NCBI RefSeq assembly: GCF_000021565.1
Contig: NC_012440.1
Location: 1,380,210 to 1,444,209 of the forward strand
Reading direction: 5' to 3'
From: Persephonella marina EX-H1
Lineage (GTDB): Bacteria; Aquificota; Aquificia; Aquificales; Hydrogenothermaceae
DNA length: 64,000 nt
The notes beneath the pieces were generated by a model, which worked only from the letters and a program-made list of their open reading frames with translations, had not been told where the DNA came from and did not search any database. Made by a program: the position numbers and the translations under genes. Shown here piece by piece: positions 1 to 64,000 of the stretch; position 1 is the first letter of the stretch; the number at the start of each line of letters is the position of its first letter.

Positions 1-1876
1 CTACATAGGATACGGACTTTTAGCACTTGGACTTTTACTTAACCTGTTTAATCCAAAGAGCAGGTTCGGGAGGACTTTAAGAATGCTTAATAGAAATGAC
101 AGTATGAGATCTTTACTTGCTTTATTATTCCTTCTCTTTTCAGTATCAACAGGAATCTCCCACGCTTACCCTGGTATGCAGGAAGATCAGAAGAAGGAAG
201 ATGTATCTATTCCAAAAAAGGTTGATATGAACGAGATAATAAACACTGTTAAAAAGATTGACAGGGATCATGCCGATAAATTTGGAACAGTTCCTGTACA
301 GAGCAGTGATGGAAGGATAAAACCTTTTGATACATTGTCACTTGAGGTTGTAAATAAGATACATGGTGGAGACACCATACTCGGTCTGAATCACAATCAG
401 GTTGTCCTTGGAATGTTCCTTATGCCGGGACCCTGGCAGTATATAAAGATGATAAAGGTTAAACATCCAGCCATTAAAAAGGTTCTCGGTATTCCTCAGG
501 ATGAAAAGTATTTTGCATTTATAGATGCCTATGATGAGAAAGGGATGTACAAGTTTGCCTCTGCTGTTGAACAGGCACAGAGGAAAAATCCTGCTGAAAG
601 GAACACTTTTGATAAGGAGATATTAAAACTTGATGAAAGGCTGTACATATGCTATCTGGTTTTTACAGGGGAGATACTGAGAATATTCCCGAAGGAGAAC
701 GATCCAAATAACACATGGTATGGTCCGAGGGATGCATTAACAACATTCCCTCAAAAACAGAAAGAGGAGATACAGTTAATACTCTCAAATTATATACACG
801 GTGTTCAGCAGGGTTTAAAGAATGGAGACTGGACTAAGGCCAATATGGCTATAGATGATATAAAACAGTTTCAGAAAAAATACGGTTCAGCGGTTTTACC
901 TTCAGAAACAAGACTTAAAGCTGAGATACTGTACAACAAGCTTATCATCTTTGAGAGACTTATACCTGTTTACTTCCTTATAGGTTTTATAGCCCTTGGT
1001 GTTATATTTGCCCAGATATTCAATCCAAGAAAGAACTTCCAGAAAGCAGGTCTTGTTATAGTTGTTTTACTTTTCCTTGCATTTTTAGTTCATACATTTG
1101 GCCTTGGTCTTAGATGGTATGTTGCCGATCATGCACCCTGGACTGATGCTTATGAATCAATGCTTTTCATATCTTGGGCTGTTGCACTTGCCGGTATAGT
1201 TTTTGCAAGAAAATCACTTTTTGTTCTTGCATCAACAGGTATATTTGCTGGTGTTTTCCTCTTTGCCGCTCATCTTGGATGGCTTGATCCTCAGATAACA
1301 ACAATAGTTCCAGTACTTAAATCTTACTGGCTTTTACTGCACGTTTCTGTTCTGACTGCGAGCTACGGATTCTTAGGACTTTCTGCCGTTCTTGGAATTC
1401 TTATACTCATACTTTTTGCTATTAAAAGCGAGAAATTACTTGGTAAGGAAAGGGTTAAAAGAATTGAGGAAGGTATAAAAGAGGCAATAAAGATAAATGA
1501 GCTTTCTCTGATAATAGGTCTCTCACTTATAATAGTAGGAAACTTCCTTGGTGCTATATGGGCTAATGAGTCATGGGGAAGATACTGGGGATGGGATCCA
1601 AAAGAGACCTGGACGGCGGTATCTGTCCTTGTTTACGCAGCTATAGTTCACCTCAGATATGTTCCCGAATGGTACTCTGTATATAAGATGGCTGTGTTCT
1701 CAACACTCGGATACTTTGCAATACTGATGACATACTTTGGTGTTAACTACTACCTCTCAGGTCTTCACTCTTATGCAGCAGGAGATCCAGTTCCTATACC
1801 AACATGGGTTTACTGGGCGGTAGGATCCCTTGGTTTACTGATAATACTTGCTTATAGAAATAGAAAGTTAAGCTGA
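1..1876 (+). CDS. ccsA: Cytochrome c biogenesis protein, CcsBA (system II) type, 5'-truncated by window edge
   Basis: This is the heme-transport and heme-attachment enzyme of system II cytochrome c maturation, an inner-membrane protein that joins heme to CxxCH motifs in the periplasm. The reading frame is open to the left edge: bases 2-82 encode a membrane helix ending in NLFNPKSRFGRTLR, in frame with the ATG at 83, so that ATG is probably internal. Downstream come one helix, a soluble region of about 250 residues (FGTVPVQSSDGRIKPFDTL, the middle-domain type of fused CcsBA), then several helices with the heme-handling WWD motif (WANESWGRYWGWDPKETW). The order fits a ResB-ResC fusion, whose ResB half would lie off the window. 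It sits beside at least ten c-type cytochrome genes that would be its substrates. The family call is firm; fusion is inferred. Confidence 0.9.
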   Translation, partial: YIGYGLLALGLLLNLFNPKSRFGRTLRMLNRNDSMRSLLALLFLLFSVSTGISHAYPGMQEDQKKEDVSIPKKVDMNEIINTVKKIDRDHADKFGTVPVQSSDGRIKPFDTLSLEVVNKIHGGDTILGLNHNQVVLGMFLMPGPWQYIKMIKVKHPAIKKVLGIPQDEKYFAFIDAYDEKGMYKFASAVEQAQRKNPAERNTFDKEILKLDERLYICYLVFTGEILRIFPKENDPNNTWYGPRDALTTFPQKQKEEIQLILSNYIHGVQQGLKNGDWTKANMAIDDIKQFQKKYGSAVLPSETRLKAEILYNKLIIFERLIPVYFLIGFIALGVIFAQIFNPRKNFQKAGLVIVVLLFLAFLVHTFGLGLRWYVADHAPWTDAYESMLFISWAVALAGIVFARKSLFVLASTGIFAGVFLFAAHLGWLDPQITTIVPVLKSYWLLLHVSVLTASYGFLGLSAVLGILILILFAIKSEKLLGKERVKRIEEGIKEAIKINELSLIIGLSLIIVGNFLGAIWANESWGRYWGWDPKETWTAVSVLVYAAIVHLRYVPEWYSVYKMAVFSTLGYFAILMTYFGVNYYLSGLHSYAAGDPVPIPTWVYWAVGSLGLLIILAYRNRKLS

Positions 1877-1878
1877 GG

Positions 1879-1905
1879 AGAGGGAATTTTCTCCCTCTTT
1901 TTTTA
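1879..1905 (+). terminator. Rho-independent terminator of ccsBA
   Basis: A 7-bp stem (AGAGGGA at 1879-1885 with TCCCTCT at 1892-1898) with a 6-nt loop is followed by a run of T to about 1905. It starts 3 nt after the stop codon and separates ccsBA from the tetraheme cytochrome gene. Confidence 0.8.
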
Positions 1906-1986
1906 TTTATACAAAAAATGAGATTTATTCTTATTTAGATTAAAAAGTTGCTGTTATCATTATCTTTTTAAAAACTAAAAAAGATA

Positions 1987-2015
1987 TTGACTTTTAGAAA
2001 AATTATTATTACTAT
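1987..2015 (+). promoter_or_regulatory. Candidate sigma-70 promoter of tetraheme cytochrome 2133
   Basis: TTGACT (1987-1992), a 17-nt spacer and TACTAT (2010-2015) lie in the AT-rich 256-base gap after the ccsBA terminator; TATAAA at 2013-2018 is an alternative -10. The predicted leader is about 110 nt. The same TTGACTTTT start is found in the promoter proposed for the paralogous operon (13970-13998). Confidence 0.45.
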
Positions 2016-2070
2016 AAAAAAGTAATTATGATAGTTAATGTATTTTGTATATAAAAATATTGATCTTACA

Positions 2071-2130
2071 TTCATGATTTTCTCATTTTTAGATTTTAGA
2101 TTTAGGTTAAATCAAATAGAGAGGAAAGGG
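2071..2130 (+). promoter_or_regulatory. Conserved 5' leader segment, copy 1
   Basis: This untranslated leader contains CATGATTTTCTCAT, then TAGATTTAGG, then TAGAGAGGAAAGG, which also serves as the ribosome-binding site of the cytochrome at 2133. The same three blocks in the same order occur upstream of the paralog at 13829 (minus strand 13929-13869) as CACGATTTTTTCAT, TAGATTTAGT and GAGAGGAAAGG. The match suggests duplication together with the leader, or shared control. Confidence 0.5.
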
Positions 2131-2132
2131 TT

Positions 2133-2858
2133 ATGAAGGTAAGAGCGATAGTCGGAGGGATCCTTATAATATCAGCTTCTTCATTTGCAGCTCCTGTGGA
2201 AGATATAAGAAACACAGTTCATAATTTAGCGACCTACTCAACGGACACTGATGAGGTCTGTGTGTTCTGCCACACTCCTCACGGATCTAATCAGGCATTT
2301 ACCGGAGCTCCTCTCTGGAACAAGCCTATAGATACAACGGTGACATTCCAGGTATACGGTGGAGGAACAACAATCGGTGGAACAACAGTAGGTCAGCCTG
2401 GTGATGTTTCCCGAGCCTGTCTTTCCTGTCATGATGGTGTTAGCGGAGTTAATACTGTAATTAACCTTCCGGGATCAGGAGGATGGAATACATCAGGATC
2501 AAACCTCAACTACAGAGGTTCTAACCTGCCCTGGAAAATGCCATGGCCTTTCGCAGTTGGTAAAAACGGTAATGGTGGTAACTACGATCTTAGAGATGAC
2601 CATCCGGTTGGTGTTGTGTATAGAGGAGACGAGACAAATCCACCTGCAAGCTTAAAGCCAACAAATACGGATATTACTGGATGGAATATATCTGGGGATA
2701 AAGATGGAAACCCAGGACCAACTATAGGAGATCTTTTAAGAAATGGAAAAGTTGAGTGTGTAAGCTGTCACAACCCGCATCTGAATGCAGCAAGATTCTT
2801 AAGATCTGGTGATGGTAACGCTTACAGTAATGTATGTTTAACATGTCATGGAAAGTAG
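2133..2858 (+). CDS. Secreted tetraheme c-type cytochrome, OmcE-like candidate (copy 1)
   Basis: A 241-residue protein with a Sec signal peptide (about residues 1-20) and four CxxCH sites: C43-H47 (CVFCHTPHG), C96-H100 (CLSCHDG), C209-H213 (CVSCHNPH) and C235-H239 (CLTCH). It has exactly eight histidines: the four proximal ones plus H30, H50, H157 and H216, which are the natural distal ligands, so all four hemes can be bis-His. The middle is Gly/Thr/Asn-rich, as in secreted, surface-exposed proteins. It is very similar to the cytochrome at 13074-13829 (about 12 differences in 79 aligned residues around hemes 1-2, counted by eye). A tetraheme extracellular filament subunit of the OmcE type is the favoured role; a soluble periplasmic shuttle is the alternative. 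Its own promoter and terminator surroundings indicate a single-gene unit. Confidence 0.85.
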   Translation: MKVRAIVGGILIISASSFAAPVEDIRNTVHNLATYSTDTDEVCVFCHTPHGSNQAFTGAPLWNKPIDTTVTFQVYGGGTTIGGTTVGQPGDVSRACLSCHDGVSGVNTVINLPGSGGWNTSGSNLNYRGSNLPWKMPWPFAVGKNGNGGNYDLRDDHPVGVVYRGDETNPPASLKPTNTDITGWNISGDKDGNPGPTIGDLLRNGKVECVSCHNPHLNAARFLRSGDGNAYSNVCLTCHGK

Positions 2859-2863
2859 ATCAT

Positions 2864-2890
2864 AAAAAAGCCCCCGATTTTCGGGGGCTT
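2864..2890 (-). terminator. Terminator of the ten-gene cytochrome operon
   Basis: A 10-bp perfect stem (2868-2877 with 2881-2890, GC-rich core GCCCCC/GGGGGC) has a 3-nt loop. Read on the minus strand it is followed by six T (A run at 2864-2869), so it mainly ends the leftward operon. On the + strand the stem is followed by A rather than T, although it may also stop the convergent gene at 2133. Confidence 0.85.
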
Positions 2891-2903
2891 AAAAAGTCTC
2901 ATT

Positions 2904-3230
2904 CTAATGTTTTAAGATAAACTCAACTAAAGCATCTATCTCTTCATCGGTCATAGCTTTAAGTTTTCCCATCTGTGGCTTCATCATATTGAATCTATCG
3001 GGCCAAATTATAGGTTCAGCTTCGCCTCTTAAGAATGCTTTTAGCTGATTGGGGTTGTTCTTGTAAAACTCAGCTATAGTCTTAAGCGAAGGTCCTATAG
3101 CATCTTTAGTTTCCTTATGACATATAGCACACCTGTTTGTTTTATTGTTAAACAGCTCTTTGCCGTCAATAGCAGCGAAAGCTGTTGTGGCAGTTAGTAT
3201 TATAGCTGCTGCTGCACTGAACTTCTTCAT
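2904..3230 (-). CDS. Small monoheme class I cytochrome c
   Basis: A 108-residue periplasmic electron carrier. It has a signal peptide (residues 1-20, cleavage after AFA/A), one heme site C34-H38 (CAICHKE), the GPSL segment that follows the heme in class I cytochromes, a Met-rich stretch (NMMKPQMG, residues 81-88) giving the axial methionine, and a C-terminal helix (TDEEIDALVEFIL). The start has an ideal AAGGAGGG site. It is the last gene of the operon, overlapping the preceding gene by 4 nt. A single His/Met heme among bis-His multihemes suggests a higher-potential shuttle, perhaps to a terminal oxidase. Confidence 0.88.
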   Translation of the reverse strand: MKKFSAAAAIILTATTAFAAIDGKELFNNKTNRCAICHKETKDAIGPSLKTIAEFYKNNPNQLKAFLRGEAEPIIWPDRFNMMKPQMGKLKAMTDEEIDALVEFILKH

Positions 3231-3730
3231 CTTTTACCCTCCTTATTTTTAAGTATTTTCTCATCCTGAGAAATTATCTTTATTTTTCTGATAAGCCATC
3301 TGTCATTATTTTTTACCAGGTCATACCTCATCTTATATCTTACTTCTGTTTCAGGATGTGCGACAACTCCCCTGGAAATATCTATATACCTGTATGTCCA
3401 TTTTTCATCTGTAAATGCTGTAGCTGTATCACCGTTTACAGATATGTTTGTGAACTTTATATCAAGCAGCTTTGCATCCATATAAAGATTACTCTCATGC
3501 CATGACATTATCCATATATAAAGCTTCTCAGCTACTCTTCCGACAGCTATGTCGGACATCATATTTTTGAATGTGATAATATCAGGCAGATTTTTACTTT
3601 TTGATGCCTGTATAACCGTATGGTTGTATATCTTAATAACCTCCTTTATATCCTTTATATCATCTGCCTTAGCCTGTACTACGTATAAAAAAGCTGTAAG
3701 TACAATCAGGAGATTACGGATAGCTGTCAT
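3227..3730 (-). CDS. Exported NTF2-like/SnoaL-fold protein
   Basis: A protein of 167 residues if translation starts at 3730 (MTAIRNLL...), which gives a clean signal peptide ending in VQAKA. The longer frame from 3793 lies inside the preceding gene and has no signal peptide at its start. A GGAGG site sits 2 nt before the 3730 ATG, closer than usual. The mature part (helical start, then beta strands such as VNGDTATAFTDEKWTYRYID and ending RYDLVKNNDRWLIRKIKI) has the alternating pattern and closing W-x-I strand of NTF2-like domains. It has no heme motif. It overlaps the multiheme gene by 17 nt and the monoheme gene by 4 nt. Function is unknown; an accessory or folding role for the cytochromes is only a guess. 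Confidence 0.7.
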   Translation of the reverse strand: MTAIRNLLIVLTAFLYVVQAKADDIKDIKEVIKIYNHTVIQASKSKNLPDIITFKNMMSDIAVGRVAEKLYIWIMSWHESNLYMDAKLLDIKFTNISVNGDTATAFTDEKWTYRYIDISRGVVAHPETEVRYKMRYDLVKNNDRWLIRKIKIISQDEKILKNKEGKR

Positions 3731-5780
3731 AACCTCCAGCATTCCAGTTGTGACATCTACCTCCACCACCACAGGCCGGTGCATAAACATCACTGTTGTT
3801 CAGAACAGTGTTCCATTTAAATCCGTCCATCATTAACTGTAATGTTCCGTTGTAGTTAAAGTTGTAAGGTTCCGGCATGGTTCTGTATCCAAGCAGTCTT
3901 GATACAGGTGATCCATGTGGGACGGCTATGTGACATTTTACACATGCTATAGAATACATCGCACCTGGTCTTGTCAACATATGAACGGCAGCCTGTGTAA
4001 GATCATGACAGTTTGTACAGAATAATCCCTGTGTTGTTCCTGCCTTAACATCACCTGTTGTGTAAAGTGTCCCATCAGGTTTTGTAGGCCAGTTTGTGTT
4101 TGGTCCTTTAAGCATGAACTGGTGTGTAGAACCATGAGGTCCTCTTGGATCTCCAAGGGCTTCATTATCGGTTCCGTGACAATCTGTACAGTACATAGTC
4201 TGATTTCCCACATTTGCATCCCACGGAGGCAGAACCTGTGTATTTGTTAGAGGTTGAGCATACCTTCCATTTGCCTGATTCCATCCGCTGAGTGTTCCCA
4301 TCTCATTTGTCGTCATTACAACAGGGTGTGCTGATCTGTTATATGGGTTAAACTCACAGGACTGGTCTGTTAAAGGTATACCGCTCTGTGATGAGGTAAA
4401 TGTTGTCACACAGTCTGTAGTGACCGCTCCCAATGCCCATCCAGAGTGACATTTCATACATATCTGATACTCTTTTTGAGCTTCAGCTGTAGTGTTGTAA
4501 GTTGAAGGTTGAGTCCATCTTTGAGGCCATACAGGTTCAACACCGTAAACACCTGCCAGAACATTTGAGACAGCGTTTGATGGGTTCTGAGGATACCATC
4601 CTGATGTATCAGCTGTGGCAGCATGGTTACCAGGTTTTGCTTTGTGGGGATTGTGACAGTCCATACACTCAGCATGTTTTGAGTCTGAAAACTCTATACC
4701 AAAACTTCCGGTAGGAACTCTCGGTACGCCAGAACCATATAAAACATCAAGAGGGGTATGTATATTCTGGTACAGTGCGTCCATAACAGGGTGACCGTAA
4801 GTTTTATTAGGTGGCAGCAGGCTTTCTATATCCTTGGCACCTCCTGCACCGTGACATGGAGCAACGTTTGATGCTGATGCTGCTCCTGTAAAACATGTAG
4901 CCTCCTCAACTTTTCTGAGAAGAGGTTTTCCCTGTGATCTATGAGGTGTATGACAGTTTCCACATCCGAAGTCTGCCACAGAAACGGGAGCTCCTTCACC
5001 GTAAACGGTTGTAACATTTGTATCTGAGTAGGTTAATGTCTGTGTATCATGGGCACTCCCTGTCCATCCAGGTTTGTTGTGACAGGATATACATGTTTGC
5101 TTGAAATCCTGGGCAAGATTTCCAACATCAACCCTTAAAAATCTTTTATTTTGCTTGTGAGGGTCGTGACATGATGTACACTCAACGTAGTCTTTACCGG
5201 AGTAATTGTACAGTTTTATAGGTGGTGATGGTGTGGCTGCAAGTTCTACGGTTTTAACTGTACCATCTGCAAATGTAACCTGTATTGATGGGTTATACTC
5301 AACAGCGACGGGATGATGTACAGACAGGTCTGTCCCTATAAATGTTCTTAATGTAGAAGGTAACGTTCCGTCTGGATTTACGTTTTGCATCTGTATAACT
5401 GTATTCCCCAGTTCAGTACCTCTTACTATATAAACAGCACCTATAGCAACAGTTCCATCATGACAGCTCAGACACTGTCTGGATATTATTCCTGGAGATC
5501 CTTCAAATTCTGATAGTTGTTGAGGAGCTGGATAATTAATTCTCTGGATAAATTCGCTATCATAAAGAGTATAAACGGAGGTAGGCATCTTTCTATTCCA
5601 CAGAGGTGTTCCTTCCTGTTCATGGTGAGGTATATGACAGAAGACACATATCTCTGTCTCGGAAACAGCTTTTATATTTCCAGGTCCTGTTACGGAAAGA
5701 TTGTGCAGTGTATTCTCAATTCCTGCATAACTAAAAAATGATAGACTTAAGAACAGTAATGTAGCTTTTCTAATAAACAT
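3714..5780 (-). CDS. Large secreted multiheme cytochrome c, 10 canonical and 2 unusual heme sites
   Basis: A 688-residue protein with a signal peptide (residues 1-19). Canonical CxxCH sites start at residues 45, 103, 201, 230, 273, 372, 441, 531, 588 and 613. Two further cysteine/CH pairs have long spacers: C296-x12-C309-H310 and C670-x5-C676-H677. The N-terminus (IENTLHNLSVTGPGNIKA...EICVFCHIPHH) is the same module as in the tetraheme cytochromes, so it looks like an enlarged relative. Many HPV and DPH motifs supply distal histidines. An excellent SD (AAGGAGGTGA) precedes the ATG. It sits in the operon 2 nt from a beta-propeller gene. It is likely exported to the periplasm or cell surface as an electron conduit; its partner is not determined by sequence. 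Confidence 0.88.
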   Translation of the reverse strand: MFIRKATLLFLSLSFFSYAGIENTLHNLSVTGPGNIKAVSETEICVFCHIPHHEQEGTPLWNRKMPTSVYTLYDSEFIQRINYPAPQQLSEFEGSPGIISRQCLSCHDGTVAIGAVYIVRGTELGNTVIQMQNVNPDGTLPSTLRTFIGTDLSVHHPVAVEYNPSIQVTFADGTVKTVELAATPSPPIKLYNYSGKDYVECTSCHDPHKQNKRFLRVDVGNLAQDFKQTCISCHNKPGWTGSAHDTQTLTYSDTNVTTVYGEGAPVSVADFGCGNCHTPHRSQGKPLLRKVEEATCFTGAASASNVAPCHGAGGAKDIESLLPPNKTYGHPVMDALYQNIHTPLDVLYGSGVPRVPTGSFGIEFSDSKHAECMDCHNPHKAKPGNHAATADTSGWYPQNPSNAVSNVLAGVYGVEPVWPQRWTQPSTYNTTAEAQKEYQICMKCHSGWALGAVTTDCVTTFTSSQSGIPLTDQSCEFNPYNRSAHPVVMTTNEMGTLSGWNQANGRYAQPLTNTQVLPPWDANVGNQTMYCTDCHGTDNEALGDPRGPHGSTHQFMLKGPNTNWPTKPDGTLYTTGDVKAGTTQGLFCTNCHDLTQAAVHMLTRPGAMYSIACVKCHIAVPHGSPVSRLLGYRTMPEPYNFNYNGTLQLMMDGFKWNTVLNNSDVYAPACGGGGRCHNWNAGGYDSYP

Positions 5781-5782
5781 GA

Positions 5783-6769
5783 TTAATCACCTCCTTTCAG
5801 ATACCTTAGAACCTGGATCCTCATATTGTAAGAATCGGAAACAAAAATATAATTTTTACTTGAGATTGAGATATCTTCGGGAAATGCAAACTCTCCATCT
5901 CTCGTTCCGTAATAACCTACTACAAGAAGAAGCTGACCTTTCTGGTTAAAGATCTGTACTGCACTAAGTAGTGTATCTGTAACGTAGATATTACCATCAC
6001 TATCAACAGCTATACCTCTTGGATTTGCGAATGTTCCAATTACCGTACCTCTTTTTCCAAATTTTCTTAAAAACTTCCCGTTCTCATCAAATATCTGTAC
6101 TCTGGCATTCATAGTATCAACGACATACAGATTTCCCTTTTTGTCCAATGTTATAAATGTTGGTTTATTAAACTCACCATCACCTTTACCTGTCTTTCCT
6201 ATCTGTTTTATAAGCTTACCTTTTAAATCAAAGATGTATATCTTCCCAGCAACCGTATCTGAGACGTACAGCCAGCCTTTCTTGTGATTAATAGTCAGTC
6301 CTGTAGGTCTTTTAAGAAAACCAGATCCGATTTTTCCTTTGTATCTTTTATTATTGTCAAATACGAAAACAGCTCCGAGAACAGAGTCAGAAACGTATAT
6401 ATTTCCTTTTTTATCAACAACAACATCAATAGGGGATGAGAATTTGTAATCACCTATGTTATCAATGTAGTCCACTTTTTTGTTTTTAAAATCAAATATA
6501 AATAGAGTTTTAGCGCCCGTATCTGTAAAGTAAAGTCTATTCCCTATGAAGTATGAACCGAACGGTTTTATTATCTGTTTTTTCTCTTTTCCTATTATCA
6601 CATCTAAGATCTTGCCAAAGAAACCCCTTTCACCTTCTACATCTTCAACTTTTTTGATAGACTTTATCCATTCTATCTTTGGTTTATCTGGTGGCGGAGG
6701 CCATACAAGCTTTTCCTTCGCATATATATTAAACTGGATAATAAGCATTAAAAGTAGGATAAAACGCAT
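5783..6769 (-). CDS. Secreted NHL-repeat beta-propeller protein (propeller 3)
   Basis: A 328-residue protein with a signal peptide (residues 1-17, ending IYA), a WPPPPDKPKIEWI segment, then about six NHL-type repeats (IYVSDSVLGAVFVFD, LYVSDTVAGKIYIFD, LYVVDTMNARVQIFD, IYVTDTLLSAVQIFN, IFVSDSYNMRIQVLR) alternating with G-x-GDGEF-x-P loops. NHL propellers are protein- or polysaccharide-binding scaffolds. Three such proteins are in this operon, all opening with the same P-rich, W/Y-containing leader. NHL and prolyl-isomerase genes are, as I recall, neighbours of filament cytochromes in Geobacter, so an assembly or chaperone role is plausible. The SD is GGAGGA. Confidence 0.85.
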   Translation of the reverse strand: MRFILLLMLIIQFNIYAKEKLVWPPPPDKPKIEWIKSIKKVEDVEGERGFFGKILDVIIGKEKKQIIKPFGSYFIGNRLYFTDTGAKTLFIFDFKNKKVDYIDNIGDYKFSSPIDVVVDKKGNIYVSDSVLGAVFVFDNNKRYKGKIGSGFLKRPTGLTINHKKGWLYVSDTVAGKIYIFDLKGKLIKQIGKTGKGDGEFNKPTFITLDKKGNLYVVDTMNARVQIFDENGKFLRKFGKRGTVIGTFANPRGIAVDSDGNIYVTDTLLSAVQIFNQKGQLLLVVGYYGTRDGEFAFPEDISISSKNYIFVSDSYNMRIQVLRYLKGGD

Positions 6770-6780
6770 CTCTTCCTCCG

Positions 6781-9375
6781 TTAAAAGGGTCTGTAGACTT
6801 TAAAGTAAGTTACATAGTTTCTTCTTTTTCCGTAGTAATCACTGTCTTCATAGAAGTACTGCAGATCCCAGTTAAAGTATAAACTTCTTATTCTGTAGTC
6901 AATTCCTGTTTTGGCTACAGCGTAATTTTTGTTGTAATACGTGTCTCTGTAAACATCTATGCTGAATTTGTATAGAAGTCTCTTTGTAAATTTGTAGGTA
7001 AGGTTTAAGTTTCCGAATGGATAAAATCTCTCCTTCCTGTTTTTACCTTTATAGTATTTAAATCCAATACCGGAGCCAAAAACACCCTTCCATCCAAGTT
7101 TAGAGTGGTATCTTATCGCATTTGAGGTTTCTATATTTTCGTAAGATGTGGTAGTAAATTCTTTATCCTTAACGTAGTATCTGCTGTCCTGATAGTAGTA
7201 TGTGGTGTAGTGATCAAATTTCATATTTTTGCTTAATTGGGATGTTAACCTTTCGGTTATTGAGTACGTATCATTCCGATCATCCTTACTTGATCTATAC
7301 TTTGATCCAGAACCGGATATCAGAAACTGTGAATCAAGGAACGAGAATTTTTTACTGAGACCTCCGTTTAAACTTAATGTTCCACCGTATCTTTCTATTC
7401 TATTTGTTTCAATCTGGCCTGTTACTCCCACACCTCCAAAGATATTTAACGTTTCTGAAACCTGCTTGCTGTAATTAAGATTTGCACCTGTGTTGAGGAG
7501 ATTTATATCTGCATCTGATCCTCTTGATACAAACAGGAGAAGGTTGTGTGTTAAATTCCAGTTTTCATTTATTGTGTAGCTTATATTCTCATTAAATGTC
7601 AGGTATGTTATATCTGAGTAGATACTCTCGTTTCTGCTTAAGTTTAAAGAAACGCTGGAATACAGTTTTTCTGAAGGCATCCAGTTAAAATTAATATTCC
7701 CTGTATAATCTTTCAGGTCTGTATAGCTGTTGCTGTAGTATCTGGCATACGCTCTTAAGTTCGCTGTCTTTGAAGGTCTGAGGTTGTAATCAAATTTGAT
7801 ATTGTTTATATCCTGATAAACATCTCTAAATGAGTTTATGGTCAGATATTTCTGGGTATAGTCATCAATATTTTTCTGTAATGTGATATTTATTGAGCTG
7901 TTGGTGTTTGTTTTTCCGTATGAAACCATATACTCTTTTGTTTTCCTGTACTCTTCAAAATCTATACCAACAGAGTTAGCCTTTGTGTTTTTGTAACCGT
8001 AACTGATCCGCGATTTTACAAAGTTAAAGCTACCAAATATACCGTAACTGTCCGTTTTCCTTTCAACGTATGAAGTTCTGTCGTAATATGTGTACCATAG
8101 CGGAGACTGTGTCCTTTTAGCAAATATGTTTACTGGAAATGGAGAGCTTTTGAGCAAGCTTATATCTATATTGTATCCCCAAAGTTTAGATGTAGAGTCA
8201 CTTTTGTACTCATCTGTTTTTAGTGTTGAGTCTTCTTTCATAAAGCTGACACCAAGCCTGTATGTGGCTAATCTTGGGCTGTAAACATAACCATCATAAT
8301 TGAGCTCATAATACTGTTTGAAGGAATCTCTTGTTGTTTTCCTGTACTGATCTTTATAATTTTCTTTCTTATACGTAAACTCAATCTTTCCCCAGAATCC
8401 TCTCTGTTTGTGGGTCCACATATACGCAGGTATGAACAGCAGTCCGCCAAGTATCTTTTTGTAAAGAGGGATCTCTACTTTTTCTTCCTCAAAAAGTGTG
8501 AGTTCTTCCTCTTCTTCAAACTCTGTAATATCCAGTGAAGATGTGTCTTCAAGTTCTTTTTCAGAAACCAGTTCTGGCTGCTGAACTTTTTCCTTCTCTT
8601 CTGGTATCTGCTGGATCTCTTCTATAAGTTTTTCTTCTTCTACGACTGGTTTTTCAGGGGCAGCTTCTGGTACTTTCTCAATCTCTCCTTCAGTTTTTGC
8701 AACAGCTGGGGGAGTTACTGAAGGTTTTTCAGAAACAGGTGGAGGAACTACGGGCACTGCAGCTTCAACCTTTTCTTCGGATTTTTTTTCTTCTGGCTGT
8801 TTTTCAGCTAACTTTTCTTCCTTTTTCTCTTCCTTTTTCAAGTAGTCTGAAACCTTTGATATTAAAGATTTAACAAGTATACTTTCGTAAGGAAATGTTT
8901 TCTGAACCTCTTTGATTAACTTATAGCTGTCAAAAAGACCGTATCTTACGGTGTAATAACCACTGTTTGTTTTGTATATGAAGGTATTTTCTTTTATTTC
9001 TGGAGGTAACTTCTCAAGGAATTTTCTTGCATTTTCCTCTCTTTTGAAAGAGGCCAACTGAAGTGAGTAGAGATACTCCTCTTTTGCCTGAAATACCTGG
9101 CTTTCACTCTGGGCTGATGCAACTTTTAATCCAAGGGGTAAAGATCCTTTAGGTATGTTTTCTTTAAAAACTGAATATCTCAAAGAGTACTTACCATCTT
9201 CCTGTTTTACAAGATCTAAATTATCCTTGAATACAGGTGGTAGTTTTTCAATATATTTTTTAGCCTCATTGTAGTCTTCAAATGTTTCAAAATCTATACT
9301 GTACTCAGAGAGAATACCAATACTTGCTAAGGTCGCAACCGATACTAAAGCGGTAATTAAATACCTTCTTTTCAT
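6781..9375 (-). CDS. SPOR-like/linker/outer-membrane beta-barrel protein
   Basis: An 864-residue protein in three parts. After an N-terminal hydrophobic segment (residues 7-23) come two SPOR-like repeats (about 25-75 and 100-170; SLQLASFKREENARKFLEKLP and the closing GYYTVRYGLF). A Pro/Glu/Lys-rich, probably disordered linker follows (about 180-305, with runs such as VPPPVSEKPSVTPP). From about 320 to the end there are alternating polar/aromatic strands dense in Tyr, finishing in ...YFKVYRPF, whose terminal Phe is the BAM recognition signature. The barrel portion (about 540 residues) is large enough for 24-28 strands, the size of MtrB-like conduits. SPOR modules usually bind denuded peptidoglycan. 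The combination could tether a large pore to the cell wall and pass or secrete cytochromes. The barrel call is firm; its cargo is inferred. Confidence 0.8.
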   Translation of the reverse strand: MKRRYLITALVSVATLASIGILSEYSIDFETFEDYNEAKKYIEKLPPVFKDNLDLVKQEDGKYSLRYSVFKENIPKGSLPLGLKVASAQSESQVFQAKEEYLYSLQLASFKREENARKFLEKLPPEIKENTFIYKTNSGYYTVRYGLFDSYKLIKEVQKTFPYESILVKSLISKVSDYLKKEEKKEEKLAEKQPEEKKSEEKVEAAVPVVPPPVSEKPSVTPPAVAKTEGEIEKVPEAAPEKPVVEEEKLIEEIQQIPEEKEKVQQPELVSEKELEDTSSLDITEFEEEEELTLFEEEKVEIPLYKKILGGLLFIPAYMWTHKQRGFWGKIEFTYKKENYKDQYRKTTRDSFKQYYELNYDGYVYSPRLATYRLGVSFMKEDSTLKTDEYKSDSTSKLWGYNIDISLLKSSPFPVNIFAKRTQSPLWYTYYDRTSYVERKTDSYGIFGSFNFVKSRISYGYKNTKANSVGIDFEEYRKTKEYMVSYGKTNTNSSINITLQKNIDDYTQKYLTINSFRDVYQDINNIKFDYNLRPSKTANLRAYARYYSNSYTDLKDYTGNINFNWMPSEKLYSSVSLNLSRNESIYSDITYLTFNENISYTINENWNLTHNLLLFVSRGSDADINLLNTGANLNYSKQVSETLNIFGGVGVTGQIETNRIERYGGTLSLNGGLSKKFSFLDSQFLISGSGSKYRSSKDDRNDTYSITERLTSQLSKNMKFDHYTTYYYQDSRYYVKDKEFTTTSYENIETSNAIRYHSKLGWKGVFGSGIGFKYYKGKNRKERFYPFGNLNLTYKFTKRLLYKFSIDVYRDTYYNKNYAVAKTGIDYRIRSLYFNWDLQYFYEDSDYYGKRRNYVTYFKVYRPF

Positions 9376-9385
9376 CTTTCTTCTC

Positions 9386-10363
9386 TCAGGAATCTTTTTT
9401 ATCCTCGTAGATCTCTACCTTCAGGTTTTTCTTGGCATCTTTTATAAGTTCATTAAACTTTCTTTCCTGCATTACCTCTGTAAGTTCTTTTTTCAGCTTA
9501 TCTTTTATTTCCTCATAAGGAACAAGTCTTGGAGGTCTTTTATCCTCAATCTTCACTATATGAAGCCCAGTATCAGTCTCAATTATTTTACTGACCTGTC
9601 CAACATCAAGTTTATATATCTCTTCCTCAATCTGTTTTGGAAATCTTCCCTTGTGAACGTAACCTATATCTCCACCTTTTATCCTGCTCAGATCATCTGA
9701 GTATCTGTAAGCTACATCACCAAAATCTTTTCCTTCTTTTATCTCCTTATATGCTTTCTTTGCCTTTTCTCTGGCTTTCTCCCTTCCTTTCGGATCGGAG
9801 GGATCAACCTTGATATATATGTATCTTACTTTTACGGAGGCAGGTTCTTTGAATTTATCTTTGTTTTTTTCATAGTACTCTTTAAGGTCTTTATCGGTTA
9901 AAGATACTATTGCATACTTTTTGATGAGTTTATCAACTAAAAGCCTTTTTTCCAGCTCTTTTTTAAATCCCTCAATCGTAAGACCGGTCTGTTTTAAAAG
10001 TTTTTCAAGATTCTCTTTTGATTTGTACTGCTTTATCAGCTGATCCATAAGATTATTGATCTCTTTTTCCGTCACTTTTAATCCTTTCTTCTTTGCTTCA
10101 TAATATAGAAGTTCCCTGTATATGAGATTCTGGATTGCTTTTTCCCTTATCTCTTTAAGTTTTTCCTCAGTTATATTCCTGTGATAAAAGTTCATAGGTA
10201 GAAGAATTTTCATCATTCTCTGAACTTCCATCTCTGTAATCTCAACATCTCCTACCTTTGCAACAACTTTATTTTTTGTGGATGGATCTATATTCCATCC
10301 AAATCCTTCATATGCATAAACGGATGTTATTAAGCCTAAAAGAAAGATTATTACCTTGAACAT
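9386..10363 (-). CDS. Periplasmic parvulin-type peptidyl-prolyl isomerase, SurA-like
   Basis: A 325-residue protein: signal peptide (residues 1-17), a SurA N-like helical chaperone region (about 28-165, VAKVGDVEITEMEVQRMM... and KEINNLMDQLIKQYK), one rotamase PpiC domain (about 170-285, VKVRYIYIKVDP..., FGDVAYRYSDDLSRIKGGDIGYV, and DTGLHIVKIEDKRPP) and a charged C-terminal helix. It would isomerise prolines and chaperone secreted or outer-membrane proteins. Its location between NHL genes and the barrel gene suggests dedicated folding of the barrel or the proline-containing cytochromes. The ATG overlaps the stop of the upstream gene (TAATG), so translation is coupled; the SD is AAGGAG. Confidence 0.9.
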   Translation of the reverse strand: MFKVIIFLLGLITSVYAYEGFGWNIDPSTKNKVVAKVGDVEITEMEVQRMMKILLPMNFYHRNITEEKLKEIREKAIQNLIYRELLYYEAKKKGLKVTEKEINNLMDQLIKQYKSKENLEKLLKQTGLTIEGFKKELEKRLLVDKLIKKYAIVSLTDKDLKEYYEKNKDKFKEPASVKVRYIYIKVDPSDPKGREKAREKAKKAYKEIKEGKDFGDVAYRYSDDLSRIKGGDIGYVHKGRFPKQIEEEIYKLDVGQVSKIIETDTGLHIVKIEDKRPPRLVPYEEIKDKLKKELTEVMQERKFNELIKDAKKNLKVEIYEDKKDS

Positions 10364-11370
10364 TATTTCTCCTTTTTAAGATACTTGAATATCTGTATCC
10401 TTTTATTTAATGAATCAACAACAAAAATTCTGTCTTTTTCATCAATATAAATTCCGGCAGGTAAAAGGAATTCTGCAGGTCCAAATCCAGGGCCTCCTAT
10501 ATAGTACAGTAGATCTCCTTCAGATGAAAATATCTGAAAGTTATTGAATGCAGCGTCAACTACGTATATATTACCATCACTATCAACAGCTATTCCTTTA
10601 GGTCTTGCAAATCTTCCAGGAAGATCTCCAATTCCGCCAATAGTAAGAATATGCTCAAAATCTTTTGTAAAAACCTGAATTCTGAAAAGCTGTGTATCGG
10701 TAATATATATGTTGCTGTTGTTCTTGTTTACGAATATATTTGTTGGGTAGTTAAACTCACCTGGTCCGTCCCCTCTTCTTCCAAAACCGAAAAGGTAGTT
10801 TCCATCAAGATCATAAACCTTTATTCTGTGATCAAAGGTATCAACCACATACAGCCTGTTCAGATCATCATCAACCGCAAGACCGACAGGTTTTTTAAAC
10901 TCACCTTTCCTTCCTATCGCAACCACAAGCTGTCCTTTCGTATTAAACCCAAAAACTTTCTGTAGTTTCGCATCCGAGATGTATAGAATTCTTTTCTTTT
11001 TTGAAAATGTGATCCCCATAGGCAGTTCAAAGGGTATAGGAAAGTGAAGATCTTTTAATTTCTTAGTTTTTAAGTTATAGGAGTAAATAAGAGCATGGGC
11101 TGTATCGGTAAAAAATACAGTACTCCCAACAGCAACAACACCGTAAGGTTTGCCAAGATAATCAGGTAGTTCCAGTTCTTTTTTCTCGCCGAAAAGAAAA
11201 TCCAGAAAGTTACTTTCACTCTCTCTGGATATATCAGGAATCTGGCCTAAGTATTTAATCCTTACCTCAACACCAGGTCTTGGCTCAGGAAAATATAAAG
11301 TCTGGGCTTTCGCCCTCTCAAATATAAACAGACCTATAAATAAGCATAGAAAAATATTTTTATAATTCAT
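10363..11370 (-). CDS. Secreted NHL-repeat beta-propeller protein (propeller 2)
   Basis: A 335-residue protein with a signal peptide (ending RAKA/Q at about residue 22), the leader YFPEPRPGVEVRIKYLG, then six NHL-like blades (for example LYVVDTFDHRIKVYD, IYITDTQLFRIQVFT, IYVVDAAFNNFQIFS, IFVVDSLNKRIQIFK). It is closer to propeller 1 (11956-13089) than to propeller 3: both keep the AAFNNxQIF blade and GFGPxEFxLPAGxYxD. No enzyme motif is visible. It overlaps the tetraheme gene upstream by 11 nt and the parvulin downstream by 1 nt, so it is firmly part of the operon. Confidence 0.85.
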   Translation of the reverse strand: MNYKNIFLCLFIGLFIFERAKAQTLYFPEPRPGVEVRIKYLGQIPDISRESESNFLDFLFGEKKELELPDYLGKPYGVVAVGSTVFFTDTAHALIYSYNLKTKKLKDLHFPIPFELPMGITFSKKKRILYISDAKLQKVFGFNTKGQLVVAIGRKGEFKKPVGLAVDDDLNRLYVVDTFDHRIKVYDLDGNYLFGFGRRGDGPGEFNYPTNIFVNKNNSNIYITDTQLFRIQVFTKDFEHILTIGGIGDLPGRFARPKGIAVDSDGNIYVVDAAFNNFQIFSSEGDLLYYIGGPGFGPAEFLLPAGIYIDEKDRIFVVDSLNKRIQIFKYLKKEK

Positions 11371-11947
11371 GGCATCCCATACAGAACATACTACCTTTAT
11401 TAGGGTGTCTCAGGAAAAGTTTGTTTGTTGAGTGTGGATCGTGACAGCTTCCACACTGTATCCTGCCGTTGTAATCTTTAACAAGATCTCCTACAAAGTT
11501 TTTCTTTCCCCATCCAATTAATGGGCTGTTAAATGGCTTTAAGTAATATGTACCTGGTCTGTAAACAACAAATACAGGATGACTGTGTACACTGACACCT
11601 GTTGATGCTCTTCCAAATGTTATATTTGGTGCATTTGCACCATCGTGACATGTTAGACATGCTAAAGATGCAGGTAGCATCTCTTTCAGAATCTTTTTCT
11701 TTTTAGACTGACCGTAAATCGTAAAGTTTTCTACAGGTTTTTGTGGATCCCATTTGAATTCTACTTCCACGAAGGAGGTGTTAATGTTTAATGTGTGACA
11801 CCATATACAGAGGGCTAACTGTGACCCTTCAACATTTGGGTTTAAAAGTCTTCCGTTGTGCTCTGCAAGATTATGTTTAGTATCCTCAATACCGGCATAT
11901 AATGAAGCTGAAAAAGACAAAAAAACTATTAAATAAAAAAAGAACAT
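11360..11947 (-). CDS. Divergent tetraheme c-type cytochrome
   Basis: A 195-residue protein with a signal peptide (ending LYA/G at 18) and four CxxCH sites: C47-H51, C97-H101, C165-H169 and C189-H193. It keeps the family start (GIEDTKHNLAEHNG) and the CLTCHDG and CGSCHDPHS motifs, but the first heme reads CIWCHTLN, losing the CxxCHTPH histidine found in the two tetraheme paralogs. Extra histidines (H30, H121, H123, H181) could replace it. The Gly/Thr-rich segments of the paralogs are missing and the sequence is more basic (KKKK at 82-85). It may be a capping, nucleating or adaptor subunit rather than the bulk cytochrome. The SD is AGGA, 6-7 nt from the ATG. Confidence 0.82.
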   Translation of the reverse strand: MFFFYLIVFLSFSASLYAGIEDTKHNLAEHNGRLLNPNVEGSQLALCIWCHTLNINTSFVEVEFKWDPQKPVENFTIYGQSKKKKILKEMLPASLACLTCHDGANAPNITFGRASTGVSVHSHPVFVVYRPGTYYLKPFNSPLIGWGKKNFVGDLVKDYNGRIQCGSCHDPHSTNKLFLRHPNKGSMFCMGCHEL

Positions 11948-11955
11948 TGCAGTTC

Positions 11956-13089
11956 CTACTTTTTCTCAGATTTTGTTTCGGTTTCTGCCTTTAATTTTTT
12001 TGAAGGTTTGTAGCTTTTGATTTCTCTGTATTTTTCAGGGTATTTTTTCTTCCATCTTTCACTTAGATACTGGAATACCTGTATCCTTTTGTTCATAGAG
12101 TCTGCAACATAAAGTTTGTCTGACCTGTCAACGTATAGTCCTGCTGGGAGATTAAACTCTCCAGGACCAAAACCAAACTTTCCTATGAACAGTAATAATC
12201 TTCCTTTGTCGTCAAATATCTGTATATTGTTAAACGCAGCATCTGCCACATAAATATGACCTTCACTGTCTATGCCAACACCTTTTGGTCTGGCAAATGT
12301 CCCTGGAACAACGCCCAGTTTGCCGAAAGATCTTATAAACTCACCTTCAGGGGTGAAGATCTGAACTCTGAAATTCATAGTATCAACAACAGCAATATTG
12401 CCGTTTCTTCTATCTATTGCTATGTTTGTAGGGAAGTTAAACTGACCTTCCTCTTTACCTCTTTTTCCAAAGGAGAAAAGAAATCTTCCATCTTTTAGGG
12501 AGTAAACCTTAACCCTGTGATCAAGAACATCAACAACATATATACGTCCTAACTTTTCATTTAGAGCTATACCTGCAGGTCTCTGGAGTAAACCGGGTCC
12601 TTCAGGCTCGCCAATCGTTGTGATCAGTTTTCCTTTTATATCGTAGACAAAAACCCTCTGTTGTTTTGCGTCAGCAACATAAACTTTTCCGGTTTTGTCT
12701 ACATCAATTCCTACAGGAATTCTGAGTTTACCCATCGGCTTGTCGCCGATGAAAGAGACTTTCTTGTTTTTTGGATCAATAACGAATACTACCGCGGTCA
12801 CAGTATCACCTGCGAATATCTTACCGAACCTGCCTGCTACACCGTAGGGTTTTATTAGGTTTCTGGGAACATCCTTATCTGGTTCACCTAACAGAACATC
12901 AAGGGCACTTTTACCCTTGAAATCAGATTCCCCGTGGTAGCTACCAAGATAGAGTATTCTTGGTTCTTCAGGGGGGAGGGGCCAGAAGATCTTCTCAACC
13001 TTCTGAGGTTTCTTCGCGGCCCCACATGAGTATAAAATCAGCCCAATCGTCAGTAAGATTAAGTACTTATAGTTTATTTTGCGTGACAT
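11956..13089 (-). CDS. NHL-repeat beta-propeller lipoprotein (propeller 1)
   Basis: A 377-residue protein with a lipobox (LILYSC, lipidated Cys22), the leader KIFWPLPPEEPRILYLG, six NHL blades (VYVADAKQQRVFVYD, IYVVDVLDHRVKVYS, IAVVDTMNFRVQIFT, IYVADAAFNNIQIFD, LYVADSMNKRIQVFQ) and a Lys/Glu-rich tail (SKKLKAETETKSEKK). It is anchored to a membrane, unlike the other two propellers of the operon. It overlaps the tetraheme cytochrome gene by 16 nt, so the two are translationally linked; a direct partnership with that cytochrome is inferred from this. Confidence 0.87.
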   Translation of the reverse strand: MSRKINYKYLILLTIGLILYSCGAAKKPQKVEKIFWPLPPEEPRILYLGSYHGESDFKGKSALDVLLGEPDKDVPRNLIKPYGVAGRFGKIFAGDTVTAVVFVIDPKNKKVSFIGDKPMGKLRIPVGIDVDKTGKVYVADAKQQRVFVYDIKGKLITTIGEPEGPGLLQRPAGIALNEKLGRIYVVDVLDHRVKVYSLKDGRFLFSFGKRGKEEGQFNFPTNIAIDRRNGNIAVVDTMNFRVQIFTPEGEFIRSFGKLGVVPGTFARPKGVGIDSEGHIYVADAAFNNIQIFDDKGRLLLFIGKFGFGPGEFNLPAGLYVDRSDKLYVADSMNKRIQVFQYLSERWKKKYPEKYREIKSYKPSKKLKAETETKSEKK

Positions 13090-13829
13090 GTTAAACAGAG
13101 CTGGCTACCAGTATTCGCAAGTCTGAGGAATGTTGGGTTCTCACCAAGGTGAGGATCGTGACATGATACACACTCAATCTTTCCTGCTCTGAGAAGGTCA
13201 CCAACTGTAGGTCCTGGATTTCCGTCCTTATCTCCAGCTATAACAAATCCTGATGGAAGTGCTGTTGTTGTTGGAACAAGTGAAGCTGGTGGGCTTGCCT
13301 CATCACCTCTGTAAAGAACACCTACTGGGTGGTCGTTTCTGAGGTCAGTTCCGATCTGCGTAATACCTGATGGCATTGTAGCAGCTGTTCCAGCTGGTAT
13401 TGTAGTAGTTCCGTTGTCTACTGTGAATGCAATAAGGTTACCTGCTGAGTTCCATCCACCTGAACCAGGCAGGTTTATGATTGAGTTGATAGCGTTAACA
13501 CCGTCGTGACATGAGAGACATGCTCTTGAAACGTCACCTGGCTGTCCTACAGTTGTTCCACCTGTTGTCTGTCCTCCACCGTAAACCTGGTAAGTTACTG
13601 TTGTGTCAATAGCTTTGTTCCAGAGTGGAGCACCAACGAATGACTGGTTAGATCCGTGAGGAGTATGACAGAACACACAGATCTCGTTGTTAACATCTGC
13701 TGGGTTTGCAGCACGGATTTTGTTCGCAGTGTTGCTCAGATCATGCTTTGATCCTGCGATAAGAGCCATTGAACTGCTCACTGAGAGCCCTACCGCAGCT
13801 ACAATGCCTGCGTAGACAAGCTTTTTCAT
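13074..13829 (-). CDS. Secreted tetraheme c-type cytochrome, OmcE-like candidate (copy 2)
   Basis: A 251-residue protein with a signal peptide (residues 1-22) followed by the IAGSKHDLSNTANK start. CxxCH sites are C51-H55, C104-H108, C220-H224 and C245-H249. The only other histidines are H29 (SKHD), H58 (CHTPH), H167 (NDHPVG) and H227 (CHDPH): eight in all, exactly what four bis-His hemes need. The region between hemes 2 and 3 is Gly/Thr/Ala/Pro-rich and is where copy 1 differs most. It heads the ten-gene operon, so it should be the most abundant product. Tetraheme size, motif order and the all-bis-His pattern agree with the OmcE filament family. Filament formation is not proven by sequence. 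The SD GGGAGG lies 9 nt from the ATG. Confidence 0.87.
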   Translation of the reverse strand: MKKLVYAGIVAAVGLSVSSSMALIAGSKHDLSNTANKIRAANPADVNNEICVFCHTPHGSNQSFVGAPLWNKAIDTTVTYQVYGGGQTTGGTTVGQPGDVSRACLSCHDGVNAINSIINLPGSGGWNSAGNLIAFTVDNGTTTIPAGTAATMPSGITQIGTDLRNDHPVGVLYRGDEASPPASLVPTTTALPSGFVIAGDKDGNPGPTVGDLLRAGKIECVSCHDPHLGENPTFLRLANTGSQLCLTCHAK

Positions 13830-13868
13830 CTCTACTACCTCCCTTCATTCTTAAATTTAAATGGCCTC

Positions 13869-13929
13869 GCCTTTCCTCTCTCTACTCTTCACCACTAAAT
13901 CTATCCTATTTTCATGAAAAAATCGTGAG
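13869..13929 (-). promoter_or_regulatory. Conserved 5' leader segment, copy 2
   Basis: This lies between the predicted transcription start and the tetraheme gene at 13829. On the minus strand it holds CACGATTTTTTCAT (plus 13914-13927), TAGATTTAGT and GAGAGGAAAGG (13869-13880 region), the same ordered blocks as at 2071-2130. Here the purine-rich block is about 40 nt from the ATG and is not the ribosome-binding site, so conservation may reflect RNA-level regulation or common ancestry. Confidence 0.5.
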
Positions 13930-13969
13930 AGTTACCATTTTGATTCCTATTCTAAAAACATACTAATAA

Positions 13970-13998
13970 TTAATATCATTTAAAGTTTGAAAAGTCAA
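13970..13998 (-). promoter_or_regulatory. Candidate sigma-70 promoter of the ten-gene cytochrome operon
   Basis: On the minus strand, TTGACT (13998-13993), a 17-nt spacer and TATTAA (13975-13970) give a start near 13963 and a leader of about 130 nt before the ATG at 13829. The gap 13830-14119 is an AT-rich divergent control region with no gene seen in it. Confidence 0.5.
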
Positions 13999-14053
13999 GC
14001 ATTACTATGATTAAATATACTTTATATGATACTAATATTCAATATAATAATTA

Positions 14054-14067
14054 TTGACCTATATCAA
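14054..14067. promoter_or_regulatory. FNR/CRP-family-like operator between divergent cytochrome operons
   Basis: TTGAC-CTAT-ATCAA matches the FNR/DNR consensus TTGAT-N4-ATCAA at 9 of 10 defined positions. Its centre (14060.5) is about 42-45 nt upstream of starts implied by AATAAT/TAATAT at 14091-14098 for the + strand operon, near the class II activator position, and about 97 nt upstream of the predicted minus-strand start. A Crp/Fnr-type regulator with FNR-like recognition residues is encoded at 36306. Confidence 0.5.
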
Positions 14068-14119
14068 TGTTTAGTTATAAACTAAGAAACAATAATATAT
14101 GAAATAAGGGGTGGCTACG

Positions 14120-15283
14120 ATGAAAACCATTTTTTATTTTTTAGCCCTTTTTATTTTTGGTTACGCAGCAGCAGAGCAGGGAAAAACTCAGGAGGAAAAA
14201 CCACCTATCGTGCCGGAAAAAAGAGTTCTACACCCACCTTTTGAGATCGGTGATTGTACGCTCTGTCACGTGGAGAAGGACGGTAATAAGTACGCTCTTT
14301 CCCAGGAACCTCCTGATCTGTGTTATATGTGTCATGAAAGGAAGGATACGAAAACCAGAGTTCACGGGCCGATAGCTGCAGGTATGTGTACAGCCTGTCA
14401 CGATCCTCACCAGTCAGATACAATGAGACTTCTGAAAGCAGACTCTGTTAATGATCTCTGTTTCGCATGTCACGAAGATAAGAAAAAACAGTTTTTATCA
14501 AAACCATATATGCATCCACCTGTTAAGGATCAGTGTATTAACTGTCACGATCCTCACCAGGAGAATCATAGGTACAGACTGTTTGCAGATAGAAGGTTTG
14601 ATCTATGTGTATCATGTCATGCTGATAAAAAGGAATGGGTTGAAAAGGTAAAGAATAAACACGGTGCTATAAAGATAAAAGATAGATGTCTGAACTGTCA
14701 CGATCCACACTCATCTGAGAATGAGAAGTTCCTCAGAAAACCGACGGCTATGGATGTGTGTTTAACATGTCATAACAAAGAGCTGAAGAGGGAAGAGGAT
14801 GGGGTTACATTAATGAATATGAAAAAGCATCTTGATGAAAATCCTGACTGGCACGGGCCTATACAGTGGGGTGACTGTGCAATGTGTCATAACCCCCACG
14901 GTTCAGACAACTTCAGAATGCTAAAACTTCCATTCCCTGAGACATTCTATGCCAGCTTTAATATTAACAAGTACATATGTTTTATGTGTCACGAAACGGA
15001 AAGATTTACTGAAGTTCTCACAACAACAGCAACGAACTTCAGAAATGGAGAGGTAAACCTCCATTATGTTCATGTTAACCAGAAAAAGGGTAGAACATGT
15101 AGAGCCTGCCATGACTGGCACGCAACAAGAGATACACCTCACCATATTAGAAAGTATATGAAGTTTGGAAAGATAAAAGCACCTTTAAGATACATACCTA
15201 CTAAAACAGGTGGTTCATGTGCTCCTATGTGTCACCCAAGGAGGTATTACGATAGAGAAAATCCTGTAATCAACAAGAGATAG
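14120..15283 (+). CDS. Multiheme c-type cytochrome, 11 CxxCH plus one CX3CH
   Basis: A 387-residue periplasmic protein starting at ATG 14120. A GTG nine bases earlier is in frame, but the AGGGGTGG site overlaps that GTG and is well spaced for the ATG. A signal peptide (ending AAA/EQG) is followed by paired heme modules (CTLCH, CYMCH, CTACHDPHQ, CFACH, CINCHDPHQ, CVSCH, CLNCHDPHS, CLTCH, CAMCHNPHG, CFMCH, CRACHDWH) of the doubled-CXXCH class, and then CAPMCH, an expanded CX3CH site inside the conserved GGSCAPxCH...YDR tail. It is homologous along its length to the membrane-anchored protein at 16085. As first gene of the + operon it probably carries electrons across the periplasm. Confidence 0.9.
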   Translation: MKTIFYFLALFIFGYAAAEQGKTQEEKPPIVPEKRVLHPPFEIGDCTLCHVEKDGNKYALSQEPPDLCYMCHERKDTKTRVHGPIAAGMCTACHDPHQSDTMRLLKADSVNDLCFACHEDKKKQFLSKPYMHPPVKDQCINCHDPHQENHRYRLFADRRFDLCVSCHADKKEWVEKVKNKHGAIKIKDRCLNCHDPHSSENEKFLRKPTAMDVCLTCHNKELKREEDGVTLMNMKKHLDENPDWHGPIQWGDCAMCHNPHGSDNFRMLKLPFPETFYASFNINKYICFMCHETERFTEVLTTTATNFRNGEVNLHYVHVNQKKGRTCRACHDWHATRDTPHHIRKYMKFGKIKAPLRYIPTKTGGSCAPMCHPRRYYDRENPVINKR

Positions 15284-15289
15284 GGATAA

Positions 15290-15309
15290 ATAGGGGCTTA
15301 TGCCCCTAT
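15290..15309 (+). other. Intergenic RNA hairpin between two cytochrome genes
   Basis: A perfect 8-bp stem (15290-15297 with 15302-15309, AGGGGC/GCCCCT core) encloses a 4-nt loop, 6 nt after the upstream stop. It has no T run, so it is not a classical terminator. It covers an in-frame ATG at 15300, arguing that translation of the next gene starts at 15333. It may adjust relative expression of the two cytochromes or protect the upstream mRNA 3' end. Confidence 0.55.
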
Positions 15310-15332
15310 ATAATATATGTGAGGACGGAAGG

Positions 15333-16073
15333 ATGGGGAATGAAAAGAAAGATGATGGCAGACTGGAAGAAACCCACGAAGAGAACGAGATAGGTGGAGA
15401 GAAAAAGGCAGGAAAGAAAGGTTTTTTAATCGGGGTTTCTTTACTTGTTGCAGGTGTTGTTATTGGGCTTGTAATAGCCTACATAGTTGTATATGCCGTT
15501 AAACTGACAGGTGGTGCCCAGTTCTGTAAGTCATGTCACCCAATGCAACCTATGTATAAAGCCTATTCAAAGGATACGCATGGTGGTTGGGGAAGAAGTG
15601 GGTTTGTGGCACACTGTACTGACTGTCATCTTCCTCACGACAGTATAATCGGATACCTTGTAAGAAAGGTTCAGGTCGGTCTACACGATTTTAAGGTAAT
15701 GGTTTTTGGTGATCCAAGTAAGGTAAACTGGCATGAAAAAAGGGAACACAGAAGATACTTTGTTTACGATTCAGGATGCCTTCACTGTCATGAGAACCTT
15801 CTTGCTGCAACAATGAAAAAGAAGAAAGCATTTATAGCGCATAAGGCATACTTTTCTGGAAAACTTGTGGTCAGGATAGGTCATGAGAAGGATAAGGCCC
15901 ACTGTGTAGACTGTCATAAACATGTAGGTCATAAAGATTTAGGTAAATATTTACCACCGCCACCACCAGAAGAAAAACTGATTGAAGAATCAGAAAAACT
16001 TATAGAAGAATCAGTAAAAGAGCTTGAAAAAGAAGAAAAATCAGAAAATAAGCATAACTCCGGTAAACATTAG
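15333..16073 (+). CDS. NapC/NrfH/CymA-type tetraheme quinol dehydrogenase
   Basis: A 246-residue protein: a charged cytoplasmic start, one transmembrane helix (about 31-56), then periplasmic heme sites C65-H69 (CKSCHPM), C95-H99 (CTDCHLPH), C149-H153 and C191-H195, ending in a Pro then Glu/Lys-rich tail. In this family the protein oxidises membrane quinol and passes electrons to periplasmic cytochromes; the CxxCHxM at heme 1 fits the methionine-ligated first heme of NrfH/NapC. ATG 15333 is chosen because the earlier ATG (15300) sits in a hairpin; GAGG lies 8 nt upstream. Located between two 12-heme genes, it is the likely electron entry point of the island. Confidence 0.9.
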   Translation: MGNEKKDDGRLEETHEENEIGGEKKAGKKGFLIGVSLLVAGVVIGLVIAYIVVYAVKLTGGAQFCKSCHPMQPMYKAYSKDTHGGWGRSGFVAHCTDCHLPHDSIIGYLVRKVQVGLHDFKVMVFGDPSKVNWHEKREHRRYFVYDSGCLHCHENLLAATMKKKKAFIAHKAYFSGKLVVRIGHEKDKAHCVDCHKHVGHKDLGKYLPPPPPEEKLIEESEKLIEESVKELEKEEKSENKHNSGKH

Positions 16074-16084
16074 AGAGGCTCAAG

Positions 16085-17689
16085 ATGGAAAAATTAAAAG
16101 GGATGCTAACTAAAGTTTTTAAGTCAAAGAAATTAATAATAGGTATCATTCTATTTGGAACCATCATCGTGTTTGCAGGGGGTGGATATTATCTGTGGCA
16201 GAAGAGGATTCCTCAAAAAACGGCTATGGTTCTGAAAAATATAGTTCACAATCTATTTTTTGAAAAACATCATCCAGGGGATATATATGGTGTGGTTCAT
16301 ATAGAAGAGCATGGTGAAGAGATAGAACTCTCTGAACTTGAACTTCCAGAGGAGGAGAAGGAAAGAATAAAGGAAGAGGAAAAGATAGAAAAGGAACTCA
16401 AAAAATTAGAAAAGAAAAAGGTAAAGATTGCAAAAGCTCCAAAACCTAAAAAGATAATGAAGCCTCTACCTATTGAGGAATATCCTAAGGAACTCCTCCC
16501 TCTAAAGAAGGTCTTACATAAACCTTTTAAGATGGGAGCCTGTGCTATATGTCACGAGGTTGATGAACATGGAAAGGTTATAAAGGTTGGTAAAAAGTAT
16601 GTTCTGACAAAGAGGACAATAGAGGATCTCTGTTACTCATGTCATAAAGAGAGATATATAAAAAAGTATGACCACAAACCTGTTAAAGAGGGGAAATGTT
16701 TAAGCTGTCATGATCCTCACCAGAGCGATACTAAAAGATTACTTAAAGCCCCAACAGTTCCACTGTTATGTGTTTCATGTCACGATCCTAAAAAAGCCAA
16801 AAAGTTAAAGATTAAGAAGGTTGTAAATATCAAGGTTAAGTACAAACATAAACCTGTTGATAAAAACTGTCTCAACTGTCACGACCCTCACACTTCAAAC
16901 TATAAAAAACTCTTACTTACAAAACTTGACTGGAGAAAAGATTTCTGTCTTGACTGTCACTCAAAGGTAAAAGATCCAAAAGTTAAGAAAAAGATTGATC
17001 TTATTCCTTTCCTCAAAGTTGTTAAAGTTCAACACAACGCCGTTTATGATGAGGATAAGTGTGCTAACTGCCACAATATTCACGGATCAAATAATAAAGG
17101 AATGCTTAAAGAACCCCAGCCTAAGGTATGTCTTGAATGTCACGATGAGGAAGTTAAAAAGGAAGAAACTGGAGAGCTTCTTATAAATATGGCAAAACAT
17201 CTTAGAGAAAATAAATACTGGCACAAACCTATAAAAGAGGTTGAGAAGAGAGGAGGCTGTGCTGCCTGCCATAACCCACACGGTTCTAAGTATCCATACA
17301 TACTTAAGAAGTTCTTCACAAAAGAGTTCTATCTTGAAGGTTCAAAGTTTGGAGATATGATGTGCTTCAGCTGTCACAAGGAAAAAGAGAGATTTACAGA
17401 AAGGATAACCGTTAAGGCAACTAACTTTAGAAATGGTGAGCTGAATCTTCATTTTATCCATACACAGGGTAAAAAAGGAAGAACATGTATAGCATGTCAC
17501 GATCCACATGCTTCAAAATGGCCTACACTTATAGGAAAGTATACAGAGTTTAACGGAATACTTTTCCCTATAAGATATAAGAAAACGAAAACAGGTGGTT
17601 CATGTGCTCCTGCCTGTCATGATGAGTTCAAATATGATAGGTTAAAACCTGTTAAAAATATCGGTGCTATAAGACAGGAGTTTAAATAA
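16085..17689 (+). CDS. Membrane-anchored multiheme cytochrome, 11 CxxCH plus one CX3CH
   Basis: A 534-residue protein with one N-terminal transmembrane helix (about 16-36), a charged Glu/Lys/Pro spacer (about 75-135), then heme modules CAICH, CYSCH, CLSCHDPHQ, CVSCHDP, CLNCHDPH, CLDCH, CANCHNIHG, CLECH, CAACHNPHG, CFSCH and CIACHDPH, and finally CAPACH (CX3CH). The order and the ATNFRNGELNLHFIH segment match the protein at 14120, so these are paralogs, one soluble and one anchored. The spacer would let the heme part reach across the periplasm. It lies 11 nt after the NapC-type gene, its probable electron donor. Confidence 0.9.
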   Translation: MEKLKGMLTKVFKSKKLIIGIILFGTIIVFAGGGYYLWQKRIPQKTAMVLKNIVHNLFFEKHHPGDIYGVVHIEEHGEEIELSELELPEEEKERIKEEEKIEKELKKLEKKKVKIAKAPKPKKIMKPLPIEEYPKELLPLKKVLHKPFKMGACAICHEVDEHGKVIKVGKKYVLTKRTIEDLCYSCHKERYIKKYDHKPVKEGKCLSCHDPHQSDTKRLLKAPTVPLLCVSCHDPKKAKKLKIKKVVNIKVKYKHKPVDKNCLNCHDPHTSNYKKLLLTKLDWRKDFCLDCHSKVKDPKVKKKIDLIPFLKVVKVQHNAVYDEDKCANCHNIHGSNNKGMLKEPQPKVCLECHDEEVKKEETGELLINMAKHLRENKYWHKPIKEVEKRGGCAACHNPHGSKYPYILKKFFTKEFYLEGSKFGDMMCFSCHKEKERFTERITVKATNFRNGELNLHFIHTQGKKGRTCIACHDPHASKWPTLIGKYTEFNGILFPIRYKKTKTGGSCAPACHDEFKYDRLKPVKNIGAIRQEFK

Positions 17690-17708
17690 TACTTGTGGAC
17701 TGAGTGAA

Positions 17709-18821
17709 ATGGGAAGATTAATTGGATTTATAGGACTGCTTTTATTTTTTTCGAGCTTAACCGTATACGGTAAGGAGGATAAGGTTATACGTATTCCATT
17801 ACATTTAAAGACAGAAAGTAAGGATCCTATAGAGATAATACAGCCGTACGACAACAGTATCCATTATGAGGATACCGCCTCAATAGTAATAAAGATTGAT
17901 CAGAAAAGGGTTAAGAAGATAGAGGTTATAACAACATACCAGATATTCAAACTTGATGCTGAGGAAACTCTTCTATACAAAGACAAAAAAAGAAAAGAGG
18001 TACATCATATAAAGATAAAGAAAGACAGGGATACTTACTGTAAAAGTATAAACCTCAGATATGGGAAAAATCTCATTCAGGTTATCGGATATACAAAAGA
18101 CGGTAAAAAGGTAAAGAAGGTTGTAGAGATATATCTTGCATCTCCTGTTCTCAGAGCATACAAATATCCACCTCCCAAGTATAAGGAGATCTTCTTCCAC
18201 AAGGATGAGAATGAGATAGTATGTGTAGAGTGTCATGATATGACAGTTAATGAGATAAAAGGTGTTGCTTTTGAAGATGTTACAAAATCTAACTGTTATC
18301 CCTGTCATAAAAAGTTGATGACGAAATATGAGTACAAACATGCACCTGCAAGAAACTGGCTGTGTGCAACAACCTGTCATACAGGAAAAACAGGAAGGTT
18401 AAATAAAAGGCTTGAAGGAAAATCTAAGTATGTGTATCCTGAACCTCAGGGTGAACTGTGTTATACTTGTCATAAGAAAAAACTTAAAGAGTGGGATGAG
18501 AAGAAATTCCATCACGATCCTGTAGTTGCCGGTATGTGTGACAAATGCCATAATCCACATGCTTCACCTTATAGGTACTTTTTGAGAAAACCTGTATGGT
18601 ACCTCTGTACAACATGCCATGAGGATAAAATTTTAAGAGGCCATATCGCATTTACATTTCTTGGGAAACCTCACCCTACAAAAGGATATAAGGATCCTTC
18701 TGATCCTAAACAGGAGAGGGAACTGTCCTGTATAAGCTGTCATGAACCGCATTCATCAGATAATAACTATATGCTTGTAAAAGAGTTTAAAACATTGTGT
18801 AATATGTGTCATAAGAAGTAA
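17709..18821 (+). CDS. Octaheme cytochrome with Ig-like N-terminal domain (7 CxxCH plus CX3CH)
   Basis: A 370-residue protein: signal peptide (1-21), a beta-sandwich-like domain of about 130 residues (IEIIQPYDNSIHYEDTASIVIKI... to GYTKDGKKVKKVVEIYLASP) containing the motif KDRDTYCKS with a lone cysteine, then eight heme sites: CVECH, CYPCH, CATTCH (CX3CH), CYTCH, CDKCHNPH, CTTCH, CISCHEPH and a terminal CNMCH. It pairs with 18838-19818, which has the same layout. The Ig-like part could dock on a barrel, partner cytochrome or surface polymer; this is inferred. The ribosome-binding site is weak (GAGTG). Confidence 0.85.
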   Translation: MGRLIGFIGLLLFFSSLTVYGKEDKVIRIPLHLKTESKDPIEIIQPYDNSIHYEDTASIVIKIDQKRVKKIEVITTYQIFKLDAEETLLYKDKKRKEVHHIKIKKDRDTYCKSINLRYGKNLIQVIGYTKDGKKVKKVVEIYLASPVLRAYKYPPPKYKEIFFHKDENEIVCVECHDMTVNEIKGVAFEDVTKSNCYPCHKKLMTKYEYKHAPARNWLCATTCHTGKTGRLNKRLEGKSKYVYPEPQGELCYTCHKKKLKEWDEKKFHHDPVVAGMCDKCHNPHASPYRYFLRKPVWYLCTTCHEDKILRGHIAFTFLGKPHPTKGYKDPSDPKQERELSCISCHEPHSSDNNYMLVKEFKTLCNMCHKK

Positions 18822-18837
18822 TTTCAGGGGAGACAAG

Positions 18838-19818
18838 ATGACAAGACTTTTAGTTATTTTACTGGTATTTGTGATTTTTTCAGCATCTAATGCGATTGAG
18901 ATTTTATCGCCTTTAGATAAGGATATATATCAGGAGGAGTTTGCCTCCGTATCTGTCAGACTCTCACAGGATGAGGTAAAAAAAGGTTCCCATATATTAA
19001 TAAATGTAAATGGTGCGAGGGAGTACAAAATAAAGATAAGTAAAGACAGAGATACTTTCTGTAAATCTGTGAAGATAAGACCTGGAGAGAACAAAATAAA
19101 GGTGATCTATTATTCATCAGATGGTATTGAGGGGGAGAAAGAGGTATCCGTCTTTCTCTATTCTCCGATATATAAAGAAGCTGAAGAACCACCTTACATT
19201 TATGAGGAAGTAGCTTTTCATCAAAAAGAGAATGAGAATAAATGTTCAAAATGTCATGATATGCGTTCTCTGAAACCTGAGGTGATTCCACCATCCCCTG
19301 AATCTTCACCATGTTACAGCTGTCATAAGGTTTTAACATCAAGAGCCAGAGTGCATGCTCCTTCTGCAAACTATGTTTGTAATTACTGCCATATTGATGA
19401 AGGTAAAAGTTATGAAAGGTATGAGACACCATTTCCTATAGCTGATACATGTTTTTCCTGTCATGAGTTTAGAAAGAAAGTATGGTGGAATAAAAAGTAT
19501 ATTCACGGCCCAACATCAACAGGTCAGTGTAATATATGCCATAACCCCCACTCATCAGATAATCTGTTTTTTGTTAAAAAGCCTATATGGAATCTATGTA
19601 CATCCTGCCACAGTGAGAAAGCATCGGGTGTTCACGTTGTTGCCGGCTTTGTTTACGGAAAGTCACATCCAACTAAAGGAAGACCGGATCCATCCAGACC
19701 TGGAAGAGAGCTGGTATGTTCAAGCTGTCATAATCCCCATGGGTCAAACTACAAATTCTTTTTCAACAACGATTATACAGGTGACAGGTATATATGTCTG
19801 ATGTGTCATAAAAAATAA
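18838..19818 (+). CDS. Octaheme cytochrome with Ig-like N-terminal domain (8 CxxCH)
   Basis: A 326-residue paralog of the preceding gene. A signal peptide (1-19) is followed by an Ig-like domain (IEILSPLDKDIYQEEFASVSVRL...) with the shared KDRDTFCKS motif, then eight canonical sites: CSKCH, CYSCH, CNYCH, CFSCH, CNICHNPH, CTSCH, CSSCHNPHG and a terminal CLMCH. Its third site is ordinary CNYCH where the neighbour has CATTCH, so the spacing change arose in one copy. The SD AGGGGAGA lies ahead of the ATG, 16 nt after the upstream stop. It is the last gene of the + cytochrome operon; no convincing terminator was seen after it. Confidence 0.87.
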   Translation: MTRLLVILLVFVIFSASNAIEILSPLDKDIYQEEFASVSVRLSQDEVKKGSHILINVNGAREYKIKISKDRDTFCKSVKIRPGENKIKVIYYSSDGIEGEKEVSVFLYSPIYKEAEEPPYIYEEVAFHQKENENKCSKCHDMRSLKPEVIPPSPESSPCYSCHKVLTSRARVHAPSANYVCNYCHIDEGKSYERYETPFPIADTCFSCHEFRKKVWWNKKYIHGPTSTGQCNICHNPHSSDNLFFVKKPIWNLCTSCHSEKASGVHVVAGFVYGKSHPTKGRPDPSRPGRELVCSSCHNPHGSNYKFFFNNDYTGDRYICLMCHKK

Positions 19819-19916
19819 GCTAAATCAGATACATATTCTTTCCGATCCATTATATATAAGTCCAGAATCAGATTTACAGACCAGACAGTAAGTTAGTGCT
19901 TGTTAACCGAGTATGT

Positions 19917-19957
19917 TTGGACTTATTATTAATTTGTCATAATATTTAGTAAATATT
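19917..19957 (+). promoter_or_regulatory. Candidate sqr promoter with overlapping palindrome
   Basis: TTGGAC (19917-19922), 17 nt, TAATAT (19940-19945) form a plausible promoter. A perfect dyad, AATATTTA-G-TAAATATT (19941-19957), covers the -10 and start region, which is typical of a repressor operator. The gap 19819-20016 shows no gene. Confidence 0.4.
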
Positions 19958-20016
19958 CACTAATTAATTTTTGCTTATATATTTATATTATAAAATCATT
20001 TTTGGAGGAAAAGAAT

Positions 20017-21441
20017 ATGGCGAAGGTAGTAATCGTAGGGGCAGGATTTGCAGGCCATTACGCCGCACTTGTTCTTCAGGATGCCCTGAAAGGAAAGGGC
20101 AATCATGAAATTACTGTCATCAGTCGTGTTCCTAAGTTTACCTACATTCCTTCTCTAGTCTGGGTAGGAATAGGGCAGATGACAGCTGAAGAGACACAGT
20201 TTGACCTGAAACCTGTTTACGACAAAGTGGGGATCAATTACATTCATGGAACGGTTACAGAGGTACATCCTGATGATCAGTATGTTGTTGCTCAGCTCCC
20301 TAACGGTGAGACACAGAATGTGAGCTATGATTATGTTATTATCGCAACAGGACCTTACTTAAATTTTGCTGCTACTGAAGGGTTAGGTCCGGAAAACGGG
20401 TATACACAGTCTATCTGTACACCTCCTCACGCAACACAGGCAGCTTCAGCTTATCTTGATCTTGTCAGCAGAATGGAGAAAGGTGAGAAGGTAAAGATTA
20501 TTGTAGGAACAGGTCACGGTATGTGTACATGTCAGGGAGCAGCTTTTGAGTATATCTGTAACATCCATAACGATCTTGTGGATAGAGGTTTAAGGGATAA
20601 GGCTGAACTTCTCTGGATATCAAACGAACCTGCTCTCGGTGATTTTGGTATTGACGGTTTAGAGATGAAGTATAAAGGAAATATCTTTACATCTGAAGAT
20701 ATGGTCAGATATGTATTTGAACAGTACGGTATTAAATGGGAGATTAAATCTCATGTTAAAAAAGTTGAGCAGGGTAAGGTTTACACATTAAATCTTGATG
20801 GTGAAGAGAAGGAGTTTGATTTTGATTTTGCTATGCTTATACCTCCATTCAAAGCACAGCCTATAAAATGGATAGATAAAGATGGAAACGATATAACAGA
20901 GAAGATGTGTAACCCTGCTGGATTTGTTAAGGTTGATGCTAACTACGGTAAACCTTATGAGGAGCTTGATGGTCCTGACTGGCCTAAAACATACCAGAAC
21001 CCTATCTACAAAAACGTGTTTGCGGCAGGGATAGCATTTGCACCTCCAGGTCCTTTATCAAAACCTGCGAAGGCACCAGATGGAACTCCGATCGGACCTA
21101 CACCACCAAGAACTGGTTATACTTCAGAGCTGTCAGGAAGAGCAGCAGCTCTAAATATAGTTGATCTTATTGAGGGTAGAGAGCCTTCCCACACAGCTTC
21201 AATGGCTGAAACACCTGGTTTATGCGTAGCTTCTATGAAAAACCATCCAACTTCTGGTGAGGCTGCAACTATAGCTATATACCCTGTTGCAAGAAACAGA
21301 GCTAAATACCCAGAGTACGGAAGAGATCTTGATCTGTGTATAGCTGAGGTAGGTCTTGCAGGTGCATGGTTTAAAGCTATGCTCCACCATGCATTCCTCT
21401 ATAAACTACAGGCTAAGCCTGGATGGAAGCTTATACCTTAA
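20017..21441 (+). CDS. sqr: Sulfide:quinone oxidoreductase family flavoprotein
   Basis: A 474-residue protein starting at ATG 20017 with GGAGG 8 nt upstream; an in-frame TTG at 20002 overlaps that site and is rejected. The N-terminal FAD dinucleotide fold has VVIVGAGFAGHYAA, with YVIIATGP (about 107-113) and a C-terminal FAD segment (NVFAAGIAFAPPG). Cysteines are at 134, 170, 172, 181, 298, 403 and 441; the family uses two or three of these for sulfide oxidation and polysulfide formation. The C-terminal part (HHAFLYKLQ...) is of the amphipathic membrane-associating type. It would oxidise sulfide on the periplasmic face and reduce quinone, supplying quinol to the NapC-type protein next door. 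The SQR subtype cannot be fixed by eye. Confidence 0.85.
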   Translation: MAKVVIVGAGFAGHYAALVLQDALKGKGNHEITVISRVPKFTYIPSLVWVGIGQMTAEETQFDLKPVYDKVGINYIHGTVTEVHPDDQYVVAQLPNGETQNVSYDYVIIATGPYLNFAATEGLGPENGYTQSICTPPHATQAASAYLDLVSRMEKGEKVKIIVGTGHGMCTCQGAAFEYICNIHNDLVDRGLRDKAELLWISNEPALGDFGIDGLEMKYKGNIFTSEDMVRYVFEQYGIKWEIKSHVKKVEQGKVYTLNLDGEEKEFDFDFAMLIPPFKAQPIKWIDKDGNDITEKMCNPAGFVKVDANYGKPYEELDGPDWPKTYQNPIYKNVFAAGIAFAPPGPLSKPAKAPDGTPIGPTPPRTGYTSELSGRAAALNIVDLIEGREPSHTASMAETPGLCVASMKNHPTSGEAATIAIYPVARNRAKYPEYGRDLDLCIAEVGLAGAWFKAMLHHAFLYKLQAKPGWKLIP

Positions 21442-21462
21442 AAATTGATGGAGGTTTGAAGG

Positions 21463-21582
21463 ATGAATAAACAGCAACTTATGGATAAAATGTGGAAAGT
21501 AAGAAAAAATCTTATAGTTCAGGCTTTCAGATTTATTGCACTTGGACTCCAGTTCTGGAAGTTAGTTAAGAAAGCTCACTGA
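21463..21582 (+). CDS. Small amphipathic protein cotranscribed with sqr
   Basis: A 39-codon frame begins MNKQQLMDKMWKVRKNL and continues with a hydrophobic stretch (IVQAFRFIALGLQFWKLV) and a KKAH end. It has its own SD (GGAGGTTTGAAGG) and lies 21 nt after sqr, before the shared terminator. Basic and hydrophobic residues alternate as in an amphipathic or short membrane helix. No family is recognised. A role in anchoring or modulating the flavoprotein is inferred from position only. Confidence 0.65.
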   Translation: MNKQQLMDKMWKVRKNLIVQAFRFIALGLQFWKLVKKAH

Positions 21583-21585
21583 TTG

Positions 21586-21611
21586 AAGGCCCCCTCAAGG
21601 GGGCTTTTTTT
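21586..21611 (+). terminator. Rho-independent terminator of the sqr unit
   Basis: A GCCCCC/GGGGGC stem (21589-21594 with 21599-21604) with a TCAA loop is followed by seven T. It overlaps the last bases of the convergent clpS gene. Confidence 0.85.
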
Positions 21612-21882
21612 AAAGAATTATCTCAACAGAAAGGTCTATCTCTTCCAGTATATTTGCCACCTTTAACGCTTCCTCAAAATCACCTTCATAAACAACGGCT
21701 TTTCCTTTTGTGTGAATCTCCCAGGTAAGGTTTTGGGCTGTTTCAAGATCACATTTTATAGCTTTCATTATCTGGTAGATCACCTCTTCAAAGGTGTGCC
21801 AGTCGTCATTGTAAACAACAACTTTTGCAGGTATATAGGTCTGAACGTCCTTTTCAACTTCAACCTCAAAACCTATACCCAT
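21610..21882 (-). CDS. clpS: ATP-dependent Clp protease adaptor ClpS
   Basis: A 90-residue N-end-rule adaptor that delivers substrates to ClpA/ClpC. The core AKVVVYNDDWHTFEEVIYQIMKAI carries the ClpS NDD-H-T signature, followed by ETAQNLTWEIHTKGKAVVYEGDFEEAL. Start 21882 (MGIGFEVEV) gives the normal family length and follows a GAGGTTAGG site; the longer frame to 21942 would run into nadD. It lies 4 nt after nadD in an htrA-nadD-clpS operon. Confidence 0.92.
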   Translation of the reverse strand: MGIGFEVEVEKDVQTYIPAKVVVYNDDWHTFEEVIYQIMKAIKCDLETAQNLTWEIHTKGKAVVYEGDFEEALKVANILEEIDLSVEIIL

Positions 21883-21886
21883 AGAC

Positions 21887-22510
21887 CTAACCTCTGTACA
21901 GTTTTTTCTTAAAAATATACTCCTCAACCTCAGGAAGTACAAGATACTTTATTGATCTGTTCTCTTTGACTCTCTGTCTTATCTCTGTTGAGGATATATC
22001 AATTCTTCTTGTATCATAGAAATAAACAGCTGTCTTTTCTTTTTCTATAATCTGACTTTCGGTTATAGTCTTCTGGAAGTTTTCCTTTAAGAATCTGTTT
22101 ACCTGATCCTTCGTGTCTTTTCCCCTCCCAACAACTATAAAACTACAGCTTTCAAGTAGTTTTTCAGGGTCTTTCCATCTTTTAAGTGTTAAAAATGCAT
22201 CAGTTCCAACAATAAATGATGGATAGTATCCTGTTTTTTCCCTGTAGACTTTTACAGTATCTATGGTGTAGGACTTTCCCTTTCTCTTTATCTCAAGATC
22301 GTCTATCTCAAAATAACTGTTATATCTTAAAGAAAGCCTCAGCATCTCTATTCTGTCTTCTGCTGAGGCTCTGCATTCAGGTTTCAAAGGGGAATGGTAA
22401 GCCGGGATAAATATTATTTTAGAAAGGGAGAAGAACTCCCTTATATCCTCAGCTATCCTTAGATGCCCTATATGTACAGGATCAAAACTTCCACCGTAAA
22501 GGGCTATCAT
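21887..22510 (-). CDS. nadD: Nicotinate-nucleotide adenylyltransferase
   Basis: A 207-residue NAD biosynthesis enzyme that adenylates nicotinate mononucleotide. It opens with MIALYGGSFDPVHIGHLRIAE, the GxFDPxHxGH nucleotidyltransferase motif, and ends with the ISSTEIRQRVKENRS signature (ISxTxIR). The length is normal. It lies 4 nt after htrA and 4 nt before clpS, so it is cotranscribed. Confidence 0.95.
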   Translation of the reverse strand: MIALYGGSFDPVHIGHLRIAEDIREFFSLSKIIFIPAYHSPLKPECRASAEDRIEMLRLSLRYNSYFEIDDLEIKRKGKSYTIDTVKVYREKTGYYPSFIVGTDAFLTLKRWKDPEKLLESCSFIVVGRGKDTKDQVNRFLKENFQKTITESQIIEKEKTAVYFYDTRRIDISSTEIRQRVKENRSIKYLVLPEVEEYIFKKKLYRG

Positions 22511-22514
22511 CTGT

Positions 22515-23924
22515 TTAATCTTTACCCTTCAGTATAGGTAGAACTGTGTATATTTTGGAATTTCCTCTCTGTACAAACAGAAGAACAGTCTCTTTATCTG
22601 CTGCTTCAGCCTTCTTGATAATATTCCAGAACTCATTTGCTGATTTAACAGGCTTTCTGTTTACTGAGAGGATGATATCTCCACTTCTGAGACCTGCCTC
22701 ATCTGCTACAGAACCGTACTTGACACCGTAGACAAAAACACCGTATGGGATTTTTGGAATTCTGTATTTCTCAACCATCTCAGGTGTTATATCCTGAACG
22801 ATCAGCCCGTATTTTGCCTCCATCTCTTCCATATTTTCAACAGAAACTGTCTCTTCCCACGGAACTGTCTTAACTTTTATATCAATTTTTCTTCCGTTTC
22901 TTATAACCGTTACGGTAACCTCAGTTCCCGGTGGGTTTCTCATAATAAGCTTCTGTAGATCGTTTATATCCTCAACCTCTTTTCCATTAACAGCAACAAT
23001 AATATCACCTGATTTTATACCAGCTTTTTTAGCAGGACCGTCCTCCATCACCTGGGAAACTAAAACACCTTTATCAACACCAAAATGTTCAGCAAGTTCA
23101 GGTGTTAGAGGCTGTATGATCACGCCTATCTTACTTCTTTTTACTTTTCCATATTTAAGAATCTGGTTCATAACCCATTTTGCCTGGTTTATAGGAACAG
23201 CAAATCCAAGACCCTGTGCACCTGCTATTATGGCTGTATTTATACCAACAACCTCACCTTCAAGGTTTATTAATGGTCCGCCTGAGTTTCCAGGATTTAT
23301 CGCTGCATCCGTCTGGATAAAGCCCTCACCTGGATGTCCCTCAATCGCTCTGTCTAAGGCTGAGACGATACCCATAGTTACAGTTCCGGAAAGTCCAAGT
23401 GGACTTCCGATAGCGATAACTGTTGCACCTACCCTGAGTTTATCAGAGTCTCCAAGCTTGAGAATATGCTTCTCAGCGTACTTATCTATACCTTTTTTGA
23501 AAGGAACAGCTATAACAGCAAGGTCGCTCAGCTTGTCCTTACCTATAACCTTAGCCTCTATAACCTTGTTGTTCTTGAATCTGACTTTAATGTTTGTGGC
23601 ATTCTCTATAACATGGTTGTTTGTAAGAAGGTAAACAAGCTTCTTCTTTTTGTCTATCTTTACGATAAATGCTGAGCCAAGTCCTTCCTGTCTCTGTGTA
23701 AACTCTCTCTCATCTGGAAACCCGAAAAAATCACCGAAAGGTGTTCCTGCAAAAGGATTTACCATCTTTACTTCTCTTATGGTAAAAACGGTAGCAACAC
23801 CAGGGGATACATTCTCAACTAACTTTATCCTTTCCTCTTCTATCTGGCGCATAAGAGTGGAAGCAAAAGATATGTTAAAGATCATTAGGGATGTAAAAAT
23901 CAGGATTAGATGTTTCTTTAACAT
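22515..23924 (-). CDS. htrA: Periplasmic serine protease, DegP/HtrA family
   Basis: A 469-residue protein with a signal peptide (1-21), a trypsin-like domain with catalytic His (TNNHVI), Asp (SDLAVI) and Ser (GNSGGP), a flexible LA-like loop (FAGTPFGDFFGFPDEREFTQRQ), then two PDZ domains (about 265-350 and 375-465; GVLVSQVMEDGPAKKAGIKSGD and GVFVYGVKYGSVADEAGLRSGD). It degrades or refolds misfolded exported proteins, relevant in a cell exporting many cytochromes and barrels. It heads an operon with nadD and clpS. Confidence 0.95.
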   Translation of the reverse strand: MLKKHLILIFTSLMIFNISFASTLMRQIEEERIKLVENVSPGVATVFTIREVKMVNPFAGTPFGDFFGFPDEREFTQRQEGLGSAFIVKIDKKKKLVYLLTNNHVIENATNIKVRFKNNKVIEAKVIGKDKLSDLAVIAVPFKKGIDKYAEKHILKLGDSDKLRVGATVIAIGSPLGLSGTVTMGIVSALDRAIEGHPGEGFIQTDAAINPGNSGGPLINLEGEVVGINTAIIAGAQGLGFAVPINQAKWVMNQILKYGKVKRSKIGVIIQPLTPELAEHFGVDKGVLVSQVMEDGPAKKAGIKSGDIIVAVNGKEVEDINDLQKLIMRNPPGTEVTVTVIRNGRKIDIKVKTVPWEETVSVENMEEMEAKYGLIVQDITPEMVEKYRIPKIPYGVFVYGVKYGSVADEAGLRSGDIILSVNRKPVKSANEFWNIIKKAEAADKETVLLFVQRGNSKIYTVLPILKGKD

Positions 23925-23993
23925 TTAATTTCCTCCGTATTTTTTGTTTTAATAATATAACTGTAATGTGAAATTTTAGTGAAGGAGTGTTCA

Positions 23994-24773
23994 TTGATTG
24001 AGGGACTTCTTGTTGATCTTGATGGGGTACTTGTAAAGGACGGTGAGCTTAACATTTTTGAGGATGCTCCTTTGTTTATAGAATTCCTTCATAAGAATAA
24101 TATACCTTTTAAGATAGCAACTAACAACTCAAGGAGACCACCTTCACAGATAGCCTCAATACTGAGAGAAAAAGGGCTGGATATAAATGATGATGATATA
24201 GTCTCCCCTCTGTCTGTAGCTCCAGAAGTTCTTAAGGAAAAAGGGATTAAAAGTTTATACATAATTGGGGCTCAAACGCTTAAGGATTACTTTAAGGAAA
24301 AAGGTTTTGATGTTAAGGATGATGAGAATGTTGAGGCTGTTGTTATTGGTATGGATAAAAGTCTGAACTTTCATAAATTAAAGGTGGTTACGACAGCTGT
24401 GAAAAGATTTAACGCAAAGATTTATGCACTCAACAGAAATCTGATATCGCAGGATGATGATGGGATGCTCTTTCCCGGTGTGGGATCAGTAGCAAAGATG
24501 TTTGCATATGCGTGTAATACAGATTTTGAGCATTTTGGAAAGATGAGCGATCTTTACAATGATGTTATATTCAGAAGTCTGGGAAAACCTGTTGAGAAAC
24601 TTGGTATAATAAGTGATGATCTGTTCGTTGATCTGAAAGGTTACGGATCTATTGGACTTACAACTATTTTTATAACAACAGGAAAATACAGGGTTGAGGA
24701 TATCAAAGATTTTGAACCTGATTATATATTTAACTCTCTTAAAGAGATAACGGAGTTTATGGGAGCAGATTGA
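23994..24773 (+). CDS. HAD-superfamily IIA phosphatase, NagD/PGP-like
   Basis: A 259-residue protein. The DLDGVL nucleophile motif begins at about residue 8 and the IATNNSRR motif II follows the NagD pattern; the C-terminal part has GIISDDLFVDLKG (acidic motif) and TTIFITTGK. The start is taken as TTG 23994, because the in-frame GTG at 23979 lies over the AAGGAG site, which is 6 nt from the TTG. The substrate is not predictable; phosphoglycolate or a sugar or nucleoside phosphate is usual for the class. It overlaps the next gene by 4 nt. Confidence 0.85.
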   Translation: MIEGLLVDLDGVLVKDGELNIFEDAPLFIEFLHKNNIPFKIATNNSRRPPSQIASILREKGLDINDDDIVSPLSVAPEVLKEKGIKSLYIIGAQTLKDYFKEKGFDVKDDENVEAVVIGMDKSLNFHKLKVVTTAVKRFNAKIYALNRNLISQDDDGMLFPGVGSVAKMFAYACNTDFEHFGKMSDLYNDVIFRSLGKPVEKLGIISDDLFVDLKGYGSIGLTTIFITTGKYRVEDIKDFEPDYIFNSLKEITEFMGAD

Positions 24774-25621
24774 TACAGAAGTTAAAACTTTATGCAAACT
24801 TAGTAAAATTTGAGCACACGATATTTGCGATCCCTTTTGTTCTTGCATCTGTATTCATACTTGAAAAGGGACTTCCTGATCTTGAAAAGGTCTTCTGGAT
24901 TTTGGTTGCAGCCATTGCAGGCAGAACAGCAGGAATGGCATTTAACAGATTTTTTGATCTTCCTTTTGACAGATTGAACCCGAGAAGTAAAAACTGGGTC
25001 TCTGTTACAGGTGCTGTAAAGGCTGGAGAGATATTGGCCCTTGCGATCGTATCATCTGGTATTCTTGTTTTCTCAGCATACCAGCTTAATAAACTCGCCT
25101 TTTATCTTTCTCCTATAGCGATACTTCTTCTTATAATCTATCCCCTCGGCAAGAGGTTTACTAACTTTGTTCACCTAATACTTGGGGCTGTTTATTTCAT
25201 TATTCCTGTTGCTGTTTCAGTTGCACTTAAAGGAACAGTTGAGATCTCAATGATCTTTCTTGGTCTTGGTATGGCTTTTTGGGTTGCAGGATTTGATATT
25301 TTTTATGCTCTACAGGATGTAGAGTTTGATAGGAAGGTTGGTGTTCACTCAATCCCTGCAAGGTTTGGAATAAAGAGAGCTATAATCTTTGCAAGGATTT
25401 TTCATTTCTTAACTTTTGTTTTCCTTGTTCTAACGGGGATTTATGCTGATCTTGGGAGTGTATATTTCTTCGGCCTTATAGTCCTGACAGGATTCCTAGT
25501 ATACGAACACTCACTTATAAAGGAGAATGACCTTTCTAAGATAAATGTGGCATTCTTTACTGTCAACGGTTATGTAAGTGTTCTTTATATGGTTTTTGTA
25601 ATTACAGATATATACCTGTGA
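24770..25621 (+). CDS. UbiA-family polyprenyltransferase (UbiA/MqnP type)
   Basis: A 283-residue protein with about eight transmembrane helices. The first Asp-rich motif is NRFFDLPFDRLNPRSKN and the second is DVEFDRKVGVHSIPARFG, both of which bind prenyl diphosphate through Mg. It attaches the isoprenoid tail to an aromatic quinone precursor at the inner membrane. The sequence type also fits MqnP of the futalosine menaquinone route, which I cannot separate from UbiA by eye. The TTG start overlaps the upstream stop (TTGA). A UbiE/MenG-like methyltransferase is encoded at 33026. Confidence 0.88.
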   Translation: MIQKLKLYANLVKFEHTIFAIPFVLASVFILEKGLPDLEKVFWILVAAIAGRTAGMAFNRFFDLPFDRLNPRSKNWVSVTGAVKAGEILALAIVSSGILVFSAYQLNKLAFYLSPIAILLLIIYPLGKRFTNFVHLILGAVYFIIPVAVSVALKGTVEISMIFLGLGMAFWVAGFDIFYALQDVEFDRKVGVHSIPARFGIKRAIIFARIFHFLTFVFLVLTGIYADLGSVYFFGLIVLTGFLVYEHSLIKENDLSKINVAFFTVNGYVSVLYMVFVITDIYL

Positions 25622-25669
25622 ATTTTTCATATATAATAAGGTCAACAGACAGAAAAGTGGAGGAAAAGG

Positions 25670-26125
25670 ATGTCAGCTAACTTCACGGATGTTTTGGAGA
25701 TAAAAAAGATTCTACCCCATAGATACCCATTTTTACTTTTAGACAGGATACTTGAGCTTGATCTTGAAAACCTTAAGGTAAAGGCTCTAAAAAATGTAAC
25801 TGTAAATGAGGAGTTTTTTAACGGGCATTTTCCTGAGTTCCCCGTTATGCCAGGTGTACTCATTATAGAGGCAATGGCTCAGGCAGGTGCATATCTTATG
25901 ATACAGAAGGCAAGGGCTGAAGGTATAGAGGGAGACTTTACAGTTCTTTTTGCAGGTATAGAGAACGCAAAGTTCAGAAAGCCCGTTGTACCGGGAGATC
26001 AGATCATATTTGAGGTGGAAGGACTGAACATAAAGAAGAGTATGGGGAAGATAAAAGCTGTGGCAACTGTTGATGGTAACGTTGTGTGTGAAGCAGTTCT
26101 TATGGCAGCCCTGAAAAAAAGCTGA
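25670..26125 (+). CDS. fabZ: 3-hydroxyacyl-ACP dehydratase FabZ
   Basis: A 151-residue hot-dog-fold enzyme of fatty acid elongation. LPHRYPFLLLDRI and NGHFPEFPVMPGVLIIEAMAQ carry the catalytic His and Glu. Length and motifs are standard. Its stop codon abuts the convergent radC stop with no intervening base. The SD is GGAGGAAAAG. Confidence 0.96.
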   Translation: MSANFTDVLEIKKILPHRYPFLLLDRILELDLENLKVKALKNVTVNEEFFNGHFPEFPVMPGVLIIEAMAQAGAYLMIQKARAEGIEGDFTVLFAGIENAKFRKPVVPGDQIIFEVEGLNIKKSMGKIKAVATVDGNVVCEAVLMAALKKS

Positions 26126-26815
26126 TCATATAAGTCCTTCTGAGCTGAAAGAGAAATAACCTTTCTTCCCTACTATTATATGGTCTAAAAGTTCAAAACC
26201 CATCTTTATTGATAGATCTTTTATAAGTCCTGTGAATTTTATATCTTCCTTAGAAGGCTCAGGGGATCCTTCTGGATGATTGTGAACGAGTATTATCCCG
26301 TAGGCGTTGTATCTTAAAGCAGGAATAAAGATATCCCTCGGTTTTATATTAACAATATTTAAAGATCCTACAGCTACAATTTCCTCACCAAGGAGCTGGT
26401 TCATCGTGTTTGTGTACAGAACTAACATCTTTTCCTGTTTTTCTTTTGAAAGCCATTTTATATGTTTGAAAACGTCTGAAGGTTTTTCAAAGATGATGCT
26501 CTCTTCATCCTCCTCAACCCTTTTTATTATCTCCCCTATGGACAGTATCTGTAATGCTTTTGCTTTACCTATACCCTTTATTTTTGTGAGATCCTCTATT
26601 TTTAGATCTTTCAGATCCTTCAGCTTTCTGTTCTTCAGTATTAGATCAGCAAGACCTAAAACATTAAGATCCTTTGTTCCCTGTCCTAAGGATAATGCAA
26701 GAAGTTCAATATCTGAAAGTGAGGATATCCCGTACTTTAGAGCTTTTTCCCTTGGCAGAAGATCTTCCGGAAGATCCTTAATTTTCTTTCTGTATATGTA
26801 CTTCTTAAAGTTCAT
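26126..26815 (-). CDS. radC: RadC-like JAB domain protein
   Basis: A 229-residue protein with an N-terminal helix-hairpin-helix-like region (DLTKIKGIGKAKALQIL, about 80-95) and a C-terminal JAB/MPN domain with the metal motif HNHPEGSPEPSKED. The family is called RadC after an old DNA-repair assignment that is not well supported; biochemical function is unknown. Single gene, divergent from the cyclophilin. Confidence 0.92.
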   Translation of the reverse strand: MNFKKYIYRKKIKDLPEDLLPREKALKYGISSLSDIELLALSLGQGTKDLNVLGLADLILKNRKLKDLKDLKIEDLTKIKGIGKAKALQILSIGEIIKRVEEDEESIIFEKPSDVFKHIKWLSKEKQEKMLVLYTNTMNQLLGEEIVAVGSLNIVNIKPRDIFIPALRYNAYGIILVHNHPEGSPEPSKEDIKFTGLIKDLSIKMGFELLDHIIVGKKGYFSFSSEGLI

Positions 26816-26886
26816 TCCATACCTTACTGTTATATAATTTCAATACATTTTAATTGAAAAATAAAAAAATTCAAAAGGAGGCTGTT

Positions 26887-27453
26887 ATGAGATTTTTTGC
26901 TGTTGTTCTGTTCACACTTTTTTCCTTTCTCTCAGTTAACGCAGGTGAAAATCCTGTTGTTAAAATGGAGACAAACTACGGCGATATCTATATTGAGCTC
27001 TATCCTGATAAGGCACCTAAGACTGTTGAGAACTTTTTAAGATATGTAAAGGAAGGTTTTTACAACGGGCTTATATTCCACAGGGTGATACCTGGATTTG
27101 TTATACAGGGCGGTGGATTTTATCCCGGAATGAAGTATAAAGAACCTACACATAAACCTGTTGTTAATGAGTCTGACAACGGTCTTTCCAACTTAAGGGG
27201 AACTATCGCAATGGCCAGAACACAGGATCCACACAGTGCAACATCCCAGTTTTATATAAACCTTAAGGACAACACGTTTCTTGATTATGGAAGAACACCA
27301 CAGAAATGGGGATACACAGTTTTCGGGAAGGTTATAAAGGGAATGGATGTTGTTGATAAGATATCAATGGTAAGAACGACCACAGTTGGTTATTTCAGAG
27401 ATGTTCCTGTTGAGCCTGTAGTTATAAAATCTGTTAAGATAGAAAAGCCTTAA
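26887..27453 (+). CDS. Secreted cyclophilin-type peptidyl-prolyl isomerase
   Basis: A protein of 188 residues from ATG 26887, which has GGAGG 6 nt upstream and a clean signal peptide (ending VNA/GEN); the longer frame from 26854 lacks both. Cyclophilin core motifs: [50 protein letters not shown] and [17 protein letters not shown]. It speeds proline isomerisation in the periplasm, complementing the parvulin at 9386. It ends convergently with hyuB, sharing stop-codon bases. Confidence 0.93.
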
Positions 27454-29009
27454 GGTTTACCGTATCCCCCTCCACCGGGGGTCTCTATCCTTATCCTGTC
27501 ACCTTTTTTCATTTTAACTGAGAACTTACCTTCTTTCAGTATCTTACCTTTCTCTGTGATTATATAATTTCTCCCTACCTCTCCTGGCTTTCCGCCAAAA
27601 AGTCCATACGGCGGTATTCTTCTTCTTTCTGATATTACAGTAACTTCAGCATCTGTTAATAGCTTTATCTCTCTTATGATACCGTCTCCACCTCTGAAAA
27701 GCCCCTCTCCACCTGAGTTTTTCCTTACAGAGTACTGTGTGACCATGAACGGATAAGCATACTCAAGGGCTTCAATGGGTGTGTTAAGTGTGTTTGTCAT
27801 ATGTGACTGGATCGCACTTTCACCATCACCACCTGCAAAGGCTCCCATTCCACCACCTATCGTCTCGTAGTATGTAAACTCTTTGTTCGTGTCTGGATCC
27901 TTCCCACCTATGGTTATATTGTTCATACTTCCCTGACTTGCTGAAGGTATGAATTCAGGCAATGCTTTTGATAACGCACCGAGGACAACATCCACAATCC
28001 TCTGTGATGTTTCAACATTTCCAGCTGAAACAGCTGAGGGTGGCGTAGCATCAACAACAGTCCCTTTTTTTGTTATTACCTTTATAGGCCTGAAACAGCC
28101 GTCATTTGTCGGGATGTTCTCCCTGATTAATGATCTGAACACATAAAAAACAGATGAGAGTGTTATAGATCTGACAGCGTTTATACTGCCGTTCACCTGA
28201 GGATCTGAATCGGAAAAATCAAGAAAAGCCTGATCATCATTTATCTCAAGTTTAAGGCTGATCTTTATATCCCTGTTTCCAACCCCATCATCCTCCATAT
28301 AATCCTCAAATGTATAGATACCGTCAGGAATATCCTTTATTCTCTTTCTCATAATCTTTTCAGAGTACTCAAGGAGCTTTTCCATATAAAACTCAACAGT
28401 GGATAGGGAGTATCTTTTAACCAGCTCTTCTATTCTTTTTATCCCTGTTATATTAGCCATTATCTGTGCATAAAAATCCCCTTCCCTCTCTTCAGGTGTT
28501 CTCACATTACCCTTTATAATATTAATTATTTCCTTATCTATCTCTCCCCTTTTAACAAGCTTGACAGGTGGTATAACTAAACCTTCCTGAAATATTGAGG
28601 TTGAGACAGGCATTGATCCGGCGGAGACTCCCCCAATATCCGCATGGTGTGCTCTATTTGCGACAAAAAATTTAAGACTCTTATCTATAAAAACAGGGGC
28701 TATCACTGTTATGTCAGGAAGGTGTGTTCCACCCATATATGGATCATTCAGTATAACCATATCCCCTTCATCAAATGAGCAGTTTTCTATAGCTGATTTA
28801 ACTGATGCTGACATAGACCCAAGATGGACGGGGATATGAGCCGCCTGTGATATAAGACAACCCTCTCTGTCAAATATGGCACAGGAGAAATCCTTTCTCT
28901 CCTTTATGTTAGGTGAGAATGCTGTTTTCTGGAGTATAACCCCCATCTCCTCTGCTATAGCTGAAAGCTTATTCTTGAATACTTCAAGCATTACAGGGTT
29001 TATCTCCAT
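27450..29009 (-). CDS. hyuB: Hydantoinase B/oxoprolinase family subunit
   Basis: A 519-residue protein of the HyuB family, which with HyuA hydrolyses or carboxylates cyclic amides or ketones using ATP. Motifs: [20 protein letters not shown] near the N-terminus, [21 protein letters not shown] in the middle, and [13 protein letters not shown] and [13 protein letters not shown] at the end. ATG 29009 follows GAGGGG and lies 1 nt after the hyuA stop; an in-frame GTG at 29024 is less likely. The substrate is unknown (hydantoin, 5-oxoproline and acetone-type are all possible). Confidence 0.88.
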
Positions 29010-29010
29010 A

Positions 29011-30984
29011 CTACCCCTCAACACTCAGAATTATATTCCCAAAATCATCCACATACCCTGAGGCAAACTCCGGTATTACTACCGTTGATGAATACTCAAC
29101 GATAATAGAAGGGGTATCTATAATATTTCCGGCTTTCAGTTTTTCCCTCTGTATAACAGCTGTTCTTATATATTTTCCGTTGAAGTAAACATCCCTGTAA
29201 CCGAGGATGGCTTCTCTGTCTATCCTTTTATCACCTTTTTCTATCTTTTTCAGAGAAGGCTTTTCAGTGATACCGTATGCTCTTAATCTTACATTTACTA
29301 TCTCTATATCTGTATCTTCCCTGCTGTACCCGTAGTACTTTCTGTGTGTCTCGTGAAATCTTTTATCTATACTATCCCCGTACGGAACAATAAGCTCATA
29401 AGACTGACCTTTGTATCTCATATCTAACAGGCTTTCCGTGATTATATCTTTACTATCAAACCCTTCTTCCATAAGATCCTTAAAAGCCTTTTCTTTTAAA
29501 GTTTTTATAACCTCCTCAAGATGTGGGATGATGCTTTCAGAATAAATGGACATCACTGTAAGGGAGTAATCCTTTATAACATCTGACATTAACATCCCAA
29601 ATGCTGAAAGAACACCTGGATTAACAGGTATTATCACCTCTGGTATGCCAAGTGATCTTGCAAGGAATGATGCGTGCAGTCCACCAGCACCACCGAATGA
29701 GAAAAGGGAAAACTCTTTTGGATCGTAACCTCTCTCTATTGATATCTTTCTTATAGCATCTTCCATCTTTATATTTGCAACTGTAAGTATACCTTCTGCT
29801 GTCTCGTAAGGATCAAGACCTGTTTCAGATGACAGTTTTTTCATGAGATCTTCCACCCTTTCGGGGTATATCCTCATATTCCCACCTAAGAACATCTCAG
29901 GAATAAGTCTGTTCAGGAAAAGATTTGCATCTGTGACTGTGATCCTTTCCCCTTTTCCGTAACATACAGGTCCCGGATCTGCTCCTGCACTTTCAGGTCC
30001 TACATTGAGTGATCCACCTTCATCTATGTAAGCTATAGATCCTCCTCCCGCTCCAACTGTATGTATGTCTATAACAGGAACTTTAACAGGAAGATCTGTT
30101 ATCTCATAATCTGTTGTAAATGGTATGCTCCCATCTAAAAGTGATACATCTGTAGATGTTCCTCCCATATCAAAAGTTATGATCTTTTCATAACCTGCCA
30201 TCTTTCCAAGCTGAAATGCACCAACAACACCTCCTGCAGGTCCAGAAAGAATCGTTCTTACAGATTCTTCTTTTGCCTTTTTTGGTGATATTGATCCACC
30301 GTTTGACTGCATTATTAAAAGTCTGTCATCCTCTGATATATTCTCCTCAAGATGTGATATATACCTGTCCATAACAGGCATGACGTAGCTGTTTAAAACA
30401 ACCGTTGATGATCTCTCATACTCCCTGAACTCTGGAAGTATCTGTGATGATATGGATACATAGAAATGATCTGACAGCTTTTCTTTCAGTGTTTTCTCAT
30501 GTTCTGGATTTAGAAAAGAGAATAAAAAGCAGACAGCAACAGACTGGACGGAACTTTCCTTAAGTTTTTTTATCAGTTCATCTATCTCTTCCTCAGATAT
30601 ATCCTTTACTATCTCCCCTTTTGAGTTTACACGGCAGTCTATACCGAATCTTAGATCTTCCGGAACTATAGACTCCTTCCTTCTGTAATGTAGGTTGTAA
30701 AGCTCCTTTCTGTTCTGTCTTCCTATAAAGATGATATCTTCAAAGCCTTTATTTGTTACAAATGCGGTTTTTGAACCTTTCCTCTCAAGTATTGCGTTTG
30801 TCGCAACGGTTGAGCCGTGAATTATATACCTTTTCTTTCCTCCTGCTACCTTTTCTATTCCTTCTAAAACGGCCTCTGCAGGGTTTGATGGGGTTGATAG
30901 CAGTTTGTATATACCCCATCTATCTCCCTCTTTATAGACGATATCGGTAAATGTTCCTCCTGTATCTACACCGATCACTACCAT
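29011..30984 (-). CDS. hyuA: Hydantoinase A/oxoprolinase family subunit
   Basis: A protein of 657 residues from ATG 30984 (MVVIGVDTGGTFTDIV), whose N-terminal acetate-kinase-like ATP motif is standard for HyuA; a longer frame to 31026 overlaps the upstream gene. Other motifs: GSTVATNAILERKG, ITFDMGGTSTDVSL and FSFGGAGGLHASFLARSLG. It is the ATP-binding partner of HyuB. The ribosome-binding site at 30984 is weak (AGAAAAG), so translation may be coupled to the zinc-ribbon gene, whose stop is 5 nt upstream. Confidence 0.88.
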   Translation of the reverse strand: MVVIGVDTGGTFTDIVYKEGDRWGIYKLLSTPSNPAEAVLEGIEKVAGGKKRYIIHGSTVATNAILERKGSKTAFVTNKGFEDIIFIGRQNRKELYNLHYRRKESIVPEDLRFGIDCRVNSKGEIVKDISEEEIDELIKKLKESSVQSVAVCFLFSFLNPEHEKTLKEKLSDHFYVSISSQILPEFREYERSSTVVLNSYVMPVMDRYISHLEENISEDDRLLIMQSNGGSISPKKAKEESVRTILSGPAGGVVGAFQLGKMAGYEKIITFDMGGTSTDVSLLDGSIPFTTDYEITDLPVKVPVIDIHTVGAGGGSIAYIDEGGSLNVGPESAGADPGPVCYGKGERITVTDANLFLNRLIPEMFLGGNMRIYPERVEDLMKKLSSETGLDPYETAEGILTVANIKMEDAIRKISIERGYDPKEFSLFSFGGAGGLHASFLARSLGIPEVIIPVNPGVLSAFGMLMSDVIKDYSLTVMSIYSESIIPHLEEVIKTLKEKAFKDLMEEGFDSKDIITESLLDMRYKGQSYELIVPYGDSIDKRFHETHRKYYGYSREDTDIEIVNVRLRAYGITEKPSLKKIEKGDKRIDREAILGYRDVYFNGKYIRTAVIQREKLKAGNIIDTPSIIVEYSSTVVIPEFASGYVDDFGNIILSVEG

Positions 30985-30989
30985 CTTTT

Positions 30990-31472
30990 CTAATTTCTTA
31001 CCCAGTGAACCCTCGCGTACTTCCATCCTTCTGGATACTGAATTATCAGATCTCCCTTATAAGCTCTGTGAACAGCCTCACCTATTCTTCTTGCAAGATG
31101 TTCATAGGTTGTTGTCACTACAATCTTCCCGTCTTCCTCTTTTATCTCAATAATTCTTTCCAGAGGTCTGTAAGCCATCTCCTCCTCTTCTGTATTTTTT
31201 ATAAGATTGATGATCTCGTCTTTATGTTCTTTAAGAAACTCACCTTCCAGAACAACATACCCACCTTCATACCTGTCCTCTATTCTTCTACATGCCGGAC
31301 ATACTATACTTTCAGCATTCTCCGGAACTGGCTCAATCCATTCAAATATACCGTCGTGAAAAACAACACCACACTTTTTACATACAGATGGATCGTGGTA
31401 CTTCTCCTTTGTAAAGTAAGGATCGTGAATGTACTCCTTTATCAGTCTGTCCTTTCTGATACTCTTTCCCAT
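30990..31472 (-). CDS. Zinc-ribbon protein of the BCAM0308-like family
   Basis: A protein of 160 residues from ATG 31472, which has an excellent AAGGAGGG site. An N-terminal KSIRKDRLIKEYIHDPYF region precedes a zinc ribbon (CKKCGVVFHDGIFEW ... CPACRR) and a C-terminal alpha/beta part (PLERIIEIKEEDGKIVVTTTYEHLARRIGEAVHRAYKG). The family has no settled function; the tail resembles ribosome- or RNA-associated proteins. It begins a minus-strand operon with hyuA and hyuB. Confidence 0.75.
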   Translation of the reverse strand: MGKSIRKDRLIKEYIHDPYFTKEKYHDPSVCKKCGVVFHDGIFEWIEPVPENAESIVCPACRRIEDRYEGGYVVLEGEFLKEHKDEIINLIKNTEEEEMAYRPLERIIEIKEEDGKIVVTTTYEHLARRIGEAVHRAYKGDLIIQYPEGWKYARVHWVRN

Positions 31473-31560
31473 CGGAACCCTCCTTAGCACTATTATGCCT
31501 TAATTAATATAAAAATAGGTTACAATTATATCAATAAAACCTTACTCAAGAGGTGGGAAA

Positions 31561-33024
31561 ATGAGTCTTAAAGTTTACAACACTCTAACAGGAAAAAAGG
31601 AGGAGTTTGTTCCTATAAAACCGGGTGAGGTAAAGATATACACCTGTGGTGTAACAGTTTACGATGTTAACCATGTAGGGCATGGGAGAAGTCTTATCGT
31701 TTTTGATGTTATAAGAAGATACCTCAGATATTTAGGATACAACGTTTACTTTGTCAGAAACTTCACGGATGTTGATGACAAGATAATAAACAGAGCAAAA
31801 AATGAGTGTCTCCCATTTACAGTTATAGCTGACAGATATATAAAAGAGTACTTTCAGGATGCTGAAAACTTCCGTATAGAGCCTGCTGATGTTGAGCCGA
31901 GGGTTACAACGCACATTCCGGATATTATAGATTTTATACAGAGGCTTATTGATAAAGGTTACGCTTACGAAGTAGAGGGAGATGTTTATTTCTCCGTCAG
32001 AAAGTTTAAGGAGTACGGTAAGCTCTCAAAAAGAAGTGTTGATGAGCTTATAGCAGGTGCGAGGGTTGAGCCAGGTGAGAAGAAAAGAGATCCTCTTGAT
32101 TTTGCATTATGGAAGGCATCAAAGGCAGGAGAACCTGCATGGGATTCACCATGGGGAAAGGGAAGACCTGGATGGCATACAGAATGCTGTGCGATGATAT
32201 TTAAACATCTTGGAGAGACGATAGATATTCACGGTGGTGGTCTTGATCTTACATTCCCTCACCATGAGAATGAGCTTGCACAGGCTGAGGCTTTATCAGA
32301 CAAACCTTTCGCAAGATACTGGATACACAATGGACTTGTTACCGTAAACGGTCAGAAGATGTCAAAATCTCTTGGAAACTATATAACACTTAAGGAGATA
32401 TACTCAAAGTATGATCCTGATGTCCTGAGACTACTTGTCCTCTCAGTTCACTACAGAAGTCCACTTGATTTCAGCTGGGAAAAGATGGAAGAAACTAAAA
32501 AGGCTTATGAAAGGCTCAAAGGTGCAATAGATGAGTACGAGATACTCAAAAAACTTCCGGAGAATCCTGATTTTGATGAGCATCTTTATGATGAGATAGC
32601 AAAAGCTGAGCAGGGATTTTACGCTGCTATGAGTGACGATTTTAATACGCCTGAAGCTTTAGCATCACTTTTTACTCTTGTTAGAGAGATGAACATTCTC
32701 AGAGATAAAGCTGTTAAAAGTGGAGGGATCTCAAAAAAAGCCCTTGAGTCTTATAAGGAGGCCTCAGATGTTTTACACAGCATAGGTAAGGAGATATTTG
32801 GTCTTTTTGACAGCCTCCAGCCATGTATTGAGGTTGAGGAGATAAAGGTAGAGAAGGCTGAGGAAAAGATAGATACTCAGCTTGTTGAGGCACTGATAGA
32901 AGTAAGAAATAAGGCCAGGAAGGAAAAGCAGTTTGAGATAGCTGACTACATAAGGGAAAAACTTTCACAGCTTGGCATCGTTATTGAGGACACACCTGTA
33001 GGAACAAAATGGAAGAAAAAGTGA
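31561..33024 (+). CDS. cysS: Cysteinyl-tRNA synthetase
   Basis: A 487-residue class I synthetase. [16 protein letters not shown] combines a zinc Cys and the HIGH-type motif; GWHTECCAM supplies more zinc/cysteine ligands; [14 protein letters not shown] is the KMSKS loop; the C-terminal helical DALR-like part ends in [13 protein letters not shown]. It charges tRNA-Cys. The SD is AGAGGTGGG. The methyltransferase gene follows after 1 nt. Confidence 0.97.
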
Positions 33025-33025
33025 T

Positions 33026-33697
33026 ATGGCTCAGGAAAGATTAGCGGCAAAGATATTTGACAGTATAGTTAACGTATACGACAGATTCCTGAACTTTGCC
33101 ACATTCAGCAGGATAAACAGATGGCAGAGAGAACTTATAGAGAATACACCTGAGGGTGAAGTGTTTGTTGATGTTGGAACAGGAACAGGCGAGATAGTAA
33201 AAAAGATCAATGAGATATATCCCGAGACAGATGCTGTGGGGATAGATGTTTCATTTAAGATGCTGAAGGTTGCTAGGGAAAAAACAGGTGAGAAAAATCT
33301 TTTTATACAGGCATCGGCGTATGACTTACCATTTAAGGATAAAACTGTTGATTCTGTTCTCCTCTCTCTTGTTTTCAGACATCTTAATCCTGAAGACGCT
33401 GTAACAGAGTTCAGACGTGTTTTGAAGGATAAAGGCTGTATATCCATACTTGATATCTCAAAACCTTCCAGATATATCTACAGAACCATGTATTTTTTTG
33501 CTGATAAGATATTCAGACCTGTTGGAGAAAGGATATTCACAAAGGAAGAGTACGATTACTTTATAGAGTCCATAGAGAACTCAAAATCCGAAGAAGAGCT
33601 TGAGAGATTTATGGAAGATTTTTCTTTCAGAAAAATTTACAGCTCAAAAAAGTTTGCTGGAATGGTTATTATAGCCGTTTTTCAGAAAGTTAAATAA
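33026..33697 (+). CDS. ubiE: UbiE/MenG-type quinone methyltransferase
   Basis: A 223-residue SAM-dependent methyltransferase. FVDVGTGTGEIVKKI is motif I, IDVSFKMLKVAREKTG motif II, DKTVDSVLLSLVFRHLNPEDAVTEFRRVLKDKG motif III, and the C-terminus has the FxxMV-like KKFAGMVIIAVF. It would methylate the quinone ring in menaquinone-type biosynthesis. UbiE usually has an N-terminal YD motif, seen here as VYDRFLNFATF. It is cotranscribed with cysS. Confidence 0.85.
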   Translation: MAQERLAAKIFDSIVNVYDRFLNFATFSRINRWQRELIENTPEGEVFVDVGTGTGEIVKKINEIYPETDAVGIDVSFKMLKVAREKTGEKNLFIQASAYDLPFKDKTVDSVLLSLVFRHLNPEDAVTEFRRVLKDKGCISILDISKPSRYIYRTMYFFADKIFRPVGERIFTKEEYDYFIESIENSKSEEELERFMEDFSFRKIYSSKKFAGMVIIAVFQKVK

Positions 33698-33747
33698 AAT
33701 AATATTATAATGTTTTAATAAATATCAAAATATAAAAGAGGTGTGTG

Positions 33748-34743
33748 ATGAAGGAATTTATAGTAAACGCTATCAATTACGACAAAAAGATCGTAACAAC
33801 AGCTATAGAAAGTGGTGCCGATTACATCATAATACCTGAGGATAAAGAGGAAGAGGCAAAAAAGCTTGGAAGGGTTAACTTTATAATCGCAGATAAGAAA
33901 GGGAATCTCACTGATGATTTTGTTATAGTAACAATAAAAAACAAGCAGGATGAGGAAAAGGCAGCACAGTTAGCAAAAGCTGGAAAAAAGGTCATAGTCA
34001 GAACAACCGACTGGACAATAATCCCTCTTGAAAACCTTATAGCCCAGTCTGAAAACATCTACGCAGAGGTCAAGAACGCAGATGAGGCAAGTATAGCTGT
34101 AGGTATTCTTGAAAAAGGTGTGAAAGGTGTTGTTCTTGAGACAGAAGATCTTAACGAGATAAAAAGGGTTGCATCTGTTATAAAGGAAACAACTGAGAAA
34201 GTTGAGCTTATCAGGGCAAAGGTAACAGCGATAATTCCTGTAGGAATGGGGGACAGGGTTGCTGTTGACACAACCTCACTCTTTAAAAGGGGAGAGGGAA
34301 TGCTTGTTGGAAACTCATCTGCAGGCATGATACTTGTACATGCTGAGACAGAAGAATCACCATATGTTGCCTCAAGACCTTTCAGGGTAAATGCAGGTGC
34401 TGTTCATATGTACACAAGGGTTCCGGGTGGAAAAACTGTTTATCTTTGCGAGCTTGAGGCTGGTAAGGAAGTTATGGCTTATGATATTGACGGGAATGGA
34501 AGGGCTGTTGTCGTAGGAAGGGCAAAGATTGAGAGAAGACCTATGCTTTTGATAGAGGCTGAATACAACGGGAAAAAGCTGAGTGCTGTTCTTCAGAATG
34601 CTGAGACTATAAGGGTTGTTGGTGGTGACGGCTCTTTAATATCAGTTGTTGATCTTAAAGAGGGTGACGAGATACTGGGATATGTTGAGGAAGCTGGAAG
34701 ACATTTCGGTATGAAAGTAGAAGAAACAATACTGGAAAAATAA
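33748..34743 (+). CDS. 3-dehydroquinate synthase II (archaeal type)
   Basis: A protein of 331 residues from ATG 33748 (AGAGGTG site upstream; GTG 33745 is in frame). The whole length matches the AroB'/MJ1249-type enzyme: ADYIIIPEDKEEEAKKLG, VKGVVLETEDLNEIKRVA, VAVDTTSLFKRGEGMLVGNSSAGMILVHAE, PYVASRPFRVNAGAVHMYTRVPGGKT. This NAD-dependent enzyme makes 3-dehydroquinate from an amino-ketoacid precursor in place of DAHP and AroB. It is typical of archaea and known from few bacteria including Aquificota. It lies 1 nt from the MCE gene downstream. Confidence 0.92.
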   Translation: MKEFIVNAINYDKKIVTTAIESGADYIIIPEDKEEEAKKLGRVNFIIADKKGNLTDDFVIVTIKNKQDEEKAAQLAKAGKKVIVRTTDWTIIPLENLIAQSENIYAEVKNADEASIAVGILEKGVKGVVLETEDLNEIKRVASVIKETTEKVELIRAKVTAIIPVGMGDRVAVDTTSLFKRGEGMLVGNSSAGMILVHAETEESPYVASRPFRVNAGAVHMYTRVPGGKTVYLCELEAGKEVMAYDIDGNGRAVVVGRAKIERRPMLLIEAEYNGKKLSAVLQNAETIRVVGGDGSLISVVDLKEGDEILGYVEEAGRHFGMKVEETILEK

Positions 34744-34744
34744 A

Positions 34745-36289
34745 ATGAACACACAACTAAAGGTAGGCTTATTTGTCCTTATTATATCCGGTATATTCGC
34801 CTACTTAACAATCGCTTTTAATGACAGAGGTTTTGGTCAGGATACACAGGATTACTATATTTACTTCAATATGGTTGAGGGACTTTCAAAGGGAGCGGAT
34901 GTACAGGTAAAAGGTGTAAAGGTAGGTAGAGTTGAGGATATCGTTTTTAAAAACAGCATAGTTGAGGTTAAGGTTTCTATAAGAAAGGATGTTCCCCTTT
35001 ATAAGAATGCTGTTGCATACATAAGAACACTTGGCCTTATGGGGGATAAGTATGTTTATATAGATCCGGGGACGCCAGATGCGGGAAAGCTACCTGAGAA
35101 AGCAATAATCAGAAAGGGACAGGTTTTTACCTCAGCTGAAGAGGCTTTTTCATCAGCCGCTGATGTCGCAAAAAAGGTTGAGATACTTGTTGATAATCTT
35201 AACAAGGCTATAGAAGAAGGAAATCTTACAGAACTGATCAGAAGGATAAGAGTACTTGCAGAACATACAGATCAGCTTGTACAGGAAAACAGGAGAGATC
35301 TTAGAAGAACCATAGAAAATGTGAGGGTTATAACAGATAACCTGAGAACCCACCTGCCTGAACTTATAGCTAAACTTGACAGGATAACAACACATCTTGA
35401 GGCTATAACAGGTGATAACAGGGATGATATAAGGGAGCTTGTTAAAAATCTTAAGGAGACATCTGTTGCGTTAAAGGAGAAAACACCTAAGGTTCTTGAA
35501 GATATAGATCAGGCAGCACTTCAGGTCAGGGATACAGTCGGTGAGAACAGAGAGGATATAAGAAGTGCTGTTGAGAAGATAAAAGATGCCTCCTTAAAGC
35601 TTGACAGGATTCTCGCAAAGATAGATGAAGGAAAAGGAACAATAGGGAAGCTTGTGAATGAGGATGACCTTTACAACAATGTGAATGAAGGAGTTAAATC
35701 TTTCGCAAAACCATTTAAAGTGATAAACAGATCAAAACTTGATATAAAGCTTTATGCTGAAACACATACGGGAAATGAGGATGTAAAGGCCGGTATAGCT
35801 GCTATATTCTCACACAGACCAGACAGGTATTTATACTTTGGTGCATTATCAAACACGAATGGTAAGGTTTTAAAGGAAGAGGAGTACCAGACAGGATCAA
35901 CTGTAACAACTAGACTTACAAGGAATTACGGAATACTCTTTGACGTCCAGTATGCTGGAAAGCTGTTTGGTGAAGATTACCCATCATTATGGGTAAGGGC
36001 TGGTCTTAAGGATTCTGGAGCTGCAGGAGGTTTTGATATCCATTTTTCTGAAAACTTTAAGCTGAAATCAGATATTTACAATTTTGACAGAAGATTTGCA
36101 TCAGGAGAACCTGCCCATCCACAGCTGGATATTGTGTTTCAGTATAAATTCGGCAGTTCACCTATTTTTATAGATTTAGGTGGATCGGATCTTCTGAATG
36201 ATGGGGTAAGGGGTGTTTTCATAGGTGGAGGTTTCCTGTTTAACGACAATGATTTAAAATATATCTTAGGTTCTGTACCAAAACCTTAA
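34745..36289 (+). CDS. MCE (MlaD-like) protein with long helical region and beta-rich C-terminus
   Basis: A 514-residue protein: one transmembrane helix (about 7-25), one MCE domain (about 38-115, FNMVEGLSKGADVQVKGVKVGRVEDIVF), a long charged helical/coiled-coil region (about 140-320 with repeated NRxDIR elements), then a beta-rich C-terminal part (about 330-514, alternating strands with GGG turns). MCE proteins form hexameric lipid tunnels from the inner membrane. The C-terminal part could sit at or in the outer membrane, spanning the envelope in one chain. No Mla ATPase or permease is adjacent. Confidence 0.82.
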   Translation: MNTQLKVGLFVLIISGIFAYLTIAFNDRGFGQDTQDYYIYFNMVEGLSKGADVQVKGVKVGRVEDIVFKNSIVEVKVSIRKDVPLYKNAVAYIRTLGLMGDKYVYIDPGTPDAGKLPEKAIIRKGQVFTSAEEAFSSAADVAKKVEILVDNLNKAIEEGNLTELIRRIRVLAEHTDQLVQENRRDLRRTIENVRVITDNLRTHLPELIAKLDRITTHLEAITGDNRDDIRELVKNLKETSVALKEKTPKVLEDIDQAALQVRDTVGENREDIRSAVEKIKDASLKLDRILAKIDEGKGTIGKLVNEDDLYNNVNEGVKSFAKPFKVINRSKLDIKLYAETHTGNEDVKAGIAAIFSHRPDRYLYFGALSNTNGKVLKEEEYQTGSTVTTRLTRNYGILFDVQYAGKLFGEDYPSLWVRAGLKDSGAAGGFDIHFSENFKLKSDIYNFDRRFASGEPAHPQLDIVFQYKFGSSPIFIDLGGSDLLNDGVRGVFIGGGFLFNDNDLKYILGSVPKP

Positions 36290-36305
36290 TAATATGAGGA
36301 CAAAA

Positions 36306-36989
36306 ATGGATAAAGATGCTTTTTTAAGAAAAGTGAGACTTTTTTCCGGTCTTAAAGACGAGGAGATAAAGGAGATATCAAAATATTTTCATTTTAAAGA
36401 GTTCCACAAAAATGAGTATGTTTTTTTTGAAGGAGATGAGGAACCTGGTATATACATTGTTATAGATGGAATTATAAAATTAACAAAAGAGACGGCAGAA
36501 GGTAAAACGGTGATCCTCAGACTTGTTACACCAGGAGAGGTTTTTGGATGGCTTGTTCTTGGTGAGTCTAAACCAACAAGCACATACACAGCACAGGCAT
36601 TGATAGACTCAAAAGTTCTTTATATATCAAACGCTGATTTCCTCAGACTTATGACAGAATATCCAGCTCTTGCTGTAAGGATTACATGTGAAGCCAGTAA
36701 GATGGTTCTTGAAGCTTACGACAGACTGAAAAGCCTCGCAGCTGAGAAGGTGGAGGGAAGGATAGCAAGTCTTCTCCTTGAGCTTTCCAAGAAGATAGGT
36801 GAGGATCAGGGAGATAAGATTGTTATAAAAGCCCCAATAACCAGGCAGGATCTGGCTGAGATGACAGGAACGACCGTTGAAACAGCCATAAGAATCATGA
36901 GTAAATGGAAAAAAGAGGGGCTTATAAACACAGAAAGGGGTAAAATAGAGATACTGGATCCTGAATATCTGGAAACGCTCATATCGTAA
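36306..36989 (+). CDS. Crp/Fnr-family transcription regulator
   Basis: A protein of 227 residues from ATG 36306 (GAGGA 5 nt upstream; ATG 36294 overlaps that site). It has an N-terminal cyclic-nucleotide-binding-like beta-barrel (about 15-130), a dimer helix and a C-terminal winged helix. The recognition helix reads TTVETAIRIMSKW, keeping the E and R of the FNR recognition segment (TVETISR) that contact TTGAT half-sites. It has one cysteine only, so an FNR-type iron-sulfur cluster is not possible. Perfect FNR-like DNA lies 82 nt downstream (37071-37092) and a 9/10 match at 14054. The ligand is unknown. Confidence 0.88.
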   Translation: MDKDAFLRKVRLFSGLKDEEIKEISKYFHFKEFHKNEYVFFEGDEEPGIYIVIDGIIKLTKETAEGKTVILRLVTPGEVFGWLVLGESKPTSTYTAQALIDSKVLYISNADFLRLMTEYPALAVRITCEASKMVLEAYDRLKSLAAEKVEGRIASLLLELSKKIGEDQGDKIVIKAPITRQDLAEMTGTTVETAIRIMSKWKKEGLINTERGKIEILDPEYLETLIS

Positions 36990-37070
36990 TCTGACAATCT
37001 GTTTAAAAGATCTTGAATTTTATTTTCTCTTAGTATATATTATAAATATAATAATATTCTAATATATTAA

Positions 37071-37092
37071 AAAATTGATTTAAATCAATTTT
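37071..37092. promoter_or_regulatory. Perfect 22-bp palindromic FNR-like operator
   Basis: TTGAT-TTAA-ATCAA (37075-37088) flanked by AAAA and TTTT makes a perfect 22-bp dyad, 15 nt before the efflux operon ATG. Likely -10 boxes (TATAAA/TATAATATT, about 37040-37056) lie upstream of it, so the site covers the transcription start or leader, a position that suggests repression. The regulator at 36306 is the obvious candidate. Confidence 0.7.
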
Positions 37093-37106
37093 TAGAGGAG
37101 TGGTTT

Positions 37107-38480
37107 ATGAGAAAGCTACTGGTTAGTTTGGTTTTACTAACTTTTATAGGTGTTGGTTCAGCAGAGGAGATTACTCTCAAAAAGGCTATAGAGACCGCAC
37201 TTGAGAACAGCTACCAGTTAAAGGCGTCCCAGAATCTGCTGAAGTCAAAGGAGTACCAGCTTAAAGCAACGAAAGGTCTCAGATGGCCCTCACTAACTTT
37301 CAGCGAGATATTCATGAGAACTAACAATCCCGGCTGGGGAATGATGAACACTCTTAATCAGAAAAGGCTTGATATGAACTCATCATCAAACTTTGTTAAT
37401 ATGACATCCTTCGGTTTCCCACCGCCTACCTATCCTGAGATAAACAACTGGCAGACAAAGTTAGAGTTCCAGCTTCCTATCTACACGGGTGGAAAGATAT
37501 CCACAGGAATAAAGATGCAGAAGGAGGAGTATGAAGCCTCAAAGCTTGATCTTGAGAGAACAAAACAGAAGGTTATCTATGATGTATCAAAGGCTTACTA
37601 CGGTGCATTACTTGCGAAAAGAGCTATAAAGCTTGCAAAGCAGGCATATAAATCTGTTGAGAAGCATTATAAAACAGCAAAATCCATGTATGACAACGGT
37701 CTTGCCATATACGCAGATGTTCTCAGAGCAAAAGTTTACCTTATGAATGTTAAAAACAAGATAACAGAGGCAGAAAATCAGTACCTTGTAGCAAAAAGAG
37801 GTCTTTTACTTGCTATGGGACTGGATAAGGTGGATCCTACTCAGATTGAGGTTGTAGGTGAGCTTAAGTTTGAGGACACAGACAGAACTGTAGAGTACTG
37901 GCAGAACTTTGCTATGAACAACAGACCTGATCTTATCGCTCTGAGACAGAGGGTTGAGAATGCCAAGAGAATGGCTGATTTTACAAAGTCTGACCTTTTC
38001 CCAACTATCGGTGCATTTGGCTCTTACGAGCTTAATGATAGAAAAACACCATTTGGTACAGACGGCAGATGGTGGACTATAGGTGTGGCACTGAACTGGA
38101 AAGTTTTTGACGGTTTCCAGAGCATAAATAAATATAAATCTGCTAAAGAGATTTACAGACAGTACCTACACCAGAAGAAAGGTTTTGAAGAGTATATTAA
38201 GTTCAGCGTTTACAAAGCTTACGCTGAGCTTCAAACAGCAAAGGAGAAGCTTACCACGGCAAAACAGAACCTGAAATGGGCTGAAGAGGTATTAAAAATA
38301 ACAGAGAAGAGATACAAGAACCAGATGGCATCAATGATAGATCTTTTAGATACACAGACAATGTACGACAAGATAAGTTTTGATCTCGCAAAGGCTGTTT
38401 ATGAGGCGCAGATAGCCCTTTTAGAACTTCAGTTCCAGTCTGGAGCTTTAAACAAAGAAAAAATTGGAGGAGATAAATAA
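37107..38480 (+). CDS. TolC-family outer membrane efflux protein
   Basis: A 457-residue protein with a signal peptide (1-19) and two OEP repeats with long coiled-coil helices (KAIETALENSYQLKASQNLLKSK..., and after residue 220). FQLPIYTGGKISTGIKM is the typical barrel/hairpin junction, matched by WKVFDGFQSINKYKSA in the second half. It forms the trimeric exit duct of the tripartite pump encoded downstream, overlapping the adaptor gene. The SD is AGAGGAG. Confidence 0.92.
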   Translation: MRKLLVSLVLLTFIGVGSAEEITLKKAIETALENSYQLKASQNLLKSKEYQLKATKGLRWPSLTFSEIFMRTNNPGWGMMNTLNQKRLDMNSSSNFVNMTSFGFPPPTYPEINNWQTKLEFQLPIYTGGKISTGIKMQKEEYEASKLDLERTKQKVIYDVSKAYYGALLAKRAIKLAKQAYKSVEKHYKTAKSMYDNGLAIYADVLRAKVYLMNVKNKITEAENQYLVAKRGLLLAMGLDKVDPTQIEVVGELKFEDTDRTVEYWQNFAMNNRPDLIALRQRVENAKRMADFTKSDLFPTIGAFGSYELNDRKTPFGTDGRWWTIGVALNWKVFDGFQSINKYKSAKEIYRQYLHQKKGFEEYIKFSVYKAYAELQTAKEKLTTAKQNLKWAEEVLKITEKRYKNQMASMIDLLDTQTMYDKISFDLAKAVYEAQIALLELQFQSGALNKEKIGGDK

Positions 38481-39646
38481 TGGCAGGATTAATAAGATTT
38501 ACCCTCTTTTTCTTGCTACCTGTATTTGTTCTTATCCTCTGGATGGGAGGTTATCTTACACCAAGGGTTGAGCCAGGTTATGCTGAAACTGAGGCAAAAG
38601 CTGTTACAGGTATAAAAACGGCGGTCATAAAACCTACAGTTATGAAATCTGAGTATGAGGTTGATGGAACGGTAACATCAAACAACAACGCAAAGGTTTC
38701 AACGAAGCTTATGGCAAAGATACTTGATATAAAGGTAAAAGAGGGTGACACAGTAAAAAAAGGTCAGCTTATAGCTGTTCTGGATGACAGTGAGATAAAA
38801 CAGAACATAAGGGAGGCAAAAGCTGCCCTTGAGGAGCTCTCAAAGGCAAGGGAAGAAGCACTCGCAGGAAGAGAGGCTGCTAAAGCCGGGTATGAGTTTG
38901 CTAAAAGAACATACGAGAGATTTATGAACCTTTATAAAGATAACGCCATCTCAAAACAGCAGCTTGAAGAGATTGAAACAAAGATGATAGGTGCAAAAGC
39001 ACAGCTTGATATGATTGATGCAAAACTTAAGCAGATAGATGCAAAGGAGAAGCAGGTTAAGGCAAAACTGAAGTATGCAAGAATTATGCAGAGTTATGCT
39101 TATGTTAAAGCACCATTTGATGGTGTTGTTATAAAGAAGATGAATGATATAGGTGATATGGCTGCCCCGGGAATGCCTATAGTGATAATCGGGGATAAAG
39201 ATCTCAGATTTTTAGCACAGATAGATGAGAAGCTGATAGACAAGATACACATAGGAGATGAGATAGATGTTTATATAGAAACTATAGGAAAGAAACTTAA
39301 AGGAACGGTAGTTGAAAAGAGTAAGTCAGTAGACCCTATGAACAGAAGTTTCACAGTTAAGATAAAAATACCTTACATAAAAGGTGTTACACCGGGAATG
39401 TACGGAAAGATAAAGATACCTGTTAAGTCTGAGGAAAAGATACTTATTCCTGAATCAGCAGTTGTTAAATGGGGACAGCTTAAGGCTGTTTATACTGTGG
39501 ATAAGAACGGCATATTACATCTAACATTTGTGAAACTTGGAGACAGAATAAACGGTAAGTACGAGGTTGTTTCTGGTATTGATGCTGGCACAGAGATAGT
39601 TGTTGAAAATACTGAAAAAGCTTGTGACGGCTGTAAAATCAGATAA
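38480..39646 (+). CDS. RND efflux periplasmic adaptor (membrane fusion protein)
   Basis: A 388-residue protein with an N-terminal membrane anchor (7-25), a biotinyl-lipoyl-like half motif (VSTKLMAKILDIKVKEGDTVKKGQLIAVLDD), a long alpha hairpin (about 105-200), the second lipoyl half (YAYVKAPFDGVVIKKMNDIGDMAAPGMPIVII) and a beta-barrel/membrane-proximal part. It links the RND pump to the TolC duct. Two C-terminal cysteines (ENTEKACDGCKIR) form a CxxC that might bind metal, hinting at a metal substrate, but this is speculative. Confidence 0.92.
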   Translation: MAGLIRFTLFFLLPVFVLILWMGGYLTPRVEPGYAETEAKAVTGIKTAVIKPTVMKSEYEVDGTVTSNNNAKVSTKLMAKILDIKVKEGDTVKKGQLIAVLDDSEIKQNIREAKAALEELSKAREEALAGREAAKAGYEFAKRTYERFMNLYKDNAISKQQLEEIETKMIGAKAQLDMIDAKLKQIDAKEKQVKAKLKYARIMQSYAYVKAPFDGVVIKKMNDIGDMAAPGMPIVIIGDKDLRFLAQIDEKLIDKIHIGDEIDVYIETIGKKLKGTVVEKSKSVDPMNRSFTVKIKIPYIKGVTPGMYGKIKIPVKSEEKILIPESAVVKWGQLKAVYTVDKNGILHLTFVKLGDRINGKYEVVSGIDAGTEIVVENTEKACDGCKIR

Positions 39647-39663
39647 TCAGGTGGAGGTAAAAA

Positions 39664-42600
39664 ATGGAAGATAAAAATAGATCCTATGGACTGGCAGGAA
39701 GGATAGCAAGAGCCTTCATAAAATCACCTCTCACACCTCTTATGGTTCTTGCATCTCTTCTGCTAGGGCTTTTTGCTGTTCTTACAACACCGAGGGATGA
39801 AGAACCCCAGATAGTAGTCCCTATGATAGATATTATCGTTCCTTTTCCCGGGTCTGAGGCTGATGAGGTTGACAAACTTATAACAAAGCCTCTTGAAAAG
39901 ATAATGTGGGAGATTCCCGGGGTTGATTATGTTTACTCCTACGCAGGTGACGGATTTGGTGTAACAACTGTCAGGTTCTATGTTGGTGAGGATCCTGAAG
40001 ATGCACTTGTCAGACTTTACAGTAAACTGATGTCAAACTACTACAGAATGCCCCAGGGGGCTATGGAACCTATAGTAAAACCAAAATCTATAGATGATGT
40101 CCCTATACTTGCACTGACATTTTACAGTGATAAGTACAGCTCCTACGAGATAAGAAGGGTTGTTGAGCAGGTTGAGGATGAACTGAAACAGCTTTACAAC
40201 ATCTCTGAGACAACAATATTAGGGTCAAAACCAAAATCTATATACATATATTTTGATCCTTCAAAGCTAAACGCCTACCATATACTTCTACCGCAGGTAG
40301 TTCAGGCCCTTCAGTATGCAAACAGCTCACTGCCATCAGGTGAGTTTGATAAGGGTAACTACAGATTCAAACTGAGAACAGGACAGTTCTTAAACTCTGT
40401 TAAGGATGTTGAGAATGTTGTTATAGGTGTTTACAACAACAAGCCTATATATATAAAGGATGTTGCAAAGGTTGAGATAGGAGAAGGAGAGGTTACAAAT
40501 ATAGTCCAGTTTGGTTATGGAATAAGGGGAGAAGGAGATAAAAATAAACTTTACAATGCTGTAACACTTGCTATAGCTAAAAAAACAGGCAGTAATGCTG
40601 TTGTAGTAGCAGAAAAGATACTTGAAAAGCTTGAGACTTTAAAGGGTAAAGTAATACCAGCTGATATCCATGTGAAAGTTACAAGAAATTACGGTGAGAC
40701 AGCTACAGAAAAAGCTAACGAGCTTATTGAGCACCTTCTTATAGCAACATTCTCCATAGTTCTTCTTATAGCTGTAACACTTGGATGGAGAGAGTCTCTA
40801 ATAGTTGCAGTAACAATACCTGTAACACTTGCTATAGCACTTTTCTTAAGTGAGATGTACGGGTACTCCCTTAACAGGGTTACTCTTTTTGCCCTTATTT
40901 TCTCAATAGGTATTCTTGTTGATAACTCTATCGTTGTTCTTGAGAACATCCACAGATGGTTCTCAATGAGAAAACTCCCAAATGAGAAAGCTGCTATTGT
41001 TGCTACAGATGAGGTTGGTAACCCAACAATACTTGCAACATTCGCTGTTATTGTTGCTCTTCTCCCAATGGCTTTTGTTTCAGGTCTTATGGGTCCTTAT
41101 ATGAGACCTATACCTATAAATGCATCTGTTGCTATGTTCTTCTCAATGCTTATAGCTTTTATACTTACACCTTACCTTGCATTAAGATGGCTGAAGCACG
41201 ACCACGAACATGAATCTCCTGAAGCGTTAGAAAAGGAGGATGAAGCGAGGGCAGGAATCCTTGCAAAGCTTTTTGAAAGAATATACATGCCTCTATTTTT
41301 AAGCAGGATTAAGAGATATATCTTCTTAGGCTTTATGGGATTATTGCTCGTAGGATCTGTATGGCTTTTTGTTGAAAGGGTTGTTCTTGTTAAGATGCTC
41401 CCTTATGACAACAAAAGTGAGCTTTTCGTAGTACTAGACATGCCTGAAGGAACACCTCTTGAGAAAACATACAAGGTTGCAAAGGAGATAGCAGAGTATG
41501 CAAAAAATGTGAATGAGGTTGAGAACTACGTTATATATGCCGGTATACCTGCACCGTTTGATTTTAACGGTCTTGTAAGACATTACTACATGAGAGAAGG
41601 AACACATTATGCGATGATAAAGATAAATCTTATAGGCAAACATGAGAGAAAGGCACAGAGTCACCAGATAGCCGAAAGAATAAGAGGAGATATAGAAAGA
41701 ATAGCCAAGAAACATGGGGCAAAGTATGTTGCCGTTGTTGAACCACCACCTGGACCACCTGTTTTATCACCTATTGTTGCAGAGGTATACGGTCCTGATT
41801 ACAAAACACAGCTGAAGATAGCTGATGAGATAAAAAATATCTTTGAAAAAGCTGAAGGTGTTATAGATGTTGGTATATACGCAAACCTTCCACAGAGACA
41901 GTACATCCTGAAACCTGACAGGGAGAAGATAAAGAGATACGGCTTTAATGAGGATATGATAGTTAAAACTGTCAGGATAGCTCTTGCAGGATACTCTGTA
42001 GGCTTTATCCACTCTGCTGAAGATCTTAACCCTGTAAATATAGTTGTGAGACTGGATGAGAAGTACAGAACATCTATCAATGACATTCTATCTATGAAGA
42101 TACCTACACCAAAGGGTGCTATTCCTCTTGGTTCACTTGTAACGGTTAAGGAAGGTTCTGCAAAGAATGATATATACAGAAAAAATCTCCAGAAGGTTGT
42201 TTATGTTATAGCAAATGTTGATGATACAGTTGGATCACCTGTTTATCCTATAGTTGATCTTTCTGAAAAGATAAGAAATATAAAAACACCAGATGGAAAG
42301 GGTGTTGAGATACTTCTAACACATCAGCCACATCTTGAGGACAGATACTATGTAAAATGGGATGGTGAGTGGCAGGTTACATACGAGACATTCAGAGATA
42401 TGGGTATAGCCTTTGCGGTAGCCCTGATAGTTTTATACATACTCCTTGTTGGCTGGTTTGGATCATTTAAGATGCCTATGGTTATAATGTCTCCAATACC
42501 TTTTACACTTGTTGGTATAGTTCCTGGACATTTCATTATGGGTGCGTTCTTTACAGCAACATCAATGATAGGATTTATTGCTCTTGCAGGTATTATTCTG

Positions 42601-42921
42601 AGAAACTCTATACTTCTTGTTGAGTTTACACAGCAGAAACTTCAAGAGGGTTACGCCCTTGAGGAAGCATTACTCGAGGCAGGTATAGTCAGAACAAGAC
42701 CGATCCTTTTAACAGCCGCAGCTGTAGTGGTAGGTGCTTTTGTTATTATCTTTGATCCTATCTTTAACGGTCTTGCTATAGCGCTTATATTTGGAACTAT
42801 AGCATCAACACTCATAACACTTGTTGTTGTTCCTGTTCTTTACTACATGATTGTTGGAAAGACAGCGGTAAAACTTGATATGCCACCTGCAGTTCCTGTT
42901 GATGAGAAACCTGAAAAATAA
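39664..42921 (+). CDS. RND-family efflux pump, inner membrane subunit
   Basis: A 1085-residue protein, usual for RND pumps, with 12 transmembrane helices and two large periplasmic loops. The N-terminal TTPRDEEPQIVVPMIDIIVPFPGSEADEVDKLITKPLE is diagnostic. The TM4 proton-relay region is GILVDNSIVVLENI, keeping one Asp but with Asn where AcrB has the second. The C-terminal repeat has SMIGFIALAGIILRNSILLVEF. It drives export with the proton gradient; the substrate is not determined. The operon tolC-adaptor-pump is under the FNR-like palindrome. Confidence 0.93.
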   Translation: MEDKNRSYGLAGRIARAFIKSPLTPLMVLASLLLGLFAVLTTPRDEEPQIVVPMIDIIVPFPGSEADEVDKLITKPLEKIMWEIPGVDYVYSYAGDGFGVTTVRFYVGEDPEDALVRLYSKLMSNYYRMPQGAMEPIVKPKSIDDVPILALTFYSDKYSSYEIRRVVEQVEDELKQLYNISETTILGSKPKSIYIYFDPSKLNAYHILLPQVVQALQYANSSLPSGEFDKGNYRFKLRTGQFLNSVKDVENVVIGVYNNKPIYIKDVAKVEIGEGEVTNIVQFGYGIRGEGDKNKLYNAVTLAIAKKTGSNAVVVAEKILEKLETLKGKVIPADIHVKVTRNYGETATEKANELIEHLLIATFSIVLLIAVTLGWRESLIVAVTIPVTLAIALFLSEMYGYSLNRVTLFALIFSIGILVDNSIVVLENIHRWFSMRKLPNEKAAIVATDEVGNPTILATFAVIVALLPMAFVSGLMGPYMRPIPINASVAMFFSMLIAFILTPYLALRWLKHDHEHESPEALEKEDEARAGILAKLFERIYMPLFLSRIKRYIFLGFMGLLLVGSVWLFVERVVLVKMLPYDNKSELFVVLDMPEGTPLEKTYKVAKEIAEYAKNVNEVENYVIYAGIPAPFDFNGLVRHYYMREGTHYAMIKINLIGKHERKAQSHQIAERIRGDIERIAKKHGAKYVAVVEPPPGPPVLSPIVAEVYGPDYKTQLKIADEIKNIFEKAEGVIDVGIYANLPQRQYILKPDREKIKRYGFNEDMIVKTVRIALAGYSVGFIHSAEDLNPVNIVVRLDEKYRTSINDILSMKIPTPKGAIPLGSLVTVKEGSAKNDIYRKNLQKVVYVIANVDDTVGSPVYPIVDLSEKIRNIKTPDGKGVEILLTHQPHLEDRYYVKWDGEWQVTYETFRDMGIAFAVALIVLYILLVGWFGSFKMPMVIMSPIPFTLVGIVPGHFIMGAFFTATSMIGFIALAGIILRNSILLVEFTQQKLQEGYALEEALLEAGIVRTRPILLTAAAVVVGAFVIIFDPIFNGLAIALIFGTIASTLITLVVVPVLYYMIVGKTAVKLDMPPAVPVDEKPEK

Positions 42922-42927
42922 TGAATG

Positions 42928-42953
42928 AAGGGCGGTTAAACCGCCCTTTTATT
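42928..42953. terminator. Terminator of the efflux operon, probably bidirectional with gpsA
   Basis: A 9-bp stem (42928-42936 with 42940-42948, AAGGGCGGT/ACCGCCCTT) has a 3-nt loop and T tracts on the + side. It lies in the 33-nt gap between the convergent pump and gpsA genes. Confidence 0.85.
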
Positions 42954-42954
42954 T

Positions 42955-43953
42955 TTAAAATCCCTCTTTTTTTGGCTGTCTGCTCATCAGTATTCTGACA
43001 GCTTCCTTAGGACTTAAACCTTCATAAACTACCTGATACACAACCTCTGATATTGGCAGTTCAATACCAAACTTTTCCTGTATCTTTTTGAGAGCCTCAA
43101 CAGTTTTTACACCTTCAACAACCTGACCAACCTCTTTTAAAGCCTCTTCTACCGAGTATCCTTTTCCAAGAAGTATCCCGAATCTTCTGTTCCTTGAAAG
43201 CTCTCCTGTTGCTGTAAGGACAAGATCTCCAAGACCTGCAAGTCCGTAAAGTGTCTCCGGCTTTCCACCAAAAGCCTTTGCCACCTTTGTCATCTCGTAA
43301 AGACCCCTTGTTATGAGGCTTGCCCTTGCATTATTTCCAAGACCAAGTCCGTCACTTGCTCCTGTTGCTATTGCTATAACATTCTTTACGGCACCACCTA
43401 TCTCTGCGCCGATAATATCCTCCGTTATATAAAGCCTGAAAGTTTCTGTATTAAGTTTTTCCTGTAGTTTTTCCCCTATTTTTATGTTCCCTGCAAGTGT
43501 TACAGCTGTTGGAAGTCCTAAAGCCACCTCTTTTGCAAATGATGGACCTGAAAGGGCAAATATAAGATCATCCTGTATACCCAGAACTTCCTTTATTATG
43601 TCTGATATAAGCTTTAATGTGTTTATCTCTATCCCTTTTGATGCTGATATTACAGGAATGGATATGTCATACTTTATCTTTTTCAGAACTTCTCTTACAC
43701 TCTGTGTGGGAACAGCAACTATAAGTATGTCGCAATCTTTTACAGCTTCGTTTATATCTGTGCATCCTCTGATATTTTCTGAGAGTGTTATATCAGGCAG
43801 ATATTTACTGTTTTTTTTTATACTGTTTATCTCATTTATGGTTCTCTCATCCCTTCCCCATAACGTTATCTGTGAGAAATTTTTGGAAAAAGCCTGAGCG
43901 AGAGCTGTTCCCCAGCTTCCAGCTCCTAAAACTGTAAGTTTTTCAAACACCAT
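42955..43953 (-). CDS. gpsA: NAD(P)-dependent glycerol-3-phosphate dehydrogenase
   Basis: A 332-residue enzyme making sn-glycerol-3-phosphate for phospholipids. [17 protein letters not shown] is the Rossmann motif, ISASKGIE and [19 protein letters not shown] the substrate/catalytic region, and [30 protein letters not shown] carries the catalytic Lys. Length and order are standard. Single gene, divergent from the TonB-like gene. Confidence 0.96.
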
Positions 43954-44007
43954 AACGTCACCTGTTTTTTTCTTGTCACAGAGTTAACATTAGCATAAAA
44001 TATCAGT

Positions 44008-44802
44008 ATGGATTTAATAGTATCAAAACCACAACAGTACCTAAATAAGCGTATATTAATTATATCATCACTGGTAGGTTTCATCCTGAACCTTGTCCTA
44101 CTTGGTGGTTTTCAGTTTTATCTCTCACATATTGAACCTGCAAAGATAGAAAGGGAGACAAAGATAAGGTACGTAAAATTGAAGGAACCTGTAAGGAAAA
44201 AGAAAAGTAGAAAGAAAGTTCTTAAAAAACAGTACACAAAAAGATCTGAAGAAGGGAAAAAAGAGATAGAGAAGCTTAAGAAAAAGGTTGTAGCTCCAAA
44301 AGCTTCTTCGGGAAAAAATGTATCAAGCAGAACTGTAGTCCCTGCATTAACACCTGTCCTTCCTGAAACTGTTAATCTTGAGGAGAAGGAGGTTGCCTTA
44401 CCTGATCCTGAGATAGATCTTGGAGAGTTCTCTGAGATCCCTGCTGAGACAGGTGATATAAAGGAGTTCACAGCTATAACAAAAGGGGAGTTCAATCCAT
44501 CATTTGGAACTGTGCTTTCTAAGTTTGACTCATCAGCAAGGGGAACAGCTGCAGGAAGGAAGCTTGTTTACAAACCTGATCCACCAAAGATAAAAGCACC
44601 TGTTCCACCACCACCTGTGAGAGTCAAGCTTTGGGTCAGGAAAGATGGAACTGTTTATAAGGTTGAACTTCTTGGAACAACAGGGGATAAAAGAGTAGAC
44701 CAGATAATAAAAAGTTATGTACAGAGCTGGAAGTTTAATGAGATAAATGAAAATGAGATCCAGTGGGCCATAACAACAATAAGGTTTAAAACAACCTCCT
44801 GA
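44008..44802 (+). CDS. TonB-like energy-transducer protein
   Basis: A 264-residue protein: an N-terminal membrane helix (about 16-38), a Lys/Arg-rich then Pro/Glu linker (about 55-150), and a C-terminal TonB/TolA-like domain (PPVRVKLWVRKDGTVYKVELLGTTGDKRVDQIIKSYVQSWKF). It would span the periplasm and interact with an outer-membrane partner. No ExbB/ExbD is nearby. It is translationally coupled (TGATG) to two ABC-type permeases, an unusual partnership. Confidence 0.78.
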   Translation: MDLIVSKPQQYLNKRILIISSLVGFILNLVLLGGFQFYLSHIEPAKIERETKIRYVKLKEPVRKKKSRKKVLKKQYTKRSEEGKKEIEKLKKKVVAPKASSGKNVSSRTVVPALTPVLPETVNLEEKEVALPDPEIDLGEFSEIPAETGDIKEFTAITKGEFNPSFGTVLSKFDSSARGTAAGRKLVYKPDPPKIKAPVPPPPVRVKLWVRKDGTVYKVELLGTTGDKRVDQIIKSYVQSWKFNEINENEIQWAITTIRFKTTS

Positions 44803-46004
44803 TGGCAAAATTTACAGGGATATTCTCAGAATCATTAACAGCTGTAAAATCGTTTAAATTAAGAACCTTCTTCTCCGTTATAGGTATTGCCTTCGGTATA
44901 GCATCCCTTTCAATAATTGTTGCTGCTGTTGAGGGTGCTTTCAAAAGGGCCTATGAGGTTGTTGAATCTTTTGGACCTGACAGCGTTCTCATATTCGGTG
45001 GATCCCAGGAACAGAAGGGTATAAGAAGCAGACAGAAAACGCTCACCATATACGATATAAAGGATCTGAAGAGAGCCTTTCCTGAGATAAAGATAATTAT
45101 GCCTATAGTAAGGGTGAGAACTAAGGTTTACTACAGGGGAAATGTTGAGGAAACAAGGCTTTACGGTGTTGATACGAACTTTGAGGAAGCCTGGTCATGG
45201 TATCTGTTAGAGGGGAGGATGTTTACTGATCAGGAGCTTAAAAGGAAAGAGAATCTGTGTATTATAGGAAAGTATATTAAGGAAACACTTTTTAAAAATG
45301 AGGATCCTTTAGGGAAAAGCATAATACTGAACAGACTTCCCTGCAGGGTTATAGGTGTTTTATCTGAGAGGGGGACCACACCTACAGGGAGGAACCTGGA
45401 CAACAGGGTTTTAATGCCTTACACAACGGTTATGTACAAGATAAACCACGACCCTGTTTATATATCCTCAATAAGGATAAGATATTATCCCGGTGTTGAT
45501 CTAAGCAGTGTAATAAAAGAAACAGAAAGATTTCTAATAATGAAACATCACGCAAGAAAAGATGACTTTTTTATTCTGTCACCTACAGAGATACTTAACT
45601 TTCTTGTTGCATTAACAGGAACGCTGATACTTTTTTTAGGCTTTTCATCAACTATATCACTGAGTATAGGTGGCTTTGTTCTTGCGAATCTTTTTCTCCT
45701 GTCAGTCTCTGAGAGAAAAAAGGAGATTGGTATAAGAAAAGCCCTTGGAGCAAAGAAGAAAGATATCATGCTCCAGTTTATAACCGAGGCAGTTATAATA
45801 ACATCCATCGGAGCTTTTATAGGATTTGGACTGGGTGTTATAAGTGCAAAACTTCTGAAAAATATTGTTGACTTTCCTGTTCATTTCTCCATTGAGGGAT
45901 TTTTGATAGCCCTTGTTGTATCTTTCATCGTAGGTGTTGTTTCTTCATTAAATCCTGCGTTGAAGGCTGCAAATCTAAATCCTATTGAGGCGATAAGAGG
46001 ATAA
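44802..46004 (+). CDS. MacB/FtsX-type ABC permease, first of pair
   Basis: A 400-residue protein: an N-terminal helix (LRTFFSVIGIAFGIASLSII), a periplasmic MacB-PCD domain (about 45-245, GPDSVLIFGGS..., EARMFT-like EGRMFTDQELKRKENLCIIG) and three C-terminal helices with the coupling motif ERKKEIGIRKALGAKKKDI. Such permeases work by mechanotransmission with a MacB/LolD-type ATPase, which is not encoded here. It likely pairs with the next gene as a heterodimer (TAATG coupling). Confidence 0.88.
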   Translation: MAKFTGIFSESLTAVKSFKLRTFFSVIGIAFGIASLSIIVAAVEGAFKRAYEVVESFGPDSVLIFGGSQEQKGIRSRQKTLTIYDIKDLKRAFPEIKIIMPIVRVRTKVYYRGNVEETRLYGVDTNFEEAWSWYLLEGRMFTDQELKRKENLCIIGKYIKETLFKNEDPLGKSIILNRLPCRVIGVLSERGTTPTGRNLDNRVLMPYTTVMYKINHDPVYISSIRIRYYPGVDLSSVIKETERFLIMKHHARKDDFFILSPTEILNFLVALTGTLILFLGFSSTISLSIGGFVLANLFLLSVSERKKEIGIRKALGAKKKDIMLQFITEAVIITSIGAFIGFGLGVISAKLLKNIVDFPVHFSIEGFLIALVVSFIVGVVSSLNPALKAANLNPIEAIRG

Positions 46005-47230
46005 TGTTGAGAAAGTTTATCAACGGTATAAAGGTTATCTTAAGAATATTCAGGGAGCACAAACTCAGATCAGCCCTGTCTGTTCTTGGAATAGCCTTTG
46101 GTGCTTTCGCACTGATAACTATGATTTCCGTTTCTGAAGGGATGAAGGAAAAAAACAGAAGGGAGATTGAGAAATTTGGTAAAAATCCTGTGATTGTAAA
46201 GTCAGGTAAGGTTTTTGTAAGAAGAGGAAGACAGAGAGCAATCACAACATCAACAACACTTAAGCTAAGAGAGGTCCAGATAATAAAACATCAGATTCCT
46301 TATATAAAAAAAGCGATACCTGCCTATATGATAGATTATCCTGTCAGAAATAAAGGGATAACAGTTTTCACAACAATAGTCGGAACAAAAATAGAGTATC
46401 TGAAATACAGAAATCTAACTGTAAAAAGGGGAAGATTCTTTAACCGGAATGAGGAAAAATCTGCAGCAAAGGTTGTTGTCTTAGGTAGCAAGATAGCGGA
46501 AAAATTCTTTGGAAATGAAGACCCTGTAGGAAAAAATATACTGATATTCAGGGTTCCCTGTAAGGTTATAGGCGTTCTTGAAGAGAAAGGTGTAGATCTT
46601 GCAGGTGTTGATCAGGATCTGCTTATTTATACTCCTTTAAAAACAGCTATGAGAAGACTTGCAAATGTGGATTATATAAACACGATATATATTGAGGTTG
46701 ACAGGCAGGAGAACATACCTTTTGTAAAGTCCCAGCTTATCTCGCTTCTGAGGAAACTCCACCATATAAAACCAGGTGAGAGAAATGATTTTACAGTCTT
46801 AACAGCTGATGATATCCTCCGTATGCAGAATGAGGCTATAAGGATATTTACTATTTTAGGCTCTATTTCTGCTGTCATATCTTTTGTGATAGGTGGTATA
46901 GGTATTCTCTCCATAATGATACTTATTGTAAATGAGAGAATTGAGGAGATAGGCATAAGAAGGGCTGTTGGTGCTACAAGAAAAGACATAATATTCCAGT
47001 TTTTAACGGAATCTGGATTTATATCCTTTACAGGGTCTGTTCTTGGTGTTCTTTCAGGAATTTCCGTATCCTTCGTCATATCAGTCCTGATAAATATACC
47101 TTACACTATTATCTACCATTATCTTATATTCACATTTTTCTCATCAATCATAATAGGTATATCTGCGGGGATGTATCCCGCATTTAAAGCGTCAAGTATA
47201 AATCCTGTTTCTGCATTGAGAAGAACATAA
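46004..47230 (+). CDS. MacB/FtsX-type ABC permease, second of pair
   Basis: A 408-residue paralog of the preceding gene with the same layout: LRSALSVLGIAFGAFALITMI helix 1, a periplasmic PCD domain (RGRFFNRNEEKSAAKVVVLGSKIAEKFFGNEDPVGKNIL) and a C-terminal three-helix block with NERIEEIGIRRAVGATRKDIIFQFL. There is no nucleotide-binding domain. It may move lipoproteins, peptides or other envelope substrates. It ends the TonB-permease-permease operon. Confidence 0.88.
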   Translation: MLRKFINGIKVILRIFREHKLRSALSVLGIAFGAFALITMISVSEGMKEKNRREIEKFGKNPVIVKSGKVFVRRGRQRAITTSTTLKLREVQIIKHQIPYIKKAIPAYMIDYPVRNKGITVFTTIVGTKIEYLKYRNLTVKRGRFFNRNEEKSAAKVVVLGSKIAEKFFGNEDPVGKNILIFRVPCKVIGVLEEKGVDLAGVDQDLLIYTPLKTAMRRLANVDYINTIYIEVDRQENIPFVKSQLISLLRKLHHIKPGERNDFTVLTADDILRMQNEAIRIFTILGSISAVISFVIGGIGILSIMILIVNERIEEIGIRRAVGATRKDIIFQFLTESGFISFTGSVLGVLSGISVSFVISVLINIPYTIIYHYLIFTFFSSIIIGISAGMYPAFKASSINPVSALRRT

Positions 47231-47288
47231 ATATTTGTTTCTATCAGCCGAAAATCTATTTATAGACTAATAACTTTGAGGGGATGAG

Positions 47289-48941
47289 TTGTCCTTAAGG
47301 AAAAAATTTATCATAAAGCTATCCATCACACTGATTGTTCTTGTACTGTTTATTGCTGTGATATCAACATTGTCTTTCAGAAAATACGGTCTTAAAACAG
47401 CTGAGAATACGAGCAGAATAGTTGCTGAACTTGTAAGAGATGGTCTTACGGCACAGATGGTAACGGGAACGATTGATCAGAGAGATCATTTTTTAAAACA
47501 GGTTGAGAGTATAAAGGAGATAAGTAATCTGTGGGTTGTTAGAGGGGACGCTGTTAACAGGCAGTTTGGGAATGGTAAAAACTCGGAAAAGCCAAGGGAT
47601 GAGCTTGATATAAAAGCTATACAGACAGGGAAGATCCAGAAAAAAATAATAGATTCTTCTGAAGGAACGCTTTTCAGGATAACAATTCCCTATATAGCAA
47701 GCTCAAATGGAAGTATTAACTGTCTTAACTGTCACAATGTTAATGAGGGTGATGTTCTTGGTGCTGTTAGTATAGAGCTTGATATAACGGAATCAAAGAT
47801 AATGGCTGTAAAGACTGTAATCTTGCTTTTAATTGCCTCAGTTGTAGTTCTTATTCTCTCAGGAATTTATATGTCACTTTTTGTCGGTAAGTATGTAAAT
47901 CTTTTTGAAAAGCTTAAAAAAGTGATGAAAAAGGCTATTCATGGTGATTTTTCCTCAAGAATTGATACAGATCTTAAGGATGAAGCAGGTGATACTGTTA
48001 GAGAGTTTAACAGATTTATGGAAGAGCTACACCAGAACTTCAGTGAGATAAAAAAGGTTATGGATGGACTCGCCTCTGCAGACCTGACTGTTAGAATAAC
48101 AAAGGATATGGAAGGGGAGTTTAAATCTCTAAAGGATAATATAAACAAAAGTATAGATGCCCTATCAAGAACCCTCTCAATAACGATAAAAGGTTTCAAC
48201 CAGATACTTGACAGACTTAAGATATTAGCTGACGAGATAAGATCCGTCTCAGAGAATATGGAGACACAGAATATAAATATAAGAGATATAAACAGCTCTA
48301 TAGATCATATATCTGAAAGTATCAAAAAGATATCTGTAAACACAGAAAATGCACAGGATATGAGCAGACAGGTTCAGTCTGACATACTTGCAGGAGAGAA
48401 AGATCTTACAGAGATGGAAAATGCTATGAAGAATCTGACTGAAGCAGGGAAAAATATACATTCTGTTACAAGAAGTATCATATCAATAGCAGACCAGACA
48501 AATCTTTTAGCCTTAAATGCTGCGATAGAAGCTGCAAGGGCAGGGGAACATGGAAAAGGTTTTGCTGTTGTTGCTGATGAGGTAAGAAAGCTTGCCGAGG
48601 ATACATCAAATCTTGCAAAGGATATACAGATAATGGTAAACCAGATACTTACAACGATAAATGCAACATCTGAGATACTTGAGAAAACACATTCAGGCTA
48701 CAAAGAGATGTCTGTTACATACAACGAGATGGCACAGCTTATGGATGAGATAGCATCAGCTATACAGAAGCAGACAGAGGCTATCATAAATATGAGAAAG
48801 AGTATTGAGAATATAACTAAAATCTCAGAGCAGAACACAAGTAAAAACAAGGATGTTGCAGATCATATGCAACATCTTTCACAGATAGCAGACAGGGTAA
48901 AACATGAGGTTGAGAAGTTTAAAGCTGAGGAAAGTCCTTAG
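47289..48941 (+). CDS. Methyl-accepting chemotaxis protein with periplasmic c-type heme site
   Basis: A 550-residue protein: TM1 (about 10-28), a periplasmic sensor (about 30-172) resembling the DUF3365/Tll0287 c-heme PAS class with C145-LNC-H149 (bases 47721-47735), TM2 (about 175-197), HAMP, and a long cytoplasmic coiled coil with the hairpin tip [37 protein letters not shown]. It would couple heme redox or gas binding to chemotaxis (CheA/CheW). TTG 47289 is the start, with GAGGGG 5 nt upstream; the ATG at 47284 is out of frame and closes at once. Its 3' end overlaps gatA by 23 bp. Confidence 0.88.
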
Positions 48942-50376
48942 AAAAATCCTTTAACTTTGTAAATCTGTCTGCCACCTGTATTATAGTTCCTTCATCAAAA
49001 GGTTTTCCTATAAGCTGCATACCTACAGGCAGACCATCCTTAAATCCGCAAGGTATACTCATACCTGGTACACCTGCCATATTAACAGAAACTGTGAATA
49101 TATCTGACAGATACATCTGGAGCGGATCATCAACCTTTTCACCTATCCTGAATGCAACGTCAGGTGTTGTTGGTGTCAGTATGATATCTACACTTTCAAA
49201 TGCCTTCATAAAGTCCTGGTATATCAGTGTTCTTACCTTCTGTGCCTTCAGGTAGTAAGCATCATAATAACCTGAAGACAGAGAGTATGTTCCGAGCATT
49301 ATCCTTCTTTTTACCTCAGCCCCAAATCCTTCATCCCTCGTTTTTGAGTACATCTCTTCAAGATCGCTGTAGTCTGAAGCTCTAAAGCCATATCTTACGC
49401 CATCATATCTTGCAAGGTTTGAGGAAGCCTCAGAGGGAGCTATTATGTAGTATGCTTCTATAGCATACTTTGTTGTAGGCATTGATATACTTACAAGCTC
49501 AGCTCCTTCCTTCTCAAGAAGCTTTGCAGACTCCATAACAAGCTCTTTTATCTGTGAATCAAGTCCTTCAACAAAAAATTCTTCAGGGATACCTATCTTT
49601 ATCCCTTTTATGTCTTTATCTAAAAACTTTGTAAAATCAGGAACTTCCCTGTCTGCAGATGTTGAGTCCTTAGGATCTTTACCTGAGATAATATTTAGGA
49701 GTATCGCTGTATCCTCAACAGTCCTGGTAAATGTTCCTATCTGATCAAGCGAAGAGGCGAAGGCAACAAGCCCGTATCTTGATACTCTGCCGTAGGTAGG
49801 TTTCAGACCTATCACACCACAGAAAGCGGCAGGCTGTCTTATAGATCCACCTGTATCAGATCCAAGTGCGGCAGGAGCCAGCCCCGCCGACACTGCTGCT
49901 GCTGAACCTCCCGATGACCCTCCCGGCACTCTATCTAAATCCCATGGATTTCTTGTTACGAAAAATGCAGAGTTTTCCGTTGATGAGCCCATAGCGAACT
50001 CATCAAGGTTTGTTTTACCAGTAATTACATACTCTTTATCCTTTAATCTCTTGATAACAGTAGCGTCAAATGGTGGCACGTAGTTCTCAAGAATCTTTGA
50101 TGAGCATGTGGTTCTTATACCTTCTGTTGATATATTATCCTTGATGGCTATCGGTATGCCAAAAAGTTCAGGTATTTCAGAAAGATCTGAGATCTTTTCA
50201 TCAAGCTGTTTTGCCCTTTCAACAGCCTGTTCTGTGAGATCTGTAACATAGCTTTTTATCTTAACCTCAACATCTTTGGTTCTCTGTGCAAAACTCTCTA
50301 TTACCTCTGAAGGTTTTACCTCTTTCTTTTCAATCAGTTCTTTAAGCTCTTTTATGGATCTTTTCCAGAGTTCCAT
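48919..50376 (-). CDS. gatA: Asp/Glu-tRNA amidotransferase subunit A
   Basis: A 485-residue amidase-signature enzyme that releases ammonia from glutamine for Gln-tRNA/Asn-tRNA formation. The Ser-cis-Ser-Lys triad lies in [51 protein letters not shown]. Length and order are typical. The gatB and gatC genes are not adjacent. It follows a DksA-like gene by 11 nt. Confidence 0.96.
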
Positions 50377-50387
50377 TCCCTTACCTC

Positions 50388-50831
50388 TTAAAGTTCATGT
50401 TCTTCAGGCGATGAAGGAGGTTCTTTAGGTGTTATCCTGTCAAAATACTCAGAGTATCTTCTATCCGTTAGATCAAGATTTTTTTCTGCTTCCTCAGCAT
50501 GCTCTTTACAGAGTGTAGTCCATGGGACAGCTTCAAGTCTGTCCTCTTCTATCTCTTTACCACAAACCTCACATATACCGTATCTTCCTTCTCTCATCAT
50601 CTGGAGAGATTCGTCTATCTTTCTGATTATCTCTATCTCTATATCTTCAAGCTCACCAAGTACCGTTTCTGTATAATCTATTCTTGCATAATCTTCAAGA
50701 TCTTCAGGGATTGTCAGACCTTCATCTGTGAGTTTTTTCATCGTCTCTTCCTGTTTGAAATACCTGTCAAGTATCTGCTTTTTCTTCTCAAGAAGTATCT
50801 TTCTAAACTTTTCCATCTTTTCCCTATTCAT
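50388..50831 (-). CDS. DksA/TraR-type zinc finger protein
   Basis: A 147-residue protein with an N-terminal coiled coil ([22 protein letters not shown]), a DksA-like acidic helix ([31 protein letters not shown]) and a zinc site CEVCG...LCKEH. The fourth ligand position is His rather than Cys, if these four bind zinc. Family members bind the RNA polymerase secondary channel and modulate initiation. The C-terminal tail is acidic and Pro-rich. Confidence 0.88.
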
Positions 50832-50964
50832 AACTGAAAAACCTCCGGGAGAAACACAAACTGTGCTTTTATATACGGTTTAAATAATATCACAGTGTAA
50901 GTCGTACCTTCAAATTTTCTCTGATATAATCTTTTTAGGGATAATTTTCCAAAGAGGTAAAGAT

Positions 50965-52143
50965 ATGAAGATAGGTACACCTTTATCTTACAACAGTACA
51001 AAGATGCTTCTTTTAGGTAGCGGTGAGCTTGGGAAGGAGTTTGTGATTGAGGCACTCAGACTTGGTATTGAAGTTATAGCTGTTGACAGCTACCAGTTTG
51101 CGCCTGCACAACAGGTTGCCCAGAAATACTACGTTATAGACATGAAAAATCCTGACCAGATAAGAAATATAGTATACAGGGAAAAGCCTGATTTCATAGT
51201 TCCCGAGATAGAGGCTATAGATACAGATGTTCTGCTTGAGCTTGAGAAGGAAGGTTTTACGGTAGTTCCGTCAGCAAAAGCTGTGAAATACACTATGAAC
51301 AGAATAGGCATAAGAAGGCTTGCTGCTGAAGAGGTCGGACTTAAAACCTCAGCCTACAGGTTTGCCTCTGATATAGACACTTACAGAAAGGCTATACAGG
51401 AGATAGGCCTTCCGGCTGTTGTAAAGCCTGTTATGAGCTCTTCAGGTAAGGGACAGAGTATAGTGAGAGAAAAGGATCAGATAGATAAGGCGTGGTATTA
51501 CGCACAGGAAAATGCAAGGGGAAAAGGTGGAGAGGTAATAATAGAGGAGTTTATAGATTTTGATTTTGAGATAACACTGCTTACCGTCAGAACAAAAAAT
51601 CAGGGAACGCTCTTCTGTGAGCCTATAGGTCATATCCAGGTTGAAGGTGATTACCATGAGAGCTGGCAGCCCCAGCCTATGTCTGAGACAGCACTTGAGA
51701 GAGCTAAAGAGATAGCAACAAAGATAACGGATGCACTTGGAGGATATGGTATCTTTGGCTGTGAGCTTTTTGTTAAAGGAGATCAGGTATGGTTTAATGA
51801 GATCTCGCCCCGCCCACATGATACGGGAATGGTAACACTTGTTTCGCAGAATATGTCTGAGTTTGAGATACATCTGAGAGCTATACTTGGACTTCCAATA
51901 GATATAAAACTTTTATCCCCATCAGCTTCTTACTGTTTCCATGCGTCAGACTGGGGTGTTGCTCCCGTTTATGAGGGGGTAGAAAAAGCCCTGTCTATCC
52001 CTGACACAAAGATAAGAATATTTGGGAAACCTACAACAAGACCGAAAAGAAGAATGGGTGTGGCTCTAGCAACAGGAAGCAGTGTAGAAGAGGCAAGAAA
52101 AAAAGCTAAAGAGGCAGCACAGAATATAAAGGTGGTAATTTAG
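50965..52143 (+). CDS. purT: Formate-dependent GAR transformylase PurT
   Basis: A 392-residue ATP-grasp enzyme producing formyl-GAR from formate, ATP and GAR in purine synthesis. The N-terminal [21 protein letters not shown], the ATP-grasp core [30 protein letters not shown] and the ending [17 protein letters not shown] are diagnostic. PurH is encoded at 61274. Divergent from the dksA-like gene. Confidence 0.96.
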
Positions 52144-52151
52144 GTGATTTT

Positions 52152-52619
52152 ATGGAGCTTGGAAAATACAAACATGACCTGAACTCTTTTATTTTTAAAA
52201 TGGAGGCATCAGCACAGTTATTACAGGATCCTGAAGGTCTTTCACATGATGAGATAAAACTGATATCTGACATAATCCTGAATAACACAAAGTTGATAAA
52301 ACTTTTCTTTGACTGTTTCACATTACTTGAGAGACTGGAAAAGGGAGATTATATACCAAAAAAGAAAAAGGTAACCATTGAGGATATTACCGTGAACGGT
52401 GATCCAAAAATAGTTGAGCTTGTTATGAGTATAATCAAAATCCTGAATAAAAATCCTGCCCTTATTGTTGAGCCGATAAAAAACAAGGTTATCTTCCAGG
52501 GAAAGTTCGTACCTGAAAACCAGATAGAACAGTTCTTTATTGATTTTTTAAAAAAAGCTCCTTTATTTAATAAATTACAGGTGGATATTACAGAGGATGA
52601 GATAGTTCTGACATGGTAA
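52152..52619 (+). CDS. DHp-like small protein, possible histidine phosphotransferase
   Basis: A 155-residue protein. The first 60 residues (KYKHDLNSFIFKMEASAQLLQD then an amphipathic helix ending LIKLFFDCFTLLERL) resemble the DHp helical hairpin of histidine kinases, with His8 at the phosphorylation-site position. The rest (GDPKIVELVMSIIKILNKNPAL ... VDITEDEIVLTW) looks like a shrunken kinase catalytic fold without G boxes, as in the Spo0B/ChpT phosphotransferase type. It overlaps the NtrC-like regulator gene by 7 nt, so the two are translationally coupled. The assignment is from pattern only; no family name is certain. Confidence 0.6.
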   Translation: MELGKYKHDLNSFIFKMEASAQLLQDPEGLSHDEIKLISDIILNNTKLIKLFFDCFTLLERLEKGDYIPKKKKVTIEDITVNGDPKIVELVMSIIKILNKNPALIVEPIKNKVIFQGKFVPENQIEQFFIDFLKKAPLFNKLQVDITEDEIVLTW

Positions 52620-53941
52620 AGAGGATACTTATAGTTGATGATGATAGAGATATCCTTAACCTGATGAAATTAAAACTGAAAAATTACGGGTACACCATAT
52701 TCACCGAGTCATCACCTGTTGAAGCTTTAAACAGAATCAAAGATGAACATTTTGATCTTATCCTTGTTGATCAGCTTATGCCTGAACTTTCCGGACTTGA
52801 GTTTATAGACAGACTGAAAGAGAGGGATATAAAAACCCCTGTGATCCTTATGACAGCCTATGGGAGTCTTGAAGATGCTGTTCTCGCAATGAAAAAGGGA
52901 GCATTTCACTATATTACGAAACCTATAAATTTTGAAGAGCTAAAGATAATAATAGATCAGGCTTTAGAGGTATCAGACCTAAAAAAAGAGCTGAACGAAC
53001 TTAAATCACTTCTTTCCACAGACATCATTGCAGAAAGCCCCCAGATGAAACAGGTACTTGAGACGGCGAAAAAGATAGCTCCATTTGATACAACAGTTCT
53101 AATAACAGGTGAAAGCGGAACAGGAAAGGAGATGATAGCAAACTTTATCCACAAAAACAGCCTGAGAAAAGAAAGACCTTTCATAGCCATAAACTGTGGA
53201 GCTATACCTTCTGAACTACTTGAGAGCGAGCTTTTCGGTTATAAAAAAGGAGCTTTCACAGGGGCAAATACTGACAAAAAAGGTCTTATTGAGGAGGCTG
53301 AAGGTGGTACATTATTCTTAGATGAGATAGGAGAGCTTCCACTTGATCTTCAGGTAAAACTCTTAAGAGTTCTGCAGGAAAATGAGATAAAGCCCATCGG
53401 TAGCAACAGACCTAAAAAGATAGATGTAAGATTTATAGCAGCAACAAACAGAGATCTCAAAAAGATGGTTGAGGAAGGAAAATTCAGGGAAGATCTGTAC
53501 TACAGGATAAATGTTATCCCTATACATATACCCCCTCTCAGGGAGAGAAAAGAGGATATAATCCCCCTTGCACAGTACTTTATAAATAAGTTCTGCTCCA
53601 GATACGGTATTCCTAAAAAAAGGCTTTCTGAAAAGGCGAGGGAGAAGCTCTTAAATTACGATTACAAGGGGAATGTGAGAGAGCTTGAGAACATTATAGA
53701 AAGAGCTGTTTTAACAACAGAAGGTGAGGAGATAACGGACATTCCAGTAACTGTATCAAAAAGATACATATTGTCGCAGGAGCTTAAACCTTTTAAGGAA
53801 GCTAAAAAGGAGTTTGAGGAGAGTTATCTTAAAAATCTCCTTGAGAAAACCGACTTCAATATATCAAAAGCTTCAAAGATAGCAGGTATTACAAGAGCCC
53901 AGATATACAGGATGATTAAAAGGTATGGAATAGAGGGTTAG
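52613..53941 (+). CDS. NtrC-family sigma-54-dependent response regulator
   Basis: A 442-residue protein: a receiver domain (1-120) with phospho-acceptor D53 (LVDQLMP) and the D10/D11 pocket; an AAA+ domain (about 138-370) with Walker A GESGTGKE (166-173), the sigma-54 contact loop GAFTGA (213-218), Walker B GGTLFLDEIG (231-240) and R-finger region; and a C-terminal Fis-type helix-turn-helix (NISKASKIAGITRAQIYRMIKRYG). It activates sigma-54 RNA polymerase by ATP hydrolysis. A strong dyad starts at its stop codon and a sigma-54 promoter lies 116 nt after it. Confidence 0.95.
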   Translation: MVKRILIVDDDRDILNLMKLKLKNYGYTIFTESSPVEALNRIKDEHFDLILVDQLMPELSGLEFIDRLKERDIKTPVILMTAYGSLEDAVLAMKKGAFHYITKPINFEELKIIIDQALEVSDLKKELNELKSLLSTDIIAESPQMKQVLETAKKIAPFDTTVLITGESGTGKEMIANFIHKNSLRKERPFIAINCGAIPSELLESELFGYKKGAFTGANTDKKGLIEEAEGGTLFLDEIGELPLDLQVKLLRVLQENEIKPIGSNRPKKIDVRFIAATNRDLKKMVEEGKFREDLYYRINVIPIHIPPLRERKEDIIPLAQYFINKFCSRYGIPKKRLSEKAREKLLNYDYKGNVRELENIIERAVLTTEGEEITDIPVTVSKRYILSQELKPFKEAKKEFEESYLKNLLEKTDFNISKASKIAGITRAQIYRMIKRYGIEG

Positions 53942-53972
53942 TGTATCTAATTGATACACACCTGTATCAATT
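53941..53972. promoter_or_regulatory. Upstream activator site candidate for the NtrC-type regulator
   Basis: AATTGATACA (53949-53958) and TGTATCAATT (53963-53972) form 10-bp perfect arms around CACC. A second dyad, GTGTATC (53941-53947) with GATACAC (53953-53959), overlaps it, making three GTATC-type half-sites. There is no T run, so it is not a terminator. The centre is about 120 nt before the predicted sigma-54 transcription start, a usual enhancer distance. Confidence 0.7.
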
Positions 53973-54056
53973 CAGCACAAAAAAACCGGCTTCTTCAGTT
54001 GTGAAAATCCCAGGTCTAATCTATAAATTATTGAAAAATAAGGTAATTTTAATTTT

Positions 54057-54072
54057 TGGCACACTGTTTGCT
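54057..54072 (+). promoter_or_regulatory. Sigma-54 promoter (-24/-12) of the lipoprotein genes
   Basis: TGGCAC (54057-54062), five bases ACTGT, then TTGCT (54068-54072) match the consensus TGGCAC-N5-TTGCW at all defined positions. The predicted start is near 54083, just ahead of the GAAGGAGGAAGAG ribosome-binding site of 54098. Confidence 0.85.
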
Positions 54073-54097
54073 TATATATTAACCGAAGGAGGAAGAG

Positions 54098-54793
54098 ATG
54101 GGTAAAAAGTTTTTATCAAAAGGACTGCTTTTAAGTTCGGTTCTACTTTTTGCTTGTGGTGGAGGAGAGAGTAACGATCCTTACATAAACCCGTATGCGT
54201 CTACTGTGAATGGAGAGATAACGCAGCAGAATCTGACAGCAGCCGGTTATCAGGTGGACGGTAAGGATCTTCAGTATGTTTCGGCTTTCTCAATGGAAAA
54301 TGGGAAACTTGTTTATACATCTTCAGTTATAAACCCGGATGGAACTTTTAAGCTAAATCTGAAAAAGGATCTGAAGTACAGTTTTGTAATATTTGACAGC
54401 AATTATAACCCTGTACTTTATGTGAAGCAGAGCACAAAGAACGTTCTTATTATCAGGGGAGATACCTACGTAAAGATCATAATAAAGCTCAATCCAGATG
54501 GAACGATCACAGTTGTAAATCTTGAACATGATCAGAACACAGTTTTTGACTGGGACGATGCTTTTGATGATACAGATGGGGATGAGATCCCAGATTTTGC
54601 TGAGGATGATAACGATGGTGATGGAAATCCTGATTACGACAGGGATGGTGACGGCATTTTTGACGGCATAGAGGACAAAAATAACAACAGCTATATAGAC
54701 GGCTCTGAGGATACAGATAACGATATGTTACCTGATCCTATTGATGATGATGATGACAATGATGGTATACCTGATGATCAGGATGATGACTGA
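54098..54793 (+). CDS. Acidic calcium-repeat lipoprotein A
   Basis: A 231-residue protein with a lipobox (VLLFAC, lipidated Cys20 then GGGES), a beta-rich domain (about 30-148) shared with the next protein (LQYVSAFSMENGKLVYTS..., DLKYSFVIFDSNYNPVLYV), and an Asp-rich C-terminus (about 152-231) of thrombospondin type-3-like DxDGDxxxD repeats (DTDGDEIPDF, DRDGDGIFDGIEDKNNN, DNDGIPDDQDDD). Such repeats bind Ca2+ and are common in surface proteins. It is driven by the sigma-54 promoter and lies next to lipoprotein B. An adhesion or surface-matrix role is inferred. Confidence 0.82.
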   Translation: MGKKFLSKGLLLSSVLLFACGGGESNDPYINPYASTVNGEITQQNLTAAGYQVDGKDLQYVSAFSMENGKLVYTSSVINPDGTFKLNLKKDLKYSFVIFDSNYNPVLYVKQSTKNVLIIRGDTYVKIIIKLNPDGTITVVNLEHDQNTVFDWDDAFDDTDGDEIPDFAEDDNDGDGNPDYDRDGDGIFDGIEDKNNNSYIDGSEDTDNDMLPDPIDDDDDNDGIPDDQDDD

Positions 54794-54825
54794 ATTAAAT
54801 AAATATCTTACAAGGAGGATTAGTC

Positions 54826-56145
54826 ATGAGAAAAGAATTTAAGAAAAAAGCTATATTAGGCGGTAGCCTTTCCCTCTCTGCTCTGCTCTTTGCCTGTGGA
54901 GGAGCTGGAGATGTTGCATCTGATTCGCCTTACGCTACAGTTACAGGAACTGTAACATCAGCTTCCTCTACAGGCAGTCTTTCTACAACTGGTATTGACA
55001 TAGGGAATGTAAATCTCTCGTTCATAGCAGCTGTTGCTATTGATAACGGAAAGCTCGTTTATACGGCAGATGATATTGATAACAACGGTAACTTCAATCT
55101 TAAACTGAAAGAAGGTCTTGATTACGCGTTTATACTATTTGATATCAGCAAGAAACCAAAGCTTATAGTGAAAGACAGTAACGGAAATGCTATCAAGATC
55201 AATGGAGATGGATCTGTTAATATCTCATTAAGCGACAGTGATGGGGATGGGATTCCGGATACAGCATCTGTCAATATAACAGGTTCAGTGAGCCTGACAA
55301 AAGATTCACAGCTTGATGATAACGATAATGACCATTACCCAGACGGTATTGAAAATATAAATGCAGGTGGATCTGTGAATCCAGACTATGATGAGGATGG
55401 TGACGGCATTTTTGACGGTATAGAGGATAAGGATGGTGATGGCTATATAGATGGACATGAAGACTCAAACAGCAACGGTATACCGGATGTTTATGAGGAT
55501 GATGACAAAGACGGTCTTCCAAACTACCTTGATGACAGCGATGGTGACGGATATCCAGATCATATTGATGAAGATGACAGTGATGGTTATAAGTACGAGA
55601 TGAAAGGAACTGTTTCAAACATAGACACAACAACAGGAACATTCGTATTCACATATAACGGTACAGATTACAACGTTTCTGTAACAGATACTACTGTCTG
55701 TGAGATAAACGATACTTACTATAAGGGAGCTGACTGTTTATCACATCTTACTGATGGAGCTTATATAGAGCTTAAAACTAATGATGATATATCAACAGCA
55801 ACAGATATCTCAGCAGTCAAGTTTGAGATGGAGGATGAAGGATACGAAGATCACTCATCTGACAGCTACCGTTTTGAGATATATGGAAAAACAAAGAATA
55901 TAGATCTTACAAACGGAACTTTTGTTTTTGACTGGAACGGAACAGAGATTACGGTCTCTGTAGACACAAATATAAAGTGTGAGATAAATGATGTCTACTA
56001 CTATGGAACAGACTGTCTCAATAATTTAGCTGACAACCTTTGTATTGAGCTCAAAACATCTGACGATGTGTATAACTATGATGGATCAGCACCAATAACG
56101 GCTGTTGAGTTTGAAACATCTGACGACTGCGGGACTTCCTATTAA
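54826..56145 (+). CDS. Acidic calcium-repeat lipoprotein B with two DUF5666-like domains
   Basis: A 439-residue protein with a lipobox (ALLFAC, Cys24), an N-terminal beta domain like lipoprotein A (VNLSFIAAVAIDNGKLVYTADD), a stretch of type-3 calcium repeats (about 140-260, SDGDGIPD, DEDGDGIFDGIEDKDGDGYIDGHED), and two tandem C-terminal beta domains (about 262-345 and 350-435; MKGTVSNIDTTTGTFVFTYNG and IYGKTKNIDLTNGTFVFDWNG, each with CEIN...DCL). The latter resemble DUF5666-type OB-like domains; each holds one Cys pair that could be a disulfide. The SD is AAGGAGG. It shares the sigma-54 unit with A. Confidence 0.82.
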   Translation: MRKEFKKKAILGGSLSLSALLFACGGAGDVASDSPYATVTGTVTSASSTGSLSTTGIDIGNVNLSFIAAVAIDNGKLVYTADDIDNNGNFNLKLKEGLDYAFILFDISKKPKLIVKDSNGNAIKINGDGSVNISLSDSDGDGIPDTASVNITGSVSLTKDSQLDDNDNDHYPDGIENINAGGSVNPDYDEDGDGIFDGIEDKDGDGYIDGHEDSNSNGIPDVYEDDDKDGLPNYLDDSDGDGYPDHIDEDDSDGYKYEMKGTVSNIDTTTGTFVFTYNGTDYNVSVTDTTVCEINDTYYKGADCLSHLTDGAYIELKTNDDISTATDISAVKFEMEDEGYEDHSSDSYRFEIYGKTKNIDLTNGTFVFDWNGTEITVSVDTNIKCEINDVYYYGTDCLNNLADNLCIELKTSDDVYNYDGSAPITAVEFETSDDCGTSY

Positions 56146-56150
56146 TTTCT

Positions 56151-56173
56151 GAGGGGGAATATCCCCCTCTTTT
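56151..56173 (+). terminator. Terminator of the lipoprotein operon
   Basis: An 8-bp perfect stem (GAGGGGGA at 56151-56158 with TCCCCCTC at 56162-56169) has a 3-nt loop and is followed by TTTT. It starts 5 nt after the stop codon. Confidence 0.85.
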
Positions 56174-56202
56174 ATGTCCAAAAAAGAAAGAGGAAGAAGG
56201 TC

Positions 56203-57267
56203 ATGATAGAGGAGAGAAAGGCTACCATTCTCATAGTTGATGATGATCCTCAAAACAGAATGTTACTCAGATTTTTCTGTAAAAAATGGGGCTTTGATGT
56301 TGTTGAGTGTAAGAATGGAGCTGAGGCTGTAAAGGAAGCTAATGAAAAGGATATAGACATAATATTGATGGATCTGATGATGCCGAAACTTGATGGATTT
56401 TCAGCTTTAGAAGTGCTTAAGAACAACGAGAAAACAAAATATATACCTGTGATAATACTCACAGCTGCAGAGGATACAGAGTCAAGAATAAAAGGTATAG
56501 AGCTTGGAGCAGATGACTTTTTTACAAAACCTATAAACATACATGAGTTAAAGCTCAGGTTAAAAAATAGTTTAAAACTAAAGTACTACAATGATACACT
56601 CAAGAATTACAACCTATACCTTGAAAATGAGCTCAAAAAAAAGATATCTGAGGTAAAGAGAGCCTACATAGACTCGCTTTACAGACTTACAAAGATAGCA
56701 GAATACAAAGACAGGGAGACAGGAGATCATCTTAAAAGAATAGGATACTTTTCCAAGGAGGTTGCTGTAAGGCTTGGCCTTGGATCCGAGTTTTCAGAAA
56801 ATATATACCATGCCTCACAGATGCATGATATAGGTAAGGTCGGTATTCCTGAAAAGATACTCCAGAAAAACGGCAGTCTTACACAGGAAGAGTTTGAGAT
56901 AATGAAAAAACATACAATAATAGGTGCTGATATACTTAAGGGATCACATATATCGGTCTTACAGATGGCGGAGAAGATAGCAAAATACCACCACGAAAAA
57001 TGGAATGGTGAAGGATATCCCTTCAGGCTGAAAGGAGAGAGTATCCCTCTCTCAGCAAGGATTGTTGCTCTGGCTGATATATATGATGCTTTAAGATCTG
57101 AAAGGATATACAAACCCCCGCTCACTCATCAGCAGGCAACTGAGGTTATACTTAATGGGGACAACAGAACAAAACCGGAACATTTTGATCCGGAGGTTTT
57201 AAATATATTCAGGAAGTACCACAGAACTTTTGAAGAGATATATGAAACTGTTAGAGCGGTATCATGA
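56203..57267 (+). CDS. Response regulator with HD-GYP domain (c-di-GMP phosphodiesterase)
   Basis: A 354-residue protein: a receiver domain (about 7-125) with phospho-acceptor D57 (LMDLMMP), a linking coiled coil (about 130-160) and an HD-GYP domain (about 165-345) with DHLKRIGYFS, HASQMHDIGKVGIPE, KYHHEKWNGEGYP and LADIYDAL. It should hydrolyse cyclic di-GMP when phosphorylated, controlling surface attachment or motility. It is the first gene of a five-gene signalling operon and overlaps the barrel gene by 4 nt. The histidine kinase at 59036 is the likely partner. Confidence 0.93.
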   Translation: MIEERKATILIVDDDPQNRMLLRFFCKKWGFDVVECKNGAEAVKEANEKDIDIILMDLMMPKLDGFSALEVLKNNEKTKYIPVIILTAAEDTESRIKGIELGADDFFTKPINIHELKLRLKNSLKLKYYNDTLKNYNLYLENELKKKISEVKRAYIDSLYRLTKIAEYKDRETGDHLKRIGYFSKEVAVRLGLGSEFSENIYHASQMHDIGKVGIPEKILQKNGSLTQEEFEIMKKHTIIGADILKGSHISVLQMAEKIAKYHHEKWNGEGYPFRLKGESIPLSARIVALADIYDALRSERIYKPPLTHQQATEVILNGDNRTKPEHFDPEVLNIFRKYHRTFEEIYETVRAVS

Positions 57268-58265
57268 GAAAGATACTTTTATTTTTTATCTTACTGATAG
57301 GTTTTACTTATGCATCAGACGTGACTTACAGATTTGGAAGGGGTCTGTCTGTTGATAACAGGTTTTATCTCGGCGGGTATACCTCTTTTCAGTACGAACA
57401 CAGGGAAAATGGATACTATGAGTACAAGATAGACGATATAGCTGTTCTTGGATTTTACAGACAGGGCAAACTCAAGATATTTGGAGAGCTTGAGGCAAAG
57501 AACTGGTATGTGAAGAGAAAAGGAAGTGAGAGTGAGTTTAATCTGAAACTTCACACTGAAAGATTTTACCTTGAGTATGCATTTAATGAGTCTTTCAAAA
57601 CCAGAATAGGAAGGTTCATAACACCACTCGGGATATGGAACCAGGTTCATATAAATGCATTAAAATGGACAACATCCGATCCAGTAACGGCTGAATGGTT
57701 TTACCCGAGGTTCTCAACAGGTCTGGACATATACGGTTTTCTTCCTGTTATAGACGATACAACCGAGTATCACTTCTTTATCCAGAAAACAAAAAATATT
57801 GATGATGCTTACAACAACGTAAGGACAAACGATTTTATAGGATTCCAGTTTAAAAAGTTCTTTGGTATAAACAGGTATTTTGGTATAAATGGTGGTAGAT
57901 ATTATGATACTCAGTTTAAGGAGACATCTATCTTCCTGGGGATCTTCGGATATCTGAATATAAAAAGATTTTACCTGATGGGAGAAGGTTATATAGCCCA
58001 CGAAAATGAGGAACACCATGCGGACTACAGCGGAAGGATAGATAAAGAGTCATACTATATCCAGACTGTTTACAGAGTTTTCTCAAAAAACTATCTCGTT
58101 GTCAGGAATGAGTACTTTAAGGATAGATCAGACAAAGGATATCTGAACGTATGGACTTTTGGCTGGAATTATAAACCTCTTTTTAATATATCAATAAAAG
58201 GAGAGTACCAGTTTTTTGAAAAAAGGGATAATAGATTTTTAGCATCTTTTGCTGTGCTTTTTTAA
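57264..58265 (+). CDS. Outer-membrane beta-barrel (porin-like) protein
   Basis: A 333-residue protein: signal peptide (1-17), then about 14-16 alternating amphipathic strands with many Tyr/Phe (FYLGGYTSFQYEHRENGYYEYKID, GKLKIFGELEAKNWYV, ESYYIQTVYRVFSKNYLVVRNEYF), ending in ...RFLASFAVLF with the terminal Phe of outer-membrane barrels. The segment FKTRIGRFITPLGIWNQVHINA is typical of phosphate-selective-porin-like and other two-component-linked barrels. Its place between an HD-GYP regulator and a PstS-like protein suggests uptake of an anion sensed by the system, but the substrate is unknown. Confidence 0.82.
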   Translation: MRKILLFFILLIGFTYASDVTYRFGRGLSVDNRFYLGGYTSFQYEHRENGYYEYKIDDIAVLGFYRQGKLKIFGELEAKNWYVKRKGSESEFNLKLHTERFYLEYAFNESFKTRIGRFITPLGIWNQVHINALKWTTSDPVTAEWFYPRFSTGLDIYGFLPVIDDTTEYHFFIQKTKNIDDAYNNVRTNDFIGFQFKKFFGINRYFGINGGRYYDTQFKETSIFLGIFGYLNIKRFYLMGEGYIAHENEEHHADYSGRIDKESYYIQTVYRVFSKNYLVVRNEYFKDRSDKGYLNVWTFGWNYKPLFNISIKGEYQFFEKRDNRFLASFAVLF

Positions 58266-58272
58266 GGATTAG

Positions 58273-58698
58273 ATGAAAAAAAGCTTTTTGGGAGTGATCT
58301 TATCTATATGTTTGTTTTTTTATGCCTCTTTTTCCGGGGATATTGCTGTTATAACAGGTAAAAATACTCGTATAGACAGAGTATCAAAGGAAGATCTCAA
58401 AAAAATATACCTGAAGATAAAGATATTCCTGAAAGGTCAGAAGGTTGTACCTGTAAATCTCCCACCGAATTCCAGTCTAAGGCAGATATTTCAGGAAAAG
58501 ATTCTTGAGATGGATGATGAACAGCTTAACTTATACTGGAATGAGATGTACTTCCACGGTATAGAGCCCCCTCTTGTTCTTTCTTCGGAAAAAGCTGTGA
58601 TAAGGTTTGTAAAGAAAGTGAAAGGGGCTATAGGATACGTAAGATTAGAAAATGTTGATAAAGGACTTAAAATAATTTACATAATCAGGGAAAGATGA
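58273..58698 (+). CDS. PstS-like periplasmic phosphate-binding-type protein
   Basis: A 141-residue protein with a signal peptide (1-21) and a short form of the PBP-like fold seen in PstS-related proteins (GDIAVITGKNTRIDRVSKEDLKKIYLKIKIFLKGQKVVPVNLPPNSSLRQIFQEKIL ... KAVIRFVKKVKGAIGYV). It is half the size of true PstS. No ABC transporter subunits are nearby, so it may present ligand to the sensor kinase. It overlaps the receiver gene by 4 nt. Confidence 0.8.
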   Translation: MKKSFLGVILSICLFFYASFSGDIAVITGKNTRIDRVSKEDLKKIYLKIKIFLKGQKVVPVNLPPNSSLRQIFQEKILEMDDEQLNLYWNEMYFHGIEPPLVLSSEKAVIRFVKKVKGAIGYVRLENVDKGLKIIYIIRER

Positions 58699-59039
58699 AG
58701 AAGATACTGATAATTGATGATAATCATCAAAATAGGCTTCTTATAAAGATGATCTTACAGAAAAAAGGGTACACAGTTATTGAGGCAGAGAGTGGAGAAA
58801 AGGGTCTTGCACTTGCCTTTGAGCAAAATCCTGACCTTATCATACTTGATATGATGATGCCTGAGGTTGACGGCTGGGAAGTTATGGAAAGATTGAAAGA
58901 AAACAGTAAAACGGAAAATATACCGATCATAATATTCTCAGCACTTGATGATCTGGAATCCATTGAAGCTGATGGATTTATACCAAAGCCTGTTGATGTT
59001 AACAGGCTTATACAGACGGTCTCGGAAGTGATAGGATGA
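58695..59039 (+). CDS. Single-domain response regulator (CheY-like)
   Basis: A 114-residue receiver domain only: KILIIDDNHQNRLLIKMIL, phospho-acceptor D52 (IILDMMMPEVDG), conserved Ser/Thr (IFSALDD) and Lys (FIPKPVD). It closely resembles the receiver part of the HD-GYP protein (DDDPQNRMLL). It overlaps the histidine kinase start by 4 nt. It may act as a phosphate sink or relay within the operon. Confidence 0.94.
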   Translation: MKKILIIDDNHQNRLLIKMILQKKGYTVIEAESGEKGLALAFEQNPDLIILDMMMPEVDGWEVMERLKENSKTENIPIIIFSALDDLESIEADGFIPKPVDVNRLIQTVSEVIG

Positions 59040-61036
59040 GATTAAGGAGTATAAAATACAGGATAGTTTTATCATTTCTTGTGGCAAGTCTTATCCCTTT
59101 TATAGCCTCAATATTTCTTGTTTTTAAAAAAGGTGAGGAACATCTTATAGATAATATAATTGATCAGCAGTACAGTCAGATAACATTTCTGAAAAAAACT
59201 ATCCTTAGGGATTTTCACAATCTTCATACAGAGCTTTCATTCTGGTCTGAAAACCAGATACTGAACGATATACTTGTTGATGATATAGATAAAAGAATCC
59301 AGAAATTTCTTTTCAGCATAAAGGAAAATAAAGATGTGAAAGGGGTTTTATTCGTATCAAATATAAAAGGGGTAATAATATCTTCAACAGAAAAATCCCT
59401 TTTAGGTAAAACAATTAATTCTAAATATCTTGAGAACTATTTTTCAGATCTTCACCATTTCAGACTTTTGGATAAAGATGTTATAAAGCTTTCTGTTCCT
59501 GTTTATTCATCATTTCAAAACCAGAAGATAGGCTATCTGGTACTCCTTTTGTATCCAGACTATTTCAGTCAGTACACATTTTCAACAAGAAACAGTATTA
59601 ACAGTATTTACAACAGAAAGAACAGACTTTTTATAGGTAGTGAGATACCTGTACCAAAAAATTTAAAAGATGAAGGTTATTTTGAGTTTGGAAATTTCCT
59701 TACAATCTATAAAAAGATAGATGATCTCTATCTGAGAGACTGGTTTATACTTCTCCAGCTGAATAAGGAGTCTATATTCTCACCTTTGAAATCAATGGAA
59801 ACTATCTTTATAGGGGTTGCCCTCTGCGGTATGGCTATCATTCTTATACTTTCCTCAGTTGTGGCAACAAGACTTGTAAAACCTGTAAAACTCCTTACAG
59901 AAACGGCAGATTATATCTCAAGAACGAAGGATTACTCTAAAAGGGTTGATATAAGGTCTGAAGACGAGATAGGTATCCTCGCAAAGGCTTTTAACAATAT
60001 GCTTTCAGAGATCCAGTCAGCACTTGAGAAGATAAAGCAGGAAAACAGAGAGAGACTAAGACTTTTTACAAAACTGATAGAGATAATAAACAGGATAACA
60101 TCAGCAAACTCAGAGATGGAGGTTATAGATATTGTCACACAGGAACTTGAGAGCTTCCTTAATGTTGAAAAGGTTGAGTTTACAAAAGACAAGAAACCAG
60201 GTGGGATAAGTATTCCTGTTGATACAGAATCTGTAAAAGGTTTTATACATTTTGATCTGAAAAGGGATATAACTGTAGAAGAGGAACAGTTCTTAAAATC
60301 CATAGGCAGAATGATAAATCTTTATATAGAAAGGCTTGAGCTTTTACACAAAGCCCAGTCAGCATCAAGGGCAAAATCAGCTTTCATATCAAATATGTCC
60401 CACGAACTCAGAACACCTTTAAACAGTATCATAGGTTTTGCACAGTATCTCCAGATGGCGGAGACGGACGAGGAAAATATAAAGGCAGCCAGAAGTATAG
60501 AGCTTGCAGGGAGACACCTCCTTGACATGATAAATGATATCCTTGATTTCGCAAAGATTGAGGCTGGAGCTGTAAAGGTAAACAAAAGATCTTTTCCTGT
60601 TAAAAAGCTTATAGATGAGATCTCCGCTATGGTTCAGCCTCTCATTCAGGAAAAAGGACTGAAGCTGATACTTCCTGAGAACACAGACACAGTTATAAAC
60701 ACAGATTACAGACTTTTAAAACAGGTTTTACTTAACCTGCTCTCAAACGCTGTTAAATTTACGGAGGAAGGCTACATAAAGATAGATGTAAGAAAAGATA
60801 ACGGAAAGATATACTTCTCTGTTATAGATACAGGTATAGGGATATCAAGGGAAAATATAGATAAACTCTTTAAGGACTTTACACAGCTTGAAAATCCTTT
60901 ACAGAAAAAGTACAAAGGAACAGGCTTGGGCCTTGCCATATCTAAGAAATATATTGAACTTTTGGGAGGTGAGATTTACGCATACAGTGAAGGAGAGGGA
61001 AAAGGGGCAAAGTTTGAGTTTTATATTCCACTTTAG
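59036..61036 (+). CDS. Membrane sensor histidine kinase
   Basis: A 666-residue protein: TM1 (about 10-30), an extracytoplasmic Cache-like sensor (31-255), TM2 (about 256-278), HAMP (about 279-332), a GAF-like remnant (about 345-435), DHp with His456 (SNMSHELRTPLNSIIGF) and a catalytic domain with NLLSNAVKF, DTGIGI and GTGLGLAISKKYIELLGG. It should phosphorylate the two receiver proteins of the operon. The sensor faces the periplasm, where the PstS-like protein resides. It is the last gene; the stop lies 3 nt from a convergent small gene. Confidence 0.94.
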   Translation: MRLRSIKYRIVLSFLVASLIPFIASIFLVFKKGEEHLIDNIIDQQYSQITFLKKTILRDFHNLHTELSFWSENQILNDILVDDIDKRIQKFLFSIKENKDVKGVLFVSNIKGVIISSTEKSLLGKTINSKYLENYFSDLHHFRLLDKDVIKLSVPVYSSFQNQKIGYLVLLLYPDYFSQYTFSTRNSINSIYNRKNRLFIGSEIPVPKNLKDEGYFEFGNFLTIYKKIDDLYLRDWFILLQLNKESIFSPLKSMETIFIGVALCGMAIILILSSVVATRLVKPVKLLTETADYISRTKDYSKRVDIRSEDEIGILAKAFNNMLSEIQSALEKIKQENRERLRLFTKLIEIINRITSANSEMEVIDIVTQELESFLNVEKVEFTKDKKPGGISIPVDTESVKGFIHFDLKRDITVEEEQFLKSIGRMINLYIERLELLHKAQSASRAKSAFISNMSHELRTPLNSIIGFAQYLQMAETDEENIKAARSIELAGRHLLDMINDILDFAKIEAGAVKVNKRSFPVKKLIDEISAMVQPLIQEKGLKLILPENTDTVINTDYRLLKQVLLNLLSNAVKFTEEGYIKIDVRKDNGKIYFSVIDTGIGISRENIDKLFKDFTQLENPLQKKYKGTGLGLAISKKYIELLGGEIYAYSEGEGKGAKFEFYIPL

Positions 61037-61039
61037 TTT

Positions 61040-61156
61040 TTATCCCTTTTTTGTCTTTCTAGCTCTTTTCTCACTCCAAACAACAAACGCATAAAGAGAA
61101 AGGGCAAATATGGAAACTCCAAAGATTAAAAATACTAAATACTGTTCAAGAGTCAT
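61040..61156 (-). CDS. Small single-transmembrane protein (38 residues)
   Basis: The frame begins MTLEQYLVFLIFGVSIFAL, continues as one hydrophobic helix to FVVW and ends in a basic tail (SEKRARKTKKG). GGAGG lies 8 nt upstream of the ATG at 61156. Size and layout (one helix, positive cytoplasmic end) recall small respiratory or heme-export subunits such as CcoQ or CcmD, but no signature decides this. It lies downstream of purH on the same strand after a 117-nt gap that holds no other gene with a proper start. Confidence 0.55.
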   Translation of the reverse strand: MTLEQYLVFLIFGVSIFALSLYAFVVWSEKRARKTKKG

Positions 61157-61273
61157 TATTACTTCCTCCATAAGATATAAGAAAAAAACCTATCATTGAA
61201 AATAATAAAAAAACAACAAAAGCTATTAATCCTAATGTAGATGAAAATTTCCCTCCACCCCAAAAAGATATAT

Positions 61274-62821
61274 TTAATGTTTAAAATGTCTCATTCCTGT
61301 GAATACCATAGCTATCCCGTGTTCATTGGCTGCCTGGATAACCTCATTATCCCTTATAGATCCACCTGGCTGTATGATAGCCTTTATCCCATACTTTGCA
61401 GCCTGATCAACACTGTCTCTAAATGGGAAGAACGCCTCGGAGGCTAAAACTGATCCTTCCGTATCAAGATTAAACTCTTCAGCTTTTTTAACAGCTGTCT
61501 CTAAGCTGTCAACCCTTGATGTCTGCCCCGGTCCTATCCCAACTGTTGCTTTATTTTTTGCAATTACAACAGAGTTTGATTTGACATGTTTAACAACCTT
61601 CCATGCGAATAAAAGATCTTCCATCTCCTTATCTGTAGGTTCTCTATCCGTTACAACTTTCAGCTCATTATAAAGCTGTGTATCCCTGTCCTGAACAAGT
61701 ATTCCACCTGATATCCTTCTGTAATCAGGACCTTCAGCTTTTTTATCAAAGTTCTTTATCTTAACAAGCCTTAAATTTTTCTTCTTCTCTGTGAGATAAT
61801 CAAATGCATCCTTATCAAAGTCCGGAGCAACAATAACCTCAAGGAATATCTCTGTCAGAGCCTTTGCTGTATCAATATCAACAGATCTGTTGAAAGCAAC
61901 GATACCGCCAAATGCAGATTTAGGGTCCCTTGATAGAGCCTCTCTGTAAGCTTTTTCAGGTGTATGGGATATAGCAACACCACATGGATTGTTGTGTTTA
62001 ACTATAACACAGGCTGTCTCATCAAACTCCTTAACAAGATTTACAGCCGCCTCAACATCAAGAAAGTTGTTGTAAGACATCTCTTTACCGTGTAAAACTT
62101 CGCTTTCAGCCACTGAAAGACCTTTGTACTCAACTGGGGATATGTAAACGGCAGCTTCCTGATGGGGATTTTCACCATATCTGAGAGTATCCTTCTTTCT
62201 GAATGGTACAGAAAACTCCTCTGGGAATTTCTCATCTATACCGAACTTCTCATTTAAAACGGAAGATATAACACTGTCATAAAATGCTGTATGTCTGAAA
62301 GCTTTAAGTGCAAGTTTCCTTCTTGTTTCTAAAGATGTTTCTCCTTTTTCTTTAAGTTCTGATATAACAGAACCGTAATCCTCAGGATCAACTATTATAG
62401 TAACAAATTTATGATTTTTGGCTGATGCCCTTACCATGGCAGGACCGCCTATATCAATATTCTCTATGATCTCATCAAGATCAGCCCCTTTCCTAACTGT
62501 CTGTTCAAAAGGGTATAGGTTTATAGCAACAATATCTATAGGTTCTATTCCCTGCTCTTCAAGCTGTTTCATATACTCAGGGTTGTCCCTTACAGCAAGA
62601 AGACCGCCGTGTATCTTTGGATGAAGGGTTTTTACCCTTCCACCCATTATCTCAGGAAAGCCTGTTATATCTGAAACCTCTGTAACATCTATCCCATTCT
62701 CCTTTAAAACCCTTGCTGTTCCTGATGATGATATGATCTGAAATCCGAGTTTCTCAAGTTCTTTCGCAAACTCAACAACCCCTGTCTTGTCAGAAACGGA
62801 GATCAAAGCTTTTCTTCCCAT
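61274..62821 (-). CDS. purH: Bifunctional AICAR transformylase/IMP cyclohydrolase
   Basis: A 515-residue enzyme for the last two steps of IMP synthesis. The N-terminal MGRKALISVSDKTGVVEFAKELEKLGFQIISSSGTARVL and GFPEIMGGRVKTLHPKIHGGLL are the cyclohydrolase part; the transformylase part has LRYGENPHQEAAVY, VKHNNPCGVAIS and IGPGQTSRVDSLETAV, and ends with FTGMRHFKH. Length is standard. Confidence 0.97.
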   Translation of the reverse strand: MGRKALISVSDKTGVVEFAKELEKLGFQIISSSGTARVLKENGIDVTEVSDITGFPEIMGGRVKTLHPKIHGGLLAVRDNPEYMKQLEEQGIEPIDIVAINLYPFEQTVRKGADLDEIIENIDIGGPAMVRASAKNHKFVTIIVDPEDYGSVISELKEKGETSLETRRKLALKAFRHTAFYDSVISSVLNEKFGIDEKFPEEFSVPFRKKDTLRYGENPHQEAAVYISPVEYKGLSVAESEVLHGKEMSYNNFLDVEAAVNLVKEFDETACVIVKHNNPCGVAISHTPEKAYREALSRDPKSAFGGIVAFNRSVDIDTAKALTEIFLEVIVAPDFDKDAFDYLTEKKKNLRLVKIKNFDKKAEGPDYRRISGGILVQDRDTQLYNELKVVTDREPTDKEMEDLLFAWKVVKHVKSNSVVIAKNKATVGIGPGQTSRVDSLETAVKKAEEFNLDTEGSVLASEAFFPFRDSVDQAAKYGIKAIIQPGGSIRDNEVIQAANEHGIAMVFTGMRHFKH

Positions 62822-62929
62822 TCTTTACCTCACATTGATTATTTCTGAGTAAAAATTATACTACTGTAGAGAGATTCATAAAAATCCTTGTGGTAAAATT
62901 CTTTAATACACAGTTTTACGGAGTTGTAT

Positions 62930-64000
62930 ATGCTTGGGATTGAGAAACTTCTTGAGAAGATACTGCACAGACAGAAGCTCCCTAAGGAAGAGAGGGAAAA
63001 GATCGATATTGATATAAAGACCAAGTATGTTCACGGTCTTCTTTTTTATAACTCTTACTTTGATCATCTATCAAAAGCCCTCTCAAAGGACACAGTATGC
63101 CTTATCGTTGGTGGGTGGATAAGGGACAGACTTCTGAACAGACCTCTATCAAAAAAGATTGATATAGACTTTCTCGTCACAACAGATCCATTTGAGATAG
63201 TAAAAAGATTTAAAAAGATACTGGGAAAAGGTGATATATTCCGTTTTGAAAAGGAAAAGGATGTTGCAACCATAATCTTTTATGAAGGTGATCACAGGTA
63301 CAGATTTGATTTCTCGTACTTTGATATATCTGACATAATGGAAAATCCCGACCTTGATTTTTACGACAAGGAAAGGGAGATAATAAAAAGGATAGAACAG
63401 GATCTTATGACAAGGGATTTTACCATAAATGCGATGGCTGTAGTCTTTGATGATACTATAGGACTCGGAGCTTCACAGACGGTACTTTTTGATCCATCAG
63501 GTGGACTTGAGGATCTTCAGGCGGGAATAGTAAGACCTGTATCCTATGAGAATATAGAGAAAGATCCTGTAAGGATACTTAGAGGTTACAGAATAGCACA
63601 GGAGATAGATTTTGAGATAGACAGTGATTTTGAGAGATGGGTAAAGAAAAATGCTTCCCTTGTAAAGAATGCACCATCTGAGAGATTGAGGGATGAGATA
63701 CTTAAGATATTTGATAAAGAAAGATCAGCTGATACAGTTGACAGACTTATAAAAGCAGGTCTTCTTCAGCAGATCATCCCAGAAATTGAAAGTATGATAA
63801 AAATAAGAAAAACAGGTGATTTCCACAAGTACGATCTTTTAAATCACTCCCTTAAAACAGTTGAGTATATGGAGCAGTTCTTAAAAAAAAAGAGATTTTA
63901 AGATCAACGATAGATAAAAGACTTCTTCAAAATCTTGGGAAAAAAGAGTTTCTGAACGATTTTACAGATATAACCCTTTTAAAACTTACAGCATTCTTCC
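62930..64000 (+). pseudogene. tRNA nucleotidyltransferase (CCA-adding type) with frameshift at a 9-A run, 3'-truncated by window edge
   Basis: From ATG 62930 (GGAG 6 nt upstream) the frame encodes the class II nucleotidyltransferase head: LIVGGWIRDRLL, the catalytic DIDFLV, TRDFTINAMA and DPVRILRGYRIA, then an HD-linked part (DFHKYDLLNHSLKTVEYMEQFL). It hits a stop at 63899-63901. After the A run at 63883-63891 the -1 frame stays open to 64000 and clearly continues the protein (EILRSTIDKRLLQNLGKKEFLNDFTDITLLKL). One more A would restore the frame. This may be a sequencing indel, a real lesion or slippage-based expression; Aquificota enzymes of this class may add CC or A only. Confidence 0.8.

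Follow-up and report, generated by a model that had tools for sequence, protein, structure and literature searches.

Gene content and layout of the operon

Persephonella marina EX-H1 carries a ten-gene operon on the minus strand, from position 13829 to position 2904 of the window (the whole 64,000-nt stretch of DNA that was analyzed). All ten ORFs were intact at the positions listed in Table 1. The gaps between consecutive genes were -16 nt (TetA/NHL1), +8 nt (NHL1/TetB), -11 nt (TetB/NHL2), -1 nt (NHL2/PPI), +10 nt (PPI/barrel), +11 nt (barrel/NHL3), +2 nt (NHL3/MHC688), -17 nt (MHC688/NTF2), and -4 nt (NTF2/monoheme), in agreement with the spacing of -17 to +11 nt given in the first-pass annotation. 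The gap of -17 nt uses the NTF2 start at 3730, and the longest ORF there starts at 3793. The hairpin at 2890–2868, just 3′ of the last gene, was the strongest terminator-like one on 1800–14200. Promoter-like sites were no more frequent than in shuffled sequence, and therefore no promoter is claimed.

Table 1. Features of the operon and its flanks (positions in the window).
Feature	Coordinates	Strand	Basis
TetC, second full OmcE-type tetraheme, 241 aa, convergent to the operon	2133..2858	+	59% identity to TetA; every ligand kept
Putative intrinsic terminator	2868..2890	-	10-bp stem, 7 G-C, U tract
Monoheme class-I cytochrome c, 108 aa	2904..3230	-	Pfam Cytochrom_C, E 9.6e-12
Small secreted protein, possibly NTF2-like	3227..3730 (longest ORF to 3793)	-	Sub-threshold ARC6-IMS match
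MHC688, UetJ ortholog, N-terminal OmcE-fold tetraheme module plus further hemes, 688 aa	3714..5780	-	Residues 7–236 to OmcE 7tfs, E 1.5e-23
NHL3, propeller in the slot adjoining the undecaheme (UetH/I slot), 328 aa	5783..6769	-	Pfam; own cross-phylum clade, support 99
BAR, SPOR domain(s), disordered acidic linker, and 28-strand predicted outer-membrane barrel, UetC slot, 864 aa	6781..9375	-	SPOR E 6e-8; C-terminal Phe
PPI, SurA/PPIC periplasmic prolyl isomerase, UetB slot, 325 aa	9386..10363	-	Pfam Rotamase_3, E 1.2e-23; SurA_N_3, E 8e-18
NHL2, propeller paired with TetB, 335 aa	10363..11370	-	Pfam; inside NHL1 clade of tree
TetB, divergent OmcE-fold tetraheme without the CHTPH histidine, 195 aa	11360..11947	-	7tfs, E 3.5e-11
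NHL1, six-bladed propeller with lipobox, first-slot family, 377 aa	11956..13089	-	Pfam NHL, E 6.7e-36; NHL tree; lipobox LYSC
TetA, UetA/OmcE-type tetraheme, probable wire subunit, 251 aa	13074..13829	-	PDB 9yuq, E 1.4e-22; 7tfs (OmcE), E 7.1e-22
MHC390, 11-heme MtrA/DmsE-like cytochrome	14111..15283	+	MtrA chain 6r2q_A, E 1.5e-15; TIGR03508, E 1.2e-33, below cut-off
NapC/NrfH-like tetraheme, candidate quinol-side entry	15300..16073	+	Pfam Cytochrom_NNT, E 3.6e-29
MHC534, MHC370, MHC326, 11-, 7-, and 8-heme cytochromes	16085..19818	+	Pfam Paired_CXXCH

The complete gene order was conserved in sister genomes. All 12 NHL-repeat matches in the 1.98-Mb genome fell within NHL1, NHL2, and NHL3, and only two PPIC matches were found across the whole genome. 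This conserved order and the rarity of both domains indicate that the operon is more than a chance assembly. Pfam analysis recovered the three NHL propellers, the SurA/PPIC isomerase, one SPOR domain, the cytochromes with doubled CXXCH motifs, and the class-I monoheme cytochrome; for the NTF2-like part of the first-pass annotation, the one match was the sub-threshold ARC6-IMS hit (E 0.0034). The small secreted protein is conserved beside the large cytochrome in Campylobacterota, Nitrospinota, and Aquificaceae.

A divergent operon at 14111–19818, beyond the range covered earlier, carries MtrA-like and octaheme genes that are conserved partners: homologs of MHC390 and MHC326 adjoin the tetraheme in other phyla. 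MHC390 scored 116.7 bits against TIGR03508, for which the cut-off is 192.2. An SQR-like flavoprotein is encoded further on, at 20002–21441.

OmcE-fold cytochromes

The OmcE nanowire fold was detected in three subunits of the operon, namely, TetA, TetB, and residues 1–236 of MHC688. In TetA, all four CXXCH motifs and all four distal histidines of OmcE were conserved, including the inter-subunit ligand, and the TetA sequence shows clear homology to the subunit of OmcE nanowires. This homology argues for the earlier proposal of a dedicated cytochrome filament or conduit system. Across the loci compared, all eight positions were kept in 91–92 of 92 tetrahemes and in 45 of 45 UetJ N-domains.

MHC688 contains 10 CXXCH motifs, one CX12CH, and one CX5CH, so that the previous description of a 10–12-heme cytochrome was right. 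The 10 CXXCH motifs and the CX12CH align one-to-one with the 11 CXXCH motifs of full-length UetJ-like orthologs, making the expanded CX12CH a putative site for heme 6. The OmcE module was found in all 37 UetJ-like cytochromes and is the likely filament anchor. With OmcE as a query, genomes of several lineages yielded the large cytochrome as well as the tetraheme. Possession of the OmcE fold does not by itself imply polymerization, a point against the reading as a wire.

TetB deviates at a single ligand. The position matching the distal histidine H58 of TetA was N or K in seven of seven TetB orthologs. We take this CHTPH histidine to correspond to His16 of OmcS, by which one subunit supplies a ligand to its neighbor. 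In a tree of the propellers from the operon and from Uet-like loci, the NHL1 and NHL3 slots fell in separate parts. The TetB–NHL2 pair looks like a lineage-specific duplication of the TetA–NHL1 pair, which gives a place to the divergent tetraheme that the first-pass annotation could not assign. The ligand lost in all seven orthologs and the SQR-like flavoprotein nearby could also fit a surface redox enzyme, for example for sulfur or polysulfide reduction, in which TetB with one open heme would be the catalytic subunit, fed by its NrfH-like and SQR-like neighbors. However, TetB was absent from every examined cluster outside Persephonella, so catalysis by TetB cannot be the core function, and we regard an enzyme of this kind as very improbable.

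Predicted outer-membrane barrel and relation to known systems

AlphaFold predicted 28 strands for BAR with pLDDT mostly above 90 across residues 327–864; overall pLDDT was 58.7 (poor) with 8 sequences and 75.0 with 16 sequences. BAR aligned to 32 proteobacterial UetC-slot barrels, taken from Uet-like loci and not from the original Tenderia sequence, with an HHalign probability of 99.5% (E 2.6e-22). Judged by this profile match, BAR belongs to the UetC-slot family, and the SPOR domain alone is special. SPOR-only matches in four sister genomes (G001, G002, G010, and G017) were judged to be unrelated proteins and left out.

The Uet (undecaheme electron transfer) cluster has been described in Tenderiales and Gallionella (Eddie et al., 2022, via PMC10734462). 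In that description, UetA is an extracellular tetraheme, UetB an isomerase, UetC a barrel, UetH/I NHL proteins, and UetJ an undecaheme cytochrome; the trihemes UetD/E/G are periplasmic (PMC10734462). In both systems, a single cluster holds a tetraheme, a PPIase, a barrel, NHL proteins, and an undecaheme, and TetA, BAR, and MHC688 are homologous to the tetrahemes (Gallionella records included), barrel, and undecaheme of Uet-like proteobacterial loci. Unlike Uet, P. marina has the extra TetB–NHL2 pair, the SPOR domain on the barrel, the CX12CH at heme 6, and, encoded divergently, an MtrA-like partner. Neither this operon nor the divergent one contained a triheme ORF, so UetD/E/G have no counterpart in them. 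By gene content, the operon is thus a variant of the Uet cluster. The earlier statement that the barrel and the divergent tetraheme occur in no described system does not hold, and the match to Uet rules out an unknown system.

Of 61 related genomes, exactly eight contained NHL1; these eight were also the ones with BAR and the only ones with a TetA ortholog. Further afield, NHL, PPIC, and barrel genes recurred beside OmcE-type tetrahemes in several other phyla, so the co-occurrence of propellers, parvulin, and barrel with tetrahemes, on which the first-pass annotation had staked its proposal, was borne out. The order TetA-NHL1-PPI-BAR-NHL3-UetJ(-NTF2-ccs) was conserved in Sulfurimonas, Nitrospirota, Nitrospinota, and an Aquificaceae MAG, the last with the core order lacking PPI. 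Geobacter was not found in the phylum of L102, where 19 of 285 genomes had any match (best identity, 53%). In a Geobacter-like OmcE locus, an NHL gene was present and a 750–806-aa neighbor was marginally similar to BAR (HHalign 37%). Because this similarity is only marginal, wire formation may not need exactly this barrel.

TetA, TetC, and the UetJ N-domain have the same tetraheme fold as two cytochromes of known structure, the OmcE nanowire of Geobacter (PDB 7tfs) and the related 9yuq, and retain every ligand. Identity is 35–39%, and a filament of the P. marina proteins is putative. The BAR profile gave no sequence match in the PDB. By structure, MtrB (6r2q_B) had the top TM score in the PDB list (0.34/0.42), yet below 0.5. 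MtrCAB may resemble the locus in the MtrA-like MHC390 and in MtrB as the best structural match of BAR, and differs from it in the 28 predicted strands of BAR and in these low scores. Together with the classification of Uet as a porin–cytochrome complex in published work (PMC10734462), this possible resemblance could favor a conduit without a wire, in which the barrel and the MtrA-like or UetJ cytochrome would cross the outer membrane and TetA and TetB would be monomeric surface or periplasmic carriers. We consider such a conduit rather unlikely, since no ligand of a proven filament subunit is missing from TetA, and three paralogous OmcE-fold proteins with a dedicated isomerase and propellers exceed what a conduit needs.

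The osc (omcS companion) cluster of Geobacter (Shen et al., 2025, via PMC13194489) is similar as described, with a prolyl isomerase, a beta-propeller, and channel-like proteins beside the wire cytochrome. There, the isomerase is assigned to folding, OscEFG to secretion, and OscD to the morphology of the OmcS wire (PMC13194489). Its wire cytochrome is the hexaheme OmcS; no hexaheme was found in the operon or its flanks, and TetA matches OmcE rather than OmcS. By analogy with OscEFG, the P. marina barrel might be mainly an export channel through which TetA is secreted to polymerize outside, with electrons reaching the wire otherwise. A 28-strand pore would be large, and in nearly all loci the isomerase lies directly 5′ of the barrel. 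Among 60 loci of at least 10 kb, 46 had a PPI match, and a barrel-length ORF came next. The constant linkage to UetJ and to an MtrA-like cytochrome points instead to electron flow at the same site, and no plug, gating, or energizing partner was seen; a role chiefly in export therefore appears improbable.

Other systems were more distant. No obvious osc set was seen beside an OmcS homolog (L194) within the stretch taken. A locus of a Geobacterales-like genome (L195), considered as osc, turned out to be an OmcZ locus: PPIC, NHL, and a large multiheme cytochrome lie beside the wire subunit as in P. marina, while the subunit is OmcZ, an OzpA-type subtilase and Ig-like proteins are present, and no UetC-type barrel was seen. 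The SEEP-SRB1/Desulfuromonadales operon (16-heme, 26-heme, propeller, PPIase; PMC5539420) likewise combines a propeller and a PPIase with large cytochromes; its cytochromes differ, and the core set, as described, includes no tetraheme of the OmcE type. The Oet conduit was rejected, as its description names neither propeller nor isomerase and its cytochrome set differs (PMC10553843), and so was PCC3, the cytochromes of which are much larger and which needs an inner-membrane protein not seen in the P. marina locus.

Proposed apparatus and significance

The operon is best explained as coding for a Uet-type apparatus of extracellular electron transfer, by which a cytochrome wire resembling OmcE would be folded, exported, anchored, and electrically fed (probability about 0.6). 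Its support consists of homology, ligand conservation, synteny, co-occurrence, and the predicted barrel. We infer that TetA (and TetC) would be the polymer subunits. The propellers would have capping or scaffolding roles, and the PPIC isomerase would be the chaperone in the periplasm. In the outer membrane, the 28-strand barrel could form the platform, with its SPOR domain holding it to peptidoglycan. MHC688 (UetJ) may be the adaptor: its OmcE-fold module would dock to the wire with the same geometry of heme ligands, and the extra hemes would connect the wire with the barrel. The divergent operon would supply the inside route, with electrons presumably passing from the NapC/NrfH-like quinol cytochrome to the MtrA-like and octaheme carriers.

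A more specific and tentative form of this Uet-type reading is a cell-anchored wire. Here, UetJ would be the base, with its OmcE-fold module replacing the first subunit and linked by the same cross-subunit heme ligation, and its remaining hemes would lead to the 28-strand barrel, which the SPOR domain would tie to peptidoglycan. TetB, without the CHTPH histidine, might then be a one-sided terminal subunit.

To our knowledge, the chemolithotrophic Aquificota lineage of the deep-sea vent bacterium P. marina is not known for extracellular electron transfer, and the present findings extend OmcE wires and Uet to it. The secretion and anchoring of cytochrome wires were called "still speculative" in a 2025 review (PMC12307469). 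In several phyla, the OmcE wire fold recurs inside a second, larger cytochrome that always adjoins a conserved barrel, isomerase, and propellers. This connects OmcE wires with Uet, which have been described as separate topics. The operon offers concrete, deletable candidates for the wire base, platform, and chaperone. If the cell-anchored wire is true, Uet, so far read as an electron-uptake porin–cytochrome complex, would be the widespread system for assembling and anchoring wires of the OmcE type.

Operon structure and conservation in relatives

All ten ORFs of the operon (TetA, NHL1, TetB, NHL2, PPI, BAR, NHL3, MHC688, NTF2 and a monoheme cytochrome) were intact; they lie on the minus strand at spacings of -17 to +11 nt, as the first-pass annotation had described, and a strong hairpin terminator closes the operon. 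Every NHL repeat of the host genome (1.98 Mb, two contigs) falls within it. The functional unit extends beyond these ten genes, because divergent cytochromes are conserved alongside. In Sulfurimonas, Nitrospirota and Geobacterales-like OmcE loci (G412 and G607 were taken as Geobacterales because of an OmcE match at 60% identity and the presence of OmcZ and OmcS homologs), the tetraheme is flanked by homologs of MHC390 and MHC326, two multihemes of the divergent operon. Sulfurimonas locus L046 holds a collinear set of monoheme, MHC390, MHC326, TetA, NHL1, PPI, BAR, NHL3, UetJ, NTF2 and ccs.

Coordinates of the features discussed (window positions unless a locus is named)
Feature	Position	Strand
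Ten-gene operon	13829-2904	-
Hairpin terminator	2890-2868	
TetC	2133-2858	+
BAR, barrel with SPOR	6781-9375	-
Divergent cytochrome operon	14111-19818	+
Type III sulfide:quinone oxidoreductase-like flavoprotein	20002-21441	+
Second UetJ-like cytochrome	G000:C2:1763975-1766086 (L142:7975-10086)	
DUF4136 lipoprotein, Aquificaceae cluster	L029:8028-8633	-
OmcZ locus L195	G607:C1:3169001-3189000	

The full gene order was kept in four sister genomes (L023-L026), with TetC and ccs past the operon and, opposite them, the genes of the divergent cytochromes, and in L027 and L028/L034 up to the contig limits. In an unseeded test, eight of 61 relatives carried the barrel (E ≤ 1e-47), the same eight carried NHL1 (E ≤ 1e-111), and the TetA ortholog (E ≤ 1e-63) was also confined to them; beyond these genomes, G034 had only a 41%-identical tetraheme. 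Seven of the eight genomes belong to one family, so the co-occurrence does not represent eight independent events. On the other hand, the eighth lies in a different family, and the set is patchily distributed within the genus. The 79 tetraheme-seeded loci were the best-scoring ones and hence a biased sample; NHL matches in 51 and PPIC matches in 46 of the 60 loci of at least 10 kb are therefore not population frequencies. The barrel-like criterion in that count was loose, and the Desulfobacterota loci were picked by hand.

In Geobacterales-like L195, an OmcZ locus encodes an OzpA-type subtilase, PPIC, two Ig-repeat proteins, NHL and a 23-heme cytochrome; PPIC and NHL accompany this unrelated wire as well. 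The Geobacterales-like OmcE loci L177, L178 and L180 carry MtrA-like and octaheme genes upstream of OmcE and, downstream, a secreted protein of 750-806 aa with a terminal Phe, followed by glycosyltransferases. Next to OmcE, an NHL gene was called in L177 and L180, and a genome search placed NHL repeats next to OmcE in the genome of L178.

Relation to the Uet cluster

The undecaheme electron transfer (Uet) cluster was taken from Tenderiales and found in Gallionella too; its described components are the extracellular tetraheme UetA, the peptidylprolyl isomerase UetB, barrel UetC, periplasmic trihemes UetD/E/G, NHL proteins UetH/I and undecaheme UetJ (PMC10734462). Beta- and gammaproteobacterial loci retrieved via TetA showed this layout (NHL-Tet-PPI-barrel-trihemes-NHL-NHL-large cytochrome). 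The barrel family of the window matched their barrels with an HHalign probability of 99.5% (E 2.6e-22) and Desulfobacterota-like barrels with 99.4%. Unlike Uet, the cluster lacks trihemes and was therefore named a Uet-type variant rather than a strict Uet cluster.

Heme sites of MHC688, the 688-aa large cytochrome, and its relatives were collinear. An eleventh CXXCH, its His aligned with MHC688 residue 310, is present in full-length proteobacterial, deltaproteobacterial and acidobacterial members; at this place, members from Aquificota, Campylobacterota, Nitrospirota and Nitrospinota carry CX12CH or a motif near it, with the Cys retained. Another common site is a C-terminal CX3-5CH. MHC688 is therefore a UetJ ortholog, predicted to bind 11 hemes and perhaps 12. 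Another UetJ-like cytochrome (703 aa, 10 CXXCH plus CX12CH) is solitary, having no propeller or barrel neighbours.

Tetrahemes, propellers and barrel

Along its full length, TetA aligned with OmcE, a nanowire subunit, and with 9yuq, another tetraheme cytochrome; TetB matched both more weakly. Residues 7-236 of MHC688 also matched OmcE (E 1.5e-23), and the OmcE module was present in every one of the 37 UetJ-like cytochromes that reach 480 aa. The 92 tetrahemes and 45 large-cytochrome N-domains from the fetched loci share four CXXCH and an identical set of four distal His, except for one tetraheme whose first distal His is missing in the alignment. Subunits of OmcE and OmcS each use a His to ligate a heme of the neighbouring subunit (PMC9473688, PMC12954529). 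Since only these four distal His are common to OmcE and its relatives, the cross-subunit ligand must, provided that ligation is conserved, be one of the four. The CHTPH histidine was replaced by N or K in 7/7 TetB orthologs. An OmcS homolog has CHTMH at this position, its His being residue 16 by alignment to 6ef8; we take His16 to be the residue that ligates a heme of the adjoining OmcS subunit. TetC is encoded convergently to the operon, in a position conserved in sister genomes; it is a complete OmcE-type tetraheme with 59% identity to TetA.

A tree of 124 propellers resolved NHL1 and NHL3 as separate old families, each spanning several phyla, and placed NHL2 inside the NHL1 part (support 86-94). 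TetB-NHL2, confined to Persephonella among the loci examined, accordingly appears to have arisen when TetA-NHL1 was duplicated locally.

The SPOR domain was restricted to Persephonella barrels; other orthologs (522-598 aa) begin at or near the barrel. In the P. marina protein the SPOR-like repeat is tandem (local score 97, shuffled maximum 61); its degenerate copy, residues 26-70, lies N-terminal to the recognised SPOR; sister genomes have one only. Related genomes (L030, L031, L032) encode SPOR-repeat proteins of ~1600 aa amid other very large ORFs, and in an Aquificaceae cluster a DUF4136 lipoprotein gene lies between a SPOR-less barrel and NHL3. AlphaFold with 16 aligned sequences gave BAR residues 327-864 a pLDDT mostly >90 and 28 strands. 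Among the PDB structures listed, MtrB of the Mtr complex scored highest by TM, at only 0.34/0.42, and the barrel profile had no sequence match in the PDB. The modelled size would fit a conduit and an export pore alike.

Predicted electron route

The cluster very probably encodes an extracellular electron transfer apparatus of the Uet type (probability about 0.85); that it combines a wire with a conduit is somewhat favored. In the likeliest mechanism, apocytochromes would be sec-exported and then matured by the Ccs system, with the PPIC isomerase assisting folding, and a wire would be built from TetA at the barrel. We hypothesize that UetJ, whose first domain has the wire-subunit fold, is an adaptor joining wire to barrel, and that TetB is a terminal subunit. 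The divergent operon has genes for an 11-heme MtrA/DmsE-like cytochrome, a NapC/NrfH-like tetraheme and three further multihemes, and is followed by the sulfide:quinone oxidoreductase-like gene, from which sulfur can be guessed as electron acceptor or donor. Electrons would pass between quinol and wire via the NapC/NrfH-like and MtrA-like cytochromes.
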